From Schaalia sp. lx-260 (lineage in GTDB: Bacteria > Actinomycetota > Actinomycetes > Actinomycetales > Actinomycetaceae), in NCBI RefSeq assembly GCF_021083645.1, contig NZ_JAJNRQ010000003.1, positions 1 to 64,000 on the forward strand: a stretch of DNA of 64,000 nucleotides, in the 5' to 3' direction. How positions within the stretch are numbered: position 1 is the first letter of the stretch; each line of letters begins with the position of its first letter. Shown piece after piece: positions 1 through 64,000 of this stretch. The notes under the pieces are model-generated. The model worked only from the letters and a program-made list of their open reading frames with translations. It was not told where the DNA came from and ran no database searches. The position numbers and the translations under genes are program-made.

Positions 1-2545
1 TCAACCCCGTATTCGCCACCGAATACCGATAAAAAACAGAACCACCCAAATCCTGAGCAGGAGCAGACAAACTCCACCCATGCCCATCCAAAGACACCGA
101 CTTCTTCGGAACCAACTCCGCCGGAGGAGTAAAGACAATACGCATTTCGGAGCGCATGAAGCTCTCATCCGTATTTCCATCATCGTCCAGATCTAGCTGG
201 TCTGTGTAAGTATTCGAGTTCCAGGTGTTACCCGCTGGCTTTACTAAATCATTGTTATCCCACAACGTGTAATACTCAACGAGGTTAACTTTGGGATTCA
301 TTTCCGCGTACAGTGTCGTATCCAAATCAAAATTGGAACGGACTCCCAGGGATGACCAGTCACCGTTTCCGTAACGCGACTCAAGATCACCATAGTTATA
401 CACCAACGCAGTACGACCCGAATTCTTAAAATTCTGTATAACGGTCGGCTCAATCGGCTTCGGCAAAGCCTGACCATACATCCACGAACCTGTCGTGCGC
501 AGATAATTCACACCCGGAGGCAACACTACCAGGTGACGCACATTACGGATAGGCTCATCTAGAGCGCCCCATCTGCCAGAGACATTCGAATTCACATGAT
601 AATTACGCACACGCCCACAATTTTGCGGCGTAATAGTCGCAACCGTCAGATTCTCACCACTCGAATCCCTCTTATTCTCACAATTCTCATACACAATCGA
701 CATATCAGAATTAACGAGGCCCCACTGCGATCCAGTGAACATGCCCAGCGTAGGGGTAATGCCGTTGATGTACACATCATTGTCCCAACGCCAATGACTT
801 GGTTCCGTCATCCTGACAACGGAAGCATCTGGGCTACCTAATGACACTTGGCCATCAGCATCATTAATATAGGACTGCTGCCCTTGATAACCTTCTGCCT
901 TCCACTTGGCTACTTCTTCTGCTACCGGATAAGCAGAAATAAGTAATCGGTAGCGAACGTTATCCAATTCCAACGGTGTGGTGAAAGCTAAACGCAGGGC
1001 TTTATACTGACGTTGTTGGTCGCCAATCTCAATCCGCTGCCCCATCTTCACATCACGGGCAAGCTCAACCTCACTATCGTCATCCTTCACACCATATAAA
1101 ACATTCGAAACAGCATTGAATTTTGCAATCCAATCAGCTCTGCTCAGTGGATTATCATTAATTGAATACCCCGCTGTTTCATCCAGGCGGAAAGAGTTGT
1201 AGTACATTCTGGGGTCAAGCCCATAGTCACGGAATTCACGGTAATAACTCTTAACACCGCTGCCTTGTGCTGGTGTTCCATCAACTTCCGCAAGCTTGTT
1301 ATTTATATTAGAGAAATCAATTTGCCAACGGATAAGATCCTTCTGCTCATCTGCAGCATTAATAGCTTCTTTGTCGGTGCCGCGATAGAACTTTTCATTG
1401 TAGTAGGTGAAATTTCGGTCAACTACCCACTTTGAGATTTCGTTGCGCCCCTCTGGTTTCGGTGGCACATACAGAACAGGCCTAAATGTAGCTGCGGCAG
1501 TGGTTTCTGGTAGCTGTTGCTCACTGGAGAGGCCCGGATCAACTGTCGCTACCATAGTGTTCACGTGTTTTAATTGTTCAGCTTTCGTAGCATCTGTGTA
1601 CACGCGCGCGTTATTGAATTTCAAGAAAATCTGCTTGTAGTAGCCACCACATTCATTCTGGAAGTAGGCTTTCCCTTCCCAGGTGGCACTATGGCTTGAC
1701 TCATCGTATGTCCAGCCTTCTGAAAGTGAACGTTCAGCTAAAGTTGCATCCTCTGGCAGTTTATCGACGAATTTTACCTTTGTCGGTTGGAAGCGACCGG
1801 TACCTGAAGGAGCAGCTTCATTGCCAGCAGGTTTTACGCACAGTTCATATTGGAACACCCTGTTCCAATTCGCAGGTGTATGAGTATCATCAGTGCCTTC
1901 ACGGTAAGTGAAATCTGCCTCGGAATAGAATGCACCTCGCGGCTTTTCAAGGTGCCGATCCCAGCTCCAGATGGTTCGTTTTGAGGGAGTAAACTTATCA
2001 GCAGCCTTCGCAGTGAAAGTAACTGAATCTTCCTTGATGACTCGACCATCTTCGCCAATCAGTTTCCATGTAGGAGTAACTGTGATGCCGGTAGGCGTAA
2101 CGTGGTTTCTGAAGTTAAAAGAAAATGGAACCGCTGTTTTCAAGCCACCCGTGATTTTGTCGAAACTGTAATCAATACACCAGGCGTCATCTGTTTCTCG
2201 ACGAGTTGAGCCTTGCGCCTGTGAGGAGTCCACAAATCCTGGCTTCTCCAGATAGTTAGATTTCGGCACACACAGTTCAAGTTTGGCATTCGGAATATTC
2301 ACGCCTGTACCTGAAACAGCGAACTGCGGATACATATTAATGATCTCGCCCGACCAGTATTCCAGTTTTTTCTCGCGCCCCTGCGCGGAATCAACCGTGT
2401 CAAGAACCAGTTTCAGGTTCTGAGTCTCATCAGCATGTGCAACATTTACACCAGGTAAGCCCTGTAATAAGGGCTGAGCCAGTACTGCAAAAGTCACAGC
2501 AATAGCTACTAGAGGTATACGGATAAAGCGAGGCATTTTATACAT
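1..2545 (-). CDS. Large secreted/surface protein, N-terminal part (runs off the left edge)
   Basis: The frame is open on the minus strand from an ATG at 2545 to the window edge, about 848 codons with no stop. A second in-frame ATG lies at 2536 (fourth codon). The N-terminus is a signal peptide: basic start, hydrophobic residues about 10-30, and an Ala-His-Ala cleavage site before Asp39. The rest is hydrophilic, rich in Trp, Tyr and Asn, with scattered Cys (for example LELCVPK, YELCVKP, PQNCGRV). The last visible part, with text such as LVPKKSVSLDGHGWSLSA, looks like the start of an immunoglobulin-like surface repeat. No catalytic family is recognised. I infer a large adhesin or wall protein whose anchor lies beyond the window. 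No clear Shine-Dalgarno precedes either ATG. A 10-G run lies about 20 nt upstream of the first ATG and a 12-G run about 125 nt upstream, so expression may be phase-variable. Confidence 0.8.
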   Translation of the reverse strand, partial: MYKMPRFIRIPLVAIAVTFAVLAQPLLQGLPGVNVAHADETQNLKLVLDTVDSAQGREKKLEYWSGEIINMYPQFAVSGTGVNIPNAKLELCVPKSNYLEKPGFVDSSQAQGSTRRETDDAWCIDYSFDKITGGLKTAVPFSFNFRNHVTPTGITVTPTWKLIGEDGRVIKEDSVTFTAKAADKFTPSKRTIWSWDRHLEKPRGAFYSEADFTYREGTDDTHTPANWNRVFQYELCVKPAGNEAAPSGTGRFQPTKVKFVDKLPEDATLAERSLSEGWTYDESSHSATWEGKAYFQNECGGYYKQIFLKFNNARVYTDATKAEQLKHVNTMVATVDPGLSSEQQLPETTAAATFRPVLYVPPKPEGRNEISKWVVDRNFTYYNEKFYRGTDKEAINAADEQKDLIRWQIDFSNINNKLAEVDGTPAQGSGVKSYYREFRDYGLDPRMYYNSFRLDETAGYSINDNPLSRADWIAKFNAVSNVLYGVKDDDSEVELARDVKMGQRIEIGDQQRQYKALRLAFTTPLELDNVRYRLLISAYPVAEEVAKWKAEGYQGQQSYINDADGQVSLGSPDASVVRMTEPSHWRWDNDVYINGITPTLGMFTGSQWGLVNSDMSIVYENCENKRDSSGENLTVATITPQNCGRVRNYHVNSNVSGRWGALDEPIRNVRHLVVLPPGVNYLRTTGSWMYGQALPKPIEPTVIQNFKNSGRTALVYNYGDLESRYGNGDWSSLGVRSNFDLDTTLYAEMNPKVNLVEYYTLWDNNDLVKPAGNTWNSNTYTDQLDLDDDGNTDESFMRSEMRIVFTPPAELVPKKSVSLDGHGWSLSAPAQDLGGSVFYRYSVANTGL

Positions 2546-2564
2546 GAGGCAAAGACTACAGTTA

Positions 2565-2574
2565 CCCCCCCCCC
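2565..2574 (-). repeat. 10-bp poly-G tract (C on + strand) just upstream of the surface-protein start
   Basis: Ten consecutive C on the + strand, hence G in the direction of the surface-protein gene, 20 nt before its first ATG. Runs of this length are prone to slipped-strand mispairing, and the position fits a leader or promoter-spacing switch. The frame through the tract is open from a stop at 2645-2647, but the only possible upstream start is a TTG at 2581 without a ribosome-binding site. Confidence 0.9.
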
Positions 2575-2580
2575 GACTCA

Positions 2581-2596
2581 AGATTTTGAAAAATCT
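2581..2596. promoter_or_regulatory. AT-rich palindrome next to the poly-G tract
   Basis: AGATTTT-ga-AAAATCT, two perfect 7-bp arms with a 2-bp centre, 6 bp upstream (gene sense) of the 10-G run. It has the form of a dimeric regulator site for the surface-protein gene. No regulator is assigned; the nearest is the MarR protein at 3056-3568, but its own upstream repeat has a different sequence. Confidence 0.35.
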
Positions 2597-2670
2597 ACTA
2601 GAGCAGCATTTTTCGAAACAGGCGAAACCCTCAAGTGAAAATGGCTAATTTTCAAGCAAAAGAAAAAGTA

Positions 2671-2682
2671 CCCCCCCCCCCC
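2671..2682 (-). repeat. 12-bp poly-G tract (C on + strand) further upstream of the surface-protein gene
   Basis: Twelve consecutive C on the + strand. It lies about 125 nt upstream of the surface-protein start, in non-coding sequence. With the 10-G tract it makes two long homopolymers in one upstream region. A + strand frame that reads it as four prolines is not believed to be a gene. Confidence 0.9.
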
Positions 2683-2970
2683 GCCTTAATTTATTTGTTG
2701 AAAATCACAGCATATCTCAGGGGGCGAGCAGCGTATTTGAGACAGCGAAAATTCTCTTTGACATACCCACCGTACGCCCTCATGCACTCCCCCCTCCCTC
2801 CCAAAAAAAACAAATCGCACGCACCTGTAAGCCCAGGACCAACGCGCATAAAACTTCAGTATCTGCGTATCAAACGCAAGTCATAGATCCCAGAATCGCC
2901 CTCTTATATTGTTCAAGCCAAAAGATTCAGTCCGCCAGCAATCAAAGGAGCGCATAACATTCCGGGCACA
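2683..2970. other. Intergenic stretch between surface-protein gene and MarR terminator
   Basis: No convincing gene on either strand. A pyrimidine-rich stretch with short C runs and an 8-A run lies near 2785-2810. The promoter of the surface-protein gene is expected in 2546-2700, but I cannot place -35 and -10 boxes with confidence. Confidence 0.4.
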
Positions 2971-2971
2971 T

Positions 2972-3014
2972 AAAAGGTGGGGCCCAAAAACACTCATGTT
3001 TTTAGGCCCCACCT
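2972..3014 (-). terminator. Rho-independent terminator of the MarR gene
   Basis: A 10-bp G+C-rich stem (AGGTGGGGCC at 2975-2984 with its complement at 3005-3014) continues into an AAAAACA/TGTTTTT stem around a 4-nt loop. Read on the minus strand it is followed by a short T run (TTTTATG). It lies 41 nt past the MarR stop codon. Confidence 0.85.
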
Positions 3015-3055
3015 GTCGATATATCAGAAAGTATCAGTGCTTTCGTAAGAAAACC

Positions 3056-3568
3056 CTAAGCTTTCTCATCATAAACAGAAGCTAAATGCCCTTCAATATC
3101 ATTGAAAATATCCACCAAGGCATCTACTTTGTCTTCTTCAAGTTCACGTATGATGAGTTCGCGTACAAGTTCTTGATGCAGCTCGTAAGCACGGTGTACG
3201 ACATCCATACCTTGTTCAGTTAGCGACACCAAAACCGCGCGAGCGTCCTCTTGACTTTGAACGTGAGCGATATATCCATCTTTCGTTAATTGCGTGACAA
3301 GATAAGTGACGCGTGAGGGCGAGTAGTACACGTGGGCGGCTAGCTGCCCCATCCGCATCGAACGATCTGGGACTGCATGCAAAGCAATGAGGATGTTATA
3401 GTCAGCAAGACTAATACTCAGCTTCTTTTTCAATCGGTCTTCAAGGGCATTTTGCAGGCATACCGTTGCCCGAAAGAAAGTATGCCAAGCTCGAGAGCGC
3501 GCATCACAGTGCCCATCGGGTGAACTACTTTTCATATCCATACATGTACGTTCTTTTTCAGGTGACAT
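3056..3568 (-). CDS. MarR-family transcriptional regulator
   Basis: 170 aa. The central part reads as a MarR winged helix: helices near residues 40-75 (ADYNILIALHAVPDRSMRMG), a recognition helix around YYSPSRVTYLVTQL, and a wing with DARAVLVSLTEQG, the typical D-R-A/R-x-V-x-L-T motif. An acidic C-terminal helix follows. The N-terminal 20 residues are poorly conserved in type and an internal ATG (MDMKSS) is a possible alternative start. Single gene with its own terminator downstream. An inverted repeat lies directly upstream of the start codon and suggests autoregulation. Targets are unknown; the surface-protein gene downstream and the SNF2 gene upstream are the neighbours. Confidence 0.9.
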   Translation of the reverse strand: MSPEKERTCMDMKSSSPDGHCDARSRAWHTFFRATVCLQNALEDRLKKKLSISLADYNILIALHAVPDRSMRMGQLAAHVYYSPSRVTYLVTQLTKDGYIAHVQSQEDARAVLVSLTEQGMDVVHRAYELHQELVRELIIRELEEDKVDALVDIFNDIEGHLASVYDEKA

Positions 3569-3570
3569 AG

Positions 3571-3582
3571 GGTAAAGTTACC
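3571..3582. promoter_or_regulatory. Candidate MarR operator
   Basis: GGTAA-ag-TTACC, two perfect 5-bp arms, ending 2 bp from the MarR start codon. The position and dimeric symmetry fit autorepression. MarR sites are often longer, so this may be only the core. Confidence 0.45.
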
Positions 3583-3856
3583 TAATTTTCACGCATTTTG
3601 TTCTGTTCACACACAGAATTTCTCTTTTTCTTTCATGAATTACACTATTTGATTCCCAAAAATAGGACCATCAGTATATGCCGCATTCAGGGAGTAGTAC
3701 ATGAAATCCCCTCATTCTTTCAATCCAACACATACAGCAGCTCCCCTCATTTGCTACTTCTCTTACTTTTACGTCCAGTCCTTCATGTGAGAAAGAAAGG
3801 TGAGGCGCACATAAGTATGTATCAGATTCCATTGATGAGGCTCATCACGACTTCTC

Positions 3857-6800
3857 TTATTTCCCTTCAGGGAAAACACCTATCAGTTCTTTCAGCTCAG
3901 CCATTGTGATACGCGCACCTGATGTTCCACCATCAACAACGGCACTCACCAGTTTGCGCTTCTTTTCTTGCAGGGCAACGACTTTTTCTTCAATTGTTCC
4001 ACTGGCCGCTAAACGATACACGTGTACTTTCTTTGTCTGACCGATCCTGTGCGCCCGATCAATTGCTTGTTCTTCAGCTGCAGGATTCCACCACGGGTCC
4101 ATGAGGAATACGTAATCTGCTTCCGTTAAAGTCAGGCCTGTTCCACCAGCTTTCAGTGAAATAAGAAACACAGGAGCCTCGCCTTCCCTGAAACGCTGAA
4201 TAACCTCCTCACGATGGCGTGTTCCCCCATCTAATTGAACAACCTGATAGCCTCGGCGCTCCACGGCTTGACGTATCCTCAATAAAAATGATGTGAATTG
4301 ACTGAAAATTAGCACTCTATGCCCACGTGGAATGATCTCATCCAAACGCTCTGTTAAAAATTCAATTTTTGCCGAACCTACAGATGACAATGCAGGATCA
4401 ACCAAAGCAGGATCTAAAGCCAGTTGCCGCAATCGCGTAATCGAAGCCAAAATATCCATTCGATGCGAGTTAAAATCATCCATCAACCCCAAAAGCTGGG
4501 CACGTTCACGCATCAAATACTGGTCATAAATATGTTGATGTTCTTCACCCAGCTGAAGCGAAATGAGGTTCATGCTTTTTTCTGGTAGTTCCTCAGCAAC
4601 TTCTTCTTTTGTTCGGCGCAAAATAAATGGCTGAGTCAAGGCATGTAAATGTGTAAGCACGTCACTGCTATCACCATTTTCAATAGGACGTCGTATTTTC
4701 GTATCGAAAATTTTACGTGCCGGCAGCAGGCCAGGACAGGTCAGCGAGAGTAAGGACCACAGATCCGTTAAAGAATTCTCCACAGGGGTGCCTGTTACTG
4801 CGAAACACCAAGGAGTGTGAATTTTTCTCAGGGCACGGTAAATCGCTGTTGTGGGGTTTTTCGTTGCCTGCGCTTCATCTAAGACAAGCCCTCCCCACTG
4901 GTGTTGCGCCCATATTTCAGCATTCAAACGCATAATCGTGTATGACATGACAACAATATCTGCTGTTGTTTCTTTTATGCTGTCTTTATCGACTTGACGT
5001 GTTGAGGTAATGGTTTCCACAGCAAGCTGAGGGAAGAATCGCTGTGCTTCGTTACGCCATGTGGGAACCACTGAAGTCGGAGCTACGACAAGTATTGGCC
5101 TGCGGCTTTCCGTATCAACACGGGCGCATATGGCAGCAAATGCGGAGAGCATTTGCATAGTTTTCCCTAGTCCCATGTCATCAGCCAGTATTCCGCCTAG
5201 GCCAAGAAGTGCCCGTGAGGTCAACCATTCGTGCCCTTGTATTTGATAGGGGCGTAATACGTCAGCAATATGTGGTAGCGGCTTAAGCGAAGCCTCGGTC
5301 GTGTTCTCTGTACGTAATGCAGCAACACGCTGCTGCCATTCGTCTGATACTTCAATATAGTCAGCGAGTTCTTCTATTTCATTCCACAACCCCACATGGA
5401 TCATGCGTAATGCGGGGGCAGGCGTATCTGCTTGTGTTAAGAGTTCTGCTGCTGCAATGAGTTCTTGAAGGTATTCAAGTTTCGGGTGATGTAATGACAC
5501 CCAGTGCCCATTGCTGTACACATGTTCTTCACCGTTGTTGAGCGCTGTGAGGATTTCTGATAACGGAATTTCATATCCGTACACGTCGATGGTGGCTCGT
5601 AGATCAAACCAATCGCGTGTCTCTGAGTCCTCAAGATGGACACGAAGGGTGAGTGCTTCAGGGGATTCAAGGGTGAGTTTGTGGATGTCCTGGCTTATAT
5701 CCCATGTCAGATGTGGGTCTTGTATACGTGCGACTACTTCATTCATGTACCGGTCTTTTTCCCATCCGGGGATTTTACGTTCCCGTAGTTCCTCCTCCCA
5801 CAAATCTGGTGGGCATAGTGCGCGCCCACGCTGAGTAATTGTTGAGATAATTCTGGAAAGCTCAGGATCTTTCACCTGCGATTCAAGGGGGCTTCTGAAG
5901 CTTTGCCCAGCGATTTCGTATTCAGACCACCATCGGATCACGATATTGCCCTCTGTGTCAGTTCGCAGGGTAGCTATCACGTGAATGTGGGTAATGGATT
6001 CTGAATTCCATGTGTTATCTATGCTAATAACGGGAATATATGAGGTAAGTATGGGTAACCATTGCGAATGAAATTCTGGGATGTCGCGCAGAGGAATTTT
6101 TAGCTGCTGTGAGCTGAATTTTTTGTAGGCTTCATTGACGGCGATTCGTGCGAGGCTATAACGGTCCTGAAGGACGATCAGGTGTGTGTCCGTATTGATA
6201 CAGGCTGCTGAGCGTGACTGATCCTTATGGGTTGCGGCGCTGCGTAAAGTCAGGGCTTCTTCAGAAAGTGATACGTCGCAGCATATTTCCCATAGTTCAG
6301 GCGATAAATGTAACGGTTCTGGTGGTGTGAGGCTGCCAAGGAGTGTCATGCCGGATCGTTGTAGGGAACGTAACCATTCCCATGCTTTTTCACCTAGATC
6401 ATTCAAAGATACATCGTTGCGTGATTTCCATTGATTCCCTTGATGAGCGATTGCGTATCCTTCACGTAGGAGTGCCACGTGAGTGGGATTCAAGTCGAGT
6501 GTGACTGATTCCCATTGAGTAGTGGTGATATCTGCCCAACTTGCTCGTTTTGTTGTCCAATCATCTCTTTGTCCTTGACGCAGTGGAGACACGATGATGT
6601 GCTGTGGGTCAGAGGTATCAACCAATAAGCCCATTGGTTGGCCTTGAGCGCCTGAAGGGGAACCGACGAGATCCGTTAGGCACCTGCGCCATATGTGGGT
6701 GGCTTGTTCGTTGGGGTTATGTGGTTCTGCGGCTTTTTCTGTTGCGCGGCGTTCTGCGTCCCGTATGGCTAATGTAAGCGCAACTGCATGGCGGCAATCT

Positions 6801-7072
6801 TGTCCTAACGGACAGGCGCATGTGAGGTTGAGGTGGTGTTTCGTCGTGTCGAGAGCAACCCATGCACTGTAGGTCAGTCCTGGACCACGTACACGTCCTC
6901 GTATTTTTCCCTCTGGGGTGTCTGTCATATCGAGGACACGTTCACCGGTGTAGTCTCGTAGTCCTTTTCCCCATGTAGCTGGGCCGACTTTTTTCATAAT
7001 GTCGCTGTCAGTAAGAGCCGCTATGTGTATTCGTATCTGATCAGCAGAAGACATTTTTTCATTGTACGCCAT
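3857..7072 (-). CDS. SNF2-family DEAD/DEAH helicase with SWIM zinc finger
   Basis: 1071 aa. Near residues 80-95 is a SWIM-type zinc motif (CACPLGQDCRHAVAL, C-x-C...C-x-H). The C-terminal half carries the SNF2 ATPase: Walker A DDMGLGKTMQ about residue 630, the Walker B box LDEAQ about 730, GTPVEN, then the helicase C domain with LIFSQFTSFL about 920, DGGTRHREEV, SLKAGGTGL and DRAHRIGQ. This is the common bacterial HepA/Snf2 architecture. These proteins translocate on double-stranded DNA and are thought to remodel protein-DNA or transcription complexes; the cellular role is not well settled. Length is normal for the group and no catalytic motif is missing. It stands as a single minus-strand gene with about 290 bp to the MarR gene. 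ATG at 7072 gives the full N-terminus, although no strong Shine-Dalgarno is visible. Confidence 0.95.
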   Translation of the reverse strand: MAYNEKMSSADQIRIHIAALTDSDIMKKVGPATWGKGLRDYTGERVLDMTDTPEGKIRGRVRGPGLTYSAWVALDTTKHHLNLTCACPLGQDCRHAVALTLAIRDAERRATEKAAEPHNPNEQATHIWRRCLTDLVGSPSGAQGQPMGLLVDTSDPQHIIVSPLRQGQRDDWTTKRASWADITTTQWESVTLDLNPTHVALLREGYAIAHQGNQWKSRNDVSLNDLGEKAWEWLRSLQRSGMTLLGSLTPPEPLHLSPELWEICCDVSLSEEALTLRSAATHKDQSRSAACINTDTHLIVLQDRYSLARIAVNEAYKKFSSQQLKIPLRDIPEFHSQWLPILTSYIPVISIDNTWNSESITHIHVIATLRTDTEGNIVIRWWSEYEIAGQSFRSPLESQVKDPELSRIISTITQRGRALCPPDLWEEELRERKIPGWEKDRYMNEVVARIQDPHLTWDISQDIHKLTLESPEALTLRVHLEDSETRDWFDLRATIDVYGYEIPLSEILTALNNGEEHVYSNGHWVSLHHPKLEYLQELIAAAELLTQADTPAPALRMIHVGLWNEIEELADYIEVSDEWQQRVAALRTENTTEASLKPLPHIADVLRPYQIQGHEWLTSRALLGLGGILADDMGLGKTMQMLSAFAAICARVDTESRRPILVVAPTSVVPTWRNEAQRFFPQLAVETITSTRQVDKDSIKETTADIVVMSYTIMRLNAEIWAQHQWGGLVLDEAQATKNPTTAIYRALRKIHTPWCFAVTGTPVENSLTDLWSLLSLTCPGLLPARKIFDTKIRRPIENGDSSDVLTHLHALTQPFILRRTKEEVAEELPEKSMNLISLQLGEEHQHIYDQYLMRERAQLLGLMDDFNSHRMDILASITRLRQLALDPALVDPALSSVGSAKIEFLTERLDEIIPRGHRVLIFSQFTSFLLRIRQAVERRGYQVVQLDGGTRHREEVIQRFREGEAPVFLISLKAGGTGLTLTEADYVFLMDPWWNPAAEEQAIDRAHRIGQTKKVHVYRLAASGTIEEKVVALQEKKRKLVSAVVDGGTSGARITMAELKELIGVFPEGK

Positions 7073-7219
7073 AGGTGTATTGCTTACTGGCAGCAGATTG
7101 TGAGGATTTGAGGGTGTGGAGGATACGAATGTGGGGCGCGTAGAGTTTTTCTCTATCGCACCCCATATCCGTATTGAGTTGGTGTGGCTATGTGTGCCGC
7201 ATGATTTGATCGGTTATTT

Positions 7220-9187
7220 TTACTCGCTTGCCTTACGACGCGGCATGAAACGACCAAGTACTAAGCCAGCGCCCAGAACACCGAGCATCAATGGCACGGT
7301 GAGGATACCTGTTTTGGCTAGTCCTCCCTGTTTGCCGCCATAGGTCTGAGTCTGAGGGGAAGGATCTGTTGGTTGTGCCGCTGGATCGGTCACTGGTTTG
7401 CCGTCAACAGTCGGTACAGGATGACCTTCCGGCTGCCCACCTGTTTGAGGGAGTATCGGCATATCCTCATATACAGCTTCAAATTTGAGGTCGCCGTTTA
7501 CGATGTTCCGTGCAATCAAGCTGAAAGCATCGGGGTAAATCACACCGGCAACGTCACGCCAGCCGACAAATTTCTTGCCCGGCTTGGGGTTGACCATCGG
7601 TAGTTCAGGAATGTAGGAGCCTTCTTTCAGTGAAATCATGCTTTCACCGGGCAGTTCTCCGTCCTCACGTGGGTCAAAGGTTACGTTGTGCTTTTTGGGT
7701 TCACCTGATTCGATCTTCTTGAATTTTGCGATGTAACGGTGATCTGCTGTGTGTGGTGTGGAAAGAATATTATTGTCAGGAACCACATTGAGTGCTGGGG
7801 TGTCGAACCATCCGAGGAATTCGTAGCCTTCTTTAGGGGTTACTTGAGGCAAAGTGGTGACGCCTGCAGCGTTGAGGCTATTGCCTGCTTCAGGTAAGGG
7901 GATTTCTTTCACCAAGTCGGTGGTGCCTGTCAGTGATCCGTAATCGCCTGGAACCTCAAAAGAGACGGTTGGTTTTGCTGCTTCTGGAACGAACTTCGCA
8001 TAGAGTGTGCGCGTACCGAAAGCTTTCCTGTTGAGGATTTCATCATCAGAGATCACGTTCATGGATAGGTCTGCGATCCATCCAACAAATTTGTAGCCGG
8101 GCTTTGCTTGCACTGTTGGCAGGGTCCAGCCTTTAGAAGCGATTGAATCTACGTTTCCTTCAATTGGGTAGGTTGCTGTCACTCCAGTTTCATTAAAAGC
8201 AGTGAGGGTGCCTTTATCCTGTTCGGTCACGAAGTTCATTTTGTTGACAGGGTAGGACCACACGGCTCGGTAGTGTAAATCGCCTGATCCTGGCCTTACC
8301 ACAATTGATGATGCTGAAGCGTCGTCGTATATGCCCTGAGTTTCAGTTGAAACGCTGCCTTCTGGGAATACGAGTTTTTCGGTTTCTTGATCCAAAGTCC
8401 AGCCAACGAATTTATATCCGTAGGCTTGTTCGGCAGGTGAAAGTGTGGGACGCACTCCTGCTAAGGAAAGTTTCATGCTGTTCAGGCTGGATGCATACAG
8501 GATACCGTTCAGCAGTGCTCGGGTTTCCCCAGCATTTTCATCAACAATTAAGCCGCCGCCATCAGGGAAGATGGTAGCGCTCTTTGTTGTTTCATTGTCA
8601 CCATAGTGGCCAATTTCTGAACGAACAGAAGCGCCTACCATGTTGTAGATCAAGTACCAGGCTAAAGAAGAATCTGTTTGTTCTGTGTGTTCTGGATTGC
8701 TTTGCGTTACTTCAATAGCAGGGCTTTCGTCTTCAAGAATTTGCTGGCGAACTCCGTTATCAATCCGGTTAGCGGTAGTTGCGGGGAATTGAAGAAGGTA
8801 ATCTGTGATTCCTGCGAAGTCACGGGAAATACGCAGTTTATATGTTCCGTAAGGGAGGTTATCAAAACGTACGACACCGTTCTCAAGGGTCTTTGTTTCT
8901 AGGACAGTACCTGTCCCGTCAAGGAGGGATACTGCCAGAGGTTCACCGATACGAGGAATTCCCAATTCAGCGATTGTGGAACCAGTATTTTTTAGCAGGG
9001 TGTTGTTTTCATCCATCAAAGGGTTAATGACCCGATTAACTGTTGCTTCAATAACACCTGGTCCTGTTGTTGCTGCATTCTCATCATCGGTGTCAGCCAA
9101 TGCTGATTGTGTCAGCCAGGTGTTCGCAAGCAACCCCATTGCAAGAATCGCAACGATTCCGCCGCGCAGACGCTTCAAAATTTTCAT
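7220..9187 (-). CDS. LAKTG-anchored surface protein with InlB-type B repeats
   Basis: 655 aa. A signal peptide covers residues 1-31 (KILKRLRGG, hydrophobic core, cleavage after ALA). An early segment (about 50-130) resembles a Cna-B/prealbumin-like fold (VRFDNLPYGTYKLRIS). Four B-repeat (Listeria-Bacteroides, Flg_new) units follow, recognised by YGYKFVGW, PGYKFVGW, EGYEFLGW and PGKKFVGW at about 257, 362, 452 and 535. The C-terminus has a classical LAKTG sorting signal (about 623), a hydrophobic segment and the tail MPRRKASE, so sortase anchoring to peptidoglycan is expected. Oddly, a second motif, LPQTG, lies about 45 residues before it and is not followed by a membrane segment. The start is supported by the signal peptide; a purine-rich GAAGGA abuts the ATG. 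Probable adhesin or host-interaction protein; ligand unknown. Confidence 0.88.
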   Translation of the reverse strand: MKILKRLRGGIVAILAMGLLANTWLTQSALADTDDENAATTGPGVIEATVNRVINPLMDENNTLLKNTGSTIAELGIPRIGEPLAVSLLDGTGTVLETKTLENGVVRFDNLPYGTYKLRISRDFAGITDYLLQFPATTANRIDNGVRQQILEDESPAIEVTQSNPEHTEQTDSSLAWYLIYNMVGASVRSEIGHYGDNETTKSATIFPDGGGLIVDENAGETRALLNGILYASSLNSMKLSLAGVRPTLSPAEQAYGYKFVGWTLDQETEKLVFPEGSVSTETQGIYDDASASSIVVRPGSGDLHYRAVWSYPVNKMNFVTEQDKGTLTAFNETGVTATYPIEGNVDSIASKGWTLPTVQAKPGYKFVGWIADLSMNVISDDEILNRKAFGTRTLYAKFVPEAAKPTVSFEVPGDYGSLTGTTDLVKEIPLPEAGNSLNAAGVTTLPQVTPKEGYEFLGWFDTPALNVVPDNNILSTPHTADHRYIAKFKKIESGEPKKHNVTFDPREDGELPGESMISLKEGSYIPELPMVNPKPGKKFVGWRDVAGVIYPDAFSLIARNIVNGDLKFEAVYEDMPILPQTGGQPEGHPVPTVDGKPVTDPAAQPTDPSPQTQTYGGKQGGLAKTGILTVPLMLGVLGAGLVLGRFMPRRKASE

Positions 9188-9646
9188 TCCTTCACCCTGT
9201 ATTCCTCAGTGGCACTCCAACAAATCCTGTCGAAAGCGCTTGCATCATGCAGGAGCCTTCGCAGACATCAAAACCGTGTAAATATGAATGTTTCGTAATA
9301 CAGCAGCGATCTTGAAAGAATTCATAAAAATTTATACGGCTCTGTGAGCAGAATACATGATGAGATTATTCAGCGCTTGACTAAGAGGGAAGATCAATAA
9401 TATAAATTTACTTTTTTAAGTTTGCGCCGCTGTTATGCGTAGTTTTTCCGCTAAAATACCACTCTTTCACACAAGCATGAAAAAGGACACATTGCTACTG
9501 CCCTACCTCTTATGGTATTGATTACCGTAACCTTCGATCCGACTCTAGATTCTGACGAAAGTTGGGCTTGAGACAGCCTTTCGGCCTGTAAGCCGTCAAA
9601 AAACAGGGAATAAGGGAGAAAAGCAACCCATTAGGGCAAAATAAAA
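9188..9646. other. Intergenic region between B-repeat protein and tRNA-Met
   Basis: No credible gene. It must hold the promoter of the B-repeat protein gene. A hairpin-forming sequence lies at about 9567-9598 (GGCTT...AAGCC outer arms, ACAGCC/GGCCTGT inner arms, TTTC loop) but has no T run on its 3' side in either direction, so I do not call it a terminator. An unannotated small RNA is possible but not shown. Confidence 0.4.
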
Positions 9647-9682
9647 CCCGGCATCTCAGCGATTTTTCGCCTGAATACCGGG
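9647..9682 (-). terminator. Terminator downstream of tRNA-Met
   Basis: CCCGG at 9647-9651 pairs with CCGGG at 9678-9682; the inner parts of both arms also pair (GCGA/TCGC and TATTCAG-like complement) around a run of T. On the minus strand the hairpin is followed by TTTTATTTTG. It starts 6 nt after the CCA end of the tRNA. Confidence 0.85.
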
Positions 9683-9688
9683 CTTTTC

Positions 9689-9765
9689 TGGTAGCGGGGA
9701 CAGGATTCGAACCTGCGACCTCCGGGTTATGAGCCCGGCGAGCTACCGAACTGCTCCACCCCGCG
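9689..9765 (-). tRNA. tRNA-fMet (CAT anticodon), initiator
   Basis: A 77-nt cloverleaf with encoded CCA. The anticodon loop is CTCATAA on a stem with three consecutive G:C pairs next to the loop, the hallmark of initiator tRNA. The first acceptor pair is unpaired (C opposite T), another initiator feature. T arm: GTTCGAATC. Followed by a strong terminator. Confidence 0.95.
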
Positions 9766-9917
9766 TCGGTAAGATTAAGATTACTCTGAGTCCATAAGTC
9801 TCCACAAATGGAAACGTGGTGAGATGAATCATGTGCTCCCCCATATATATGTGCTCACATAAACGCCTCACAGAATCGCCGTGACAAAGTTCGGCATTTT
9901 TACAAAAGCACACTCGC

Positions 9918-10997
9918 TTAGAAGAATGTTTGCGCCACCAGAATTGTCAGCACCAGTAAAAGCGATGAAGCCAGGAAACTCGCCACAACAGCTCGCCCAC
10001 CTTCACGTAGGATCGCTCCGAAATTCACGTTGATGCCAAGAGCAGCCATCGCCATACCAAGGACGATATATGCGACATCAACAAAAGATGAGGCGTGCGT
10101 ATGCAACGCAGACACATATGTTCCTAAAACTGAGGCAATAATAAATCCCAGCATGAACCAGGGAAACATGATTTTGCGTTTTGTGGAGCTTTTTTCTTTA
10201 ACCTGCGTTTTATCCCACCACAGCGCAATAGCTATTGCGGCGACAACAAGCATGAGGACACGACTGAGTTTCATAATCGTTGCGGCAGCTAAAGCTGTTT
10301 CACCGAAAGCTCCACCCACTGCTACAGCATGAGCTATTTCATGTAAGCTTGCCCCTGCTACTATGCCTTGCTGCTGCTCAGTAAGTCCAAGTAAGGGAAA
10401 AATGAGGATATCAATGAGGGCAAAAAGCGTTCCCATAATGGCAACAGTCGCAACCGCCATTACTTCATTATTTTCTTTTTCATCTGCTTGGTCTGCAGGA
10501 ACAGTAATAGAGCCTGATATGCCCATGACTGCTGCTGCACCGCAAATGCTTGTCCCACCAGCGGTGAGGACAGCTAAGAGTGGACTAACTTTCAAAGCCC
10601 GAGCTAGCGCGTATGTGCCGATCGTTGTCAGCGCAACAATGGCCGCAGCAAAAGGTAAGGATCTGAGTCCTTGTGTGAAGAGGACATGAAGGTTGAGTTT
10701 GAATCCGAGGAGGATAATGCCTAAGCGCAGCAGTTTATTTGCTATTAAGCCTGCTGAGGCTTTAACACCCAGCTGTCGCACAGATTTTGATGAGGTGTAC
10801 CATCTGCGCACGGGAAATTGAAGCAGCATACCGATCAGCAAGGCGATGATAAGAGCACCGAATAAGGAAAATACTGGAAACCTTTTCGCATAGCTCCCTG
10901 CTATGGATGCAAGGAAGGTGATGACAGCAACGAGAAGCATATCGACGGAGATGACACGTTGCCACCATTTTTGACAAAAGGTTTTCATAACATTCAT
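9918..10997 (-). CDS. YeiH/UPF0324 family putative membrane transporter
   Basis: 359 aa, almost entirely hydrophobic with about ten predicted membrane spans. Typical family text includes LRLGIILLGFKL, TAGGTSICGAAAV and GIVAGASLHEIAHAVA. Family members are annotated as putative sulfate exporters, but the substrate has seldom been shown directly. The first residues (MNVMKTFCQKWWQRV) contain three close ATGs, so the exact start is uncertain by up to four codons. Single gene on the minus strand. The upstream neighbour (acyltransferase, 11116) ends 118 bp away and is not obviously related. Confidence 0.85.
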   Translation of the reverse strand: MNVMKTFCQKWWQRVISVDMLLVAVITFLASIAGSYAKRFPVFSLFGALIIALLIGMLLQFPVRRWYTSSKSVRQLGVKASAGLIANKLLRLGIILLGFKLNLHVLFTQGLRSLPFAAAIVALTTIGTYALARALKVSPLLAVLTAGGTSICGAAAVMGISGSITVPADQADEKENNEVMAVATVAIMGTLFALIDILIFPLLGLTEQQQGIVAGASLHEIAHAVAVGGAFGETALAAATIMKLSRVLMLVVAAIAIALWWDKTQVKEKSSTKRKIMFPWFMLGFIIASVLGTYVSALHTHASSFVDVAYIVLGMAMAALGINVNFGAILREGGRAVVASFLASSLLLVLTILVAQTFF

Positions 10998-11115
10998 CTA
11001 ACACGATGAAAGCAGCCTAATCAAATGGCTTGTTGGCAGAATGTGAAAATACCAGTCATGCGCATATTCGACGCATTGAAGGTTGATAGTTTTTCCACTT
11101 ACTTATGGGGTTTAT

Positions 11116-12288
11116 TTAGTTGAGGCGTGTTCTTTTATTCAGTGTTTCTTTTATAGCGTCCATGAGGCGTTGTGCAGGGGTAACAAGCGTTTTATTCACA
11201 AGAACTGAGAATACGAGTGAAACAGTAAGTACGAAAATACACAGGATGACGCATCCGCCAACTTTGAGCACACTGGTATCGGTGTATGTTTCCAGATATT
11301 GGGCTGTTGGAATTAATACCATCATGTGACAAAGGTAGACACCAAATGAATGTCGGGCGATGAAACTTATGAGCCTGTTTTCTTTTAGATTCGCGCAGGC
11401 ATTCAGAAGAAATACGTAAACTGCGAGGGCTGTGATGATAAAGAGGGGTGAAGTGTCTTGCGCGTTGATATTGTATCCGCGCAGTATGAGGTAGCAGTCC
11501 AGAAGGTAGGTCCCGATTCCGCAGATATAGAGAATTATTCGATATTTTCTTTCACAGAAAAGGGTATTGACAAAAGCTCCTATGCAGAAAACGAAAAAGA
11601 AACCACTGATAGGCAAGCTAAGGCTGAATTGGTATCCAAGATTTGTGAATAGGGTTGCTGCTGTTTGGTAAGCCAAGCCGATGATGAGTAAAGATTTTTG
11701 CGCGAAAGGCGTGAGTGTGTTCAATCCTTTCGATATGAAAGGTGTCATGAGCAGGTAGCCGATGAGTACGTAGATGAACCAGTATTCTGTCGCAGTGAAT
11801 CCTTCTTTGAGTAGCAGGTTTTTCAGGAAATATCGGGGCACTTTCCCTATGTTCTGTATTCCTTCGTACATGAGGACGTTGTAGATACTGCGTATAACGA
11901 GGTAGCAGGCCACGGGAATGATGATGCCTTTTGCTCGCGCATACCAAAAATGTGTGAGTTTTTCTTTTGTGTCATAGGCACGTATGTTGAAGTGACCTGA
12001 CATGAGGAAGAACAGTGGGTTTCCGATAAAGAAAAGTGTTTGTGAGCCGATAAAGAGCAGTTGTAGTGGTCGTGACGTGGAGTTATTGATGAGGATAAGC
12101 GAGTGAACTGCAACTACACCGATAATGGCGAGGGCTCTGATGACATCGAATTCGTATTGCCGGTGTGCTTGCGCGGATTTTGTGTCAACAGAAACGCTGT
12201 TTTTGCGGGAAACACTCAGGGATTCGTTGAAGTGTCGTGCAGCATCACTCATGTGTTTATTCCGATCAGCTAGGGTTACGGCGTTCAT
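11116..12288 (-). CDS. Acyltransferase-3 family membrane protein (surface polymer O-acyltransferase)
   Basis: 390 aa. A hydrophilic N-terminus (about 45 residues) leads into the acyltransferase-3 opening motif YEFDVIRALAIIGVVAVHS, which carries the family Arg and catalytic His, followed by about ten membrane helices. The family transfers acyl groups, usually acetyl, to extracytoplasmic sugars. There is no fused SGNH domain, but the upstream gene on the same strand (12368-15007) encodes a secreted SGNH hydrolase, a partner often fused or linked to this family. A perfect hairpin at 12312-12343 separates the two genes. A TATTAT sequence lies only 4 nt before the ATG without a Shine-Dalgarno, so a leaderless transcript or a later start (MSDAARH) is possible. 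Confidence 0.85.
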   Translation of the reverse strand: MNAVTLADRNKHMSDAARHFNESLSVSRKNSVSVDTKSAQAHRQYEFDVIRALAIIGVVAVHSLILINNSTSRPLQLLFIGSQTLFFIGNPLFFLMSGHFNIRAYDTKEKLTHFWYARAKGIIIPVACYLVIRSIYNVLMYEGIQNIGKVPRYFLKNLLLKEGFTATEYWFIYVLIGYLLMTPFISKGLNTLTPFAQKSLLIIGLAYQTAATLFTNLGYQFSLSLPISGFFFVFCIGAFVNTLFCERKYRIILYICGIGTYLLDCYLILRGYNINAQDTSPLFIITALAVYVFLLNACANLKENRLISFIARHSFGVYLCHMMVLIPTAQYLETYTDTSVLKVGGCVILCIFVLTVSLVFSVLVNKTLVTPAQRLMDAIKETLNKRTRLN

Positions 12289-12311
12289 GATAATACGCGA
12301 TCATGCAAGTG

Positions 12312-12343
12312 TGGGGGTATGAAGTTTTTTCTTCATACCCCCA
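12312..12343 (-). terminator. Perfect hairpin between SGNH/VWA gene and acyltransferase gene
   Basis: 13-bp perfect arms (TGGGGGTATGAAG at 12312-12324; complement at 12331-12343) around a 6-nt loop. It begins 25 nt after the SGNH/VWA stop codon. No T run follows on the minus strand, so it could be a terminator, an attenuator or an mRNA 3'-end stabiliser. Confidence 0.6.
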
Positions 12344-12367
12344 TTACTTTCTCAAGGCGCAAAGCAC

Positions 12368-15007
12368 CTACATGCCTTGCCGCTTCCTATTCGCGTGAAG
12401 CACAAAACCTGTAGAGAAGATCAAAAGCGCTACAGCAGAAATTAACAGAGGGGCACTACCAGTATGAGCAAGTATGCGTGTATTGGTTTTCTCTGCGTGG
12501 TTCTCTGGTGTAAATACTGATGTTCCTAAGTTGTGCGTGCCCTGCGCAGAAAGCTCAGGATCAGACTGAGCGAGGACTTCAAAAGTGTACTCGGCCTGTT
12601 GTCCGTTCTGTGCTGAAGCGATCACTCGGTGTTTGCCTAATGGGAAATCTTTTGGAACAGCCCAGCGCAATACGGCTGTACCATCAGCACTCACACGAGC
12701 TGTGCCAGCGACATGCGGCTCCGAGTGAACAGTGAAGGTCACTTCCTGTCCTACTGCAAAACCGTGTGCAGTGAAAGTGATATCTGATCCGACCGCGACT
12801 TGAGGCAGTGAGGTCATCACACTGACCGGAGCCAAAGGTGCTGGCTTGGGATCATCCTGAGGCAAAGGTGCTGGCTTGGGATCATCCTGAGGCAAAGGTG
12901 CTGGCGTGGGATCGTCCTGAGGCAAAGGTGCTGGCGTGGGATCATCATGAGGCAAAGGAGCAGGCTCGGGTTCGTCCTGAGGCAAAGGTGCTGGCGTGGG
13001 ATCATCATGAGGCAAAGGCGCTGGCGTGGGATCGTCCTGAGGCAAAGGAGCAGGCTTGGGATCGTCCTGAGGCAAAGGTGCAGGCGTGGGTTCACCATAA
13101 GGAAACTCATCGCACACGTCACCAATTCCGTCACCATCGGAATCAGCCTGGTCTTCATTAGGGTGTGCAGGGCAGTTATCAGCGGCATCATCAATCAGAT
13201 CGCCGTCACGTGTAACAATCAGCGGCGCAGTGGCCGTCGCTGTCTTTCCGTAGCTATCGGTTACACGCAAAGTGATGGTGGTATTGACCGGAGCAGTGAA
13301 AAGCGCGGAGTGAATAGGCTGGGCCGTATTTCCAGCATCTGTTCTGCTGATAACTTCAAATACGCCGTCACCGTCAAGATCCCATTCATAAGAGACAATC
13401 GGACCTTCAGCAGCAAATGATCCAGAAGCGTTAAATTCGATGTTTTCACCGATTCGCGCGGGCGCAATGGATGTAATATTTGCTGTTGGCGCCTCAACGA
13501 TAAGAGGTTTAAGTGTCCGTGCTGTCGTGACGTGTCCACCAGTATTCAAGGCGAGGTTCTTTATCGACTCATCGGTGTTCTCATCTGGGTCGATAACGAG
13601 GAACTCCACAACATCCGCATTAAAAGCGCTGCGGAGAATCGCATCCCAATCTGGCGTTGAATTTTCGTCAACGTTAATTTCTGCATCACCTAGCAGGATG
13701 ACAACTTTTCGCGCATCGGCATTCCAAGGGCTATGAACAGCTGTGTCGAGAGCAGTGTATGTGGACAGGCCGCCACCAGCTTCGCTCGTGCTTGTCACTG
13801 TTTCTAATGTGCTTACTAGTTCGTCAGCGTTGGAGAAAAAGACCCCGTTTTGAGTCACTGTGGCATGAGGGTCATCAGTATTACGGAAAGTGATGAGGCC
13901 GAACCTTGCGTTCTTTCCGCCTTCAGTGGCTTTTCGCGTAACTTCAGTGCTGATACGACGGATTTGTTTTTTCAAGTCATTGAAGGAATCTTTTGTCTCA
14001 GTGGAGTCTTCAAGGACGAAAACAACATCGACATCCTTTGAGAAGGATCGAGTGGTGCGCACCGACTGTGGGATTCCGACCTTTTCTTGGAGGAGTTTAC
14101 CTATTTCCTCGTGACCTGTGATATTGGGATGGTACCAGTGGGAAATTTCAGTGAGGCCTGTTCCTTTGGATGTAGTGTTTCCGTCCGCACCTGTTTTTCC
14201 TTCAGTTTCAAAAAATTCATTGATCCAACGTGTCGGATTCTTCTTATACGGGTCCGGGTCAGGTTCATGCCCTGCGAAAAGCACTTCAACGGGAATATAT
14301 GTCAGACCAACATTGTTGTGTTGTGCAGGATCCCATTCATCTGAGAGGTGTTGCTGCCCTTGGGTTGCTTCTTGACCGAATTGGCGGATTTCTTGAGCTG
14401 CCGGGTAGGAGTCATTTCCAAAGAAGGGTTTCAATGTCCAGGTAGTATTTTCTACACTGAGCAGAGGGTAACCAACGAGGACGATTTGAGCGCCGGTACG
14501 GACTTTGCTTGCAATTTTCCCTAGCAGTTCTTTCATCTGTTCGACCACTATCGGAAACTGTTCTTTCGCGTTTTTTACTGCTTTTCTACAGGAATTGGGA
14601 CCTGAAAAAAGTGGAGCAAAACAGGAGCGCACGATATTTTCAAATTGAATGTCATTGCCACCGATTGTCAGCATGACAATATCGGATTCAGGATCAAGAG
14701 CAGGCAGTTGCGTGTTCAAAACATCTGAAATCACAGCGCCTGAGTGCGCATAATTACGAATCGTCGTGTGAATGCCTTGACGATTCAGCCAGTTTGCGTA
14801 GGTGTGTCCCCAGTTCCGAGTCGACCTAAGCGAAGCCTTGGGTCCGTAGTAGGAGCCTGCGCCGTTACCAGCTGTGTATGAGTCTCCGATGAGGGATAAC
14901 GTAAGGTATTTGCCCGTGTCATCGGCATGTGCTGCCGGCGTCAGCGCTGTCGTGACTAGAAATATGGCAATAATGCCACTCAAAAGCTTCTTGAACATAG
15001 ATTTCAT
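12368..15007 (-). CDS. Wall-anchored SGNH/GDSL hydrolase with VWA, PKD-like and TSP3 segments
   Basis: 879 aa. Signal peptide residues 1-28 (cleavage after AHA). An SGNH hydrolase domain spans about 33-300: block I SLIGDSYTAG (Ser42), block III TIGGNDIQF (about 115), and the catalytic Asp/His region HWYHPNITGH near 290. A von Willebrand A domain (about 322-510) starts VDVVFVLEDSTETK. A PKD-like domain (about 515-605, GSFAAEGPIVSYEWDLDGDG), a thrombospondin type 3 calcium motif (DSDGDGIGD), eight to nine Pro-rich 10-residue repeats, and an Ig-like domain follow. The C-terminus is a LAHTG sorting signal plus membrane helix plus RKRQGM. I infer a surface esterase or lipase acting on host or wall polymers. 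The start is 2 nt after the upstream gene's stop with AAGG just before the ATG, so it is translationally coupled to 15010-15546. Confidence 0.88.
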   Translation of the reverse strand: MKSMFKKLLSGIIAIFLVTTALTPAAHADDTGKYLTLSLIGDSYTAGNGAGSYYGPKASLRSTRNWGHTYANWLNRQGIHTTIRNYAHSGAVISDVLNTQLPALDPESDIVMLTIGGNDIQFENIVRSCFAPLFSGPNSCRKAVKNAKEQFPIVVEQMKELLGKIASKVRTGAQIVLVGYPLLSVENTTWTLKPFFGNDSYPAAQEIRQFGQEATQGQQHLSDEWDPAQHNNVGLTYIPVEVLFAGHEPDPDPYKKNPTRWINEFFETEGKTGADGNTTSKGTGLTEISHWYHPNITGHEEIGKLLQEKVGIPQSVRTTRSFSKDVDVVFVLEDSTETKDSFNDLKKQIRRISTEVTRKATEGGKNARFGLITFRNTDDPHATVTQNGVFFSNADELVSTLETVTSTSEAGGGLSTYTALDTAVHSPWNADARKVVILLGDAEINVDENSTPDWDAILRSAFNADVVEFLVIDPDENTDESIKNLALNTGGHVTTARTLKPLIVEAPTANITSIAPARIGENIEFNASGSFAAEGPIVSYEWDLDGDGVFEVISRTDAGNTAQPIHSALFTAPVNTTITLRVTDSYGKTATATAPLIVTRDGDLIDDAADNCPAHPNEDQADSDGDGIGDVCDEFPYGEPTPAPLPQDDPKPAPLPQDDPTPAPLPHDDPTPAPLPQDEPEPAPLPHDDPTPAPLPQDDPTPAPLPQDDPKPAPLPQDDPKPAPLAPVSVMTSLPQVAVGSDITFTAHGFAVGQEVTFTVHSEPHVAGTARVSADGTAVLRWAVPKDFPLGKHRVIASAQNGQQAEYTFEVLAQSDPELSAQGTHNLGTSVFTPENHAEKTNTRILAHTGSAPLLISAVALLIFSTGFVLHANRKRQGM
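12832..13090 (-). repeat. Tandem 30-bp minisatellite encoding (P-x-P-A-P-L-P-Q-D-D)n
   Basis: Eight complete and one partial 30-bp unit, with small changes (T/K/E at residue 2, Q/H at 8, D/E at 10). Because the unit is a multiple of 3, copy-number change would keep the frame; it also makes several other frames open, which explains overlapping false ORFs here. It encodes the wall-spanning Pro-rich stalk of the SGNH/VWA protein. Confidence 0.95.
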
Positions 15008-15009
15008 CC

Positions 15010-15546
15010 TTAGAGGTATTGCATACGAAGGCGAAGAACAACCGAGTTATCATCGGGGTCTTCGGACTCGCCGCTCATCCTTTCTGAATTCGTCAGCTCT
15101 GAGCTTTGCTCAGGTTTTACTGTCATGAACAAGGTTTTTCCGGTGTCATCCATGCGGCGTGCACACCACAGGAAATCAGGGGCACACTTTTCGTCAATGG
15201 CCCAGCCCTCGCTTGTTACTTTTGTGTGCAGCCGTTGCGAGAGCGCGTCAATTTGATAGGGGTTCAGGGATTTAGGAGCCGGCAAAATCTGTGCTTCAAC
15301 CCATTGTGGGTGGTTTTTTCCAAAGATGGACCGGTGCGCAGATCGATCGACTATGCGTGTGTGGAAGTCATTGTCTTTGATAGCCATTATCTGTTGCGAC
15401 AGATGGGAAATGCTGTCGGAGGTTCCCCAGTGCTCCTCTCGGCGGCCCCATTCCCATATCCCCCATGATGAGGCGAAAAAGACAAGCAGCGTAATGATCG
15501 CAGTGATGCGTCTCCATGAGGTCACTCGTCTTTGCTTTTTCATCAT
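15010..15546 (-). CDS. Hypothetical membrane-anchored protein upstream of the SGNH/VWA gene
   Basis: 178 aa. A basic start (MMKKQRRVTSWRR) is followed by one hydrophobic segment (about 14-30, ITAIITLLVFFASSWGIW) and a hydrophilic outer part with three Cys (CAPDFLWCAR and nearby). No lipobox is evident, so I read it as a signal-anchor protein with an extracytoplasmic domain of about 145 residues. I do not recognise the family. Its stop codon lies 2 nt before the SGNH/VWA start, so the two are one transcription unit and are probably expressed together; it may help export or processing of that protein, which is inference only. Confidence 0.7.
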   Translation of the reverse strand: MMKKQRRVTSWRRITAIITLLVFFASSWGIWEWGRREEHWGTSDSISHLSQQIMAIKDNDFHTRIVDRSAHRSIFGKNHPQWVEAQILPAPKSLNPYQIDALSQRLHTKVTSEGWAIDEKCAPDFLWCARRMDDTGKTLFMTVKPEQSSELTNSERMSGESEDPDDNSVVLRLRMQYL

Positions 15547-15745
15547 GCGTTCAGTCTACAGTCCCACTTCCCTAGAGAACCTATGGATACAAAAATTTGT
15601 GACAAACATCTGAATAAGTATTTTTCTTTCTTTTCAGGCCTTGACATATGGCCTTTACTGTGCATCCACTTACACACGCTTAATCATGGGAACAAGAAGA
15701 AATGAACAAAGTGGCGTACACGAAATATGCAGCGAGAGAAGTTCC

Positions 15746-16387
15746 CTAAAGTCGAATTGTCCAACGATCTGTGCGCACAAAAGTTACACTAATTGCACGC
15801 ACAGGGTCTTTACCCCACCGTTGAGTGATACTCAAACATGCCTGAGGTTCATCGAGTTCAAGGAGTTGAGTTTCACGTATATCCGGTAGGCCCATGCTGA
15901 TATCCGTCTCTGTAATACTCAATCCGTCTTCAGTCAAAATATCGGACAGGCTACGTGTAAGGTCGCGCCCAAGCAAACCTGTAAAAGCTGAGGCAACCAG
16001 CATCGAGTTTTGAACAGCCACTACTTTGTCCCCTACAAAGCGCGTATGGACCATGCGATAGACAAATTCTTCTCCGCTCAGACCCATCTGTTCAAAGGGG
16101 TTCCCCGCACTTTCGATTGTCGCGGAAATAAGGCGAGCATTTGCTCCTTTAAGTACGTCAATTCCAGAGCCTTGCAAGGTAAGAGGATCAACGACGAAAG
16201 TACCTCGCCCTCGTTGACCGATGGTTCGTCCTTCATTTGCAAGCATCTCTAGGGCGCGACGAACTGTCATCGGAGCGACTTTGAAATTCTCGGCAAGTTT
16301 GGCTTCACTTTCCAGCTTATCGCCGGGGTTCATTCTTTGAATTCGTTGCAAGAGTGCCTCGTACACCGCTGTATATTTTGGCTTCAT
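15746..16387 (-). CDS. GntR-family transcriptional regulator (short UTRA-like effector domain)
   Basis: 213 aa. The N-terminal winged helix (about 5-68) is typical GntR: YTAVYEALLQRIQ, PGDKLESEAKLAENF, VAPMTVRRALEMLANEG, then GQRGRGTFV. The C-terminal part (about 75-213) resembles a UTRA effector domain, with RLISATIES and a terminal SITQRWGKDPVRAISVTFVR. This domain usually binds a small sugar-like or amino-acid ligand. Divergent from the hydrolase/MFS operon at 16621-19769, with 233 bp between. An inverted repeat over the likely -10 of that operon is a good candidate operator, so the protein probably controls the catabolic genes next door. Single gene on its own strand. Confidence 0.9.
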   Translation of the reverse strand: MKPKYTAVYEALLQRIQRMNPGDKLESEAKLAENFKVAPMTVRRALEMLANEGRTIGQRGRGTFVVDPLTLQGSGIDVLKGANARLISATIESAGNPFEQMGLSGEEFVYRMVHTRFVGDKVVAVQNSMLVASAFTGLLGRDLTRSLSDILTEDGLSITETDISMGLPDIRETQLLELDEPQACLSITQRWGKDPVRAISVTFVRTDRWTIRL

Positions 16388-16548
16388 CTTTCCATTTCAC
16401 ATCCACAAACCCAACACACAATGAGCATCGTTACTTCATCGGGAAAAAGCATCGCCGCCTTCTCAGCACCACATTACCCTACGCTTTCACTTCAGGACAA
16501 ACCGCATTTTACCGGCGCAAATAGGCTTTTTATCTTCTATCACTTCAC

Positions 16549-16578
16549 TTGACAAAGCAGAAAGAATAACACTAGGGT
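16549..16578 (+). promoter_or_regulatory. Promoter of the hydrolase/MFS operon
   Basis: A consensus TTGACA at 16549-16554 and TAGGGT at 16573-16578 with an 18-bp spacer, 43 nt before the hydrolase ATG. The -10 keeps only the TAnnnT pattern. Confidence 0.55.
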
Positions 16579-16596
16579 AATTTTCGTAAACCATAG
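16572..16596. promoter_or_regulatory. Candidate GntR operator over the -10
   Basis: Inverted repeat CTAnGGT - 11 nt - ACCnTAG, overlapping the proposed -10 and the transcription start. The place and symmetry fit repression by the divergent GntR protein (15746-16387). Confidence 0.5.
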
Positions 16597-16620
16597 GTGT
16601 TTTGCATAGTGGAGGTAATG

Positions 16621-18354
16621 ATGCCACACCCTCGTCTTTCCCGTATCGTGAGTGGAAATCCTCAGCGTGGAACAATGATCGCCATGCACGGCGTCACTGA
16701 CAACGCTGCTTCTCTTTCCGATTTCGCCCAACACTACAGCACAGAATGGGAAGTGATTTGCCTAGATTCCCTAGGGCACGGACTCTCCCCCGCTTTCACA
16801 AGCGATGAACTCACTTTCCCTTTTGAATCCCTCTACCGCGCAGCCCTCACTGAAGTAGTCGCCGCCGCACGTGAAGCTGATGGAACCGTTGTCCTCTACG
16901 GTCATTCCCTCGGCGGAGCCATCGCTGCCACAATTGCCCACCGTCACAGCGAACTCGTTAGCGCACTCATCCTTGAGGACCCCGCACTCCTGACCGATGA
17001 ACAAAGCGAACTTTACGCTTCTTCTGCCAACGAACTCGCCGCACGCCAAGATCTTGTCAGCGCCCACGTAGGCGAAGCAATCGTCGGCCTCATGGAAAAC
17101 TATCCCTCCTGGCCTCCTTCAGAATACGGCGCATGGGCACAAGGAAAAGTTCAAGTTGATCGTGATTTCGTGCGCACAGGAGTTGTCGGAACTCCACGCG
17201 CACATATCCTCAACGAACTAAACGTTCCTACCCTTTTAGTCACCGGAGACGCCGACGATGTTCTTTTCGGCGCTGAAGGCCTCTCAAAAGTCCAAGAAGC
17301 CCACAATCCTTTCATTCACTGCGTATTCTTACCCGGAACCACGCATACCGTGCGCCGTGACGCTCCCGCCACTTTCTACGAACGCGCCGATGATTTCCTG
17401 GCTTCACTCAACCTACCTGAGCGCCGCCCACCTTTTATCGTCAATGAACTCGCCCATGTTCCCGGTGCGACACCGCCTCAAACCACATGGGACGTACCCG
17501 CACTGCGCAAACGCGGCGATGACCTACTCGGCGAAGAATTACCCGAAGTCGAAGGCATCACACGTGAAAGCGTGACATACAAAAACGTGCCAATGCAGGT
17601 ACATCGCCCTGAAGGGCCAGTGCGTGCAGCAGTACTTTCCATCCATGGCGGCGGTTTTATTGCCGGACGCGCACGCTTTGACGATACTCGCAACGGAGAA
17701 CTCTCCCATGCCATCGGTTCCGCGCTTGTCGTCAGTCCAGATTATCGTCTTGCGCCAGAACATCCCTTCCCTGCTGGGGTTGAGGATTGCTTAATTGCTT
17801 GGGAATACCTCGAAAAGGAAGCACCCGGCGTGCCCGTAATTCTTTACGGTGATAGTGCTGGTGCTGGCCTTGTCAGCCAATGCATCACAGCACTTGCTCG
17901 CAAACGCGCTGGCGGCCCGGCCACGGATGCTTCACAGAGCATTGAACGTCGCCTAGATGCCGTTATCTCTATCGAACCATGTATTGACCCGCAGATGACA
18001 TCTCATTCATACCGCACCTGCAAGGAAGGGCCGCTGTGGACCGCCGAGGCAGCAAAACACGCCTGGGCACATTATCTTGGCACGGCACATCCGTATGAGG
18101 TTCACAGCTCAGTGAACCTGATTGCTGACTTCATGGCACCGACTTTCGTTGTTGTGAATCCAACCGACCCCTTACGCGATGAAGGAATCGCGTGGGCAAC
18201 CGACCTGGCCGACGCAGGCGTAGCCGTAGAAATGCACATGCTTATGGGGACAATCCACGGTACTCCAGCCACGCTCGGCTCACAAACCTGGGCACATCTG
18301 TGCTCGCTCATTTCCCACTTCCTCACCACGAATGTGGCGGGACTAGGAGAATAA
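16621..18354 (+). CDS. Two-domain alpha/beta hydrolase (serine hydrolase + HSL-type esterase)
   Basis: 577 aa from ATG 16621, chosen because GGAGG at 16611-16615 lies 5 nt upstream; a GTG at 16597 and ATG at 16618 are weaker choices. Domain 1 (about 1-260) is an alpha/beta hydrolase with nucleophile elbow GHSLGG (Ser96), an acid in TGDADDVLF and a His in GTTHTVRRD. Domain 2 (about 300-577) is an HSL-type esterase with oxyanion motif HGGGF (about 342), nucleophile GDSAGAG (Ser412), acid in NPTDPLRDEG and His in GTIHGTP. Both triads look intact. No signal peptide, so cytoplasmic. It is followed after 2 nt by a sugar-porter MFS gene, suggesting hydrolysis of an imported esterified compound. Two complete hydrolase domains in one chain is unusual; there is no stop or frameshift at the junction. 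Confidence 0.85.
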   Translation: MPHPRLSRIVSGNPQRGTMIAMHGVTDNAASLSDFAQHYSTEWEVICLDSLGHGLSPAFTSDELTFPFESLYRAALTEVVAAAREADGTVVLYGHSLGGAIAATIAHRHSELVSALILEDPALLTDEQSELYASSANELAARQDLVSAHVGEAIVGLMENYPSWPPSEYGAWAQGKVQVDRDFVRTGVVGTPRAHILNELNVPTLLVTGDADDVLFGAEGLSKVQEAHNPFIHCVFLPGTTHTVRRDAPATFYERADDFLASLNLPERRPPFIVNELAHVPGATPPQTTWDVPALRKRGDDLLGEELPEVEGITRESVTYKNVPMQVHRPEGPVRAAVLSIHGGGFIAGRARFDDTRNGELSHAIGSALVVSPDYRLAPEHPFPAGVEDCLIAWEYLEKEAPGVPVILYGDSAGAGLVSQCITALARKRAGGPATDASQSIERRLDAVISIEPCIDPQMTSHSYRTCKEGPLWTAEAAKHAWAHYLGTAHPYEVHSSVNLIADFMAPTFVVVNPTDPLRDEGIAWATDLADAGVAVEMHMLMGTIHGTPATLGSQTWAHLCSLISHFLTTNVAGLGE

Positions 18355-18356
18355 AT

Positions 18357-19769
18357 ATGTCAACATCTTCATCTAACAAACTCCTCCAAGTCTCCATTGC
18401 GGCGGCTTTGGGTGGATTCCTCTTTGGCTTCGATGTTGCCGTTATCAACGGTACGATCGGATCTTTCTCAGGCACAGCAACTGGTTTCGGCCTGTCCTCT
18501 CTCATGACAGGAATTGTTGTTTCTATCGTGAGTCTTGGTGCCGCTGTAGGCGCTCTCTTAGCAGGTGGTGCCGCTAACCGCTTCGGACGTATCCGCGTCA
18601 TGATTGCTGCAGCGATTTTCTTTGCGATTTCTGCGCTCATGTCAGGTCTTTCTTTCGACGTGTGGCAGCTTATCGGCTGGCGACTCCTTGGTGGTTTAGG
18701 TGTCGGCATTGCCGCCGTTATCGCTCCGGCCTACATCGCTGAAATCGCCCCGGCTGATAAGCGTGGACGACTCGGCACCCTTCAGCAGCTCGCTATCGCC
18801 GTTGGTATTTTCGGCTCTTTCATCTCTAATTTCGTTCTTGTGAAAATCACAGGTTCAGCCGACGCGGTAAGCCTCTTTGGACTTACAACCTGGCGTTGGA
18901 TGTTTATTGTTGAACTGCTCCCAGCGATTCTGTATGGACTTTTCGTTCTACGCCTTCCTGAGTCCCCGCGTTTCCTTGTCTCTATCGGTAAGGAAGATGA
19001 AGCAGCAGCGATCATTGCTGCCACCGGCGCAGATAAGGACCCTGTTGGTCGTGTACGCGAAATCCGTTCTTCACTGGACACCGACCATCGCCCACGCTTT
19101 TCTGACCTCAAGGATTCGAAATACGGTCTTCGTCCCGTGGTGTGGGTTGCTCTGGCTTTTGGTTTCCTCATCCAGATGGCCGGTATTAACAACGTACTCC
19201 TGTACGCCACTGAGCTGTGGCAAACGGTTGGCTTCACAGGTAACACTGCTGTCTTTATTCCCGTTGTCACTTCGATTATCGGCATCGTGATGACACTCAT
19301 CGGCATGGCTGTTATCGATAAGGTAGGCCGTCGCCCGCTCCTACTGTGGGGCGCGGTTGGAATGTTTGCCGCTATGCTGACTTCCGGTATTGCTTTCCTT
19401 CAAGGAACACTCACCCCGGAGGGCACCCTCAACCTTACTGGCCCGTGGGCTGCTGTTGCTCTTATTGCCGTTCACGCCGTTTATGTGATTTTCTGCGGAA
19501 CATGGGGCGTGGTGCTGTGGGTATTCCTCGGTGAAATCTTCCCCAACCAGATCCGTACCGCAGGTTTGGGTCTTGCTACTACCGGTAACTGGATTGGTGG
19601 CACGCTTGTCACAATGCTGTTCCCTGTATTTATGGAGCACCTTGGACTTGCCGGCACTTACTTCTCTTACGCGGTTGTGGGCGCTATCCTCATCTGGCTT
19701 GTTGTCCGTCATATTCCTGAAACAAAGGGCGTTGAGCTTGAGGATATGAGCTACCAGACACGCAAGTAG
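18357..19769 (+). CDS. Sugar-porter family MFS transporter
   Basis: 470 aa from ATG 18357, with AGGAGA at 18345-18350 and 2 nt after the hydrolase stop. Twelve membrane helices are expected. Sugar-porter signatures are present: GGFLFGFDVAVING in helix 1, NRFGRIR after helix 2, RLLGGLGVGIAAVIAPAYIAEIAPADKRG, LPESPRFL, DKVGRRPLLLWG and the C-terminal PETKGVELE. These are proton-coupled importers of hexoses, pentoses or polyols; the exact sugar cannot be read. Operon with the two-domain hydrolase and likely under the divergent GntR protein. A terminator follows at 19804-19840. Confidence 0.92.
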   Translation: MSTSSSNKLLQVSIAAALGGFLFGFDVAVINGTIGSFSGTATGFGLSSLMTGIVVSIVSLGAAVGALLAGGAANRFGRIRVMIAAAIFFAISALMSGLSFDVWQLIGWRLLGGLGVGIAAVIAPAYIAEIAPADKRGRLGTLQQLAIAVGIFGSFISNFVLVKITGSADAVSLFGLTTWRWMFIVELLPAILYGLFVLRLPESPRFLVSIGKEDEAAAIIAATGADKDPVGRVREIRSSLDTDHRPRFSDLKDSKYGLRPVVWVALAFGFLIQMAGINNVLLYATELWQTVGFTGNTAVFIPVVTSIIGIVMTLIGMAVIDKVGRRPLLLWGAVGMFAAMLTSGIAFLQGTLTPEGTLNLTGPWAAVALIAVHAVYVIFCGTWGVVLWVFLGEIFPNQIRTAGLGLATTGNWIGGTLVTMLFPVFMEHLGLAGTYFSYAVVGAILIWLVVRHIPETKGVELEDMSYQTRK

Positions 19770-19803
19770 AACCGGGGTTTGGATACTCCCAGCTACTTAC
19801 ACG

Positions 19804-19840
19804 AGGCATCCGTCAGTGATTTTTCTGGCGGGTGCCTTTT
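19804..19840 (+). terminator. Terminator of the hydrolase/MFS operon
   Basis: AGGCATCCG (19804-19812) pairs with CGGGTGCCT (19829-19837) with one G-T pair, followed by TTTT. It lies 35 nt after the MFS stop. Confidence 0.75.
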
Positions 19841-19866
19841 GCGTGTTCATTTGACCTACAAAAACT

Positions 19867-19904
19867 AAGTGGTGAGATCACGTTCAGTCCTGATCTCACC
19901 ACTT
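19867..19904 (-). terminator. Terminator of the dehydrogenase gene
   Basis: Perfect 14-bp arms (AAGTGGTGAGATCA at 19867-19880 with its complement at 19891-19904), 10-nt loop. On the minus strand it is followed by AGTTTTTG. It sits 55 nt past the stop of the GpsA-like gene. Confidence 0.85.
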
Positions 19905-19959
19905 ATTGACATTCGTCATTGTATGAAATTCACACTTATTGAGTGCTATGGCCTGCCAG

Positions 19960-21018
19960 CTAACAATTGCTTATCCGGCGAGGTAATGCCGCCTCTTGAA
20001 TCGCTGTCAATGGATCAAGGAGCTCTTGCGGGTCGATTATGCCAGCAACAGCCCGAAGCAGTGGCATATCTTCCAAGGTCAACACATCGCTTTGCTCAAC
20101 AAGAGTCAGAGCCAAGCCAACTGCTGGCACGCCTTCCACAGTCTGCTCCAAGCGTTCCATTTCAGCGAGAGCTTCCTGAGGGTTCTCTCCCTTGCCTAAT
20201 CGCACACCGTACACCTTATTACGCCCAGATAAACCCGTAACTTCTAGGTCACCCACACCGGCTAAACCAAAAGCTGTCTCTGCTTTAGCTCCAAGACTGT
20301 GACCAAGTAAAGACATTTCTTTGACGGCTTGAGCAAAAGCTGCTGCTTTGAGGTTATGGTGAGGAATACCCGTAGCTTCTCCAAGACCATCTGCGATACC
20401 TAAAGCAATCGCGTACACGTTCTTCATTGGCGCACACACTTCCACACCCACTTCATCGTCACTGCTTGCAATCGAGTACAGTGGCGTGCTGGTTCTGGCG
20501 GCAAATTCTTCAGCGAGCGCCCCATCACGGCAAGCAAAGATTGTGGCTGTCGGCATTCCCTCGGCACATTCATTTGCTTTCACCGGTCCCGCAATGGCAA
20601 CAATTGGTGGGACTTCGATGCCTTTTTTCGCTGCGATAGAGCGAATAGCATCTGGAAGTAGCTGAATCACTCCCTCGTCATTTGGGCAAAATCCTTTTGA
20701 TGTGAGCCATAGAGCTTTTGCTTTCGCAATATTCGTAAGTGCTAGCTCTGTTACGCGGGGTACACCTACCGAGGCCACGGACATGACGATGACATCGCTG
20801 CCTGCAAGGGCTGTTTCAATTTCATCTGATCGAAAAGTTGTGACAGCGGCGGGTACGATTGCGCCTGTGCGCGGGTGAGGGCGTTGTTCTTCGATTGCGT
20901 CAATGAGGTGATCGTCAAGCCAGGTTCCCCATAAACGCACGTTCCAACCGGAATCAACCAGAGGTTTACACAGTGCTGAGCCCATTGCTCCAGCACCTAA
21001 GATAGTAATAGTTGCCAT
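19960..21018 (-). CDS. GpsA-like NAD(P)-dependent polyol-phosphate dehydrogenase, substrate uncertain
   Basis: 352 aa. Rossmann motif ILGAGAMGSAL at the N-terminus; conserved family blocks TSKGF, GPVKANECAEGMPTA, APMKNVYAIALGIADGLG (with the catalytic-type Lys) and GLAGVGDLEVT...GRNKVYG. Overall this is the glycerol-3-phosphate dehydrogenase fold and length. The segment that reads ANARTALITRG in E. coli GpsA reads HNLKAAAFAQA here, so the Arg that binds the substrate phosphate is Gln230. That argues for a different substrate or phosphate position. It is downstream of an FGGY kinase on the same strand (93 nt gap), so kinase product to dehydrogenase is the natural order. A normal gpsA is expected elsewhere in the genome. 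Annotating it simply as gpsA would be risky. Confidence 0.8.
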   Translation of the reverse strand: MATITILGAGAMGSALCKPLVDSGWNVRLWGTWLDDHLIDAIEEQRPHPRTGAIVPAAVTTFRSDEIETALAGSDVIVMSVASVGVPRVTELALTNIAKAKALWLTSKGFCPNDEGVIQLLPDAIRSIAAKKGIEVPPIVAIAGPVKANECAEGMPTATIFACRDGALAEEFAARTSTPLYSIASSDDEVGVEVCAPMKNVYAIALGIADGLGEATGIPHHNLKAAAFAQAVKEMSLLGHSLGAKAETAFGLAGVGDLEVTGLSGRNKVYGVRLGKGENPQEALAEMERLEQTVEGVPAVGLALTLVEQSDVLTLEDMPLLRAVAGIIDPQELLDPLTAIQEAALPRRISNC

Positions 21019-21111
21019 TGTAATTTTTTCCTTTCATGTTTTTACTCAAGGCTCAGCCTGCATATATTGCGGCTACTTTGAGATGTGCATATATGTGCTG
21101 TTTTTCTGGTT

Positions 21112-22683
21112 TTATGATCTGTTTTCTTCTTGTCGGACAACGCCATCGAGTTCGGTGAAAAGTTCTTGTAGTACGGGGTAAATCTTGGCTTGTATTGCTC
21201 CGATTTTCCGGTAGGCATCATGATTGTCCATGTTGGGTTCAATTGTTTGCCCAAAGGTAGCCATTGCTTTTGCTGAGGCTGCGACATCAGGTAGTCCTCT
21301 ATCAGTGCCAGATGAGTGCGCGTTAATGCCTGCCATTGCGAGTACGGCGGCGCCGAGTGCGGAAACTTCATCGGCTATGCATACGGTGAGTGGGACCCCT
21401 ACCACGTCAGCCATCATTTGTCGCCACAGTGGTGATCGTGTGCCTCCACCCATGATGCGTAGTTCTGTGATTGGAATGCCGGAGGCTGATTCAAGGAAAT
21501 CGAGGTTACGACGCATTTCAAGGCAGATTGATTCCATCACTGAACGATACAGGTGTGCGCGTCCGTGGGTTCCTCGCCAGCCGATAACAGCGCCACGAGC
21601 TTTTGCGTCCCAGTAGGGGGATTGGACGGCGTTCCAGTAGGGCAAAGTGAGTAGGCCTTCTGCGCCTGGGGTAATTTTTGAGGCCATGAGGTCCTCGTAT
21701 GCTACGTCCGTGTTGCCGGGGTTGTCGGGGTCGGCGAAAGTTTTGCGTACCCAGTCAGCTAGGTATGATCCTGATGATTGCAGCACTTCCATCACGTAGT
21801 GGTCGGGAATGCCTGAAACATGGGTGCGGAATGCTGGGTGATAAATGTATTGGTCGGATTCAATACCCGCGTTTACTGCGGTACCCATGTTGAGGTAGCC
21901 CACGCCTGGATCTACAGCGGCTGCTCCGATTCCTGCGGCTTGACCATCACCAAGACCTGCGATTACAGGAATGTCGTGTGAGAGTTTCCATTCTTTTGTC
22001 AGTTCAGTGCGGATTTTGCACATTTTTGTTGCTGGAGGGATCAGTTGAGGCATTTGTTCTTGGCTCACTCCGGCGATTTCAAGGAGTTCGCTGGACCAGG
22101 TGCGTGCTCGGATGTCAAAGAGTCCCAGTGAGTCAGCAGCGGCTGTGGAGGATAGCCAGTGGCCGGTCAGGTTAAAGGAGATGTAGCCGAGGACGTCTAC
22201 CACGCGGTCGGCTTTTTCTAAGATTTCGGGCTTCTTTTCTTTGAGCCAGGCCATTTTGTAGATTGCTGGTGTCACGCCTGCGGGTTTACCAGAGAGTTGG
22301 TGTATGTGACTGTTGCCGTATTCAGCGATCTGGTCGATTGCACGCCCGTCAAGCCAGAGGATTCCGTGAGCCAGTGGGGTTCCGTCTTCTGTAAAGGGAG
22401 CAAAACTTTCACGTTGATGTGTCAGGCCGATTGCGCAGATTCGGTCGCGGTCACGTTGGTCAAGTGATGCGAGGACTTCACTGATGGTTTCGTGGGTTGT
22501 TTCCCACCATAGGCGCGGATCGTGTTCGTAAAAGTCCATAGCTGGAGTTAAAAGTGGGATGGGACGTTTAGCTGTTGCCCATACGTTTCCGTCTGCATCA
22601 ACGATGATTGCTTTCGTTGATTGTGTTGAGGAATCTACTGCGATAACGAGTGGCCCGTCTGTGAGTCGTTTCTGAGTTGTCAT
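21112..22683 (-). CDS. FGGY-family carbohydrate (polyol) kinase, xylulokinase-like
   Basis: 523 aa. ATP-dependent sugar or polyol kinase: N-terminal VIAVDSSTQSTKAIIVD phosphate loop, GLTHQRESFAPF, WLDGRAIDQI, VIAGLGDGQAAGIGAA, YLNMGTAVNAG and the C-terminal MGGGTRSPLWRQMMADV. It resembles xylulokinase more than glycerol kinase, but FGGY substrates cannot be told from motifs. The ATG at 22683 has AAAGG 7 nt upstream. The GpsA-like dehydrogenase follows 93 nt downstream. With the nearby esterase, sugar porter and MHS transporter it suggests a polyol or ketose degradation locus. Confidence 0.88.
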   Translation of the reverse strand: MTTQKRLTDGPLVIAVDSSTQSTKAIIVDADGNVWATAKRPIPLLTPAMDFYEHDPRLWWETTHETISEVLASLDQRDRDRICAIGLTHQRESFAPFTEDGTPLAHGILWLDGRAIDQIAEYGNSHIHQLSGKPAGVTPAIYKMAWLKEKKPEILEKADRVVDVLGYISFNLTGHWLSSTAAADSLGLFDIRARTWSSELLEIAGVSQEQMPQLIPPATKMCKIRTELTKEWKLSHDIPVIAGLGDGQAAGIGAAAVDPGVGYLNMGTAVNAGIESDQYIYHPAFRTHVSGIPDHYVMEVLQSSGSYLADWVRKTFADPDNPGNTDVAYEDLMASKITPGAEGLLTLPYWNAVQSPYWDAKARGAVIGWRGTHGRAHLYRSVMESICLEMRRNLDFLESASGIPITELRIMGGGTRSPLWRQMMADVVGVPLTVCIADEVSALGAAVLAMAGINAHSSGTDRGLPDVAASAKAMATFGQTIEPNMDNHDAYRKIGAIQAKIYPVLQELFTELDGVVRQEENRS

Positions 22684-23165
22684 TTTGTTACCTTTCGTGA
22701 TCTTCTTTGACCAGTGCGGGAACGCACACAGAAATAGTAACGTAGATTCTGTTAATTATCACAGGTTTTATGAGAATAAAAGGATGGTGGGGCGCTCGCC
22801 ACACAAGAGTATTTCTTCAACTTGCCTAAGAAATAAAAAGAGATATGCAAGTAATACAGCGAAAACTGAGGGGGTGCGGGGTGAGCATATCCGCCTCATA
22901 TTTCCGCAGGTACAGAAAATTGCTGCCGTTTTTCAAACAGGTAGGAATGATATTACCGCCGGGTAAATTTTGGCCTATCGCCAAGTATTTGAGGAAATAA
23001 CTGAAAGTTTCAGCCCATAAACCATCGTAATAAACAAAAATTCACAAATATTATGTGAAAGATCAAAAAGCGTACAATAATTAGATTTCAAGTTTTCGCA
23101 TTCTGATCTGAAATGTCACATCGCCAGAAAATGTAAATATTGAAGAAGTGAGAAGCAATATATTA
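22684..23165. other. Divergent intergenic region between the kinase and the MHS transporter
   Basis: No sound gene. Two short perfect inverted repeats are visible: CTGAAA-g-TTTCAG at 23001-23013 and TTCACA-7 nt-TGTGAA at 23041-23059. Either could be an operator for the divergent kinase or transporter transcripts. Sequence is A+T-rich around them, as expected of a promoter region. Confidence 0.4.
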
Positions 23166-23438
23166 ATGAAGCATCACATTCGACTGGATGCTAAATTACT
23201 TTTCGTGGAAAGTAATATGCTGCTCCTCTTGACCTCACTTGTCATGGCACGATTCCTTATATGGATTGTTGCCAATAATTCACTATCGGAGAACGCAAAG
23301 GTTATCACAGCATATTTTTTCCGTGTGCAAAGCTTGTCGCTCCATACACTAGAGCAGTTCTTCGCCGTACTTGGCACGGGCGAGCGCGAAAAACTCGACT
23401 CTTTGCCCCGCCCCTCACTAGTGGAGAACGTATCATGA
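23166..23438 (+). CDS. Small uncharacterised ORF overlapping the MHS transporter start
   Basis: 90 aa from ATG 23166 (an upstream GTG at 23148 is also in frame). It contains one hydrophobic stretch (MLLLLTSLVMARFLIWIVA) and an amphipathic tail ending in LEQFFAVLGTGEREKLDSL. The stop overlaps the next ATG as ATGA, the arrangement of translationally coupled genes. No family is recognised; the tail vaguely recalls the last helix of MarR-type regulators, so it might be a decayed gene. No good ribosome-binding site is seen for it. It may be a chance frame. Confidence 0.25.
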   Translation: MKHHIRLDAKLLFVESNMLLLLTSLVMARFLIWIVANNSLSENAKVITAYFFRVQSLSLHTLEQFFAVLGTGEREKLDSLPRPSLVENVS

Positions 23439-24724
23439 GGACCGAATACAGTAAACGCAGCCTTTCCATGTTTATTGCTGCCAGCGGCACCATCATTGAG
23501 TGGTTTGATTATTCGCTCTTTTTCTATCTTGCAATGTCTTTGAGTCATACTTTCTATCCAGAAATGGATTCTTCCCTGCTCATTGTGTTAGGGACCGGTT
23601 CAGTGGGTTTCCTTTTTCGTCCGTTGGGCGCGGTTGTTTTTGGGCATATCGGGGACGCGAAAGGCCGTACTGTCTCGTTAGTGATTTCAGCGGGGTTAAT
23701 GTCGCTTTCTATGCTTGGCATTGCTTTGATGCCTGGATATGACACTATAGGAATTTGGGGTGGTGTAGCGGTCCTTCTTTTGCGTGCTCTCGCAGGTTTT
23801 TCGGTGGGGGCAGAGTACACCGGAATCATGGTGTACCTGATGGAAAGCGCTCGTCCTCATCGGCGTGCTTTAACCGCTAGCTGGGCAGCTGCTAATTCAG
23901 AAATTGGTGCTTTGCTAGCAGTTGGCTCATCTGCGATTACAACTTCCATCGTAGGTTCTGCTGCTCTTAATACGTGGGCATGGCGTATTCCTTTCATATG
24001 TGGAGCGATACTTGCTGCCATCATGCTGCCCTTACGTAAATTCATGGTGGAAAGTCCTGCCATGCACAAAAAAGCAACTGAAATGCGCAGTGAAATTGTC
24101 GGTAAGAAAGAAGGTCCACTCACCTATGTTCTGCGACATCAGCGACGCTCAATGCTGGTAACTTTTCTTATTTCTACCGTCGGTTCAGCGACCTATTTCC
24201 TTACCATTACCTACTTGCCGACCTATATTGAAACCGTTGATTCTGGTGACAGTCAGATGGCACTCAATTACGGGATTATCGCGGCAGTGTCAGCAATCCT
24301 TGTCACACCATTTTTTGGCCTTTTGTCGGATCTTATTGGCAGGCGACGCTCATTTACAGTACTGCTCGTAGCGGTTATTACACTGGCCATCCCCGGATAT
24401 AGCCTGCTGACCTCACCGAATATTCTTGTTCTTGCAGGAGCGGTGGCTGTACTGGCAATTCCCGCTGCCGGGTGGAGTGCTGCTGCTGCGAGCGCTATTC
24501 CTGAGCAGTTTCCCACGCAAGGTCGTTATTCTGGAATGGCCATTGGCTACAATCTTGCCACTGTAATTTTCGGTGGATTGACTCCGCCTTTGGTCACGTG
24601 GCTTATCCAGAGTACCGGGCATGTGCTTGCTCCTGCTTTTTATGCGAGTGCCGTCGCAATTATCGCTGGTATTCCTGCCATCATCCTCATGGGTGATACG
24701 GTCAAGGATCAGAAACGGAAGTGA
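23435..24724 (+). CDS. MHS-family MFS transporter (metabolite:H+ symporter)
   Basis: 429 aa. Family signs: opening IAASGTIIEWFDYSLFFYLA, RPLGAVVFGHIGDAKGRTVSL, LLLRALAGFSVGAEYTGIMVYLMESARPHRRA and FGLLSDLIGRRRSF. MHS proteins (KgtP, ShiA, ProP relatives) import organic acids or osmolytes with protons. The start at 23435 has GGAG 8 nt upstream. The last codons and stop lie in a 24-bp sequence repeated 3.5 kb downstream at the end of the bacteriocin ATPase gene. Substrate unknown; a link with the divergent kinase/dehydrogenase is possible. Confidence 0.88.
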   Translation: MRTEYSKRSLSMFIAASGTIIEWFDYSLFFYLAMSLSHTFYPEMDSSLLIVLGTGSVGFLFRPLGAVVFGHIGDAKGRTVSLVISAGLMSLSMLGIALMPGYDTIGIWGGVAVLLLRALAGFSVGAEYTGIMVYLMESARPHRRALTASWAAANSEIGALLAVGSSAITTSIVGSAALNTWAWRIPFICGAILAAIMLPLRKFMVESPAMHKKATEMRSEIVGKKEGPLTYVLRHQRRSMLVTFLISTVGSATYFLTITYLPTYIETVDSGDSQMALNYGIIAAVSAILVTPFFGLLSDLIGRRRSFTVLLVAVITLAIPGYSLLTSPNILVLAGAVAVLAIPAAGWSAAAASAIPEQFPTQGRYSGMAIGYNLATVIFGGLTPPLVTWLIQSTGHVLAPAFYASAVAIIAGIPAIILMGDTVKDQKRK

Positions 24725-24737
24725 CGATGAGCGCGAG
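24714..24737 (+). repeat. Left copy of 24-bp direct repeat flanking the bacteriocin cassette
   Basis: Begins AACGGAAGTGA and ends GATGAGCGCGAG; matches 28181-28204 at 23 of 24 positions (mismatch at the 12th base, C here, A in the right copy). It covers the last codons and stop of the MHS transporter gene. Sequence on either side of the two copies is unrelated. Confidence 0.9.
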
Positions 24738-24875
24738 CAGCACTTATCAGCGTAAAAGCACAATTTCAGTGACATAGGCGTCCGTCGTATTATCACCAAT
24801 CAATAGGAAAATTTTTAAGGAATATAAGACAAAATTTGAAAAAGCGCTTGCGGACGATTTCTGCGCATTGTAAAT

Positions 24876-24924
24876 TGAGTCTTGGGATACCCATTGCTCC
24901 AACAAAGATGTACCCCAAGACTCA
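24876..24924 (+). promoter_or_regulatory. Leader hairpin upstream of the bacteriocin gene
   Basis: TGAGTCTTGGG (24876-24886) pairs perfectly with CCCAAGACTCA (24914-24924), and TAC/GTA extend the stem inward after one mismatch. It ends 40 nt before the prebacteriocin ATG. No T run follows, so it is more likely a leader structure, protein site or mRNA stabiliser than a terminator. Confidence 0.55.
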
Positions 24925-24964
24925 TAAGATTCGCCACCGCTTTACCCAACGAAGGGAAAGGCCC

Positions 24965-25258
24965 ATGTTTCATAAAGTAAAGAAAACAAGTGCAGCAGTA
25001 TTACTGTCACTCATCGTTCTCACCGGCAGCATAGGCATAGCCCACGCTGAAGTAGTGTACTACAAAGGACTAGCCGTAAACTGGGACCACGGTCGCACAC
25101 TGCTTATTTACAGCTACTCTGACGTAAATACAAAATATTTTGAACACGCTACCACCGCTAATAGCACAACATCCGGATGGAAAAAACCTGGAGTTCGCGC
25201 ATATGCCAAGCAGTACATAGGCGCATCACCTGCAAGCGCATACTGGGATTGCCGCTAA
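24965..25258 (+). CDS. Lactococcin 972-family bacteriocin precursor
   Basis: 97 aa from ATG 24965, which follows AGGGAAAGG. The upstream in-frame extension is rejected because the signal peptide starts here: residues 1-28 (KVKK, hydrophobic core, AHA) with cleavage before Glu29. The mature peptide would be about 69 residues, close to the 66 of lactococcin 972. It starts EVVYYKGLAVNWDHG, is rich in Tyr, Ser, Thr and Gly, and ends SAYWDCR. Lactococcin 972 is Sec-secreted and blocks septum formation by binding lipid II; the same target here is inference. The two following genes are the membrane protein and ATPase that accompany this bacteriocin family. No lantibiotic or disulfide motif; a single Cys lies near the end. 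Confidence 0.88.
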   Translation: MFHKVKKTSAAVLLSLIVLTGSIGIAHAEVVYYKGLAVNWDHGRTLLIYSYSDVNTKYFEHATTANSTTSGWKKPGVRAYAKQYIGASPASAYWDCR

Positions 25259-25316
25259 TCCTTACCCATGCTCGTACACATTCATTGAAGTAAACGAAAA
25301 GCGGTGGTGAATTCTT

Positions 25317-27515
25317 ATGGGCAAAATTCTGCGCTTATTCACTTTTATTTTAACCCTTTTATCTAGCGCTCTCTTTGGTTTAATTTCCATTACAACTACC
25401 GGTGACAGTTTTTTACATACGCTCGATCAATACGGACACAATGGGACTGTCATATACCTACACCAAGTTCCCGAAGATAAGGCACAGTCAGCAATATCAA
25501 CCATATTGCAAGAAGTAGATGCGCATCACGGCTTCATTATCCGCGGTGACATGCTACTCACTAATGACGGTGATTCCGCTGGATACCGTTTCGGCTTTTA
25601 CGGTGACATACACACAAATGCGCAAGCACTGGAATTGGAATATTTAGGCACCAGAATTTTTTATAAGGAAAATATCGGCTTGTTACTCAAAGCAGATAAA
25701 GGTGCCACTTTAGGCCTTGACCAATCACAAGCCGATCAAATTTCTCCACTACCTTCAATATTTGCTGGACCAAAAGTCATCGGCATCAAACTCACTGATC
25801 TACTGGACAGCTCAGGAACAGTCAACGGCACCTATCGGATTATCGGAATTACTCCCCAAGACTTTCGCTCCCTGACTACAGATCTTGCTGCTCTACTGGA
25901 CACTGACACGCACGCAATAACCACCCCACTCAGTGGTAAATACGTCTACGACAGCTTACTTACCAGCATTGCATTGGGAGCAGTCGTTATCACCTGGTTC
26001 ACCCTCGTATTTGTCTGTATCCTCGTGACATATCAAAATATATCCTTACTTGGAGTCCACGTTTTACTGGGCTGGTCACGAACACGCTATGTTCTCAAAG
26101 TATTCTTCCCATTACTCACGGTTTCCCTGTGTGGAATATTTCTTTCCTGCGGGATTCACCTTTATGGTTTAGAAGGATTCACCTACACTACCGCCCTCAT
26201 CACTGAGGCTTTACTTTCCGGTACCCCAGCAGTTGGATTAACAATAACCGCGGTAGCGCTTGCTTCCCTCGTCATTTTTCAGGTAAGTCCCGTGGGCGCG
26301 ATACGAAACCGTGTTTCGTCAAAAATTATGGCTACCTGCCTGCTTATTTTCTACGTACTTTCTTCAGGCGCTGTCGTTTACGCAATGTTTTATCTTGATG
26401 GCCCTTTATATGAAGTAACCCATATACGTGAAGTTCAACAACGCTGGGCGGAACATTCTGATCTCGCAATCTTGTACAAAGAACAAATTGGCAATAATAC
26501 TGCCTCCTTTACGGGGCAGGAAGCTGAACATTCGGTTGAATACTATAACTGGTACCGTTCCTTTGAAGGAGAAAAAGGCGCGTACATCGTTCACACAAAC
26601 TACTACAGTGACGACTTACTTGAAAGATGGCGCGAAGATCAGATCTACCCTCACGTTCCCAATTCCTCTTTCTGGGAACTTGTCGCCTCCCCTAATTACC
26701 TCACAGACCACGGCATTACAGTTGACCCACAACTTGTGCAGCAAGCCATGCAGGGAAAGCGACTATACCTCCTGCCGGATACCCTCAGCCCTGCTGATAG
26801 CTCAGCCGTAGAAGGCTACTTGACGGATTTCTCGCTACAAAAACGCGAAAGTCCCATTCGCAATGATTTCACAAAGAATCAGCAACTGATCTTCCAGCGC
26901 TACCATGTTTCAGATGAAATTTTCATCTGGAATACAGATACGAGCCTGCCAAATACTGTGAAAAATCCCGTTATTTTAGTGGCGACAACGGATAACATGA
27001 CTCCTTTTGAATCAGAAAGCCTCTGGGCGGAAGGACTCGACAACAGTTATATAAAACTCGATAGCACAGCCACACAGAAATACCTTGACCCCCACTACTT
27101 GGCGAAATACGGATTAGATGACAATCATCCTCAATTCCTGCTGGTTTCTGACTTTATTGCCGGATTACAGAAAACTCTGACCGAAACTATCCGCCTTTTC
27201 GGAATAGTCATAGCACTTGTCGCATTACTTGAATTGGTGATTATCTCATCATTAGTCAAGATTTTTGCCTTTTCTAAACGAGAACACATCGCAGTTAAAC
27301 GCCTCATGGGATATCCATTGACGCATATTTTCCTACCACCAATTCTCCTCGTTATTTCTACCAGCATTTTATGTACACTGACCGCTTTCATTCTGCGGAG
27401 CACAAGCGGAGTAACAACTGTCCTTATTTTTGGCGCCCTCCAAATGCTTCTACTTTTCTATCAAGCAAAGAAAGCCAGCCTCGAAGGAATCGTTTCCCTT
27501 ATCAAATCAGCATAA
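25317..27515 (+). CDS. Bacteriocin-associated integral membrane protein (DUF1430 type)
   Basis: 732 aa. One membrane segment at the N-terminus (about 5-28), a large outer domain to about 215, a cluster of membrane helices (about 220-370), a second outer domain (about 375-610) and a C-terminal cluster of three helices with KREHIAVKRLMGYPL, a FtsX/MacB-like permease feature. This is the layout of the large membrane protein of lactococcin-972 gene clusters, thought to act with the ATPase in export or self-immunity. It lies 58 nt after the bacteriocin gene with GGTGG before the ATG, so the three genes form one operon. No truncation is seen. Confidence 0.85.
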   Translation: MGKILRLFTFILTLLSSALFGLISITTTGDSFLHTLDQYGHNGTVIYLHQVPEDKAQSAISTILQEVDAHHGFIIRGDMLLTNDGDSAGYRFGFYGDIHTNAQALELEYLGTRIFYKENIGLLLKADKGATLGLDQSQADQISPLPSIFAGPKVIGIKLTDLLDSSGTVNGTYRIIGITPQDFRSLTTDLAALLDTDTHAITTPLSGKYVYDSLLTSIALGAVVITWFTLVFVCILVTYQNISLLGVHVLLGWSRTRYVLKVFFPLLTVSLCGIFLSCGIHLYGLEGFTYTTALITEALLSGTPAVGLTITAVALASLVIFQVSPVGAIRNRVSSKIMATCLLIFYVLSSGAVVYAMFYLDGPLYEVTHIREVQQRWAEHSDLAILYKEQIGNNTASFTGQEAEHSVEYYNWYRSFEGEKGAYIVHTNYYSDDLLERWREDQIYPHVPNSSFWELVASPNYLTDHGITVDPQLVQQAMQGKRLYLLPDTLSPADSSAVEGYLTDFSLQKRESPIRNDFTKNQQLIFQRYHVSDEIFIWNTDTSLPNTVKNPVILVATTDNMTPFESESLWAEGLDNSYIKLDSTATQKYLDPHYLAKYGLDDNHPQFLLVSDFIAGLQKTLTETIRLFGIVIALVALLELVIISSLVKIFAFSKREHIAVKRLMGYPLTHIFLPPILLVISTSILCTLTAFILRSTSGVTTVLIFGALQMLLLFYQAKKASLEGIVSLIKSA

Positions 27516-27541
27516 ATACCTCAGCAGAAAGAATAATCATC

Positions 27542-28207
27542 ATGTCAGACATTCTTAACGTGCAGAACCTGACCAAAATCTTTGGTCAGCGTATCGTCAT
27601 TGACAATCTCAGCTTTCATGTTCCTGCAGAGGCCAGCCTAGCAATCACCGGACCCTCTGGATGCGGGAAAAGCACATTGCTCAATATCATCGGTATGCTT
27701 GAAGCCCCCACTCATGGCAGCATTATGCTCGAAGATAAACCTTTACCCGCTATTAACTCCACTGCAGCAACGAAACTCAGGCGCAAACAGATTAACTACC
27801 TTTTTCAGTCTTACGCGCTTATCAGTGACCTTACTGCTCATGATAACGCTATGCTGGGCCTCCACTATGCCCCTATAAGCAAAGAGGAAAAAACTGCACG
27901 TATCAACGAAATCCTCGCAAAGCTCGGGCTTTACCATGTGAAAGATGAGCGAGTATCCACTCTTTCTGGAGGGGAACAGCAACGCCTAGCTTTAGCTCGC
28001 TGCATTCTCAAACCTGGCAACCTCATACTTGCAGATGAACCAACCGGCGCTCTTGATCGGAAACTCTCAGGTCGAGTCCTAGAGCAAATGCTTGAATTGC
28101 AACACGAGCACCACAAAACCCTCATCATTGTTACTCACGACCCACATGTGGCTAAAGAATGTAACTATGTTATGCAGCTCAACGGAAGTGAAGATGAGCG
28201 CGAGTAA
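27542..28207 (+). CDS. ABC transporter ATP-binding protein of the lactococcin-972 cassette
   Basis: 221 aa from ATG 27542. Walker A GPSGCGKST (about 38-46), Q loop YLFQSYALI, signature LSGGEQQRLALARC, Walker B LILADEPTGALD and switch HDPHV are all intact. It is a MacB/LolD-sized ATPase and should pair with the DUF1430 membrane protein. The gene starts 26 nt after the permease stop; the ribosome-binding site is weak (AGAAAGAA). An in-frame extension upstream overlaps the permease and is not believed. Its 3' end holds the right copy of the 24-bp direct repeat. Confidence 0.92.
   Translation: MSDILNVQNLTKIFGQRIVIDNLSFHVPAEASLAITGPSGCGKSTLLNIIGMLEAPTHGSIMLEDKPLPAINSTAATKLRRKQINYLFQSYALISDLTAHDNAMLGLHYAPISKEEKTARINEILAKLGLYHVKDERVSTLSGGEQQRLALARCILKPGNLILADEPTGALDRKLSGRVLEQMLELQHEHHKTLIIVTHDPHVAKECNYVMQLNGSEDERE
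28181..28204 (+). repeat. Right copy of 24-bp direct repeat flanking the bacteriocin cassette
   Basis: Matches 24714-24737 at 23 of 24 bases. Here it is coding and gives the last residues (NGSEDERE) of the ATPase, in another frame than the left copy. Recombination between the two copies would remove 3,467 bp carrying all three bacteriocin genes. Confidence 0.9.
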
Positions 28208-28319
28208 GAAATTCACAGCCCTGCATCTGAATACCTGTCCTCGCATATAACGACGAGACATTTCCAACATCTTTCGAACTTACGAAGCAATCCGTAAAAC
28301 TGTTATCGTAACGCTGGCG

Positions 28320-28415
28320 TCAGCACTACGATAAAAATTTGTCGAGTGTTCCGTTCCGGAAGGCTAAGGTGCCTCCTTACCTGATACGGAGTGGACTGGG
28401 CGCCATTTGATTTTT
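28320..28415 (+). promoter_or_regulatory. Structured leader upstream of the DHA2 exporter
   Basis: TCCGT near 28352 and ACGGA near 28385 can pair and enclose an AAGG...CCTT arm. The segment lies 15-100 nt before the exporter start. It has the look of a folded 5' leader, but I cannot match it to a known riboswitch. Confidence 0.3.
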
Positions 28416-28428
28416 AAGAGAGGCTCTT

Positions 28429-29904
28429 TTGTCCACTTTGACAAAAATTGTGCAGGAACCACAGGAACCATCTGCCACACCTATCCACAAACAGCATGAA
28501 CTTCCCCATTTTGCTCGCCCTCACTTGACAATGTCAGGACTTTACCTTGGCGCTTTTCTTGGGATGCTTTCTGAAACAGCAATGAGTATTGCCTTGCCCG
28601 CTTTGATGGACGATTTTAGGATCAGCGCGGGGGTTGCTCAATGGATGATTGTCGGCTACATGCTCGCTATCGGCATCGTCTTACCTTTTGTTGGGCTGCT
28701 TCTGCGATCTTTTAATGCCAAAGTTGTTGCTCAATGCGCTTTAGCTATTTCTCTTATTGGGGCGATTCTGTCAACCTGTGCTCCCACATTTGCACTGGTA
28801 TTAGCTGGACGCATGCTCCAAGGCGTTGGAACTGGCATTATTTTGCCCACTTTGTTCTCTGCGATTATTCACATTTTCCCTCCTCACCGAATTGGGGCCG
28901 CGAACGGAGTTGCAGGCCTAACAATCATGCTTGCACCTGTCATAGGCCCTACCTTGGGAGGAATCCTCGTTGGTGTATTTTCATGGCGTTCACTTTTTGC
29001 TGTTTTCGCATTTGTTGCTGCGCTCGCTTTAGCGTTGATAACGCTACGATTTGTTAATCCCCTGCAGCAAATGAAACAAAGTGTTGATGCAGTATCCGTT
29101 GCTGAATCGATCATCGGTTTCGGAGCGCTTATTTGTGGTGTTTCTTTGATAAGTGAGCAAGGACTATCGCCCCTTGTTATCCTGCTCATTATCTTAGGTA
29201 TCACCAGTATTGCTTTATATTCACAGCGACAATTACGTATCAATCATCCGATCATGGATATTTCATTGCTTATGCGCAGTGATTTCAGGACACCTGCCCT
29301 CATTGTTACTTTGTCTTTTGCCTGCACTCTTGTGTGCATGTACATTGTCCCCTTGGAGTTACAAAGAGGACTTGCTTTAGATTCCTCATATGTGGGTGTC
29401 ATGATGTTACCTGCCGGTGTCGTTAACGCGCTGTGTTCATTTGCTGCGGGTCGTCTTTACGACACGTTAGGATCTACCCCCCTTATTCGTTTCGGTGGCG
29501 TGATGACACTTATCGGTATCGTCATGTTCATGATGATTGGAACAGGAACATCAATGTTCTTTTTCGTCATGTCACACATCGTCATCATGGTGGGGATCCC
29601 ATTCATTCAGCAGCCTGCACAGTCAGCAGCATTAGCGAGTTTGCCTCGACAAAGCGCATCCGATGGCTCAACCATTCTTAATACATTGCAGCAGGTGATC
29701 GGCGCAGTTGGAACAGCTTTAGCAACATGCCTTCTTGGTTTTGGAGTGTTTTCTGTCAGCGATCCAGCACAGGGCTTCATCACTGGCTCACGTTATGGCT
29801 ATCTTTTCGCGGCCGTTTTAGTAGGTAGCGCGCTTCTCATTTCATTGCTTCATCGTCGGGTGGCCGCACGTTCTGCTGTGACGAGTAAGGATGAAGCGCA
29901 CTGA
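28429..29904 (+). CDS. DHA2-family MFS multidrug exporter
   Basis: 491 aa. It starts at a TTG (28429) with GAGAGG 5 nt upstream. A hydrophilic N-tail of about 35 residues precedes helix 1. Drug:H+ antiporter signs: ETAMSIALPALMDDF in helix 1, QWMIVGYMLAIGIVLP, LAGRMLQGVGTGIILP and GPTLGGILVGVFSWRSLF (motif C, typical of exporters). About 14 helices are expected. Substrate unknown. It lies downstream of the bacteriocin cassette but 221 bp away with its own leader, so it need not be part of it. A bidirectional terminator follows. Confidence 0.9.
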   Translation: MSTLTKIVQEPQEPSATPIHKQHELPHFARPHLTMSGLYLGAFLGMLSETAMSIALPALMDDFRISAGVAQWMIVGYMLAIGIVLPFVGLLLRSFNAKVVAQCALAISLIGAILSTCAPTFALVLAGRMLQGVGTGIILPTLFSAIIHIFPPHRIGAANGVAGLTIMLAPVIGPTLGGILVGVFSWRSLFAVFAFVAALALALITLRFVNPLQQMKQSVDAVSVAESIIGFGALICGVSLISEQGLSPLVILLIILGITSIALYSQRQLRINHPIMDISLLMRSDFRTPALIVTLSFACTLVCMYIVPLELQRGLALDSSYVGVMMLPAGVVNALCSFAAGRLYDTLGSTPLIRFGGVMTLIGIVMFMMIGTGTSMFFFVMSHIVIMVGIPFIQQPAQSAALASLPRQSASDGSTILNTLQQVIGAVGTALATCLLGFGVFSVSDPAQGFITGSRYGYLFAAVLVGSALLISLLHRRVAARSAVTSKDEAH

Positions 29905-30000
29905 TATATCAGAGCATCAGGATGTGAGCTAGCACCATGCGTCCCGCTTGTGTCGCGCGTCTCCTTTAAGGAGGCACCCCCCTGTTTGCGCTGATAAAAA

Positions 30001-30050
30001 CCAGTGGAGGCTAGGTCTTTGACCTATTCCCAGCCTCCACTGGTCTTTTT
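30001..30050. terminator. Bidirectional terminator between exporter and sialidase genes
   Basis: 12-bp perfect stem (CCAGTGGAGGCT at 30001-30012, complement at 30032-30043). TCTTTTT follows on the + strand and TTTTTATC on the minus strand, serving the convergent genes on both sides. Confidence 0.9.
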
Positions 30051-30090
30051 CATATGGGCTTTGGCCTATACGCCTAAGCGACACGCCAGA

Positions 30091-33000
30091 TTATGCGTTT
30101 TCCTTTCTCTTGATTACCACACCAATTCCGGCACATCCCAGTGCAGCAAGGAAAAGTATTCCCAAAGAGGCGCCTGTGCGCGCAAGATTACGTTTTCCTT
30201 TTATCCGAGTCTGTGTTGTAATGCTTTGCGAATCATTCTGTTTCGTCGTATTGCTGTCCGTTTGTTCTACTTCTTCTGATTTATGAGGCGGGAGCGGAAC
30301 AACTGTTGTATCGCCAGTTGGAGTCGTTGTTTCTTCCGCCCCTGAGGTGCTGCCCGCAGAATCGCTTGCTCCATCTGAACTCGACTCACCAGCCACAGGA
30401 CCGGTCGGACCTTCCGAAGCAGACTCATTACCCGCTGCTGGGCCACTCGGTCCATCTGAACTCGAATCGCCAACCGCAGGAGCGCTCGTGCCCTCTGAAG
30501 TTGTCTCCTCAGTTGATGGATCAGGTGTTTCTTCTACTGGTGGTGTTTCAATTGTCAGCGTCAGATTTGCTGCTCGTTCCGATGTTGCTCCTGTCGCAGT
30601 AAATTCGTAATCACCTGGGTGCGCATCCGAGTTTACCCGTAAACGGAATTCAGCGACCCCCTCAGAATTTGCAAGTGCGGTAAAACCGTTCCGACCCTCA
30701 AAAGCATCCGTCGGAGTACCCACTGAGCGGAAAAGCGGTATAACCACTGATGCTAAGGACACCGGTGCCTCATGAGTAAGGTTCACAGCTTCTCGCGGCT
30801 CAAATCCGCTGGTTTTCAACGTCAATTCTGCACCTGGCTTGACGCTCAGATTAGCTCCCTCTGCTCGTCTCAAAGTTGTCTGAGGTACAACACGAAGGTC
30901 AAAACTCGCATTCTTTGACGAAACAGCCCCTGTAGCTGTCACGGTATGCGTTCCTGTTTGCGCGCCCTCAGCAATATCAACAGTGAAACGAATTTCCCCG
31001 TTCTCATCAGCAACAACCGTGTCATTTTCTGTCACGATTGCCTCATCATGTCTGAGGGTTACTTCCTCATTTGGCGCGAAATGAGAGCCTGTCAATGCTA
31101 CTGCTTTTTCGGCGACGCTCACAGGTTTTTCCGGGCCAGTCAGAGCAGCCTGCTGGAGTACGCTCATCCTAAAGGATGTTGTTGCACGCGCAGGTGTATT
31201 TGTGCCGTCCTTATCGGTGACGCTCACCTGCACTTCAGCGTTTTCCACTAGGTGAGTCGGAGTACCAGAAATCGCCATCGTTTCTTGGTCAAAAGACAAT
31301 CCCTCAGGAAGTCCACTCACTTCAACAACACGATTGGCTTTTTCGTCGCCTCCTGCAACTTCCAATGGGATAGCGTCAATAGGCGTACCTTCGATCATGG
31401 TCTTATCCGCAATGGAGGCGAGGGTAAGTGTCGGGAGGTCACATATTCCTTCTCGTACCCAGTTCAACGTCACGTTAGTGTAACCAATACCATTCCCATC
31501 CATTTCGTACAAAATACCAATACGACCATCAGGTTGGATTGCAATTGACGTGTAGCCCGTGTAACCAGAACGGTATTCACGACGGTTTTCATCAAGCCAG
31601 GTACTCCCATTATCACAGCTCACTGACAATGAACCATTCGTGCGAGCACGCGCGTTGAATGTGTTAGAGAAAAGAAGAACTTTCGATTTCGCTGTCCCTT
31701 CAGTTGCCGTGGGGAAAGCACGAATAATCGTCGCGTTATTTACTGGGTCAGTCAGTTGTGTTTCCAGTGTTGCTGGTGTCCACGTCAGGCCACCGTCATG
31801 TGAGGTGGCGATCAGACGGTTTCCGCCTGGTGAACGCGAATTAATCATGAGGCTACCGTCACTCAGTTCAACCATCTTTGTTTCATCAAAGTTACGGTTT
31901 ACTCCTTGAGCCACACGCGCTAAGTTTCCGAGCTGCCAGGTCTGACCGTGGTCATCAGAGTACAGGGCAGCCGCGTGAATAGTGCTACCAGCCGCTGGTG
32001 TCAGTTGGAAAGCATAAGGTTGAACCAAGCGGCCTTTGTATTGGCCGTGTTGGATTTGCAGGCCGTTACCTGATGTTGCGAAACCTGATTTGAGGGTTCC
32101 CACATGGTCACGGATAGCCATATTTGTGAGGTCGCGGCTAGTCCATGTGTGCCCGTTATCGGTTGATTCTGCAACATGGAGGTGCATTGCTGTACGGTCG
32201 TTTTCTGCAATAACACCTTGGGTGAGACGATAGTTTCCTTGCCAGAAACCGTTGTCATATGAGAGCACGTGGAAGCTAAAGATTTTCCCTGTTTCGTAGT
32301 CAACAACGTAAGAAGGGTCAGAGTATCCTTTTTTCTGCGCCCCACTTTGTCCTTGTGAGATAACGGTTTGTACTCCCCAGGTTTTTCCGCCGTCAGTGGA
32401 ACGACGTTGAACAATTGAGTTCGGGTTAGGTGAGTCAGCAGCGGACCCTGGCCGACGATCATAGGCGGCAAGGAGGTCACCGTTTGGCGCTTTTGTCAGT
32501 GATGGAATCCGGTAGTACATGCCCGCTGGAGTATTTCCGACGGAAAGAACTTGATCTTCGCCTCGTTCAGCAGGAAGGGAAGGATCAGCATTTGCATAGC
32601 TACCAGCTGTTGCTTCATCCCAGGTTCCAGGAACCGAAACGGGGGTAGAGGCAATTTTTGCTTGTTGGAAGAGTTCCCCATCAACACGTACTTCCATCAT
32701 GAGTGATGGAACAAATGTACCGCTTTCAAGGTCAACGGTTGTCAGTGCGTGCGTCACTGTGCAGGTTTTGTTTTCATTGTCGGCGAGTTGCCCACGACAA
32801 GTCGCGAGTTCTTCTTCGGTGAAGGTGCTGTCGTCTGGCTTGAATGTCACCGAACGGGGGTTGGATGTTTCTGTTGCTTCGTAGCGGATATCAAATGAGA
32901 GCGTGTCCCCTACCGCGTATTTACTTTGAGCTTCCCCCCCCCGTTGCTTTTGTGTCATTTCAACGAAATTCACGACTATAGGTTTCACGGGCGCTGAGGA

Positions 33001-33795
33001 GCCTTCTGTCAGATTCGTAGGAGTTGTCGTTCCGTTGTAATTTTCAGAACGGTACAGTGCGTATCTCACGTATGGAGCGAAACCACCATGTGTTAAATCG
33101 TCTTCGGTGACGATGTGGTAGGCGTGCCCAATACATTGGATCCATGTTGCTGATGTTCTCATTGAACGACATGTGTCAATGTTCGTGAGGTTTGATTCTG
33201 CGGGCCGCATTCCGCGGGTTATTCCTGTGAACTGACGGAATGCCACAGTGTAGTTGATTCTGTCCCCTACGTTCCAGACTTCTTTGGGTTGAGTGGGAAC
33301 AATTGTTGCTTCGCTGTAGGAATCCACATCAATAACTGTTGTGTTTCCTTGGGCTGTTGGTAGGGCAACTGATTCAGATGATTCAGTTGATTCTTTCATC
33401 GTGTACGTGATTGTGGGGGTAAATCCTCCATTTGTCACGTCATCTGCGGTGAGTATGTGAGTCATTCGGTTTGAGCACACACCGGTGTCATGCGCGTTGA
33501 TGGCGAGTTGGCAGGCCGCAAAGTTTTCCAGATTCGAGGCTGTAGGAACGAATACTTTCTGCATTTCTGAGTTATTTGTGACGTGCACATCAAAACTCAT
33601 TGAGTCGCCTACCATCCATACATGTCCTTGCGGTTGCGGATTCGCCAGTTCGAGGGTGATGGTTGCGGGACTCGGTTGTTCTTGCGCTAGAGCAGGGGGA
33701 ATTACCGATACTGTCATCGCCAGTAGGGACCCGAGTATCACGACAGTCTTTCGACGTCGCATTGTGAACCAACACCCTGATTTTTCCTTTTTCAT
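30091..33795 (-). CDS. nanH: Wall-anchored multidomain exo-alpha-sialidase
   Basis: 1234 aa from ATG 33795 with GAAGGAAG upstream. Signal peptide about 1-37 (cleavage after ALA). Three similar N-terminal domains of about 100-120 residues follow (each with VGDxxxFD/NYxV...T and a C...C pair). The catalytic sialidase spans about 405-790: YRIPSLTKAPNGDLL with the Arg-triad RIP motif, and Asp boxes STDGGKTW, STDNGHTW, SDDHGQTW, SHDGGLTW and SCDNGSTW. Then a putative-Ig (He_PIG) domain with GLPEGLSFD, further Ig-like domains, a Ser/Gly/Pro/Glu-rich stalk, and LARTG (about 1205) plus helix plus KRKENA. It releases terminal sialic acid from host glycans at the cell surface. A 9-G tract in the reading frame (residues about 285-287) could switch the gene off by slippage; in this copy the frame is intact. 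Confidence 0.93.
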   Translation of the reverse strand: MKKEKSGCWFTMRRRKTVVILGSLLAMTVSVIPPALAQEQPSPATITLELANPQPQGHVWMVGDSMSFDVHVTNNSEMQKVFVPTASNLENFAACQLAINAHDTGVCSNRMTHILTADDVTNGGFTPTITYTMKESTESSESVALPTAQGNTTVIDVDSYSEATIVPTQPKEVWNVGDRINYTVAFRQFTGITRGMRPAESNLTNIDTCRSMRTSATWIQCIGHAYHIVTEDDLTHGGFAPYVRYALYRSENYNGTTTPTNLTEGSSAPVKPIVVNFVEMTQKQRGGEAQSKYAVGDTLSFDIRYEATETSNPRSVTFKPDDSTFTEEELATCRGQLADNENKTCTVTHALTTVDLESGTFVPSLMMEVRVDGELFQQAKIASTPVSVPGTWDEATAGSYANADPSLPAERGEDQVLSVGNTPAGMYYRIPSLTKAPNGDLLAAYDRRPGSAADSPNPNSIVQRRSTDGGKTWGVQTVISQGQSGAQKKGYSDPSYVVDYETGKIFSFHVLSYDNGFWQGNYRLTQGVIAENDRTAMHLHVAESTDNGHTWTSRDLTNMAIRDHVGTLKSGFATSGNGLQIQHGQYKGRLVQPYAFQLTPAAGSTIHAAALYSDDHGQTWQLGNLARVAQGVNRNFDETKMVELSDGSLMINSRSPGGNRLIATSHDGGLTWTPATLETQLTDPVNNATIIRAFPTATEGTAKSKVLLFSNTFNARARTNGSLSVSCDNGSTWLDENRREYRSGYTGYTSIAIQPDGRIGILYEMDGNGIGYTNVTLNWVREGICDLPTLTLASIADKTMIEGTPIDAIPLEVAGGDEKANRVVEVSGLPEGLSFDQETMAISGTPTHLVENAEVQVSVTDKDGTNTPARATTSFRMSVLQQAALTGPEKPVSVAEKAVALTGSHFAPNEEVTLRHDEAIVTENDTVVADENGEIRFTVDIAEGAQTGTHTVTATGAVSSKNASFDLRVVPQTTLRRAEGANLSVKPGAELTLKTSGFEPREAVNLTHEAPVSLASVVIPLFRSVGTPTDAFEGRNGFTALANSEGVAEFRLRVNSDAHPGDYEFTATGATSERAANLTLTIETPPVEETPDPSTEETTSEGTSAPAVGDSSSDGPSGPAAGNESASEGPTGPVAGESSSDGASDSAGSTSGAEETTTPTGDTTVVPLPPHKSEEVEQTDSNTTKQNDSQSITTQTRIKGKRNLARTGASLGILFLAALGCAGIGVVIKRKENA
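32934..32942 (-). repeat. 9-bp poly-G tract inside the sialidase reading frame
   Basis: Nine C on the + strand, read as G in the gene (codons for Arg-Gly-Gly-Glu in KQRGGEAQ). A one-base slip would shift the frame before the catalytic domain. It is the longest G run inside a gene that I saw in this window. Confidence 0.9.
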
Positions 33796-34014
33796 GAGTG
33801 CTTCCTTCTGTTTTTACTTAGCTTCAAACGGAGAGTTCGGTCAACGGTGACCTTGTTTTCTTTTACATCGTTGCATATGAAAACAAGAAGCTTACTCATG
33901 CTATCAACTTTATGGTCTGATGTCTGACAAACGGATTCTTAATAATTTTTCCTTGTATTCTTTTCCCTCTGCGTGTACGTGACAACTTTTCTTTCGCGGA
34001 ATCGCCCCGGCGGA

Positions 34015-34034
34015 ACCTAAACTGAGCCTGAGGT
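34015..34034. promoter_or_regulatory. Candidate MerR-type operator
   Basis: ACCT - 12 nt - AGGT inverted repeat, 31 nt before the MerR start codon. MerR-family sites often have such ACCT/AGGT ends within a long promoter spacer. It may serve the regulator itself. Confidence 0.4.
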
Positions 34035-34065
34035 CGCCTGCAGAGCATATGGAAGGAAAGCAGTC

Positions 34066-34536
34066 ATGCGTCTGAAAATTGGGGAAGTTGCTCAGCGTTT
34101 TCAATTACCGGTTTCTACTTTACGTTATTACGATTCACAAGGTTTCTTTCCACGTATGCAGCGAGTTGGCGGGCAACGAGTATTTGGTGAACGTGAGATT
34201 GCGACCCTCCATGTCATTGATTGCCTCAAGTCATCTGGCCTGTCTATTGAGGAAATAAAACAATTTATTCACTGGTGTGAACAAGGAGACGACACCTTAC
34301 ATAAACGGCTTCAGCTCTTGAGTGACCGAAAGAAAATACTTGACGAACAGATCAAAGAACTCCATCGCGTTCAAGCTATGCTCATCTACAAAACTTGGTA
34401 TTACCGCACAGCAATTGAGCTTGGCAGCGAAGAAAAAGTACGCGAACTGCCTGCCGAATCCGTACCGGAAGATATAAGAGAAACACGCAATTACGCCTAT
34501 TCTGCTTATAAGAAAACGGAAATACCTCAGAAATAA
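34066..34536 (+). CDS. MerR-family transcriptional regulator
   Basis: 156 aa. MerR winged helix at the N-terminus: IGEVAQRFQLPVSTLRYYDSQGFFP, then GGQRVFGEREIATLHVIDCLKSSGLSIEEIKQFI, and a coiled dimerisation helix (about 80-110, LSDRKKILDEQIKELHRVQ). The C-terminal part is short with few candidate metal ligands, so it is more like the MerR group that controls small-molecule or oxidoreductase genes than a metal sensor. The ATG follows GAAGGAAAG. Divergent from the sialidase (270 bp apart); whether it controls that gene is unknown. Confidence 0.9.
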   Translation: MRLKIGEVAQRFQLPVSTLRYYDSQGFFPRMQRVGGQRVFGEREIATLHVIDCLKSSGLSIEEIKQFIHWCEQGDDTLHKRLQLLSDRKKILDEQIKELHRVQAMLIYKTWYYRTAIELGSEEKVRELPAESVPEDIRETRNYAYSAYKKTEIPQK

Positions 34537-34727
34537 TCACCACTACACGCGCTGCTTTTGTGGGTATATACAGAAAGTGGGCGATACAGGGCAGGCATTT
34601 GGTTGCGCGGTCACATCTGCATGACCTACCGGAATAGATCTATGTGAGAATAGCCATTCTTGGAATAGGTTTTTTAATTCGGAGCACAGCAGCACATGAT
34701 GTAAACTAGGTACTGCTTTTCCAGCAT

Positions 34728-34804
<77 letters not shown>

Positions 34805-34808
34805 TAAA

Positions 34809-34842
34809 ATCTCAGGAAATACACTTTTCCTGAGATTTTTAT
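34809..34842 (+). terminator. Terminator of tRNA-Pro
   Basis: ATCTCAGGAAA pairs with TTTCCTGAGAT (loop of a few nt), followed by TTTTATTTTTC. Confidence 0.85.
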
Positions 34843-35232
34843 TTTTCATATGTAGGCAATATTCCAGTGACAAAAATGGCGACCAACACGTTTTGGCCAA
34901 TAACCCCAATAAGCCACTGATTGACACTTTGATGATGAGAAACTCCTATCCTCAGTAGCTTTTCAGACTCACTCCGAAAATTTGAGAAACCAAACTTTTC
35001 ACAGCACAACTGCGATGAGATTCAGACTCCACATGATGCAACTTTGTCGTTACCGCAGATATTCGATCACAGTAAGCCCTCGAAAAAATTACCAACACAG
35101 GCAAACAAAGGCGCACGAGGCATCGCAATAAACGATTCCTCACCACCGACAAAAATTGCAGGTGCTATCGCCACTTTTATACTCACTTTTCATATTCACT
35201 GGCCTGCAACTGTATGTTTCTCCTCTGCACAC
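34843..35232. other. Intergenic region between tRNA-Pro and the YtrA operon
   Basis: No gene that I can support; the frames here are short and lack ribosome-binding sites and family resemblance. The operon promoter begins at its right end. Confidence 0.4.
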
Positions 35233-35261
35233 TTGACATTCTTACGGCTACATGGTTAATT
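35233..35261 (+). promoter_or_regulatory. Promoter of the YtrA/ABC operon
   Basis: Consensus -35 TTGACA at 35233-35238; a weak -10 (TTAATT, 35256-35261) at 17 bp spacing, which lies inside the inverted repeat. Confidence 0.5.
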
Positions 35262-35279
35262 AGTCATGTAATTAACCAT
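35252..35279. promoter_or_regulatory. YtrA-type operator
   Basis: Perfect 11-bp arms ATGGTTAATTA / TAATTAACCAT with a 6-bp centre (GTCATG), overlapping the -10 and 35 bp before the start of the GntR gene. Strong case for autorepression by the encoded regulator. Confidence 0.7.
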
Positions 35280-35313
35280 TAAAGCTAGTTAGCTGTACTC
35301 CAAGGAGGTGAAA

Positions 35314-35700
35314 ATGACAGAACATTTCACAGGCTCCACCCCCATTTACATGCAGATTGCCGAAGAAATCCGCAATCTCATCATCCGTGGAGCACTAACT
35401 GAAGGCGACCAACTGATGTCAACAACCGAATATTCCACAACTTACCGCATCAACCCCGCCACCGTAGGAAAAGCATTTACGCAACTCGTGAGCGAAGGAC
35501 TTGTAGAAAAACGTCGAGGTATCGGTATGTTTGTACGCGCCGGCGCACAACAGGCCCTTCTAGCAAGCAGGCGCGAAAGATACTTCACTGATGTCCTCAG
35601 ACCTGCTATTGACGCAGGACTTGCACTCGGACTCACAGTGCATGACATCACAGCCCTCGTAAACGCAGACAACTCCCCTCATGAAAGAGAAAACTCATGA
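35314..35700 (+). CDS. GntR-family regulator, YtrA subfamily
   Basis: 128 aa from ATG 35314, with AAGGAGG 5 nt upstream; the GTG at 35308 overlaps that Shine-Dalgarno and is rejected. Winged helix about 8-75: PIYMQIAEEIRNLIIRGAL, GDQLMSTTEYSTTYRINPATVGKAFTQLVSEGLVEKRRGIGMFV. Only a short C-terminal helical region (about 50 residues), as in YtrA regulators, which usually repress the ABC genes they precede and respond to envelope stress or antimicrobials. Its stop overlaps the ATPase start (ATGA). Confidence 0.93.
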   Translation: MTEHFTGSTPIYMQIAEEIRNLIIRGALTEGDQLMSTTEYSTTYRINPATVGKAFTQLVSEGLVEKRRGIGMFVRAGAQQALLASRRERYFTDVLRPAIDAGLALGLTVHDITALVNADNSPHERENS

Positions 35701-36584
35701 TCCACATTGAATCTCTCAGTCATACTTATGCAAGAAAAACACACGCATTACGTGAAATCACATGCACACTATCACCCAATTCTGTCACTGGTCTTATCGG
35801 ACCCAACGGGTGCGGTAAAAGCACTCTTATGGAAGTTTTAACAGGCTTCCTCCCAATCCAAGAAGGTCGCATCACATATAACGGACAAGAACTTACCAGC
35901 GCAGACCTCACCGCACTCACCGCGCTAGGAAACAGCGGACGAGAATTCACACTCGCACATATGAAAGACCTCCTCGGTTACGCACGATGCCGACCCACCT
36001 GGAATGAAAAACTTTTCACCCATTACCTGAAACGTTTTGACATCACAGTTTCACGCAAAGCACTCGGTAAAGTTTCATCTGGGCAAAGCGCCATTTTCAG
36101 CGGTGCCCTCGCCTTAGCTTCCGGAGCACCTCTGACTTTACTTGACGAGGTCCAAGCAACTCTTGATGTTCCCCATCGCTACGCTTTCTACGAAGAAATC
36201 ATGCAACTCAACGCTGACATCATTGAAGGAAAACATCCCGAACGAAAATTCCTTATTTCCTCGCATATGGTTTCTGAGTTGGAAAACCTCACAAACAACA
36301 TCATCATCATGCGCAATGGGCACATTCTTACTGAAGAAAGCACCGAGGATCTACAACACCGCGCGCTAGTTCTCACCGGATCAATTCAGGCAGTCACTGC
36401 TCTCCTTACACACCACCCTGACATTCGCGTGTTATCTGAACGCACACTTGGGCCTACACAGGAAATCACAATTGACCTACGCACATGCGACCTCACCCCT
36501 GTCATAGCTGAATCTTTCGGACTACTTGCGCGCTACGCATCACTACAAGACACATTCCTTTCTCTTATCCACAAGGACGCCTAA
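35697..36584 (+). CDS. ABC transporter ATP-binding protein of the YtrA operon
   Basis: 295 aa. Walker A GPNGCGKST (about 38-46). The signature is degenerate (KVSSGQSAIFSGAL instead of LSGGQ) and Walker B ends LTLLDEV, with Val where Pro is usual. The switch His is in SSHMVSELE. Similar loosened motifs occur in YtrB-type ATPases. The C-terminal 80 residues are an extra domain. It should pair with the small membrane protein 36584-37297, which starts at the overlapping TAATG. Probably exports or senses an envelope-active compound; no substrate is known. Confidence 0.88.
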   Translation: MIHIESLSHTYARKTHALREITCTLSPNSVTGLIGPNGCGKSTLMEVLTGFLPIQEGRITYNGQELTSADLTALTALGNSGREFTLAHMKDLLGYARCRPTWNEKLFTHYLKRFDITVSRKALGKVSSGQSAIFSGALALASGAPLTLLDEVQATLDVPHRYAFYEEIMQLNADIIEGKHPERKFLISSHMVSELENLTNNIIIMRNGHILTEESTEDLQHRALVLTGSIQAVTALLTHHPDIRVLSERTLGPTQEITIDLRTCDLTPVIAESFGLLARYASLQDTFLSLIHKDA

Positions 36585-37297
36585 TGATGACTTCTCATTC
36601 CCCAGCAGCACAGCAAAACACTCACTTTATGCGGCTCACTTTAGTTCACATGAAATCTCACGTACTGCCCATCATTGGGATAGCTGCGGGCATCCCCTTC
36701 ATTCAACTAGCCATCAACTTGAGTTTTTCTTTCATTCTGCGCACTCCTGCACAGGTATTTCTTACAGAATCGTGGATCCTCATTGCTTCCATTTCAGCCT
36801 TCATCATGACCTACATATTCGCTACCTCGAATATGCGTGAAATCATGACATCTGGCCTTAGCCGCTGGAAAGCAGTAGGCGCATCCTATATCAGCACACT
36901 TTTCCTGCTCGGAATCACACTCATTGCTATCTTGCCCCTGCATTACTTTGAAAAGCATGGTCCTTTTGATCTCTCGCATGAGATCTCCCTGCCCTCCCAG
37001 CTCTTACTTGCTGTACTGACAGTTATCACGGCAGATGCTGCCGCACGCCTGCTGTGTTTGATTCCGCGTTTTATTAGTTCTCCTCTTGGACTTTTCTTTG
37101 CCTATCTTGCGGCAATCCCTCTGTGTATTACATCCATAGGAGCAGGCATCACATGCTACTCATTGCTCACACTTGAACAAACACTCAACATTCCGCTTTT
37201 TTCCTCGGGGTATTACCTGCTTGGAATTGCCACAATTGTCACCATGATTCTCGGATTCGTTATGAGTCCACGTGGGCATATCCGAAAAATTGGGTAA
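36584..37297 (+). CDS. ABC transporter membrane protein of the YtrA operon
   Basis: 237 aa with about six hydrophobic helices (for example LPIIGIAAGIPFIQLAINL, ILIASISAFIMTYIFA, FLLGITLIAILPL, LLLAVLTVITADAAARLL). Sequence family not recognised beyond an ABC-2-like permease shape. It overlaps the ATPase stop by 1 nt and is the last gene of the three-gene operon. A 10-bp perfect hairpin follows at 37351-37376. Confidence 0.75.
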   Translation: MMTSHSPAAQQNTHFMRLTLVHMKSHVLPIIGIAAGIPFIQLAINLSFSFILRTPAQVFLTESWILIASISAFIMTYIFATSNMREIMTSGLSRWKAVGASYISTLFLLGITLIAILPLHYFEKHGPFDLSHEISLPSQLLLAVLTVITADAAARLLCLIPRFISSPLGLFFAYLAAIPLCITSIGAGITCYSLLTLEQTLNIPLFSSGYYLLGIATIVTMILGFVMSPRGHIRKIG

Positions 37298-37350
37298 CTA
37301 TTCGGTTAGATCTGCACTACTTCTTAGACAGATCACCATGCGCTAGCAGT

Positions 37351-37376
37351 GGGGGTGCTTCAACAAAAGCACCCCC
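37351..37376. terminator. Hairpin between the YtrA operon and the UvrA-like gene
   Basis: GGGGGTGCTT (37351-37360) and AAGCACCCCC (37367-37376), perfect, 6-nt loop. It sits between convergent genes but has no T run on either side; likely a terminator of the type without U tail. Confidence 0.6.
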
Positions 37377-37405
37377 GAACGCATATAAAAAGCCTGATTT
37401 ATGTA

Positions 37406-39814
37406 TCAATCCTTGATTGAGCGCCTATGCCCTAAGGCTTGAGCAATATATTTCCCTGTCAGCGTCCCACAGCCCGCCGCAACATCAGCAAGCATCTGCA
37501 TGGGTGTTCCTTCAAAAACCACCTGACCGCCATCGGAACCAGCCCCTGGACCCATATCAATAATCCAGTCAGCATGAGCCATCACAGCAACATTATGTTC
37601 CACCACAATCACTGATTTACCGCTATCCACCAGAGTATCCATCAGGGTGAGAATCTGGGCAATGTCTTGCATATGTAAACCTGTTGTCGGCTCGTCAAGA
37701 ATCATCAGAGAAACCTGAGGGTCCAGCATATGCACAGCTAATTTCAGGCGTTGGCGTTCCCCACCGGACAGCGTATTCAAAGGCTGACCCAGCGGCAAGT
37801 AGCCCAAGCCAACCGCGCACATAGCCTCACATATTTTCTGCGCAGCAGGGATTTTCACCTCTGGACGAGCAAAATATTGTGCAGCGTCATGCGCTGACAG
37901 TCCAAGGACATCCACGATACTTAAACCACCCAGAGTGTATTGCACAACGGAATCATCAAAACGACGTCCTTCGCATATTTCGCAGGGAGTTGTCACTGTT
38001 TCCATGAAACCTAATTCTGTACGTATCACCCCTAAGCCCTGACAGTTCGGGCATGCACCCTCAGAATTTGCACTAAAAAGTGCAGGTTTTACGCCATTTT
38101 CTTTAGCGAAAGCTTTACGGATCGGCTCTAATATGCCCGTCCACGTCGCAGGATTAGAACGCGATGATCCTTTGATAGCGCTTTGATCCACCACAGTAGC
38201 CTGTGTTCCTTTCGGGAAGGACCCTGGAATAAGGGAGGACTTACCAGAACCAGAAAGCCCAGTAACCACACACAAAACTCCTAGTGGCACATCTACATCC
38301 ACATCACGCAGATTGTGTACATTCGCTCCGCGGATCTGGATGCTACCGCGTGGTGTACGCACAGCAGCAGCTTCCTTCAGACTTACAGAAGATGACAGGC
38401 CCCGTCCTGTAGGCGTATCAGCAAGACGTAGTTCATTGGGAGTGCCAGAAAAAATAATCTGCCCACCTTTTTCACCGGCACCTGAGCCCATATCAATCAC
38501 ATAATCAGCTAAAACAACGGTTTCAGGATCATGCTCCACGACAAGGACTGTATTGCCTTTGTCACGCAATTCCATTAAAAGCTGATGTATTTGTTCGACA
38601 TCATGCGGGTGCAGGCCGCTTGTCGGTTCGTCAAAAATATATGTCACATCTGAAAGAGGTGACCCTAGGTGCCGCACCATGCGAATACGCTGTGCTTCAC
38701 CACCTGACAAGGTGCTCGTCGCCCGGTTTAACGACAAATAGCCTAGCCCCACACGCAGCATTGATTGCAGTACTAAGGCGACGTTTTCTAATAGAGGCTG
38801 AATAGCATCATCATCAATCGCAGCAATCCACTGGGCAAGGTCACGTATTTCCATGGCGCTTAAATCAGCTATTGATTTGTCTTGAATGTAGGAGCTTCGA
38901 GCCGCTTGACTCAGCCGCGTTCCCTCACACTGGGGGCACAGGGAGAATGTGGCAGTTCTTTCCACAAAAGCACGCATATACGGTTGTAAGGCTTCAATGT
39001 CTTTCGACAAGATAGATTTACGTATTTTTGGGATCAGACCCTCATAGGTCATATGAATACCGGCAATTTCAATTTTTTTCGGATCAGAGTATAAGAGGGT
39101 TTCCATTTGCTGTTTCGTGAAAGTTGACACGGGTTTATCAGAGGGGAAGAATCCAGATTCACTGAATTGACGCACAGCCCATCCGCCCACTTTATATCCG
39201 GGAACAAGGATAGCGCCCTCCTCTAATGACAGCTCCTTGTTGATGATCTGTTCCATGTCGAGATCCGATACTGTGCCACGCCCCTCACAGGTCGGGCACA
39301 TACCGCCTACCTGAGTGAAAGTTTTCTTTTCTGTCAAAGTACGCGTTCCCTTTTCCACTTTCACAGTCCCGGCACCAGTTACTGTCGGAATGTTGAAAGA
39401 GTAGGCCTGAGGGCCACCAATATGCGGGAAAGCACATTGAGAAAAGAGAAGACGCAGCATTGCATCCACATCTGTTGCTGTCCCCACGGTGGAACGAGGA
39501 TTTGCTCCCATCGTCTCTTGCCCAACGGTAATGGAGGCTGTAATTCCGTGAATCTTATCCGCATCGGGACGCGCAGGTGTGCGCAGAAACCCCTGAATGA
39601 AAGCTGAATGTGTTTCGTTCAGTAAACGTTCGGATTCAGCGGCGATAGTGTCAAAAACTAATGAAGACTTACCTGAGCCTGAAACACCAGTAAATACGGT
39701 GAGTTTACCTTTGGGAATATCCACATCCACATTGCGTAGGTTATTTTCGCGCGCTCCGCGCACCCTAATGTATCCCCGTGACGATGAGGTTGAAGTGTTT
39801 AGTGGCGTCAACAT
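37406..39814 (-). CDS. UvrA-like ABC ATPase (short paralogue)
   Basis: 802 aa, about 140 shorter than true UvrA. Both ATP-binding halves are present: Walker A FTGVSGSGKSSLVFDT (about 40) and TGLSGSGKSSL (about 520); signatures TLSGGEAQRIRMV and TLSGGERQRLKLAV; two zinc modules (CPTCEGRGT and CPNCQGLG...CEICEGRRF). The shortening falls in the first half, where UvrA carries its UvrB-binding and insertion domains, so it is not expected to work in the standard UvrABC pathway. Such paralogues occur widely in actinobacteria and clostridia and some are tied to resistance against DNA-binding drugs. Single minus-strand gene; only ACAGG before the ATG. Confidence 0.88.
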   Translation of the reverse strand: MLTPLNTSTSSSRGYIRVRGARENNLRNVDVDIPKGKLTVFTGVSGSGKSSLVFDTIAAESERLLNETHSAFIQGFLRTPARPDADKIHGITASITVGQETMGANPRSTVGTATDVDAMLRLLFSQCAFPHIGGPQAYSFNIPTVTGAGTVKVEKGTRTLTEKKTFTQVGGMCPTCEGRGTVSDLDMEQIINKELSLEEGAILVPGYKVGGWAVRQFSESGFFPSDKPVSTFTKQQMETLLYSDPKKIEIAGIHMTYEGLIPKIRKSILSKDIEALQPYMRAFVERTATFSLCPQCEGTRLSQAARSSYIQDKSIADLSAMEIRDLAQWIAAIDDDAIQPLLENVALVLQSMLRVGLGYLSLNRATSTLSGGEAQRIRMVRHLGSPLSDVTYIFDEPTSGLHPHDVEQIHQLLMELRDKGNTVLVVEHDPETVVLADYVIDMGSGAGEKGGQIIFSGTPNELRLADTPTGRGLSSSVSLKEAAAVRTPRGSIQIRGANVHNLRDVDVDVPLGVLCVVTGLSGSGKSSLIPGSFPKGTQATVVDQSAIKGSSRSNPATWTGILEPIRKAFAKENGVKPALFSANSEGACPNCQGLGVIRTELGFMETVTTPCEICEGRRFDDSVVQYTLGGLSIVDVLGLSAHDAAQYFARPEVKIPAAQKICEAMCAVGLGYLPLGQPLNTLSGGERQRLKLAVHMLDPQVSLMILDEPTTGLHMQDIAQILTLMDTLVDSGKSVIVVEHNVAVMAHADWIIDMGPGAGSDGGQVVFEGTPMQMLADVAAGCGTLTGKYIAQALGHRRSIKD

Positions 39815-40034
39815 AACCTGTGTTCACCTGTCTGGTTGTTGTGGAAACATGGATTATCTGTGAGGTATATCAGTGAAATACGAAGTAAGATCAATGGCTT
39901 TTCAACTGTCTACACCACGAGATCATATTCGCGACCATGACATTCCCGTTAGCACATGTCACATATAAGTAAAAACAATGAACTAAACCGAAAAGAAAGG
40001 AAAATAAAATACGTTCAAAGGTAACCAAGCCCTA

Positions 40035-40111
40035 TGGGGTGGCTGACGGGACTCGAACCCGCGACGTCCTGGACCACAACCAGGTGCTCTACCAGCTGAA
40101 CTACAGCCACC
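40035..40111 (-). tRNA. tRNA-His (GTG anticodon)
   Basis: 77 nt including the extra 5' G (G-1) opposite C73 and an encoded CCA. Anticodon loop TTGTGGT on stem CCTGG/CCAGG; T arm GTTCGAGTC; acceptor GTGGCTG/CAGCCAC. Confidence 0.95.
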
Positions 40112-40269
40112 ACCGCTGCGTACGAAACGCAACGAAGAAAACTCTACCAGAGGGAGCGCTGAGCGAAAAATCGACACAAGCCATTCTTAGGTGGCATAGG
40201 ACACTCTTTTATATATTGCGACACTTTATGCCGATATTTTCCTTATTTTCGCACCCTCAAGTAGCAGGT

Positions 40270-41184
40270 TCACCAAAAAGCACGCATAGCAATAGCGTCT
40301 GCAAAATTATCCAAAGCTTGCGGTGTGGCCGTCAAATACAAATCCGCATCAACCAGGGACACTTCCATCACGTGGAAAGAACCTTTCCCATCAGGAACCA
40401 CATCCACTCGGTTAAATAGGAACTGCTCATCACGCCCCATACGCGAACGCACATAGCCATGAAGTACCTGACGGATTTCTTCACCCCACTTCCACGCAAT
40501 ACTATCGGCGCTCTGAGCAGTCACCACAGCCTCATGACGCGACGGATCAGTAACAGACGCAGGGTGCAAAGCCGGTCTTTTTTCAACAGCATGAGACACC
40601 AAACCATTAAAAAAGACCAAAGAAATCTCGCCATGCACATCAATTTCTTCAAGATAACGTTGCACCATAACAGAGCGCCCGTGATTCAATAAATCCATCG
40701 TCTGCGCAATAGCTGCTTGACGCTGATACGTGTCAATAGAACTGTAACGCCCAATGTCACGCACTCCCGACGACACTGACGGTTTCACAACGAAATCACC
40801 GAAAGCCGGGAAACGAGTGTGGATCTGATGTTTCGACAGTTTATGAGCAGGATCAAGCCATGAGGTGGGGATCGTTGGTAGGCCACGATCAGCTAAAGCA
40901 GCTAAATACCGTTTATCTGTGTTCCAGTCCAAAATATCTGAATGATTCAAAATACGTGGAACACTACGCGCCCATCGTAAGAAAGAATCACGGTCTTTCG
41001 CGTAATCCGTTACTGAACGGACAACGCACATCCCCGCATCTGTCCAATCCGTATCAGGGTCATTCCACACGCGAATAGCAGGGTCAAGCCCCCGCTGAGC
41101 TAATGCATCAAGCAAACCCTCCTCACCACGATAAAGATGAGGCATATCGGCTGCAGTTACTAAAGTGACCTTAGGCTTCGTCAT
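40270..41184 (-). CDS. ATP-grasp family ligase next to ddl
   Basis: 304 aa. N-terminal pre-ATP-grasp part (VTLVTAADMPHLYRGEEGLLDAL, VVRSVTDYAKDRDSFLRWA, ILNHSDILDWNTDKRYLAAL), then the ATP-grasp core: FVVKPSVSSGVRDIGRYS (P-loop Lys), VQRYLEEIDVHGEISLVFFNG, and metal-binding end VDVVPDGKGSFHVMEVSLVDADLYL. It resembles the RimK/glutathione-synthetase branch that includes DcsG of the D-cycloserine pathway. Such enzymes join a carboxylate to an amine with ATP. It lies 36 nt after ddl on the same strand, so a role with D-amino acids, peptides or wall precursors is a fair guess but not proven. Confidence 0.8.
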   Translation of the reverse strand: MTKPKVTLVTAADMPHLYRGEEGLLDALAQRGLDPAIRVWNDPDTDWTDAGMCVVRSVTDYAKDRDSFLRWARSVPRILNHSDILDWNTDKRYLAALADRGLPTIPTSWLDPAHKLSKHQIHTRFPAFGDFVVKPSVSSGVRDIGRYSSIDTYQRQAAIAQTMDLLNHGRSVMVQRYLEEIDVHGEISLVFFNGLVSHAVEKRPALHPASVTDPSRHEAVVTAQSADSIAWKWGEEIRQVLHGYVRSRMGRDEQFLFNRVDVVPDGKGSFHVMEVSLVDADLYLTATPQALDNFADAIAMRAFW

Positions 41185-41220
41185 GGTTCCACGTTACCGG
41201 ATATTCAAGGCAAAAATGCG

Positions 41221-42339
41221 CTAACGCAGACCTGACGGACGCGAAAGCGCCTCATTCAGCACCTCGTTGAGTAGCTGAGTGTAATCAATACCTGCTTTTG
41301 CCCACATGTGCGGGTACATGGAAAAAGGTGTGAAACCTGGCATGGTATTCACTTCATTCACAACAATAGAGCCTGTCTGCGGGTCATAAAAGAAATCCAC
41401 ACGCGCAAGGCCTTCACATTCCAATGTGTCAAATGCGCGAACAGCGATTTCTTGGATACGTTCAGCTACCTGCGGTTCCACATCTGCCGGACATGTCAAA
41501 GACACGCCTTCTGTATCAAAATACTTCAACGCAAAGTCGTAGAACTGGCCTTCTGGGACAACTATTTCACCAAGTGGTGACGCTTGAGGGGCACTCCCCC
41601 ATGAGCGCGCTAGTACGCCACATTCGATTTCACGACCAGGAGTACGCGCCTCCACAATAATACGCGGGTCATTATTTCCTGCTTCTTTTATTGCGGCAGC
41701 AAGGTCCGCTGGCTTATCCACTCGCGTAATACCGATAGAAGAACCAGCTCGGCAAGGTTTCACAAAGACCGGATATCCTAAAGCATCAATACGTTTGCTA
41801 CATTCGTGAGGATCCTCATTCCATTGGCGCATTGTCACTAATTCCCAACGCCCCACATCAATACCAGCCGCAGCGAGCACTGTTTTTGTTAAATGCTTAT
41901 CCATTGAAATGGCGCTGGAATTTACCCCACATCCCACGTAGGGCACACCAGACATTTCAAAAAGCCCTTGAATTGTGCCATCCTCACCATACGGACCATG
42001 CAGTAATGGGAAAACCACGTCAACATTACCGAGGTCACTCACCTGCATCCCATCTTTGCTGCGTGTCACTTCAATGAGGCAACGAGTCCCCGGCACGAGC
42101 ATCACTGAAGATTCAGAGGCCTGAATAGATTGCCCACGCCCTTCATGAAATTCTAAAGCTTGAGGGTCATCCGCTACACGCACCCACTGCCCATCAGGGG
42201 TAATACCTATCGGAATAACATCCCACATTGTTCGATCTATTGCACGAAGAATACCGGCAGCAGTTGCACATGAAATCTCATGTTCACTGGAGCGCCCTCC
42301 CATAACGACAAGGACACGTGGACGTTGAAAATCACTCAT
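41221..42339 (-). CDS. ddl: D-alanine--D-alanine ligase
   Basis: 372 aa from ATG 42339, placed after AGGATGAGGGG; in-frame ATGs at 42348 and 42360 are possible. Family signs: VLVVMGGRSSEHEISCATA (N-terminal Glu), LLHGPYGEDGTIQGLFEMSGVPYVG, MDKHLTKTVLAAAGI, VFVKPCRAGSSIGITRV, and the end VDFFYDPQTGSIVVNEVNTMPGFTPFSMYP. It makes D-Ala-D-Ala for peptidoglycan in the cytoplasm. It shares a transcript with the ATP-grasp gene downstream. Length and catalytic residues look normal. Which residue sits at the Tyr/Phe specificity position was not settled. Confidence 0.93.
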   Translation of the reverse strand: MSDFQRPRVLVVMGGRSSEHEISCATAAGILRAIDRTMWDVIPIGITPDGQWVRVADDPQALEFHEGRGQSIQASESSVMLVPGTRCLIEVTRSKDGMQVSDLGNVDVVFPLLHGPYGEDGTIQGLFEMSGVPYVGCGVNSSAISMDKHLTKTVLAAAGIDVGRWELVTMRQWNEDPHECSKRIDALGYPVFVKPCRAGSSIGITRVDKPADLAAAIKEAGNNDPRIIVEARTPGREIECGVLARSWGSAPQASPLGEIVVPEGQFYDFALKYFDTEGVSLTCPADVEPQVAERIQEIAVRAFDTLECEGLARVDFFYDPQTGSIVVNEVNTMPGFTPFSMYPHMWAKAGIDYTQLLNEVLNEALSRPSGLR

Positions 42340-42360
42340 ACCCCTCATCCTATGCCGCAT

Positions 42361-42734
42361 AGCCGAAGTTCTTACTTCACTTCCTCATGGTGTCCCTTGA
42401 AGACTGCGAAATCTTAAAGGCACATGCGCAGGCGGGAACGAAAAAGCTCACGAAATTCACCCGATATGCCAAAAATATGCCAACGCGTTACACAAATACA
42501 CGAGGACAACAGGTAGCCCCTGGGACATACTCACTGTTTTCAAGTGCGTTAATAGATCAAAAACTATCGCATAACCTTCCCTGCCCCTTACATGATGGTT
42601 TCCTTCCGCTAGGATGAAAAGAAAGGGGGTCCCCTGAGTTTCACGTCTTCAGAGTGCTACTTGTTCTGAGTGAATATTGTTCACAGTTTCTGAGACTGCA
42701 AGGGTTAAGACCAAACAGCAGAAAGGCTTATAGA
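42361..42734. other. Intergenic region upstream of the lipoprotein gene
   Basis: Divergent promoter region between ddl and the lipoprotein. Frames here are short and unconvincing. A GGGG-t-CCCC element lies near 42626-42636. Confidence 0.4.
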
Positions 42735-43385
42735 ATGTCACGTTCACTGCGCTGCTTCGTTGCAGCATCCGCCGTATCTTTCTTTGCGTTGTCCCTTGCC
42801 GGTTGCTCACATTCACAGTCAGCACAGGACGTAGTTTCCTCAGCAGCTACTTCGACTTCTGCCACACAATCATCAGCATCTTTGCTGCAAAGTGGTGCTT
42901 CTGGTGCGCAATCTATTTACTCAGAAGCTGACGCTTCCCCTATTGCTGGCAATGACTGGAAGCCTCTGGCAGATTCACGAGAAGTAAGTGACCACGAAAG
43001 CTCTTTAGTTCTCCATGATGTACGTGTTGGTCACCATGAGGGTTTTGATCGTGTTGTCATTGAATTTGCAGGTGAAGGCGATACGGGTTGGATGCTTCAA
43101 TGGGTTACTCAGGCTCATGAGCAGGGTCGCGGCATGCCTTTGCCTCTGAAAGATCCCGCAATTCTTGACGTTGTCCTCACAAATACCGTTATGCCTATCG
43201 ACCAGGCACAGCAAGCGCAATACTATTCAGGACCTCGCACATTCACGTCAAACGGTGTCAGTGTTGCTGTTGACGGCACTTTTGAATCACATACGCATAT
43301 TGCTTTGGGCTTGGACTCACAACGCCCACATCAAATTGCCGTTTTGACACAACCAACACGCATTGTCATTGATCTGAAGAAATGA
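42735..43385 (+). CDS. AMIN-like domain lipoprotein
   Basis: 216 aa from ATG 42735, with AAAGG about 9 nt upstream. Lipoprotein signal peptide with lipobox LAGC (Cys about 25). A Ser/Ala/Thr-rich linker (about 30-75) leads to a beta-rich domain (about 90-216) with LVLHDVRVGHHEGFDRVVIEFAG and a closing PTRIVIDLKK, as in AMIN-like domains. These domains are thought to bind wall polymers or envelope proteins; the role here is unknown. The last 20 bp overlap the convergent acyltransferase gene. Confidence 0.85.
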   Translation: MSRSLRCFVAASAVSFFALSLAGCSHSQSAQDVVSSAATSTSATQSSASLLQSGASGAQSIYSEADASPIAGNDWKPLADSREVSDHESSLVLHDVRVGHHEGFDRVVIEFAGEGDTGWMLQWVTQAHEQGRGMPLPLKDPAILDVVLTNTVMPIDQAQQAQYYSGPRTFTSNGVSVAVDGTFESHTHIALGLDSQRPHQIAVLTQPTRIVIDLKK

Positions 43386-44112
43386 GGGGGATTCTGCGTC
43401 CTTCTCGCGGATCCCACCACATATTTTCAGGCGGATTTTCACCGCGCAACTGCGCTAGACCTTCGCAGAGAGCACGGTAGATGCGGCGATTTGCTTCTTC
43501 AACAGCTTTCCTGTCGGCTGATCCGAGCTCGGAGTACAAGTCACTGAGGTCTACTGCCTCGCCTATAAGAAAATCCACTGTCCGCGCAGGTCGTATGTCA
43601 ACAATCCTTCCAGAGGACATAATCATGTGCGCGCCCCACGACGCCAAAGGAATAACCGGTGCTCGCGTATCCAAAGCTACACGTGCAACACCTGTTTTTA
43701 AGCGCATCGGCCACACGTCAGGGTCCTCAGTAAAAGTGCCTTCAGGGTAAATAGCAACGCATTGGCCTTCATCAATAGCACGACATACGGGCGCTAAAGC
43801 ATCTGAACGGTTCTGTGCTTTCCGATCAACAGGAACCAAGTGAAGCGCACGAAAAATCGCCCCCACGACAGGAAGGCGAAAGAGTTCGGCTTTAGCCATA
43901 ATACGCAGTGGCACCCCGCGGCGAGCCATATACCAAAAAGCTAAAATTCCATCTAAAGGGGAGGTATGCGAACATGCCAGTACATATCCACCCGATTGCG
44001 GAAGATTTTCTTCACCGCGCACGCGCAGGCAAATCCACGGTGTAAGAAAAATATTGAGGACCCCACGGGAGAAACGATGAAAACCTCTCACCGGGTCTGC
44101 ACATTGCGTCAT
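43366..44112 (-). CDS. PlsC-like 1-acylglycerol-3-phosphate acyltransferase
   Basis: 248 aa from ATG 44112; a TTG at 44133 would add seven residues but neither has a clear Shine-Dalgarno. Motif I HTSPLDG (H-x4-D), motif II-like RIMAKAELFRLPVVG, motif III YPEGTFTEDP and motif IV VIPLASWGAH are present. It transfers an acyl chain in phospholipid synthesis at the inner face of the membrane. Third gene of murA - lipid kinase - acyltransferase on the minus strand. Its 3' end overlaps the convergent lipoprotein gene by 20 bp. The substrate could also be another lyso-lipid. Confidence 0.88.
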   Translation of the reverse strand: MTQCADPVRGFHRFSRGVLNIFLTPWICLRVRGEENLPQSGGYVLACSHTSPLDGILAFWYMARRGVPLRIMAKAELFRLPVVGAIFRALHLVPVDRKAQNRSDALAPVCRAIDEGQCVAIYPEGTFTEDPDVWPMRLKTGVARVALDTRAPVIPLASWGAHMIMSSGRIVDIRPARTVDFLIGEAVDLSDLYSELGSADRKAVEEANRRIYRALCEGLAQLRGENPPENMWWDPREGRRIPLISSDQ

Positions 44113-44145
44113 ACTGTGTGAGTGTAGCGGCAAGGATAGTGAAAA

Positions 44146-45126
44146 TTACACAAGGACTCGCGCAACATGCTGTTCAGCAGTCATTGTTAGAGGAGTTTCA
44201 CCTACGTAATCACCATCAGCCATAGCGATCACACCTTCCGGTGTATGTACGGTGATTTCGCGTACGGACCGCACCGTCATTGCGGGGTTTTCACCACGTG
44301 TCACAAGTACTTGAGCGAGGACTCGAATGGCTTGTCGCATAGGTAGCGGGCCGATATGCACCAGTTCGATCTGCCCATCACCGATACGTGATGAGGGAGC
44401 AAGGTTAATTCCTCCGCCAAACCATCCAGAGTTGGAAACAGAGGTTAGCCAGCCACCCAAATCTTCTTCTACACCATCTACCGTCGCAAGAAGCGGGGTG
44501 GGCCGGTGCGTACGTAAAGCAGATAAGGCTCCGTAGGCGTAAGTTAAACTCCCTCTGCGTAGCCATGAGGTGTCATTGGCAATCCGATTTGCCAGCGCGT
44601 CAAAGCCGAAAGAAACAATGCCAAGGACAATACGACTGTTTCCGTGAGGATCGGTAATCCGTATGCCGTCAAGTTTTTGTTCAGTAAAACCTTTGAGTAA
44701 AGAACGTGCGCGGGCTACCGCATCTGTCCCGATCCCCAGAGCGCGACATAAATCGTTACCTCGTCCCCCTGGGAATGGGACAAAAAGCGCTCCTGAGCGG
44801 TGCACACCACAAGCTACTGCTGACAGGTAGCCGTCTCCTCCTAATGCTCCAAGCAGGGGCACTTGGGATGCGGCGGCGACTTCTTCAGGGTCCTCATCTG
44901 GGGTTGTGACGCGAACGGAAACATCCCATCCGCCTTCACGTAAACATGACACAACTTTTCGTCCAACGGTAACTGCGATTCCATGCGCTGACATGGAGGA
45001 TACGAGCAATTCCATATGCTGTGGTTGAGCGAGCGCGGACGCTTTTAGGGATCTTTCCTTTTCAGCAGTGCCGTCAGTATCTGCGCTGTCGGTCTTTTCA
45101 TCAGGTATATGTGGCATTTCGCGCAT
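44146..45126 (-). CDS. Diacylglycerol kinase-family lipid kinase
   Basis: 326 aa. The DAGK catalytic region is visible: LLVSSMSAHGIAV (N-terminal phosphate segment), LGALGGDGYLSAVACGVHRSGALFVPFPGGRGNDLCRALGIG (GGDG and GGRGNDL-type motifs), and ISFGFDALAN-like text VSFGFDALANRIA. The family phosphorylates diacylglycerol or related lipids with ATP at the membrane. The ATG has AAGGTGA 6 nt upstream. It follows murA by 11 nt and precedes the acyltransferase by about 33 nt, so the two lipid genes are probably co-expressed with murA. The first 28 residues are acidic and variable. Confidence 0.9.
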   Translation of the reverse strand: MREMPHIPDEKTDSADTDGTAEKERSLKASALAQPQHMELLVSSMSAHGIAVTVGRKVVSCLREGGWDVSVRVTTPDEDPEEVAAASQVPLLGALGGDGYLSAVACGVHRSGALFVPFPGGRGNDLCRALGIGTDAVARARSLLKGFTEQKLDGIRITDPHGNSRIVLGIVSFGFDALANRIANDTSWLRRGSLTYAYGALSALRTHRPTPLLATVDGVEEDLGGWLTSVSNSGWFGGGINLAPSSRIGDGQIELVHIGPLPMRQAIRVLAQVLVTRGENPAMTVRSVREITVHTPEGVIAMADGDYVGETPLTMTAEQHVARVLV

Positions 45127-45137
45127 ACCGATTCACC

Positions 45138-46460
45138 TTAGTCTACGTATTCCACACGAGCATCAAGCTGACGAAGTTTCGTTGTGAAGTGCTCATATCC
45201 TCGTGAGATCACGTCAATACCTGACACTGTTGAGGTTCCTTCAGCGGCGAGTGCTGCAATAAGGTGAGAAAAGCCTCCGCGTAGATCGGGAACTTCAATA
45301 GAGGCTGCATGCAGCGGAGTCGGGCCTGAGATAACTGCTGAATGGAAGAAGTTTCGCTGCCCAAAACGACACGGGGTTCCGCCTAAACACTCACGATACA
45401 GTTGAATGTGGGCACCCATTTGTCGCAGTGCGCCTGTAAAACCGAAACGATTTTCGTACACCGTTTCATGGACAATCGACAGGCCATTGGCTTGGGTGAG
45501 TGCAACAACCAGTGGCTGTTGCCAGTCTGTCATAAATCCAGGGTGTACTGCGGTTTCCAAGGCTATGGAACGAAGCTCGCCACCTGGATGATAGAAACGA
45601 ATACCGTCATCTTCAATATCGAAAGCGCCACCGACTTTACGGAACACGTTGAGGAAAGTAGTCATATCCGGCTGGTGCGCGCCGAGAACTCGGATGTCTC
45701 CCCCTGTAGCAAGGGCTGCGGCACCCCATGAAGCTGCTTCGATACGGTCAGGTAAAGCCGTGTGGGTATATCCGCGAAGTGATTCGACTCCTTCGATTCG
45801 GATACTGCGATCTGTGTCTACAGAAATAATGGCGCCCATTTTCTGTAACACATTGATGAGATCCATGATTTCTGGTTCAACTGCTGCGCCGCGCAGATTT
45901 GTTATTCCTTCTGCACGTACTGCTGTGAGCAGCGTCTGTTCTGTTGCTCCTACGGAAGGAAATGGTAGATCAATAACCGCGCCATGTAAGCCTTCAGCTG
46001 GCCGAGTAATGTGGATACCATCACTTTGTTTATCGACGATGGCACCAAATTTACGTAGCGTATCGAGGTGGAAGTCGATGGGACGGCCACCAATCGCGCA
46101 ACCGCCAAGTTCCGGTATGAATGCTTCGCCTAGCTGATGTAAAAGCGGGCCACAGAAAAGAACCGGAATACGCGAAGTCCCGCCTAGTGCATCAATATCG
46201 GATCTGCGGGCATACTGCACTTTACTGGGATCAAGTGTCATTACCCCACGATCTTGGTCAAAATCAACGGTAACTCCATGTAATCCCAGTAGACGTGAAA
46301 CTACATCCACATCTCGTATCAGAGGAACATTTGCAAGCCGTGAGGGTGTTTCGCCTAGCAGTGAGGCTACCATCGCTTTGGGAACAAAGTTTTTTGCTCC
46401 TCGGACGGTAATCGTCCCTTGGAGGGGGTGTCCTCCCTCAACGGAAAGAACCGAATGCAT
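45138..46460 (-). CDS. murA: UDP-N-acetylglucosamine 1-carboxyvinyltransferase
   Basis: 440 aa from ATG 46460, with AGGAG 8 nt upstream; a nine-residue longer frame start is rejected. Typical MurA text: GTITVRGAKNFVPKAMVASLL, the catalytic loop with GGCAIGGRP (Cys near 119, the fosfomycin target), PFPSVGATEQTLLTAV, DRIEAASWGAAAL and DLRGGFSHLIAAL. It commits UDP-GlcNAc to peptidoglycan by adding enolpyruvate. Because Cys is kept, it is predicted fosfomycin-sensitive, unlike Asp-type variants. First gene of a three-gene set with the lipid kinase and acyltransferase. Confidence 0.95.
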   Translation of the reverse strand: MHSVLSVEGGHPLQGTITVRGAKNFVPKAMVASLLGETPSRLANVPLIRDVDVVSRLLGLHGVTVDFDQDRGVMTLDPSKVQYARRSDIDALGGTSRIPVLFCGPLLHQLGEAFIPELGGCAIGGRPIDFHLDTLRKFGAIVDKQSDGIHITRPAEGLHGAVIDLPFPSVGATEQTLLTAVRAEGITNLRGAAVEPEIMDLINVLQKMGAIISVDTDRSIRIEGVESLRGYTHTALPDRIEAASWGAAALATGGDIRVLGAHQPDMTTFLNVFRKVGGAFDIEDDGIRFYHPGGELRSIALETAVHPGFMTDWQQPLVVALTQANGLSIVHETVYENRFGFTGALRQMGAHIQLYRECLGGTPCRFGQRNFFHSAVISGPTPLHAASIEVPDLRGGFSHLIAALAAEGTSTVSGIDVISRGYEHFTTKLRQLDARVEYVD

Positions 46461-46570
46461 CGTGCAGCTCCTGACCGTGACACACATTCCTCATCTTGCA
46501 GGATCAGCTCAGGCTTTCGCATTTTTCACTTGGTTCCTGCTGTAGGTGACATATGTGTATGTGTCGTTGT

Positions 46571-46614
46571 TTTATCCGATTTTTATGCCTCAAGACATAA
46601 AACCGCATGGGATA
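46571..46614 (-). terminator. Nested hairpin downstream of leuD
   Basis: TTATCC (46571-46576) pairs with GGATAA (46609-46614), enclosing TTTTATG/CATAAAA arms. A+T-rich; it lies 12 nt past the leuD stop and before murA, where a transcript end is expected. Confidence 0.5.
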
Positions 46615-46626
46615 AAGAATACGGAA

Positions 46627-47289
46627 CTATCGTACAGTCGGCATACCCAACGCAGTCACCGGACGTGCGGATACCACTTCAACAGCTGGCAGGCTACGTG
46701 CAGGTAATGTCTGCGGTTTGAATGAGAAGCGTTCTTTTTCATAGGCGTTGATTGCTTCTTCATCACGGAGAGTCAGACCAATATCATCAAGTCCTTCCAT
46801 GAGGGTCCACCGCACATAGTCATCAATGTCGAATGTGGTGGTAAAGGAACCGCATGTGACAGTGCAATCTTCTAAGGAAACAGTGAGTTGGATTCCTGGG
46901 TCTGTTTCCATCATTTTCCACAGTTGTTCACAATCTTCATGTGTGATGATTCCAGTTACCAGACCTTGTTTCCCTGAGTTTCCTCGGAAAATATCAGCAA
47001 ATTTTGGAGCCAGAACCACTCGGAAACCATAGTCTTTCAGTGCCCACACCGCGTGTTCACGTGAGGAGCCTGTACCAAAGTCTGGTCCAGCCACAAGGAT
47101 CGAACCCGAGCGGTAGGGTTCCTGATTCAAGATGAAATCAGGGTCTGTGCGCCATCCAGCAAATAGCGCGTCATCGAAACCTGTGCGGGTGACACGTTTA
47201 AGGTACACAGCTGGGATGATTTGGTCTGTATCGACATTTGAACGACGCAGAGGAACACCAATGCCGGTGTGGGTGATAAATTTCTCCAT
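46627..47289 (-). CDS. leuD: 3-isopropylmalate dehydratase small subunit
   Basis: 220 aa from ATG 47289, with AGGAAGG 7 nt upstream. Family signs: [45 protein letters not shown] and [17 protein letters not shown]. With LeuC it isomerises 2-isopropylmalate to 3-isopropylmalate in leucine synthesis, in the cytoplasm. It lies 25 nt after leuC. The longer frame start (20 extra codons) overlaps leuC and is rejected. Confidence 0.95.
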
Positions 47290-47314
47290 TTTCTTACCTT
47301 CCTGTACGTCGTTT

Positions 47315-48733
47315 TCAGTGTGTTTCAAGGGCCTGCAGGTCAGCGGGAGCACATAGGGAGCCTTTCACAGCTGTGGCAGCGGCAACCAGCGGGGACACGA
47401 GGTGAGTTCGTCCACCTTTTCCTTGGCGGCCCTCAAAATTGCGGTTTGAAGTCGAAGCGGATCTTTCACCTGGTTTTAAGGTGTCAGGATTCATACCTAA
47501 ACACATGGAGCATCCGGCATTACGCCATTCTGCGCCAAAATCACGGAAGATTTTATCGAGTCCTTCAGCTTCGGCTTGTAGGCGTACACGCGCTGATCCT
47601 GGTACCACGAGCATACGAAGGCCTTCAGCTTTCGTTCGGCCTTGAAGGATTTCAGCGGCGGCACGCAGATCTTCGATACGACCGTTGGTGCAAGAACCAA
47701 GGAAAACTGTGTCAATGCGAATATCACGCATGGGGGTACCAGCTTCCAGTCCCATGTATGCGAGAGCGCTTTCGGCTGCACGGCGTTCAGTTTCATCTGC
47801 GATGTCTGCGGGAACCGGCACCGAAGATGATAGTGGCACGCCTTGTCCTGGATTTGTCCCCCATGTGACGTAGGGTTCAATGTCGGGGCCGTTGAGGATG
47901 ACTTCCGCATCATAGGTAGCGTCTGCGTCACTTGCCAATGAGCGCCAATATTCAACGGCTTTATCCCATTCTTCTCCTTCGGGAGCGTGAGGGCGGTTTT
48001 TGAGGTAGGCAAAGGTTGTTTCGTCCGGAGCCACCATACCTGCGCGCGCACCAGCTTCAATGGACATATTGCAGATTGTCATACGTCCTTCCATGGACAG
48101 GCTGCGAATAGCTTCGCCCCTGTATTCAAGGACGTATCCTTGTCCTCCGCCTGTGCCGATTTTGGCAATAACAGCAAGGATAATGTCTTTTGCTGTTGAT
48201 CCTGGAGGTAGTTGCCCATTCACAGTGATTGCCATTGTTTTGAAAGGGGCAATGGGGAGTGTTTGTGTCGCAAGAACGTGTTCGACTTGCGAGGTGCCGA
48301 TACCGAATGCGAGGGCACCGAAAGCCCCGTGCGTTGATGTATGAGAATCACCACATACGATCGTCATGCCTGGCTGAGTAAGTCCAAGCTGAGGACCGAC
48401 AACGTGGACGATACCTTGATCGGCGTCACCTAATGAATGCAGTCGAATACCAAATTCCTTGGCATTGGAACGCAAAGTATTGATTTGGATACGTGAAGTC
48501 TCGTCAGCGATAGGTAAATCAATATCGACTGTCGGGGTGTTATGGTCCTCGGTGGCAATCGTCAGGTCGGGACGTCTCACGCGCCGCCCTGCAAGTCTCA
48601 AGCCTTCGAATGCTTGCGGGCTTGTGACTTCATGGACGAGATGCAGGTCGATGTATAGGAGGTCTGGTGCACCGTCTTGACCTTTTTTCACAAGATGATC
48701 TCGCCAGACTTTTTCTGCCATTGTTCCGGCCAT
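47315..48733 (-). CDS. leuC: 3-isopropylmalate dehydratase large subunit
   Basis: 472 aa. ATG 48733 follows AGGAGG with 8 nt spacing. Aconitase-type 4Fe-4S enzyme: [46 protein letters not shown] (first cluster Cys) and [12 protein letters not shown] (two more Cys). Forms the isopropylmalate isomerase with LeuD. Divergent from an NdgR/LtbR-like IclR regulator, the usual arrangement in actinobacteria, where that regulator controls leuCD. Confidence 0.96.
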
Positions 48734-48873
48734 GCGACTCAGTCCTCCTTTTCGTTTTCCCTGATAAAACAGGTTTTAATCTCCTCTTTCAGCGGCAGCA
48801 TGAAACAGAAAAATTCTCTCTATTGCACCGCATCCATATCAATCGTTACCAGTTCCACGATGTGAAGATTTGC

Positions 48874-48892
48874 CATCTCACTCCATGAGATG
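48874..48892. promoter_or_regulatory. Candidate IclR/NdgR operator in the leuC upstream region
   Basis: Perfect inverted repeat CATCTCA - 5 nt - TGAGATG, 5 bp before the IclR start codon in the 164-bp divergent region. Confidence 0.45.
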
Positions 48893-48897
48893 ACACA

Positions 48898-49641
48898 ATG
48901 TCAGGCATGGAGGATTCGTCATCAAGCGGAGTAGGCGTCTTGGATAAGGCCGCAATGGTCCTTGGCGCACTCGAAGCCGGACCTGCGACACTTGCCCAAC
49001 TCGTTTCCGCCACAGGTTTAGCACGACCGACTGCGCACCGCCTCGCGGTTGCCTTAGAGTACCACCGAATGGTGGCACGTGATATGCAGGGTCGCTTTGT
49101 TTTAGGCCCACGCTTACAAGAACTCGCTTCATCGGCAGGTGAAGATCGTTTACTTTCAGCTTCAATGCCTGTCCTTGTGGCCCTGCGCGATCATACGAAA
49201 GAATCCACTCAACTGTTCCGCCGTCAAGGGGAACATCGAGTGTGTGTGGCAGCCTCAGAACGTGAAATGGGACTACGTGATTCCATTCCCGTCGGAGCTG
49301 CGCTCTCTATGAAAGCTGGTTCTGCTGCCCAAGTGCTCCTAGCTTGGGAAGAACCCGATCGTTTACACAGAGGCTTATACTCTGCTTCGTTCAATGCAAC
49401 GATGCTTTCCCAAGTACGTCGGCGAGGGTGGGCACAGTCCGTAGGTGAACGGGAGCCTGGCGTGGCTTCAGTATCTGCACCGGTACGCGGCCCCTCTGGA
49501 CGTGTCATTGCAGCTTTGTCGATTTCTGGGCCTATTGAACGTATGGGACGTCAACCCGGACGTCAGCATGGCCCTTCAGTAGTTGCAGCAGCGAATAGAC
49601 TCTCAGAATTTTTGCGCAGTATTGAGGGGATGGAGGAATGA
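48898..49641 (+). CDS. IclR-family regulator, NdgR/LtbR-like
   Basis: 247 aa. N-terminal helix-turn-helix about 12-70: VGVLDKAAMVLGALEAGPATLAQLVSATGL and ARPTAHRLAVALEYHRMVARDMQGRFVLGPRL. C-terminal IclR effector domain about 85-240 (VALRDHTKESTQLFRR, SIPVGAALSMKAGSAAQVLLAW, VSAPVRGPSGRVIAALSISGP). The divergent leuCD position and sequence type fit NdgR/LtbR, which regulates leucine and other amino-acid genes. The next gene starts inside its stop codon (ATGA). Confidence 0.92.
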   Translation: MSGMEDSSSSGVGVLDKAAMVLGALEAGPATLAQLVSATGLARPTAHRLAVALEYHRMVARDMQGRFVLGPRLQELASSAGEDRLLSASMPVLVALRDHTKESTQLFRRQGEHRVCVAASEREMGLRDSIPVGAALSMKAGSAAQVLLAWEEPDRLHRGLYSASFNATMLSQVRRRGWAQSVGEREPGVASVSAPVRGPSGRVIAALSISGPIERMGRQPGRQHGPSVVAAANRLSEFLRSIEGMEE

Positions 49642-49886
49642 ACTCCCTTTTTGGCGATAAGTATCCGCGTCTGCGTAATTCTGCTTTACTGGCTTTGCTT
49701 GTATCAATGGTTTTCCTGTTCGGCCTTAAGGCTTTGCATACATTTGCTTCACAGACAATCGTTGCGCAGGTTTTCTCAGTACTTTTACTTATCGCAGCCG
49801 CTGGAGCTTTCTTAGCTTTTTGCGTTCTCTGGTTTATGCGTATACGAGCGATTTCACGCGATAAGCGCTCTGATTCACAAAAATAA
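49638..49886 (+). CDS. Small two-helix membrane protein coupled to the IclR gene
   Basis: 82 aa with two hydrophobic helices (about 16-36 and 47-66) and charged ends (RAISRDKRSDSQK). Its ATG overlaps the IclR stop, so it is translated with the regulator. No family is recognised. The length, hydrophobicity and coupling make it more likely real than chance. Confidence 0.65.
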   Translation: MNSLFGDKYPRLRNSALLALLVSMVFLFGLKALHTFASQTIVAQVFSVLLLIAAAGAFLAFCVLWFMRIRAISRDKRSDSQK

Positions 49887-50049
49887 ACCCCAAGTAACGG
49901 ACAACAGCGCTATCAACCCCTGCTCTCATGTGCTGTGAGGCCTTAAACTCACCTGAGTGCTGCTCCCCGTATGCGTGTTCCGTCAGGGCTTCAAAAGCCG
50001 GGGCACGCTACGAGAAACTGCTCCCCCATATGCGTGTGTTCCGTTGTTT

Positions 50050-51723
50050 TTACATAAGAACACGTCGCCCGCTAGCCAGCAGCCATCCTGACCAGGCAAT
50101 CCCTATACCGCATACGAATACTCCACATGTAATAAATCCTCCAGGAATATTCACACGCGCCCAAGGCGCTTGTGACACAAGATGCGCAACATAAGCGATC
50201 CATCCGGTAAAAATACTTGCACACCAGACAAAAACCTGTGACAGGCCCGGCAGATGAATTGCTGTGACAGCCGCACCTAAAGACAGCAAAGTGGCAGGCG
50301 CAACCGCTGGAGCTGCACACATATTTGCAACAGCACCCCAAAGGGGCCATTCCCCCGTCATGTGAACAATCAGTGGCCCTGTCACAATCTGACAGCACAC
50401 AGAAACCACAAGAACTTCACAGACACTTCCAATGAGCCGCCCCCTCCATCCTTTGCGTTTTCCTCCGTGCTGACGTATCCCGCTCATAATCCTTTGGGCA
50501 GGAACAATTACCGCCCACGTTGCAATAACTGAAAGAGCAAAAGCAAAAGAACGTGAATTCCATGGATCTTCAGCAAGCATGGCGATTGTCACGCACCACA
50601 ATGAAGCCAGTGATTGTCCTGCTCGATTCATCCACATGCCCCCTAATGAAATGCCTGTCATCAAAGCTGAACGCACCAGTGATTCTTGTGGACCGACCAC
50701 TGACACCATCACAGCAGCAGCTAGGGCACATACAATGAGGCGCACACGTCCACGTGCAGGTAAAATTCCTGATAATACGCCCATAATGATTGCCATGTGA
50801 CTACCTGAAATAGCAACAAGGTGAGTTAAAGAAGCCGTGCGCATATCTGCTCGGAGTTTTTCGTCCATCATTCGGGTATCTCCCACAGACATTCCTGGAA
50901 CCAAAGCACGTGTATGCGCAGGAAAAACATGTGTCACTTCCTGTAAGCCCGCACGAAGTTGACGTACATATGCGTCCCAACCGGTCGACACCGAGGTAAC
51001 AGATACGTGTGAGACAAATATGGTTCCTACAGCCTGAGTTCCTGAAAGACCAGCAGGTATGATGCGCCCGCGAATGTGTACCGTGTCGCCACGCAGAATA
51101 CGAGGTGTGCCACTGCCTCGAAGAATAAATAATGCTGAACTGGCACATTCATCTGTGTGAGAGGAAGGATGTGCGTAACAGTTTCCCTTTTCTTGCTGCA
51201 CAGGATGATGAATGAGGTGACTACGTGCCCATGCAGTCCAGTACGTACCGCCCCAAGCTAAGCTTCGTTCTTGTGGGTCAGTGAGCACTGTCGCTTCTAC
51301 ATTCACCCTTTCTTTTTCTTGTGTTTGCGCCTGTATAAAAAGTGGATCGCTATTTCGTGCCGATAATGCGCAGTATCCCACAATATATGTTCCTAAAACG
51401 CACAGGAGCACTACCGCAAGGGCTAAACGAGTCGATCCGGGTTGGGCACGAAGGTGTCGTCCTTTTTTCTGCTGATATCCACAGCACCACGACGTAAACA
51501 AAGCGAGGATACTCAAGACAATAGCAGTCGCGATACATATATGGATGACAGGTTGCTCCTTCATATACAAAGCAAAGGAGGAGGTTCCCCACCAGCTTCC
51601 AATCCATGCGCTGAGAGCAACCGGAAAAAGACGAATATCGTATGTGTTCACGTGGTCTTTATGCCGTATATTACGTGTTGCTTTTGCAGGTTTGCCTACC
51701 TGCACAGGCATCATCGTTGGCAT
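50050..51723 (-). CDS. comEC: ComEC/Rec2-family DNA-uptake channel protein
   Basis: 557 aa, strongly hydrophobic. The N-terminal part (about 60-270) holds three helices and an OB-like region (DTVHIRGRIIPAG). The Competence domain (about 275-545) shows FPAHTRALVPGMSVGDTRMMDEKLRADMRTASLTHLVAISGSHMAII-type text, read in pieces, and VVGPQESLVRSALMTGI. It would carry single-stranded DNA across the membrane. There is no C-terminal metallo-beta-lactamase-like domain, which many homologues have; the gene ends cleanly. Its start overlaps comEA by 13 nt. Confidence 0.9.
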   Translation of the reverse strand: MPTMMPVQVGKPAKATRNIRHKDHVNTYDIRLFPVALSAWIGSWWGTSSFALYMKEQPVIHICIATAIVLSILALFTSWCCGYQQKKGRHLRAQPGSTRLALAVVLLCVLGTYIVGYCALSARNSDPLFIQAQTQEKERVNVEATVLTDPQERSLAWGGTYWTAWARSHLIHHPVQQEKGNCYAHPSSHTDECASSALFILRGSGTPRILRGDTVHIRGRIIPAGLSGTQAVGTIFVSHVSVTSVSTGWDAYVRQLRAGLQEVTHVFPAHTRALVPGMSVGDTRMMDEKLRADMRTASLTHLVAISGSHMAIIMGVLSGILPARGRVRLIVCALAAAVMVSVVGPQESLVRSALMTGISLGGMWMNRAGQSLASLWCVTIAMLAEDPWNSRSFAFALSVIATWAVIVPAQRIMSGIRQHGGKRKGWRGRLIGSVCEVLVVSVCCQIVTGPLIVHMTGEWPLWGAVANMCAAPAVAPATLLSLGAAVTAIHLPGLSQVFVWCASIFTGWIAYVAHLVSQAPWARVNIPGGFITCGVFVCGIGIAWSGWLLASGRRVLM

Positions 51724-52613
51724 GTTTTGGTAGCAATCTTTTCCAACATGGCTGCTCCAATTCCAGGAACAGCATCAACATCAGCTAAAGCAGAAAAAGC
51801 TCCGTTCTTTTGACGATAACTCACTATTCGGCGCGCAAGAGCAGGGCCTACCCCATCCAGTTCTTCAAGTTGCCTCGCATCGGCACTGTTCAGGTCCACG
51901 CAGGGAGAAGTTTCTTTCGTCCCCGACTCATTTTCTTTTAGGCCATTGTCCGCACCCGTGTACCCTTTGGGACGAACAATAATATGCTCTCCATCGACCA
52001 ATTCCCGCGCAAGATTCACACTGGAAGGGTCTGCTTCACTGTCTAATCCTCCTACAGAATCAATTGCTTCATAGACACGAGCATGTCCACCTAAAGTCAC
52101 CACGCCTGGGTGTATCACATTTCCGCTGACATAAACCGTAATATCTTGCTTTCCATTGGCATTACGGGAGGCCGCCTCATGGGCATATCCTAAGGGGAAT
52201 ATTTTCCCATCAGATTGAGGCTCATCTGAGCTCTGACTAACGCGCTCATCATCTTTTTGTGAGATGTCCTCGTCATTTGCAGCAGAATTTTCTGTGAAAG
52301 ATGATTGTTCTTTCAGTAAATCATCACTCAAAACACTGCTGTGGTGTCTCCATATACCAATAGCTACGCATATCAGCAGCAGGGCACAAATAAATAGAAC
52401 AATCGGCATTGTTGGAAGTAAACGCCATCGCCCATGTAAAGACGCTTTACTGAATGAAGATATGCGGTCGTGAAGGATATTTTCCTGTTTTTGATCCTCA
52501 TGACCATACACCGCATGTGTCGATAAGCGTCGCTTCAGATCATCAATGTAGCCCATATATGAACTATAAGAAGCAGGGGCAGCATTAACTCTTTTGCTCA
52601 GTGAATTGTGCAT
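51711..52613 (-). CDS. comEA: ComEA-like helix-hairpin-helix DNA receptor
   Basis: 300 aa. A cytoplasmic N-tail (about 1-65) precedes one membrane helix (about 70-88, PIVLFICALLLICVAIGIW), an acidic linker, a SLBB domain (about 155-215, ITVYVSGNVIHPGVVTLGG, HIIVRPKG) and a C-terminal double HhH (about 235-298, VDLNSADARQLEELDGVGPALARRIV and DVDAVPGIGAAMLEKI). It binds incoming double-stranded DNA outside the membrane for ComEC. Same operon as comEC. Confidence 0.92.
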   Translation of the reverse strand: MHNSLSKRVNAAPASYSSYMGYIDDLKRRLSTHAVYGHEDQKQENILHDRISSFSKASLHGRWRLLPTMPIVLFICALLLICVAIGIWRHHSSVLSDDLLKEQSSFTENSAANDEDISQKDDERVSQSSDEPQSDGKIFPLGYAHEAASRNANGKQDITVYVSGNVIHPGVVTLGGHARVYEAIDSVGGLDSEADPSSVNLARELVDGEHIIVRPKGYTGADNGLKENESGTKETSPCVDLNSADARQLEELDGVGPALARRIVSYRQKNGAFSALADVDAVPGIGAAMLEKIATKTCQR

Positions 52614-52789
52614 AACTTATGTCTATGCGATGCCTTTTGTGGATGAGACAGCTACATGTCATATCTACTGCTATATATGCCGCATACTGCATATTGAGAC
52701 ATATGACGTACACGCTTTCACTATTGGCAAAAAGTTATTAAAGTACAAGTGTTCTTCCGTTAAGAACACAATGACTTCAAGGGGACACC

Positions 52790-53593
52790 ATGCGCATAGG
52801 CTTCATCGGTACCGGCTCCATGGTATCGGCTATCGTGCGCGGCGCTGTTACCAATGGGATGAACCCTGCAGATTTCGTTGTAACAAATCGTCATATTGAT
52901 AAAGCGCAAGTTCTTGCCGATGAACTAGGGCTTCGTCTCGTTCCCACCAATACGCAGCTAGTACGCGAAGCTGACATAGTTGTCCTTGGCGTTAAACCGC
53001 ATATGCAGACCGAAGTCATTGAAATGATTGCGCCCACCGTTATCGAATGTAACGTGTGCATTGTTTCGATTGCCGCAGGCCGCACCACAGACTCCATTGC
53101 CGCTGATTTTGTCGCCCCTATCCCTATTATCCGCGTCATGCCGAATGTGAATGCTCAGATAGGCCGCTCCATGACAGCACTATATGCGCGAGGCGCTACC
53201 AATGAACAGGTAGAAGCCGTGACCACCCTCATGAATAGCGTCGGCAAAACAGTCACTCTTGACGAAAAAGATTTCCCTGTTTTCCAAGCTCTTGCCGGCT
53301 GCTCCCCCGCTTGGGTCTACTCCATCATTGAGGCACTTGCACGCGCTGGCCTCAAATACGGCCTCACAAAATACGACGCTGTCACTATTGCCGCACAAGC
53401 TCTCAGCGGCTCTGCTGAACTCGTACTTCACTCTCAAAAATCAGGCATAGTGCCCACCCAGCTTATCGATTACGTCACCTCCCCCGGTGGCACAACTATT
53501 GCCGGTTTACTGGCAGCAGAGGAGGCGGGCCTCAGTACGGCCCTTCTCCACGCCGTCGACGCTGCCGTTGCGCGCGATGCTGAACTTGCCTGA
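52790..53593 (+). CDS. proC: Pyrroline-5-carboxylate reductase
   Basis: 267 aa. NAD(P) motif RIGFIGTGSMVSAIVRG at the start; VVLGVKPHMQTEV; IIRVMPNVNAQIGRSMTAL; and the C-terminal signature YVTSPGGTTIAGLLAAEEAGL. Makes proline from pyrroline-5-carboxylate. ATG 52790 has AAGGGG upstream. Divergent from comEA; a 65-bp gap leads to the next gene, which could be co-transcribed. Confidence 0.95.
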   Translation: MRIGFIGTGSMVSAIVRGAVTNGMNPADFVVTNRHIDKAQVLADELGLRLVPTNTQLVREADIVVLGVKPHMQTEVIEMIAPTVIECNVCIVSIAAGRTTDSIAADFVAPIPIIRVMPNVNAQIGRSMTALYARGATNEQVEAVTTLMNSVGKTVTLDEKDFPVFQALAGCSPAWVYSIIEALARAGLKYGLTKYDAVTIAAQALSGSAELVLHSQKSGIVPTQLIDYVTSPGGTTIAGLLAAEEAGLSTALLHAVDAAVARDAELA

Positions 53594-53658
53594 CCCCTTT
53601 CCGGCAGCGTCATTTTTCTTTCCCCTGTACCCTTTTTAACCTCCATGTAGGAGTTTTT

Positions 53659-55014
53659 GTGCTCGTCAATGCTGTTGTTATCGCGGTCCTTGTCATGTTA
53701 CTTCTGGCAGTACTTCGCGTCCATGTTGTTATTTCTTTATTTATCGGCGCTCTCGTTGGCGGATTAATTGCAGGCCTTGGCCTTAACGCTACAATGGTTG
53801 CTTTCCAGGATGGCCTTGCTGGAGGAGCAAAAATTGCTTTATCCTACGCTTTACTTGGCGCTTTCGCTATGGCTGTGGCCCACTCTGGTTTACCCGCTTT
53901 ACTAGCAGACTGGATTATTCGTCGTCTTGATCGGGAACAAGAATCAACCTCAAATAAAACCTTACGGTGGACAAAATGGGGAATCCTCACAGGAACCGTT
54001 GTCATGGCGATATTGAGCCAGAACCTCATTCCTATTCACATTGCCTTTATTCCCCTCTTAGTTCCCCCTCTCTTGATCGTCATGACACGACTGAAAGTAG
54101 ATCGCCGCGCTGTTGCTTGTGCAATGACTTTTGGTTTAGTCACCACATACATGTTTCTTCCCATCGGTTTTGGCCGTATTTTCATTTACGATTTGCTCTA
54201 CAAATTTATTGAAGAGGCAGGTCTTGACGTATCAGGGGTTAACCCACTGATCGCTATGGCCATTCCAGCAGTAGGTATGTTGTCAGGCCTACTCATTGCA
54301 CTTTTTGTTACCTACCGTGCTCCTCGTGAATACACATACCGTGCAGTTGATGATCGTCATGAACAGCAGCGCATTGATACGCGCAAAATTATCGTTGCTG
54401 TCATAGCAATTATTGTGTGTGTTGCTTTGCAAACATGGTTAGCCCTCAACGGTTCTGACGCTGATCCAATGCTTGTGGGCACACTCATTGGCTTACTCTT
54501 TTTCATCGCTACCGGCGTGGTGAAATGGAATGAAGCGGACACAGTTTTTACAGATGGTATGAAAATGATGTCCCTTATCGGCCTCATCATGATTACCGCT
54601 AATGGCTTTGCTTCAGTAATGAAAGCTACCGGAGCAATTGAGCCTCTTGTCGCTCAATCTGCCGCACTTTTTAACGGGAATCGTGCAGGTGCGGCTCTTG
54701 TCATGCTCCTAGTTGGCCTCATTATCACAATGGGGATTGGATCATCCTTTTCCACGCTGCCAATTATCACTGCTATCTACGTTCCGCTATGTATTGCCTT
54801 GGGGTTCTCCCCCACCGCAACCGTTGCTCTTATCGGCACAGCTGGCGCTCTAGGGGATGCTGGTTCACCTGCCTCTGATTCCACTCTTGGCCCAACCTCT
54901 GGCCTTAATATTGACGGGCAACACGATCACATGAAAGACACTGTGATTCCGACATTCCTCCACTTCAATGTGCCTTTGTTGCTTGCAGGATGGCTTGCTG
55001 CACTTGTTTTGTAA
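53659..55014 (+). CDS. Na+/H+ antiporter-family (YuiF-like) permease
   Basis: 451 aa, starting at GTG 53659 with AGGAG 5 nt upstream. About 11 membrane helices. Family text includes LFIGALVGGLIAGLGLNATMVAFQDGLAGGAKIALSYALLGAFA, taken in parts, SQNLIPIHIAFIPLLVPPLL, MGIGSSFSTLPIITAIYVPL and GALGDAGSPASDSTLGPTSGLN. B. subtilis YuiF and relatives have been linked to amino-acid (histidine) movement, so this may be an amino-acid transporter rather than a sodium pump. Ends in a hairpin shared with the convergent peptidase gene. Confidence 0.85.
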   Translation: MLVNAVVIAVLVMLLLAVLRVHVVISLFIGALVGGLIAGLGLNATMVAFQDGLAGGAKIALSYALLGAFAMAVAHSGLPALLADWIIRRLDREQESTSNKTLRWTKWGILTGTVVMAILSQNLIPIHIAFIPLLVPPLLIVMTRLKVDRRAVACAMTFGLVTTYMFLPIGFGRIFIYDLLYKFIEEAGLDVSGVNPLIAMAIPAVGMLSGLLIALFVTYRAPREYTYRAVDDRHEQQRIDTRKIIVAVIAIIVCVALQTWLALNGSDADPMLVGTLIGLLFFIATGVVKWNEADTVFTDGMKMMSLIGLIMITANGFASVMKATGAIEPLVAQSAALFNGNRAGAALVMLLVGLIITMGIGSSFSTLPIITAIYVPLCIALGFSPTATVALIGTAGALGDAGSPASDSTLGPTSGLNIDGQHDHMKDTVIPTFLHFNVPLLLAGWLAALVL

Positions 55015-55038
55015 ATAAAGCCAACACTGCCCTTCGTA

Positions 55039-55078
55039 CATGTTCCCCGTATCCATTTCACAGGGTACGGGGAACATG
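55039..55078. terminator. Hairpin between convergent permease and peptidase genes
   Basis: 13-bp perfect arms (CATGTTCCCCGTA at 55039-55051, complement at 55066-55078), 14-nt loop. No T run on either side, but the place between two convergent stops supports a terminator. Confidence 0.65.
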
Positions 55079-55116
55079 CACATGCCTATAACTACAAGGG
55101 ATCTGCAGTGTATGCC

Positions 55117-56439
55117 TCACAAAATAATCATTGCTCTTTCTCGATTACTACCAGGTTTTTCTGACCATGAGGCGCACTCATCCCACAACTTGCGAGCAGC
55201 AACCGGCATATAAGCTGTTTCAACCCACAATTCACCCTCATTTTCGTCACACCATGAATCATGTATGAAGTAAAAATCAGGTATTTCATGCCATACAAGT
55301 ATCCAATGCGGTACGTCTTCACCATTCAGGGGCTGTAAATCAACCAACAGAATGACTCGTTTACCTTCGCGTAATGCGTCACTCATATCAGTACAACCCA
55401 AAGGGCCAATGTATTCTTGCGCCCCCGCTTCAAGCGCAATTTTCCGATGATCGTCATAAATTTTTTGACGTAAAAAAGTATCCACCATGGTATGTGGCGC
55501 TTCACAGCCAATTAAAGGTCCAGGCGCGGAAGATTTCACTAGAACCGGTACGCCCAACGATGCTGCTACAGCGGTCAGACCATAATGATCCGAGCCGTAG
55601 GTGTATGTTGCCTGCCGCCAGATTTTCATTTCAGCAGCAAATCCACCATCGCGGTACGTATCCGCAAAATGATCGCTTGTTGTCGCTGTGGCTGTTCCCA
55701 AAAACTCCTCAGAATTCAGCGCCATAATAAGGCTTGCTGGCCCGCAGGTGAAATCACTTTGCTGTCTTTCATAGGGAGGCGCAATTGAAATCCCACATTC
55801 GTCTATGCTCAGCCCTTGGCATGGACGTATCCACCCAGTTGGCAGGATTCGACCTGCCTGCTTCGCAGCAGCAGAAAAAGCGTGTAAAGGGTCTGCAAGC
55901 TGGGTAAATTCTTCTGTTTCAACAATATGACGCAGGATGTGATCCTGTGGCATACAGGCAGCTTTCACCACACATGCGCCTTGATTTTCAGCTTCTCGAA
56001 TAACCTCACGGATAAGCGCTCTCAAAGCATCCGATATTTCAGATTCTGTGAGCCCTCCTGCACTGTTAAGGCACCAAGCAACTATTGTGCGTTGCTCGGC
56101 GATACGTCGATGAACTTCCCATAAGAAAAGCTGCGGCAGTATTTCAGATTCTGTATGAGGGAACACGCCTGTTTCGGGGGCTTTCTCATACGCAGGACCC
56201 TCATATGCATACTCGTTTTGCAGTTTTTGTGCTTCAGCAGCATCTTTTTGTGCAGGTAGACGCGGTGATAGGCCTGTGGCAGTCCACAGTGTTGCTTGTC
56301 GTTTACCTCCGCTTTGACCCCAGATTTTCGCATAGTGTTCAGGTACGCCAAGACTCATCAGGTATTTTGTCGCGTCCTTTTCAACAGACACATTGTGATG
56401 ACGTATGAGGTATTGTGCTGCTGTTTTTTCTTCTATCAT
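55117..56439 (-). CDS. C39-like cysteine peptidase at the end of a peptide-importer operon
   Basis: 440 aa. The C-terminal half (about 225-420) looks like a papain-fold C39-type peptidase: QSDFTCGPASLIMAL (catalytic Cys about 233), HWILVWHEI (His about 378) and HDSW (Asp about 393). The N-terminal 90 residues include VPEHYAKIWGQSGGKRQATLW. A middle part with IREVIREAENQGACVVKAAC recalls a GNAT acetyltransferase helix, but I cannot confirm that domain. No signal peptide, so cytoplasmic. The ATG overlaps the ABC ATPase stop (ATGA), making it the last gene of the importer operon. I infer that it cuts or modifies peptides that the importer brings in. Confidence 0.78.
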   Translation of the reverse strand: MIEEKTAAQYLIRHHNVSVEKDATKYLMSLGVPEHYAKIWGQSGGKRQATLWTATGLSPRLPAQKDAAEAQKLQNEYAYEGPAYEKAPETGVFPHTESEILPQLFLWEVHRRIAEQRTIVAWCLNSAGGLTESEISDALRALIREVIREAENQGACVVKAACMPQDHILRHIVETEEFTQLADPLHAFSAAAKQAGRILPTGWIRPCQGLSIDECGISIAPPYERQQSDFTCGPASLIMALNSEEFLGTATATTSDHFADTYRDGGFAAEMKIWRQATYTYGSDHYGLTAVAASLGVPVLVKSSAPGPLIGCEAPHTMVDTFLRQKIYDDHRKIALEAGAQEYIGPLGCTDMSDALREGKRVILLVDLQPLNGEDVPHWILVWHEIPDFYFIHDSWCDENEGELWVETAYMPVAARKLWDECASWSEKPGSNRERAMIIL

Positions 56440-58073
56440 TGCTCATTTCCCTGTGCTGTGGAGGGTGAGTTTTCTTCGATACTATTCCTTGCTCGTCCTG
56501 GAACAGCTTCAAGGAGAAGTCGAGTGTAGGGATGATGCGGATGGTGAAGTATGTCAGAGGTTGCTCCCTGTTCAACGATCACACCATCTTTCATTACCGC
56601 TAAACGATCACATGCTGCCCGTGCCACAGCGAGATCATGAGTAATGAAAAGCAAAGAAAACCCGCGTTCTTGACGTAAAGATTCAAGAAGTTCAAGAACG
56701 TGTGCTTGAACGGACACATCCAAAGCAGAAACAGGTTCGTCGCATACAAGCAGACGCGGCTGCGTAGCAATAGCACGTGCAATAGCTACACGTTGGCGTT
56801 CACCTCCAGATAAATCACGCGGCAGCCTACGCGCATATGCTGTTGGGAGTCCTACAGAATCTAATAGATCATCAATTTCCCCGCTATCACGACCTATCGC
56901 CTGTAATGCTTCCGATAGGGTACGTCCTATTGTCAACGCAGGATTCAAAGCAGAATACGGGTTTTGAAAAACTAAGCCTACCGGTGGTACTTTCCATCCA
57001 CGACGTGAAGTTTTCAGGGGCGGAAAATTCTGATAATCATGCGCCATATGAGTATGAATCTGGCCTGAATCGGGGCGCTCCAGGCCAACGATACAACGCG
57101 CAAGTGTTGTTTTACCGGATCCAGACTCACCAACAAGTCCCACAGCTTCTCCGGCATAAATATCCAGATCAACACCTTCAAGTGCGACATGTGTTTCATG
57201 CCGCGATGAGCGGAAAATTTTTGTCACTCCACGTAAAGAAAGAATTGGTTCGGCGGGATCGGTTCTCGATTGTTGCAGTGCAGGAGCAGAAATATGTGCT
57301 CGCGGATTTTCACCATCTAAACGTGGTTCCATAGCGGCAAGATGTCGCGTATATGCGTGTTGGGGCTTGCGTAAAACCTCAGTGATACTCCCGTACTCAA
57401 TCATGCGACCGGCACGCATCACGAGGACGTCATCACCGAATTCACGCGCAACAGCAAGATCATGAGTAATCAGAATGAGTGCCATCCCATGATTGCGGCA
57501 TAAACCTGTCAGCAGCTCAAGTATTTCACGTTGTGTTGTCACATCTAATGCTGTTGTTGGTTCGTCAGCAATGAGGACATGAGCGTGGGTTTCAATGGCA
57601 GCGGCGATAGCGACGCGCTGACGCATTCCTCCAGAAAGTTCATGAGGACGCATATGCGCAACACGCGGTGGCAGTCCTACTTCTTTTAGTCGTTCGCTGA
57701 TGCGGGCGTGGTCATGTGCTGTACGTGGTCGATGGGTCAGAATCTGTTGGCCACATGTATGAGCTGGTGATAGGGAGGTAAAAGGATCCTGCGGGAGCCA
57801 CACAATACCGTGTCCACGCTGCTTACGTACATGTGTTTTTTGTGTCGCAAGGTCACTGGTGATACCGGCTAAGGTGAGGCTACCTGTTACTTTTAATTGT
57901 GGAGGCAAAAGTGCGCACAGTGCGCGTGAGAGTAAAGATTTACCTGCACCTGATTCTCCGACAATCACCAAGGTTTGACCGCTGTAGGCACGTATATTTA
58001 GGTGGTCAACCAGCAGTTTTCCGTCAATAGTAGATACGGTCACGTCATGTGCTTCAAGCGCCGGCAGGGTCAT
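56436..58073 (-). CDS. Oligopeptide ABC transporter ATPase (DppD-DppF fusion)
   Basis: 545 aa with two complete ATPase halves. Half 1: GESGAGKSLLS (about 38), LSGGMRQRVAIAA, LIADEPTTALD. Half 2: GESGSGKTTLA (about 315), LSGGERQRVAIARA, LVCDEPVSALD. The fusion is common in actinobacteria. It powers import of peptides through the two permeases encoded just upstream. The ATG overlaps the permease stop (ATGA). Confidence 0.95.
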   Translation of the reverse strand: MTLPALEAHDVTVSTIDGKLLVDHLNIRAYSGQTLVIVGESGAGKSLLSRALCALLPPQLKVTGSLTLAGITSDLATQKTHVRKQRGHGIVWLPQDPFTSLSPAHTCGQQILTHRPRTAHDHARISERLKEVGLPPRVAHMRPHELSGGMRQRVAIAAAIETHAHVLIADEPTTALDVTTQREILELLTGLCRNHGMALILITHDLAVAREFGDDVLVMRAGRMIEYGSITEVLRKPQHAYTRHLAAMEPRLDGENPRAHISAPALQQSRTDPAEPILSLRGVTKIFRSSRHETHVALEGVDLDIYAGEAVGLVGESGSGKTTLARCIVGLERPDSGQIHTHMAHDYQNFPPLKTSRRGWKVPPVGLVFQNPYSALNPALTIGRTLSEALQAIGRDSGEIDDLLDSVGLPTAYARRLPRDLSGGERQRVAIARAIATQPRLLVCDEPVSALDVSVQAHVLELLESLRQERGFSLLFITHDLAVARAACDRLAVMKDGVIVEQGATSDILHHPHHPYTRLLLEAVPGRARNSIEENSPSTAQGNEQ

Positions 58074-59038
58074 ATTTTTGTCCTTTCTTCAGCGCGTAAA
58101 GCACAGTAATCACCCGCGATGTTAATTGCCGCTGCTGCTAGGACAATAAGGATTCCTGGGATTAGCGTTGCTGCGGGATTTTGGAAAATGAATGCGCGAC
58201 CATCTGCTAATTGTCGTCCCCAGTCAGCTGCTTGTGCGGAAACTCCGAAGCCGAGGTATGACAGACCTGACAAAGATACAAGAGCGAAAGCCACGTTAAG
58301 GAAAAGGTTTGCCCACACAATCGGGGTGATATTTGGAACGATGTGGACGGCGAGGATACGACGTGTTGGTATTCCAAGTAAAAGTGCAGATTCGATGTAT
58401 GGTTTAGGCATTTGTTGCAGTGTGGCAGCGCGTACCATTCGGATATCTGAGGGAGCAAAAAGAAGGATGAGCACAGCGACTGTCACCCAGTAGCCGCCTC
58501 CTAAAATGCCTGCTACAACTATTGCCAGCAAAGTTACCGGCATTGCCAAAAGAATTTCACAGGTTCGTGAAACTGTGCTGTCCCATAGTCCTCCTCGCCA
58601 AGCGGCGGTGACGCCAAAAAATAAGCCGATCAACATTGATCCTGCAGCAATAACTAAAGGACCGATCAGAGCCGATCGTGTTCCTGCCAGAGAAAGGAAA
58701 AGTACGTCTCGTCCTAAATTATCTGTCCCAAGGATATGTCCTGCGCTTCCGGCAGGGCTCACGCCTAAAGCAAGATTTTGTGCCAATCCGATAGGTTCAA
58801 TGAGCGGAGTCATGAGGGTAATTGCGGTAAAAAATACGAGGATGAGCACCGATACTGCAACTGATAGGGGTGAAGTTGTCACTTTACGTAGATATTTTTG
58901 CCATAGTGTACGCATGCTGCGCCGGTCAGTGGTATCTGTCATTCCTGCTGTTGCTTTTCGGGTAGTTTCGCTCGGATGGGGCTGGTTTTTCTGCGATGAA
59001 GCTTCAGCGTGAGGGGTGTGTGTAGGCGAAGTATTCAT
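58070..59038 (-). CDS. Oligopeptide ABC transporter permease (DppC-like)
   Basis: 322 aa. A long charged N-tail (about 50 residues) precedes six helices. The DppC start LAVSVLILVFFTAITLMTPLIEP is visible in part, then GTDNLGRDVLFLSLAGTRSAL and the coupling loop EILLAMPVTLLAIVVAGILG / RAATLQQMPKPYIESALLLG (EAA-type). Overlaps the upstream permease stop by 1 nt. Confidence 0.94.
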   Translation of the reverse strand: MNTSPTHTPHAEASSQKNQPHPSETTRKATAGMTDTTDRRSMRTLWQKYLRKVTTSPLSVAVSVLILVFFTAITLMTPLIEPIGLAQNLALGVSPAGSAGHILGTDNLGRDVLFLSLAGTRSALIGPLVIAAGSMLIGLFFGVTAAWRGGLWDSTVSRTCEILLAMPVTLLAIVVAGILGGGYWVTVAVLILLFAPSDIRMVRAATLQQMPKPYIESALLLGIPTRRILAVHIVPNITPIVWANLFLNVAFALVSLSGLSYLGFGVSAQAADWGRQLADGRAFIFQNPAATLIPGILIVLAAAAINIAGDYCALRAEERTKI

Positions 59039-59988
59039 CAGAGTTTTGTCCTACGCTGGGAAGTTGAGGGATCCACAATGAGCACAGATATATCCACAAG
59101 TAGGGTTGTTATCACGATCACTGCGGCAACAAGTAATACGATGGCTTGAACAACGGGTATGTCTTTGAACGTAATGGAATCAGCAAGTAGCTGTCCAAGT
59201 CCAGGAAGGGCGAATGTCTGTTCAACAAGGATCGTTGAACCGAAAAGGGTTCCCAGAATCAGGCCTGCTGAAGTCATAATTGGTATTGCAGCATTTTTCA
59301 TAATAAGGGACCGGATGCGCGCAGGTTCGCACCCACGGGAGTGAGCAAAAGTCACGTAATCTTGCGTATTTTCGTAGGAGACAGATGCGCGTGTGACACG
59401 GATAATCATGGCGCACACGCCGACAGCAAGCGCAAGAGCAGGCAAGGTCAAATGCCACAAGGTATCAAGTAGGCTTTCACCTATACCGTATATGGGGAAC
59501 CATCCCAGCATGACTGAGAATACGTACAGCAGAATCAGACCTAATGCGAAACCTGGGGCGCTAATTCCAACAACAGCCCATCCAACGATCATGCGATCTG
59601 CAGCTTTGCCTGTCCTTCGGGCCGCATATATTCCCAGAGGAATACCGATAACTAAGGCTATGGCAAAAGCCATCATCGTAAGGAGGAGTGTCAAAGGGGT
59701 ACGTTCATACAGGAGGGTCATCACGGGAACTTGTGAGCGAATGGATGTTCCAAAATCACCGCGCACAGCTTTGCCAAGCCAGTGTAGGTATTGAAGAAAA
59801 ACCGGTTCGTCAAGATGGTATTGCGAGGTAATGGCCGCACGCACGTTTTCTGTTACTTTACGGTTCCCTACCAGCGTTTTCACGAGGTCACCTGGAACAA
59901 GGTGTGCCAAGGAAAAAACGAGGAACGACAGGATAAACAAAACGACCAGTGATTGCGCGATGCGTGACATCACCTGCTTCAGTGCCAT
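59038..59988 (-). CDS. Oligopeptide ABC transporter permease (DppB-like)
   Basis: 316 aa from ATG 59988, chosen because GGAAGGAG lies 4 nt upstream; a TTG eight codons earlier is rejected. Six helices. DppB signs: SLVVLFILSFLVFSLAHLVPGD, YHLDEPVFLQYLHWLGKAVRGDFGTS, and the EAA loop SYENTQDYVTFAHSRGCEPARIRSLIMKNA, seen in parts. Encoded between the binding protein and DppC-like permease. Confidence 0.94.
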   Translation of the reverse strand: MALKQVMSRIAQSLVVLFILSFLVFSLAHLVPGDLVKTLVGNRKVTENVRAAITSQYHLDEPVFLQYLHWLGKAVRGDFGTSIRSQVPVMTLLYERTPLTLLLTMMAFAIALVIGIPLGIYAARRTGKAADRMIVGWAVVGISAPGFALGLILLYVFSVMLGWFPIYGIGESLLDTLWHLTLPALALAVGVCAMIIRVTRASVSYENTQDYVTFAHSRGCEPARIRSLIMKNAAIPIMTSAGLILGTLFGSTILVEQTFALPGLGQLLADSITFKDIPVVQAIVLLVAAVIVITTLLVDISVLIVDPSTSQRRTKL

Positions 59989-60105
59989 CCGACTCCTTCC
60001 TGCATATCTCAAGGAAGTGGTTTTTAGGGATACAGATAAGACTAGGACAGGTCTTAGAGTAATTTTCCCTCAAAATAATGGGTTGGGACGATCATCACGT
60101 TTCTT

Positions 60106-60158
60106 CCCTTTTTCTGTAGGCCGTACTGGGAAACCCGTATTGTCCTACAGAAAAAGGG
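60106..60158 (-). promoter_or_regulatory. Long hairpin between binding-protein gene and permease genes
   Basis: 15-bp perfect arms (60106-60120 with 60144-60158; CCCTTTTTCTG...) and an inner TACTGGG/CCCGTA stem with one bulge. It starts 23 nt past the binding-protein stop. Such hairpins often stabilise the 3' end of the binding-protein message or partly stop transcription, giving more binding protein than permease. No T run follows on the minus strand. Confidence 0.7.
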
Positions 60159-60181
60159 AGTGCAGAAACATGCTCAGAGTT

Positions 60182-61807
60182 TTAGTTCTGAGAATCTGTC
60201 AGGCCGATCTGGCTGGCCCATCCGCTCATAAAGAAATATGAGTTTATTTCTGGGTGTAGGACACGTGAAGCAAATGCGGTCGTGTTTTTACCCCACCAGA
60301 TTGGCGAGTAAATGACATCATTGAGCGCAATCTTTGTTGCTTCAAGGATTTTTGTGGCGCGAGCAGCATCATCTACTTCGCCTGCTTGCTCTGTAATCAG
60401 CTGACGCACATCGGATTGGCTATAGCGTGCTGGGTTGGATTCTCCCAGTAACCATCCTGTGATTTCAGCAGGATCACCGGTTGTCGGTGTGTAAGACATG
60501 TAGGAAAGACCGTATTCGCCAGTTCCTAAAGTCGTAATCCACTGTTCCACAGGTTTGCCGGTAACTGTTAGTTCAATCCCTAAAGATTTGAGATTTTCAG
60601 CGATCGCTAAGGCCGCAGTCCCTAATTCTGGGATAGAAGTGGGGTACAACAGTTCTGCGCTGAAGCCCTGTGGCACCACTGATTGTGCAAGTTCTGCCCG
60701 GGCAGCTTCCATATCGAAAGAGGCGGTTTGAATGTCTGCGAGGTTTTGTGCAATCAAGCTTCGCGCACTCTCAACACCAATGTGTGACCCTAATTGTTCA
60801 GGTGATTCGATTGATGTTGCGACTTCACCTTTCCCATTCAAAACAGAGGAGACAATGGAGTTACGGTCAACAGCATAGGCAATGGCACGACGCACGTGGA
60901 TGTCATCAAATGGAGCCACAGCCGTATCAAAAGTAAGACCGACATAGGAGCGGTCTGTCACTGTTGTCACTTGCGTGTTCGAAAGTGCCTCATATTGAGG
61001 TTGCTGTGAGGCAGGAATTTGCAAGGAAATATCAAGTTTTCCTGATTGTTGGGCTAGTAGTCGAGTGGATTCATCAGAGAAGAAATCAAATTCGATTTTT
61101 TTCGGAGCTTTTTCGTTTGTTTTTCCCCACCACGTATCGACGCGTTCAAAAGTGGCGTGAGAATCTGCTTGAAATTCCACGGCACGGTAGGGGCCGGTTC
61201 CCATAATGAGATCTGAGGAGGAACCATATGACTGTGCGGCTTCGTAGAAGGCGCGTGAAGTAATCCATAGTCCTCCACTGGCTGTCACGGTCCAGTCGAA
61301 GTTCACGGACGGTTCAGGCAGGGTAATAGTAATTTCACGTTCCCCTGTTTTTTCCACCTGAGTTCCTTCAGCCCAGTACACCGCAGTTGAGGGTGAACGT
61401 TCAGGGTCACGCGCTATGTCGAGTGAAAAGAGGACATCGTCTGTGGTGACCTGCGTTCCGTCTTGGAATTTTGCGCCTTCACGCAGTGTGAAAACCCATG
61501 TTCGACCGTCTGTTGTTTTCCATTTTTCAGCGAGTGCAGGAACTATTTTTCCTTCTGTATCGACTCCCAGAAGTCCTTCAGAACTCACTTGAGCAACGTA
61601 GTAGTTGAGGATTCCTGCTTCGTGGGCTACGTCAAGAGTGGACAAGGATCCGGGTAGTCCGACGGTGAGCACTGAATCAGTATGATTGTTTTGTGCCACA
61701 GCTCCTGATGGTGCAGAGGTCGGCGCACAAGCGGCTACGACCAGTGTGGCAACTGAAAATGTCACGAGAGTGCTTAAATGACGCACATATTTACGTGAAC
61801 CGGACAT
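60182..61807 (-). CDS. Peptide ABC transporter substrate-binding lipoprotein
   Basis: 541 aa from ATG 61807, with AGGAGGT 7 nt upstream; a 59-codon longer frame is rejected because the signal peptide begins here. Lipoprotein signal peptide with lipobox VVAAC (Cys about 27). SBP family 5 text: LAEKWKTTDGRTWVFTLREGAKFQDGTQVTTDDVLFSLD, seen in parts, TGPYRAVEF, DIHVRRAIAYAVDRNSIV, and AELLYPTSIPELGTAALAIAENLKSLGIELT. Captures peptides outside the membrane. First gene of the importer-peptidase operon, set off from the permeases by a hairpin. Confidence 0.93.
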   Translation of the reverse strand: MSGSRKYVRHLSTLVTFSVATLVVAACAPTSAPSGAVAQNNHTDSVLTVGLPGSLSTLDVAHEAGILNYYVAQVSSEGLLGVDTEGKIVPALAEKWKTTDGRTWVFTLREGAKFQDGTQVTTDDVLFSLDIARDPERSPSTAVYWAEGTQVEKTGEREITITLPEPSVNFDWTVTASGGLWITSRAFYEAAQSYGSSSDLIMGTGPYRAVEFQADSHATFERVDTWWGKTNEKAPKKIEFDFFSDESTRLLAQQSGKLDISLQIPASQQPQYEALSNTQVTTVTDRSYVGLTFDTAVAPFDDIHVRRAIAYAVDRNSIVSSVLNGKGEVATSIESPEQLGSHIGVESARSLIAQNLADIQTASFDMEAARAELAQSVVPQGFSAELLYPTSIPELGTAALAIAENLKSLGIELTVTGKPVEQWITTLGTGEYGLSYMSYTPTTGDPAEITGWLLGESNPARYSQSDVRQLITEQAGEVDDAARATKILEATKIALNDVIYSPIWWGKNTTAFASRVLHPEINSYFFMSGWASQIGLTDSQN

Positions 61808-62267
61808 GCTTCGACCTCCTGAAAATGTGTCGTGTGTATTTTCTGACAGATCGTTGATCGCTCTGTGTGTGACCGTGAAAGGCCAAGGAAAAGCATAATC
61901 ATATCTGTATCGCCTGCACGATGAATCATTTGTTGGTCGTATGTGAACAGATTCTTTGAGAATATTCAGTGATACGACTTGCAAGCACAGTCAGCCTAGA
62001 TTTTATGTTTTACTGAAAAAAGTTATTGTTCATATCATTAATTCACATATTCTTCCCTAAGATTTTCCTTCTTTTTCTTTCGTTACCTACGCGGAAGTGA
62101 ATTAACGCACGCATACGCTCTTATGCATTGTTTTATCTACCAGAGGCGCATAAGAACGTATATACACGTGAGATATACCCGCATTTTTCTTTCATATTGT
62201 GTTGGCATAGGCTCAACACGTACCCTTAGAAGGTTGGATGTCCACGACTCGGATGGAGACGCTCACA
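61808..62267. other. Divergent intergenic region with a structured valS leader
   Basis: No supported gene. On the + strand two inverted repeats precede valS: ACGCTCTTATGC (62115-62126) with GCATAAGAACGT (62148-62159), one mismatch, and GTGTTG/CAACAC (62199-62219). They may form a folded leader. I looked for the conserved T-box core (GGTGGNACCGCG-like) and do not see it. Confidence 0.4.
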
Positions 62268-64000
62268 ATGAGTACCCCCTCAACTCCCCTTTCTGTTCCT
62301 GCTCCCACGTTGCCTGACACAGTGGGTGCCGAAGGCCTCGAAAATAAGTGGGGAACCGCTTGGGAAACACACAGCACTTACGCATTTGATCGCAGCGCCA
62401 CACGGGAGCAGGTGTACTCCATTGACACGCCACCCCCAACCGTATCTGGTTCACTGCATGTAGGGCATGTGTTCTCTTACACGCATACTGATGTCATTGC
62501 GCGACATCGACGTATGCAAGGGAAATCTGTTTTCTATCCGATGGGTTGGGACGATAACGGGCTACCAACAGAACGCCGCGTACAGAATTATTTCGGTGTC
62601 CGTGTTGACCCAACATTGCCTTATGTCCCTGACTTTGTTCCTCCGCATATTGGTGGCGAAGGTAAATCTATTAAAGCGAAAGATCAGCTCCCAATTTCAC
62701 GTAAAAACTTTGTTGAGCTGTGCGAACGCCTCACCGTGGAAGATGAAGCACAATTTGAAGCCCTGTGGCGTTACCTTGGTTTGTCTGTTGACTGGAAACA
62801 GCACTACCAAACCATTGGCTCACGAGCTCGTAAAGTAGCTCAAGCTGCTTTCTTGCGTAATCTAGCCCGAGGTGAGGCCTATCAAAGCGAAGCCCCTGGC
62901 TTGTGGGATGTCACTTTCCAAACAGCCGTTGCTCAAGCTGAGCTGGAATCACGCGAATACCCTGGTTTCTACCATCGTCTTGCTTTCCATCTGAGCGACC
63001 CTGAAGCTGCTGCCACCGCAGCCGCAGCGGGAGCACCTATTGAAAACGGTGTTGATGTTTGCATTGAAACCACTCGACCAGAATTACTGGCTGCGTGCGT
63101 GGCTCTTGTTGCTCACCCGGATGATCCTCGCTATGCCCCCTTATTCGGAACCACAGTAACCTCACCCGTTTTCGGTGTGGAAGTTCCTGTTTTAGCTCAT
63201 CCTCAAGCAGAAATGGATAAGGGCGCTGGCATTGCCATGTGCTGTACTTTTGGCGATACCACTGATATTGATTGGTGGCGCGATCTGGACCTGCCTTTGC
63301 GTGCAATTCTACGTAAAGATGGTCGTATTCATACTGAGCTTCCTGATTGGATTACCTGCGCTGAGGGCGTGGAAGCCTACAAGGAAATCGCAGGTAAAAC
63401 AACATTTTCTGCACGCGAGGCAGTGGTTTCACGTCTGAAAGCCAGCGGTGAAATGCGAGGCGAACCAGTAAAAACTGTTCGTCAAACGAACTTCTTTGAA
63501 AAAGGCGATAAACCTTTAGAGATCGTCACTTCACGCCAGTGGTATATCCGAAATGGCGGTAAGAAGTGGACCCGTCCCAATGCTGGGCAGGATTTACGTG
63601 AAGAACTCATTGGCCGTGGGAATGAATTATCGTTCCATCCAGATTTCATGCGAGTGCGCTACGAAAACTGGGTCACAGGTTTGAACAATGACTGGCTTAT
63701 TTCCCGTCAGCGTTTCTTCGGTGTCCCATTCCCTCTGTGGTACCGCATCAATGAGCATGGGGAAGTTGACTACGAACAAATTTTGACTCCTTCCGAAGAT
63801 CAATTACCTATTGATCCTTCCACTGATGTTCCGGAAGGTTTCACTGCTGATCAGCGTGGTGTCGCAGGTGGATTCGCAGCAGAACTCGACATTATGGATA
63901 CGTGGGCCACGTCTTCGTTATCACCGCAGATTGCCTGTGGCTGGCTTGAAGATGATGATTTATTTGCCCGCACCTACCCCATGGATTTACGCCCACAAGG
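62268..64000 (+). CDS. valS: Valyl-tRNA synthetase, N-terminal part (cut by the window end)
   Basis: 577 codons visible, open to the right edge. ATG 62268 has GGAG 9 nt upstream. Class I synthetase: HIGH-type motif in PTVSGSLHVGHVF (about 65), GWDDNGLPTERRVQNYFGV, an editing (CP1) region with IETTRPELLAACVALVAHPDDPRYAPL and TFGDTTDIDWWRDLDLP, and RYENWVTGLNNDWLISRQRFFGVPFPLW, read in parts. KMSKS and the anticodon domain lie beyond the window. It charges tRNA-Val and edits mischarged Thr. The WDDNGLPTERR pattern is the form common in actinobacteria. Confidence 0.95.
   Translation, partial: MSTPSTPLSVPAPTLPDTVGAEGLENKWGTAWETHSTYAFDRSATREQVYSIDTPPPTVSGSLHVGHVFSYTHTDVIARHRRMQGKSVFYPMGWDDNGLPTERRVQNYFGVRVDPTLPYVPDFVPPHIGGEGKSIKAKDQLPISRKNFVELCERLTVEDEAQFEALWRYLGLSVDWKQHYQTIGSRARKVAQAAFLRNLARGEAYQSEAPGLWDVTFQTAVAQAELESREYPGFYHRLAFHLSDPEAAATAAAAGAPIENGVDVCIETTRPELLAACVALVAHPDDPRYAPLFGTTVTSPVFGVEVPVLAHPQAEMDKGAGIAMCCTFGDTTDIDWWRDLDLPLRAILRKDGRIHTELPDWITCAEGVEAYKEIAGKTTFSAREAVVSRLKASGEMRGEPVKTVRQTNFFEKGDKPLEIVTSRQWYIRNGGKKWTRPNAGQDLREELIGRGNELSFHPDFMRVRYENWVTGLNNDWLISRQRFFGVPFPLWYRINEHGEVDYEQILTPSEDQLPIDPSTDVPEGFTADQRGVAGGFAAELDIMDTWATSSLSPQIACGWLEDDDLFARTYPMDLRPQ

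Follow-up and report, generated by a model that had tools for sequence, protein, structure and literature searches.

A three-gene lactococcin-972-like bacteriocin cassette of Schaalia sp. lx-260 is framed by the two copies of a rare 24-bp direct repeat, and the reading we favour, at a probability of about 0.45, is that the cassette was inserted long ago behind an MHS-family transporter gene with duplication of the 24 bp. The DNA analysed, called the window here, is a stretch of 64,000 nucleotides. Its features around the cassette are as follows.

23435-24724, + strand: MHS-family metabolite/H+ symporter gene, 429 codons (TIGR00883, E 2.9e-94, below the curated cut-off)
24714-24737, + strand: left copy of the 24-bp direct repeat, at the MHS gene end and in intergenic DNA
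24876-24924, + strand: hairpin in the bacteriocin gene leader, 15-nt arms with one mismatch, 19-nt loop
24965-25258, + strand: bacteriocin-like secreted peptide, 97 aa, similar to related-cassette peptides
25317-27515, + strand: bacteriocin-associated integral membrane protein (permease), 732 aa, TIGR01654-like, below cut-off
27542-28207, + strand: ABC transporter ATPase, 221 aa, best match TIGR03608 (L_ocin_972_ABC), below cut-off
28181-28204, + strand: right copy of the 24-bp direct repeat, the whole non-conserved ATPase C-terminal tail NGSEDERE
28429-29904, + strand: DHA2-type MFS transporter gene, right flank

The two copies are identical at 23 of 24 bases and start 3467 bp apart, which confirms the first-pass annotation in placing a direct repeat around the three bacteriocin-cassette genes. 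The single mismatch lies in the middle of the repeat and leaves a longest perfect run of 12 bases, and no match continues into the 30 bases printed on each side of either copy. The same annotation had taken both copies to be coding, in different frames, and this needs to be narrowed. The right copy is coding throughout, as ATPase codons 214-221 with the TAA stop codon directly after it, while the left copy is coding in its first 11 bases only, which form the last MHS codons and the TGA stop, the remaining 13 bases being intergenic. Computed excision between the copies takes out ATPase codons 1-213 together with the genes for the bacteriocin and the permease, and the MHS gene keeps all of its 429 codons. 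We also considered the repeat as a shared start signal or gene start and rejected this; GGAAG and ATGAGCGCGAG are present in both copies, but the ATG frames end after 16 and 18 codons.

The order peptide, membrane protein, ATPase found here is the same at the related loci L053-L057, L039 and L040. The 97-aa peptide is 49-64% identical to the peptides of five related cassettes and 39-41% identical to those of two more. Compared with the lactococcin 972 family models, the permease matched TIGR01654 with E 5.3e-18 and 64.9 bits (curated cut-off 189.35) and the ATPase matched TIGR03608 with E 4.6e-67 and 225.5 bits (curated cut-off 254.85). The window peptide gave no match to the lactococcin 972 model TIGR01653 at a limit of E 10; the peptides of L053, L054 and L055 matched that model weakly (E 0.0037, 0.0065 and 0.053), below its cut-off. 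Because the peptide has no model match and the other two proteins fall below cut-off, ‘lactococcin-972-like’ is the safe name for the gene set. The leader hairpin begins 89 nt before the bacteriocin gene and is perhaps a regulatory leader. L053 and L054, the loci with the peptides most similar to that of the window, have leader hairpins in nearly the same place, with 10-nt arms and a loop of 20 nt located 75 nt ahead of the first codon that aligns in L053, and 13-nt arms and a loop of 19 nt located 87 nt before the bacteriocin gene in L054, both of a sequence unlike that in the window. At the other 15 of the 17 homologs scanned the best hairpin is elsewhere or short, counts that carry no chance level. 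No Rfam model matched 23000-30200 at the gathering score. Terminator-like sites numbered 6, compared with 3.7 (sd 2.4) in shuffles. Further to the right, a 21-nt inverted repeat at 28368-28388 and 29958-29978, 81% complementary, flanks the MFS gene and is possibly an operator or an element border.

The right copy coincides with a border in the ATPase itself. We aligned the window ATPase with 24 homologs, several of them near-duplicates (e.g. L077/L078, L079/L084, L081/L082 and L133/L134), leaving aside L055 (the same locus as L076), L080 (which ends before the stop) and L086-L088 (which have no ATPase match). Conservation stops at window codon 213 (base 28180). Position 213 is ungapped in all 24 homologs and is leucine, as in the window, in 20, each of residues 214-221 is common to at most two of the 24, and the homolog tails after codon 213 comprise 0-23 residues. 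The first base of the right copy opens codon 214 and its last base lies directly before the stop, so that the copy makes up the whole non-conserved tail. This location outside the conserved ATPase is what would be expected if target DNA had supplied the end of the gene, and the alignment fits such an origin. The eight-residue tail as such requires no special cause since the homolog tails vary from 0 to 23 residues, such variation being usual in this set.

A later patch would fit the same coincidence. Under this alternative, which we consider unlikely, the cassette was already in place when 24 bp were copied from the MHS end into the ATPase end, through template switching or repair between codon 213 and the stop, and the 24-mer would say nothing about how the cassette arrived. 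The right copy does have the form of a patch, since it fits in frame and without remainder between the stop and the last conserved codon, and neither GC segmentation nor the search for inverted repeats, nor any other test, marks the borders of the cassette. In addition, the ATPase of the closest homolog, L053, ends MQLG-stop and is followed by the same TAAGAAA that stands behind the right copy in the window, from which the sequence behind the right copy could be native to the cassette. However, the likeness at the stop (GTAAGAAA, common to L053 and the window) is not above chance, with 471 of 500 shuffles as good, and the patch requires the further coincidence that its donor lay just outside the opposite end of the cassette.

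The first-pass annotation had itself allowed for a second history, in which duplication of the cassette and deletion left the end of a former ATPase gene behind as the left copy. Read in the ATPase frame, the left copy encodes NGSDDERE, and after five further codons (QHLSA) a stop is reached. No likeness to the ATPase end is seen, however, in the 30 bases preceding the left copy, and the MHS gene does not seem to have been cut short, as its 429 codons compare with 430-446, counted from where the match starts to the stop codon, in 11 homologs. The genome also contains a single cassette permease, and the ATPase ranked next by E-value has 37% identity. We regard this origin of the left copy as quite unlikely.

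The repeat is rare at every level searched. The 1.93-Mb genome of the strain contains two 24-mer sites at up to three mismatches, against none for the read-backwards control, and a frequent genome-wide motif, the possibility that had been raised against the repeat, is thereby excluded. At the same limit there is no site in the 34 other genomes of the genus, and 8 of the 213 family genomes, counting its own, have any site; the seven others contribute eight sites, every one with three mismatches. Third-order Markov simulations of the window, run with the tandem-repeat gene 12368-15007 removed and covering direct-repeat pairs at distances of 30-5000 bp, yielded a score as high as the observed 20 in 1 of 1000 cases, and second-order simulations in 0 of 40 (best score 18). 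Over 304 kb of the window’s own contig, a score of at least 20 is reached by 44 direct-repeat pairs spaced up to 5 kb. Thirty-seven of these start in four clusters, at 12.8-13.1, 138.9-141.5, 184-185.3 and 235.3-237.3 kb, which we take to be internally repetitive genes, the annotation covering the window only. Within the window, a tandem array with 30-bp spacing occupies 12833-13090, inside the GDSL-lipase-like gene 12368-15007. A spacing of more than 1 kb is seen in two of the 44 pairs, the 24-mer pair and 139564/141346. An origin of the 24-mer pair by chance is thus unlikely, yet not negligible across a scan of many windows. That the match is a coincidence gains something from this, as about one simulated window in 1000 has such a pair and a genome scan covers many windows. 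We nevertheless hold coincidence to be decidedly improbable, since each copy sits where a gene ends, the two ends enclose a cassette of scattered occurrence, and the right copy sets in exactly where conservation of the ATPase stops.

The left border of the cassette is defined by the 24-mer alone, while the right border is sharp in the ATPase alignment. We compared 24700-24760 with the regions upstream of 16 homologs, and fifteen were at chance level. The exception was L056, where a likeness to 24707-24756, a segment that spans the left copy, was equalled by 1 of 300 control segments, about the level that the best of 16 loci can reach. Taken together, the 16 loci put the left region at chance level, with 107 of 300 controls as good. 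An earlier test of five loci against shuffled sequence had also picked out L056 (1/200) and, less so, L054 (13/200), over part of the left copy in both. The L056 likeness sits about 230 bp upstream of the bacteriocin gene, in no recognisable gene. If real, it would make the left copy native to the cassette; it is the result most opposed to a purely target-derived left copy, and we do not rely upon it.

The arrangement was also examined for signs of mobility. Many att sites lie at the 3' end of a gene that stays intact, and the left copy, at the 3' end of an intact MHS gene, resembles them. The 24-mer could on this ground be the attachment site of an active mobile element carrying the cassette, which we judge very unlikely. 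No recombinase, whether transposase or integrase, is found among the three cassette genes and no integrase among the neighbouring proteins tested, a subset of the window ORFs; the 24-mer has no dyad with an arm longer than 3 bp that could serve a tyrosine recombinase; and at up to three mismatches, neither the genome nor the other genus genomes have a further site. The best score for terminal inverted repeats of the cassette, 6, was reached by 51% of shuffles. A variant for which we see little probability is a mobile module without a recombinase that inserts at the ends of genes, where the target provides the tail and stop codon of its ATPase. Were it true, the interrupted region and the module’s own last gene would be healed together, and excision would spare the MHS gene.

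Composition was assessed separately. A foreign composition of the cassette was rejected, as GC3 of its three genes (0.435-0.473) is host-like, the range over the 22 genes compared being 0.346-0.519; the overall GC of the permease gene, 0.444, is the second lowest of the 22. Segmentation of 20000-34000 by GC with two change points placed the borders at 22680 and 23320, away from the 24-mers, and the best-fitting segment they enclose (38% GC) lies upstream of the MHS gene. Among plasmids, three records have permeases of 26-28% identity, and no plasmid matches 23000-29950 at the DNA level. In viral contigs, a 21-base part of the repeat had no exact match, and neither the permease nor the MHS protein had a relative.

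The distribution of the cassette among genomes is patchy. Its permease is present in 1 of 35 genomes of the genus, 7 of 213 of the family and, at E 1e-20, 5 of 396 sampled from the order, its own genome being counted each time. A scan of named genomes gave 19 permease loci, including Canibacter (51%), Bifidobacterium, Microbacterium, Plantibacter, Rothia and clostridial bins. In the loci searched, no counterpart of the window’s MHS, MFS, sialidase or kinase genes was found beside the related cassettes. The MHS gene has no relative above 35% identity in the other genomes of the genus (35 with its own, one genome per species); its best relative in the order sample is 64% identical and belongs to another genus of the same family. 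The downstream MFS gene has one relative of 68% in the genus, and no other queried window gene was found in the surrounding 19 kb. A core block that runs from murA as far as the gene at 40270 and includes tRNA-His has been retained by all four relatives fetched (18.5-19 kb each), two of which also have tRNA-Pro. Among the queried window genes at 7.2-37.3 kb, only two were matched in these relatives. The first, the glycerol-3-phosphate dehydrogenase at 19960, has matches of 29-33% identity in three of the four, which we take to be a different gene, the core gpsA; the second is the ATPase, a common protein type, matched at 37% in L117. In 19960-22683 the glycerol-3-phosphate dehydrogenase-like gene stands beside an FGGY-type kinase gene, outside the core block. 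Since the core block of the relatives is without most of the queried genes of 7.2-37.3 kb, the MHS gene, the cassette and the MFS gene seem to lie within an accessory stretch.

Flanking repeats were sought at 22 homologous loci, of which 21 were tested after L080 was dropped for its short flanks; L055 and L076 are one locus, and L040, L086-L088 and L132-L134 were left aside. Nineteen of the 21 have no flanking repeat above ten shuffles. The two that do, L079 and L084, are both from Plantibacter and are like the window in that direct repeats bracket a related cassette. In L084 the start of the right repeat precedes the ATPase stop codon by two bases; in L079 the right repeat lies about 50 bases behind the stop. 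This repeat, of the type TTCGACAAGCTCAG / CCTGAGCCTGTCGAAGGG, has further related copies in these 12-kb loci, near 9 kb, from which we take it for a dispersed intergenic repeat, whereas the 24-mer of the window has two genome sites only. In a smaller test of six loci, run without controls, no score exceeded 12. Related cassettes are therefore not generally accompanied by direct repeats, as 19 of 21 loci show nothing above shuffles and the repeat at L079 and L084 has further copies.

The first-pass annotation had concluded that the cassette is an exchangeable module, inserted at this site or otherwise. The structural part of that claim stands, in that the 24-mer is real and rare, frames the three genes and has its right copy outside the conserved ATPase, and the cassette is scattered among genomes. 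Exchangeability itself is unproven, as is any present movement of the cassette, given the lack of a recombinase in the cassette, of terminal inverted repeats and of a dyad, the host-like GC3 and the 19 of 21 homologous loci without a flanking repeat. Returning to the insertion with target duplication, we infer that the three genes and their own upstream region would have entered as one piece just behind the MHS gene. Entry would have left the 24-bp target duplication, or a circle and the chromosome may have joined at a shared 24-bp stretch, and the right-hand target copy would then have supplied the last eight ATPase codons with the stop codon after them. This could have come about by illegitimate recombination or by a site-specific event driven in trans. 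Judging by the one mismatch and the host-like composition, the event was probably not recent. If the cassette was inserted in this way, the site preserves the precise limits of a bacteriocin and transporter module that was transferred, and it would offer a simple PCR test for gain or loss of a competition trait; if not, it is one more variable segment with a short flanking repeat.

Several known systems bear comparison. Among the bacteriocin-literature matches listed, no title refers to direct repeats around any lactococcin 972 cluster, which is no proof of their absence. On plasmid pBL1 the cited parts of PMC4055356 describe a bacteriocin gene with orf2 and orf3, which could encode an immunity ABC transporter; the window likewise has a peptide gene followed by permease and ATPase genes, but on a 367-kb contig rather than a plasmid. 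Some members of the IS1202 group generate target duplications of more than 15 bp, as stated in the excerpts cited (PMC10132070), whereas the window cassette is without a transposase gene and terminal inverted repeats. The H47 genomic island of E. coli is much larger, with 12,635 bp between repeats of 144 and 148 bp, and its excision was tested. Its repeats contain perfect runs of 11-20 bp; PCR revealed recombination between them and databases contain empty sites, while the sections cited record that no recombined clone was obtained (PMC5426353). Loss of the window cassette between the 24-mers is possible and should be rare, because its longest perfect run is 12 bp and H47, with runs of 11-20 bp, yielded no such clone; a 24-bp repeat with a mismatch in its middle would support rare deletion at most. 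A 3.5-kb gene set between 24-bp repeats fits into the class of small repeat-flanked variable segments, although the variability of those segments comes from strain comparison and that of the window cassette is putative. In the four data sets covered by the cited portion of PMC2884548, 10-18% of variable segments are flanked by direct repeats, and 66-94% of the repeats are under 30 bp. On that account, the best reading of the site, an old insertion with a short target duplication, would be of ordinary anatomy, common in bacteria (PMC2884548).
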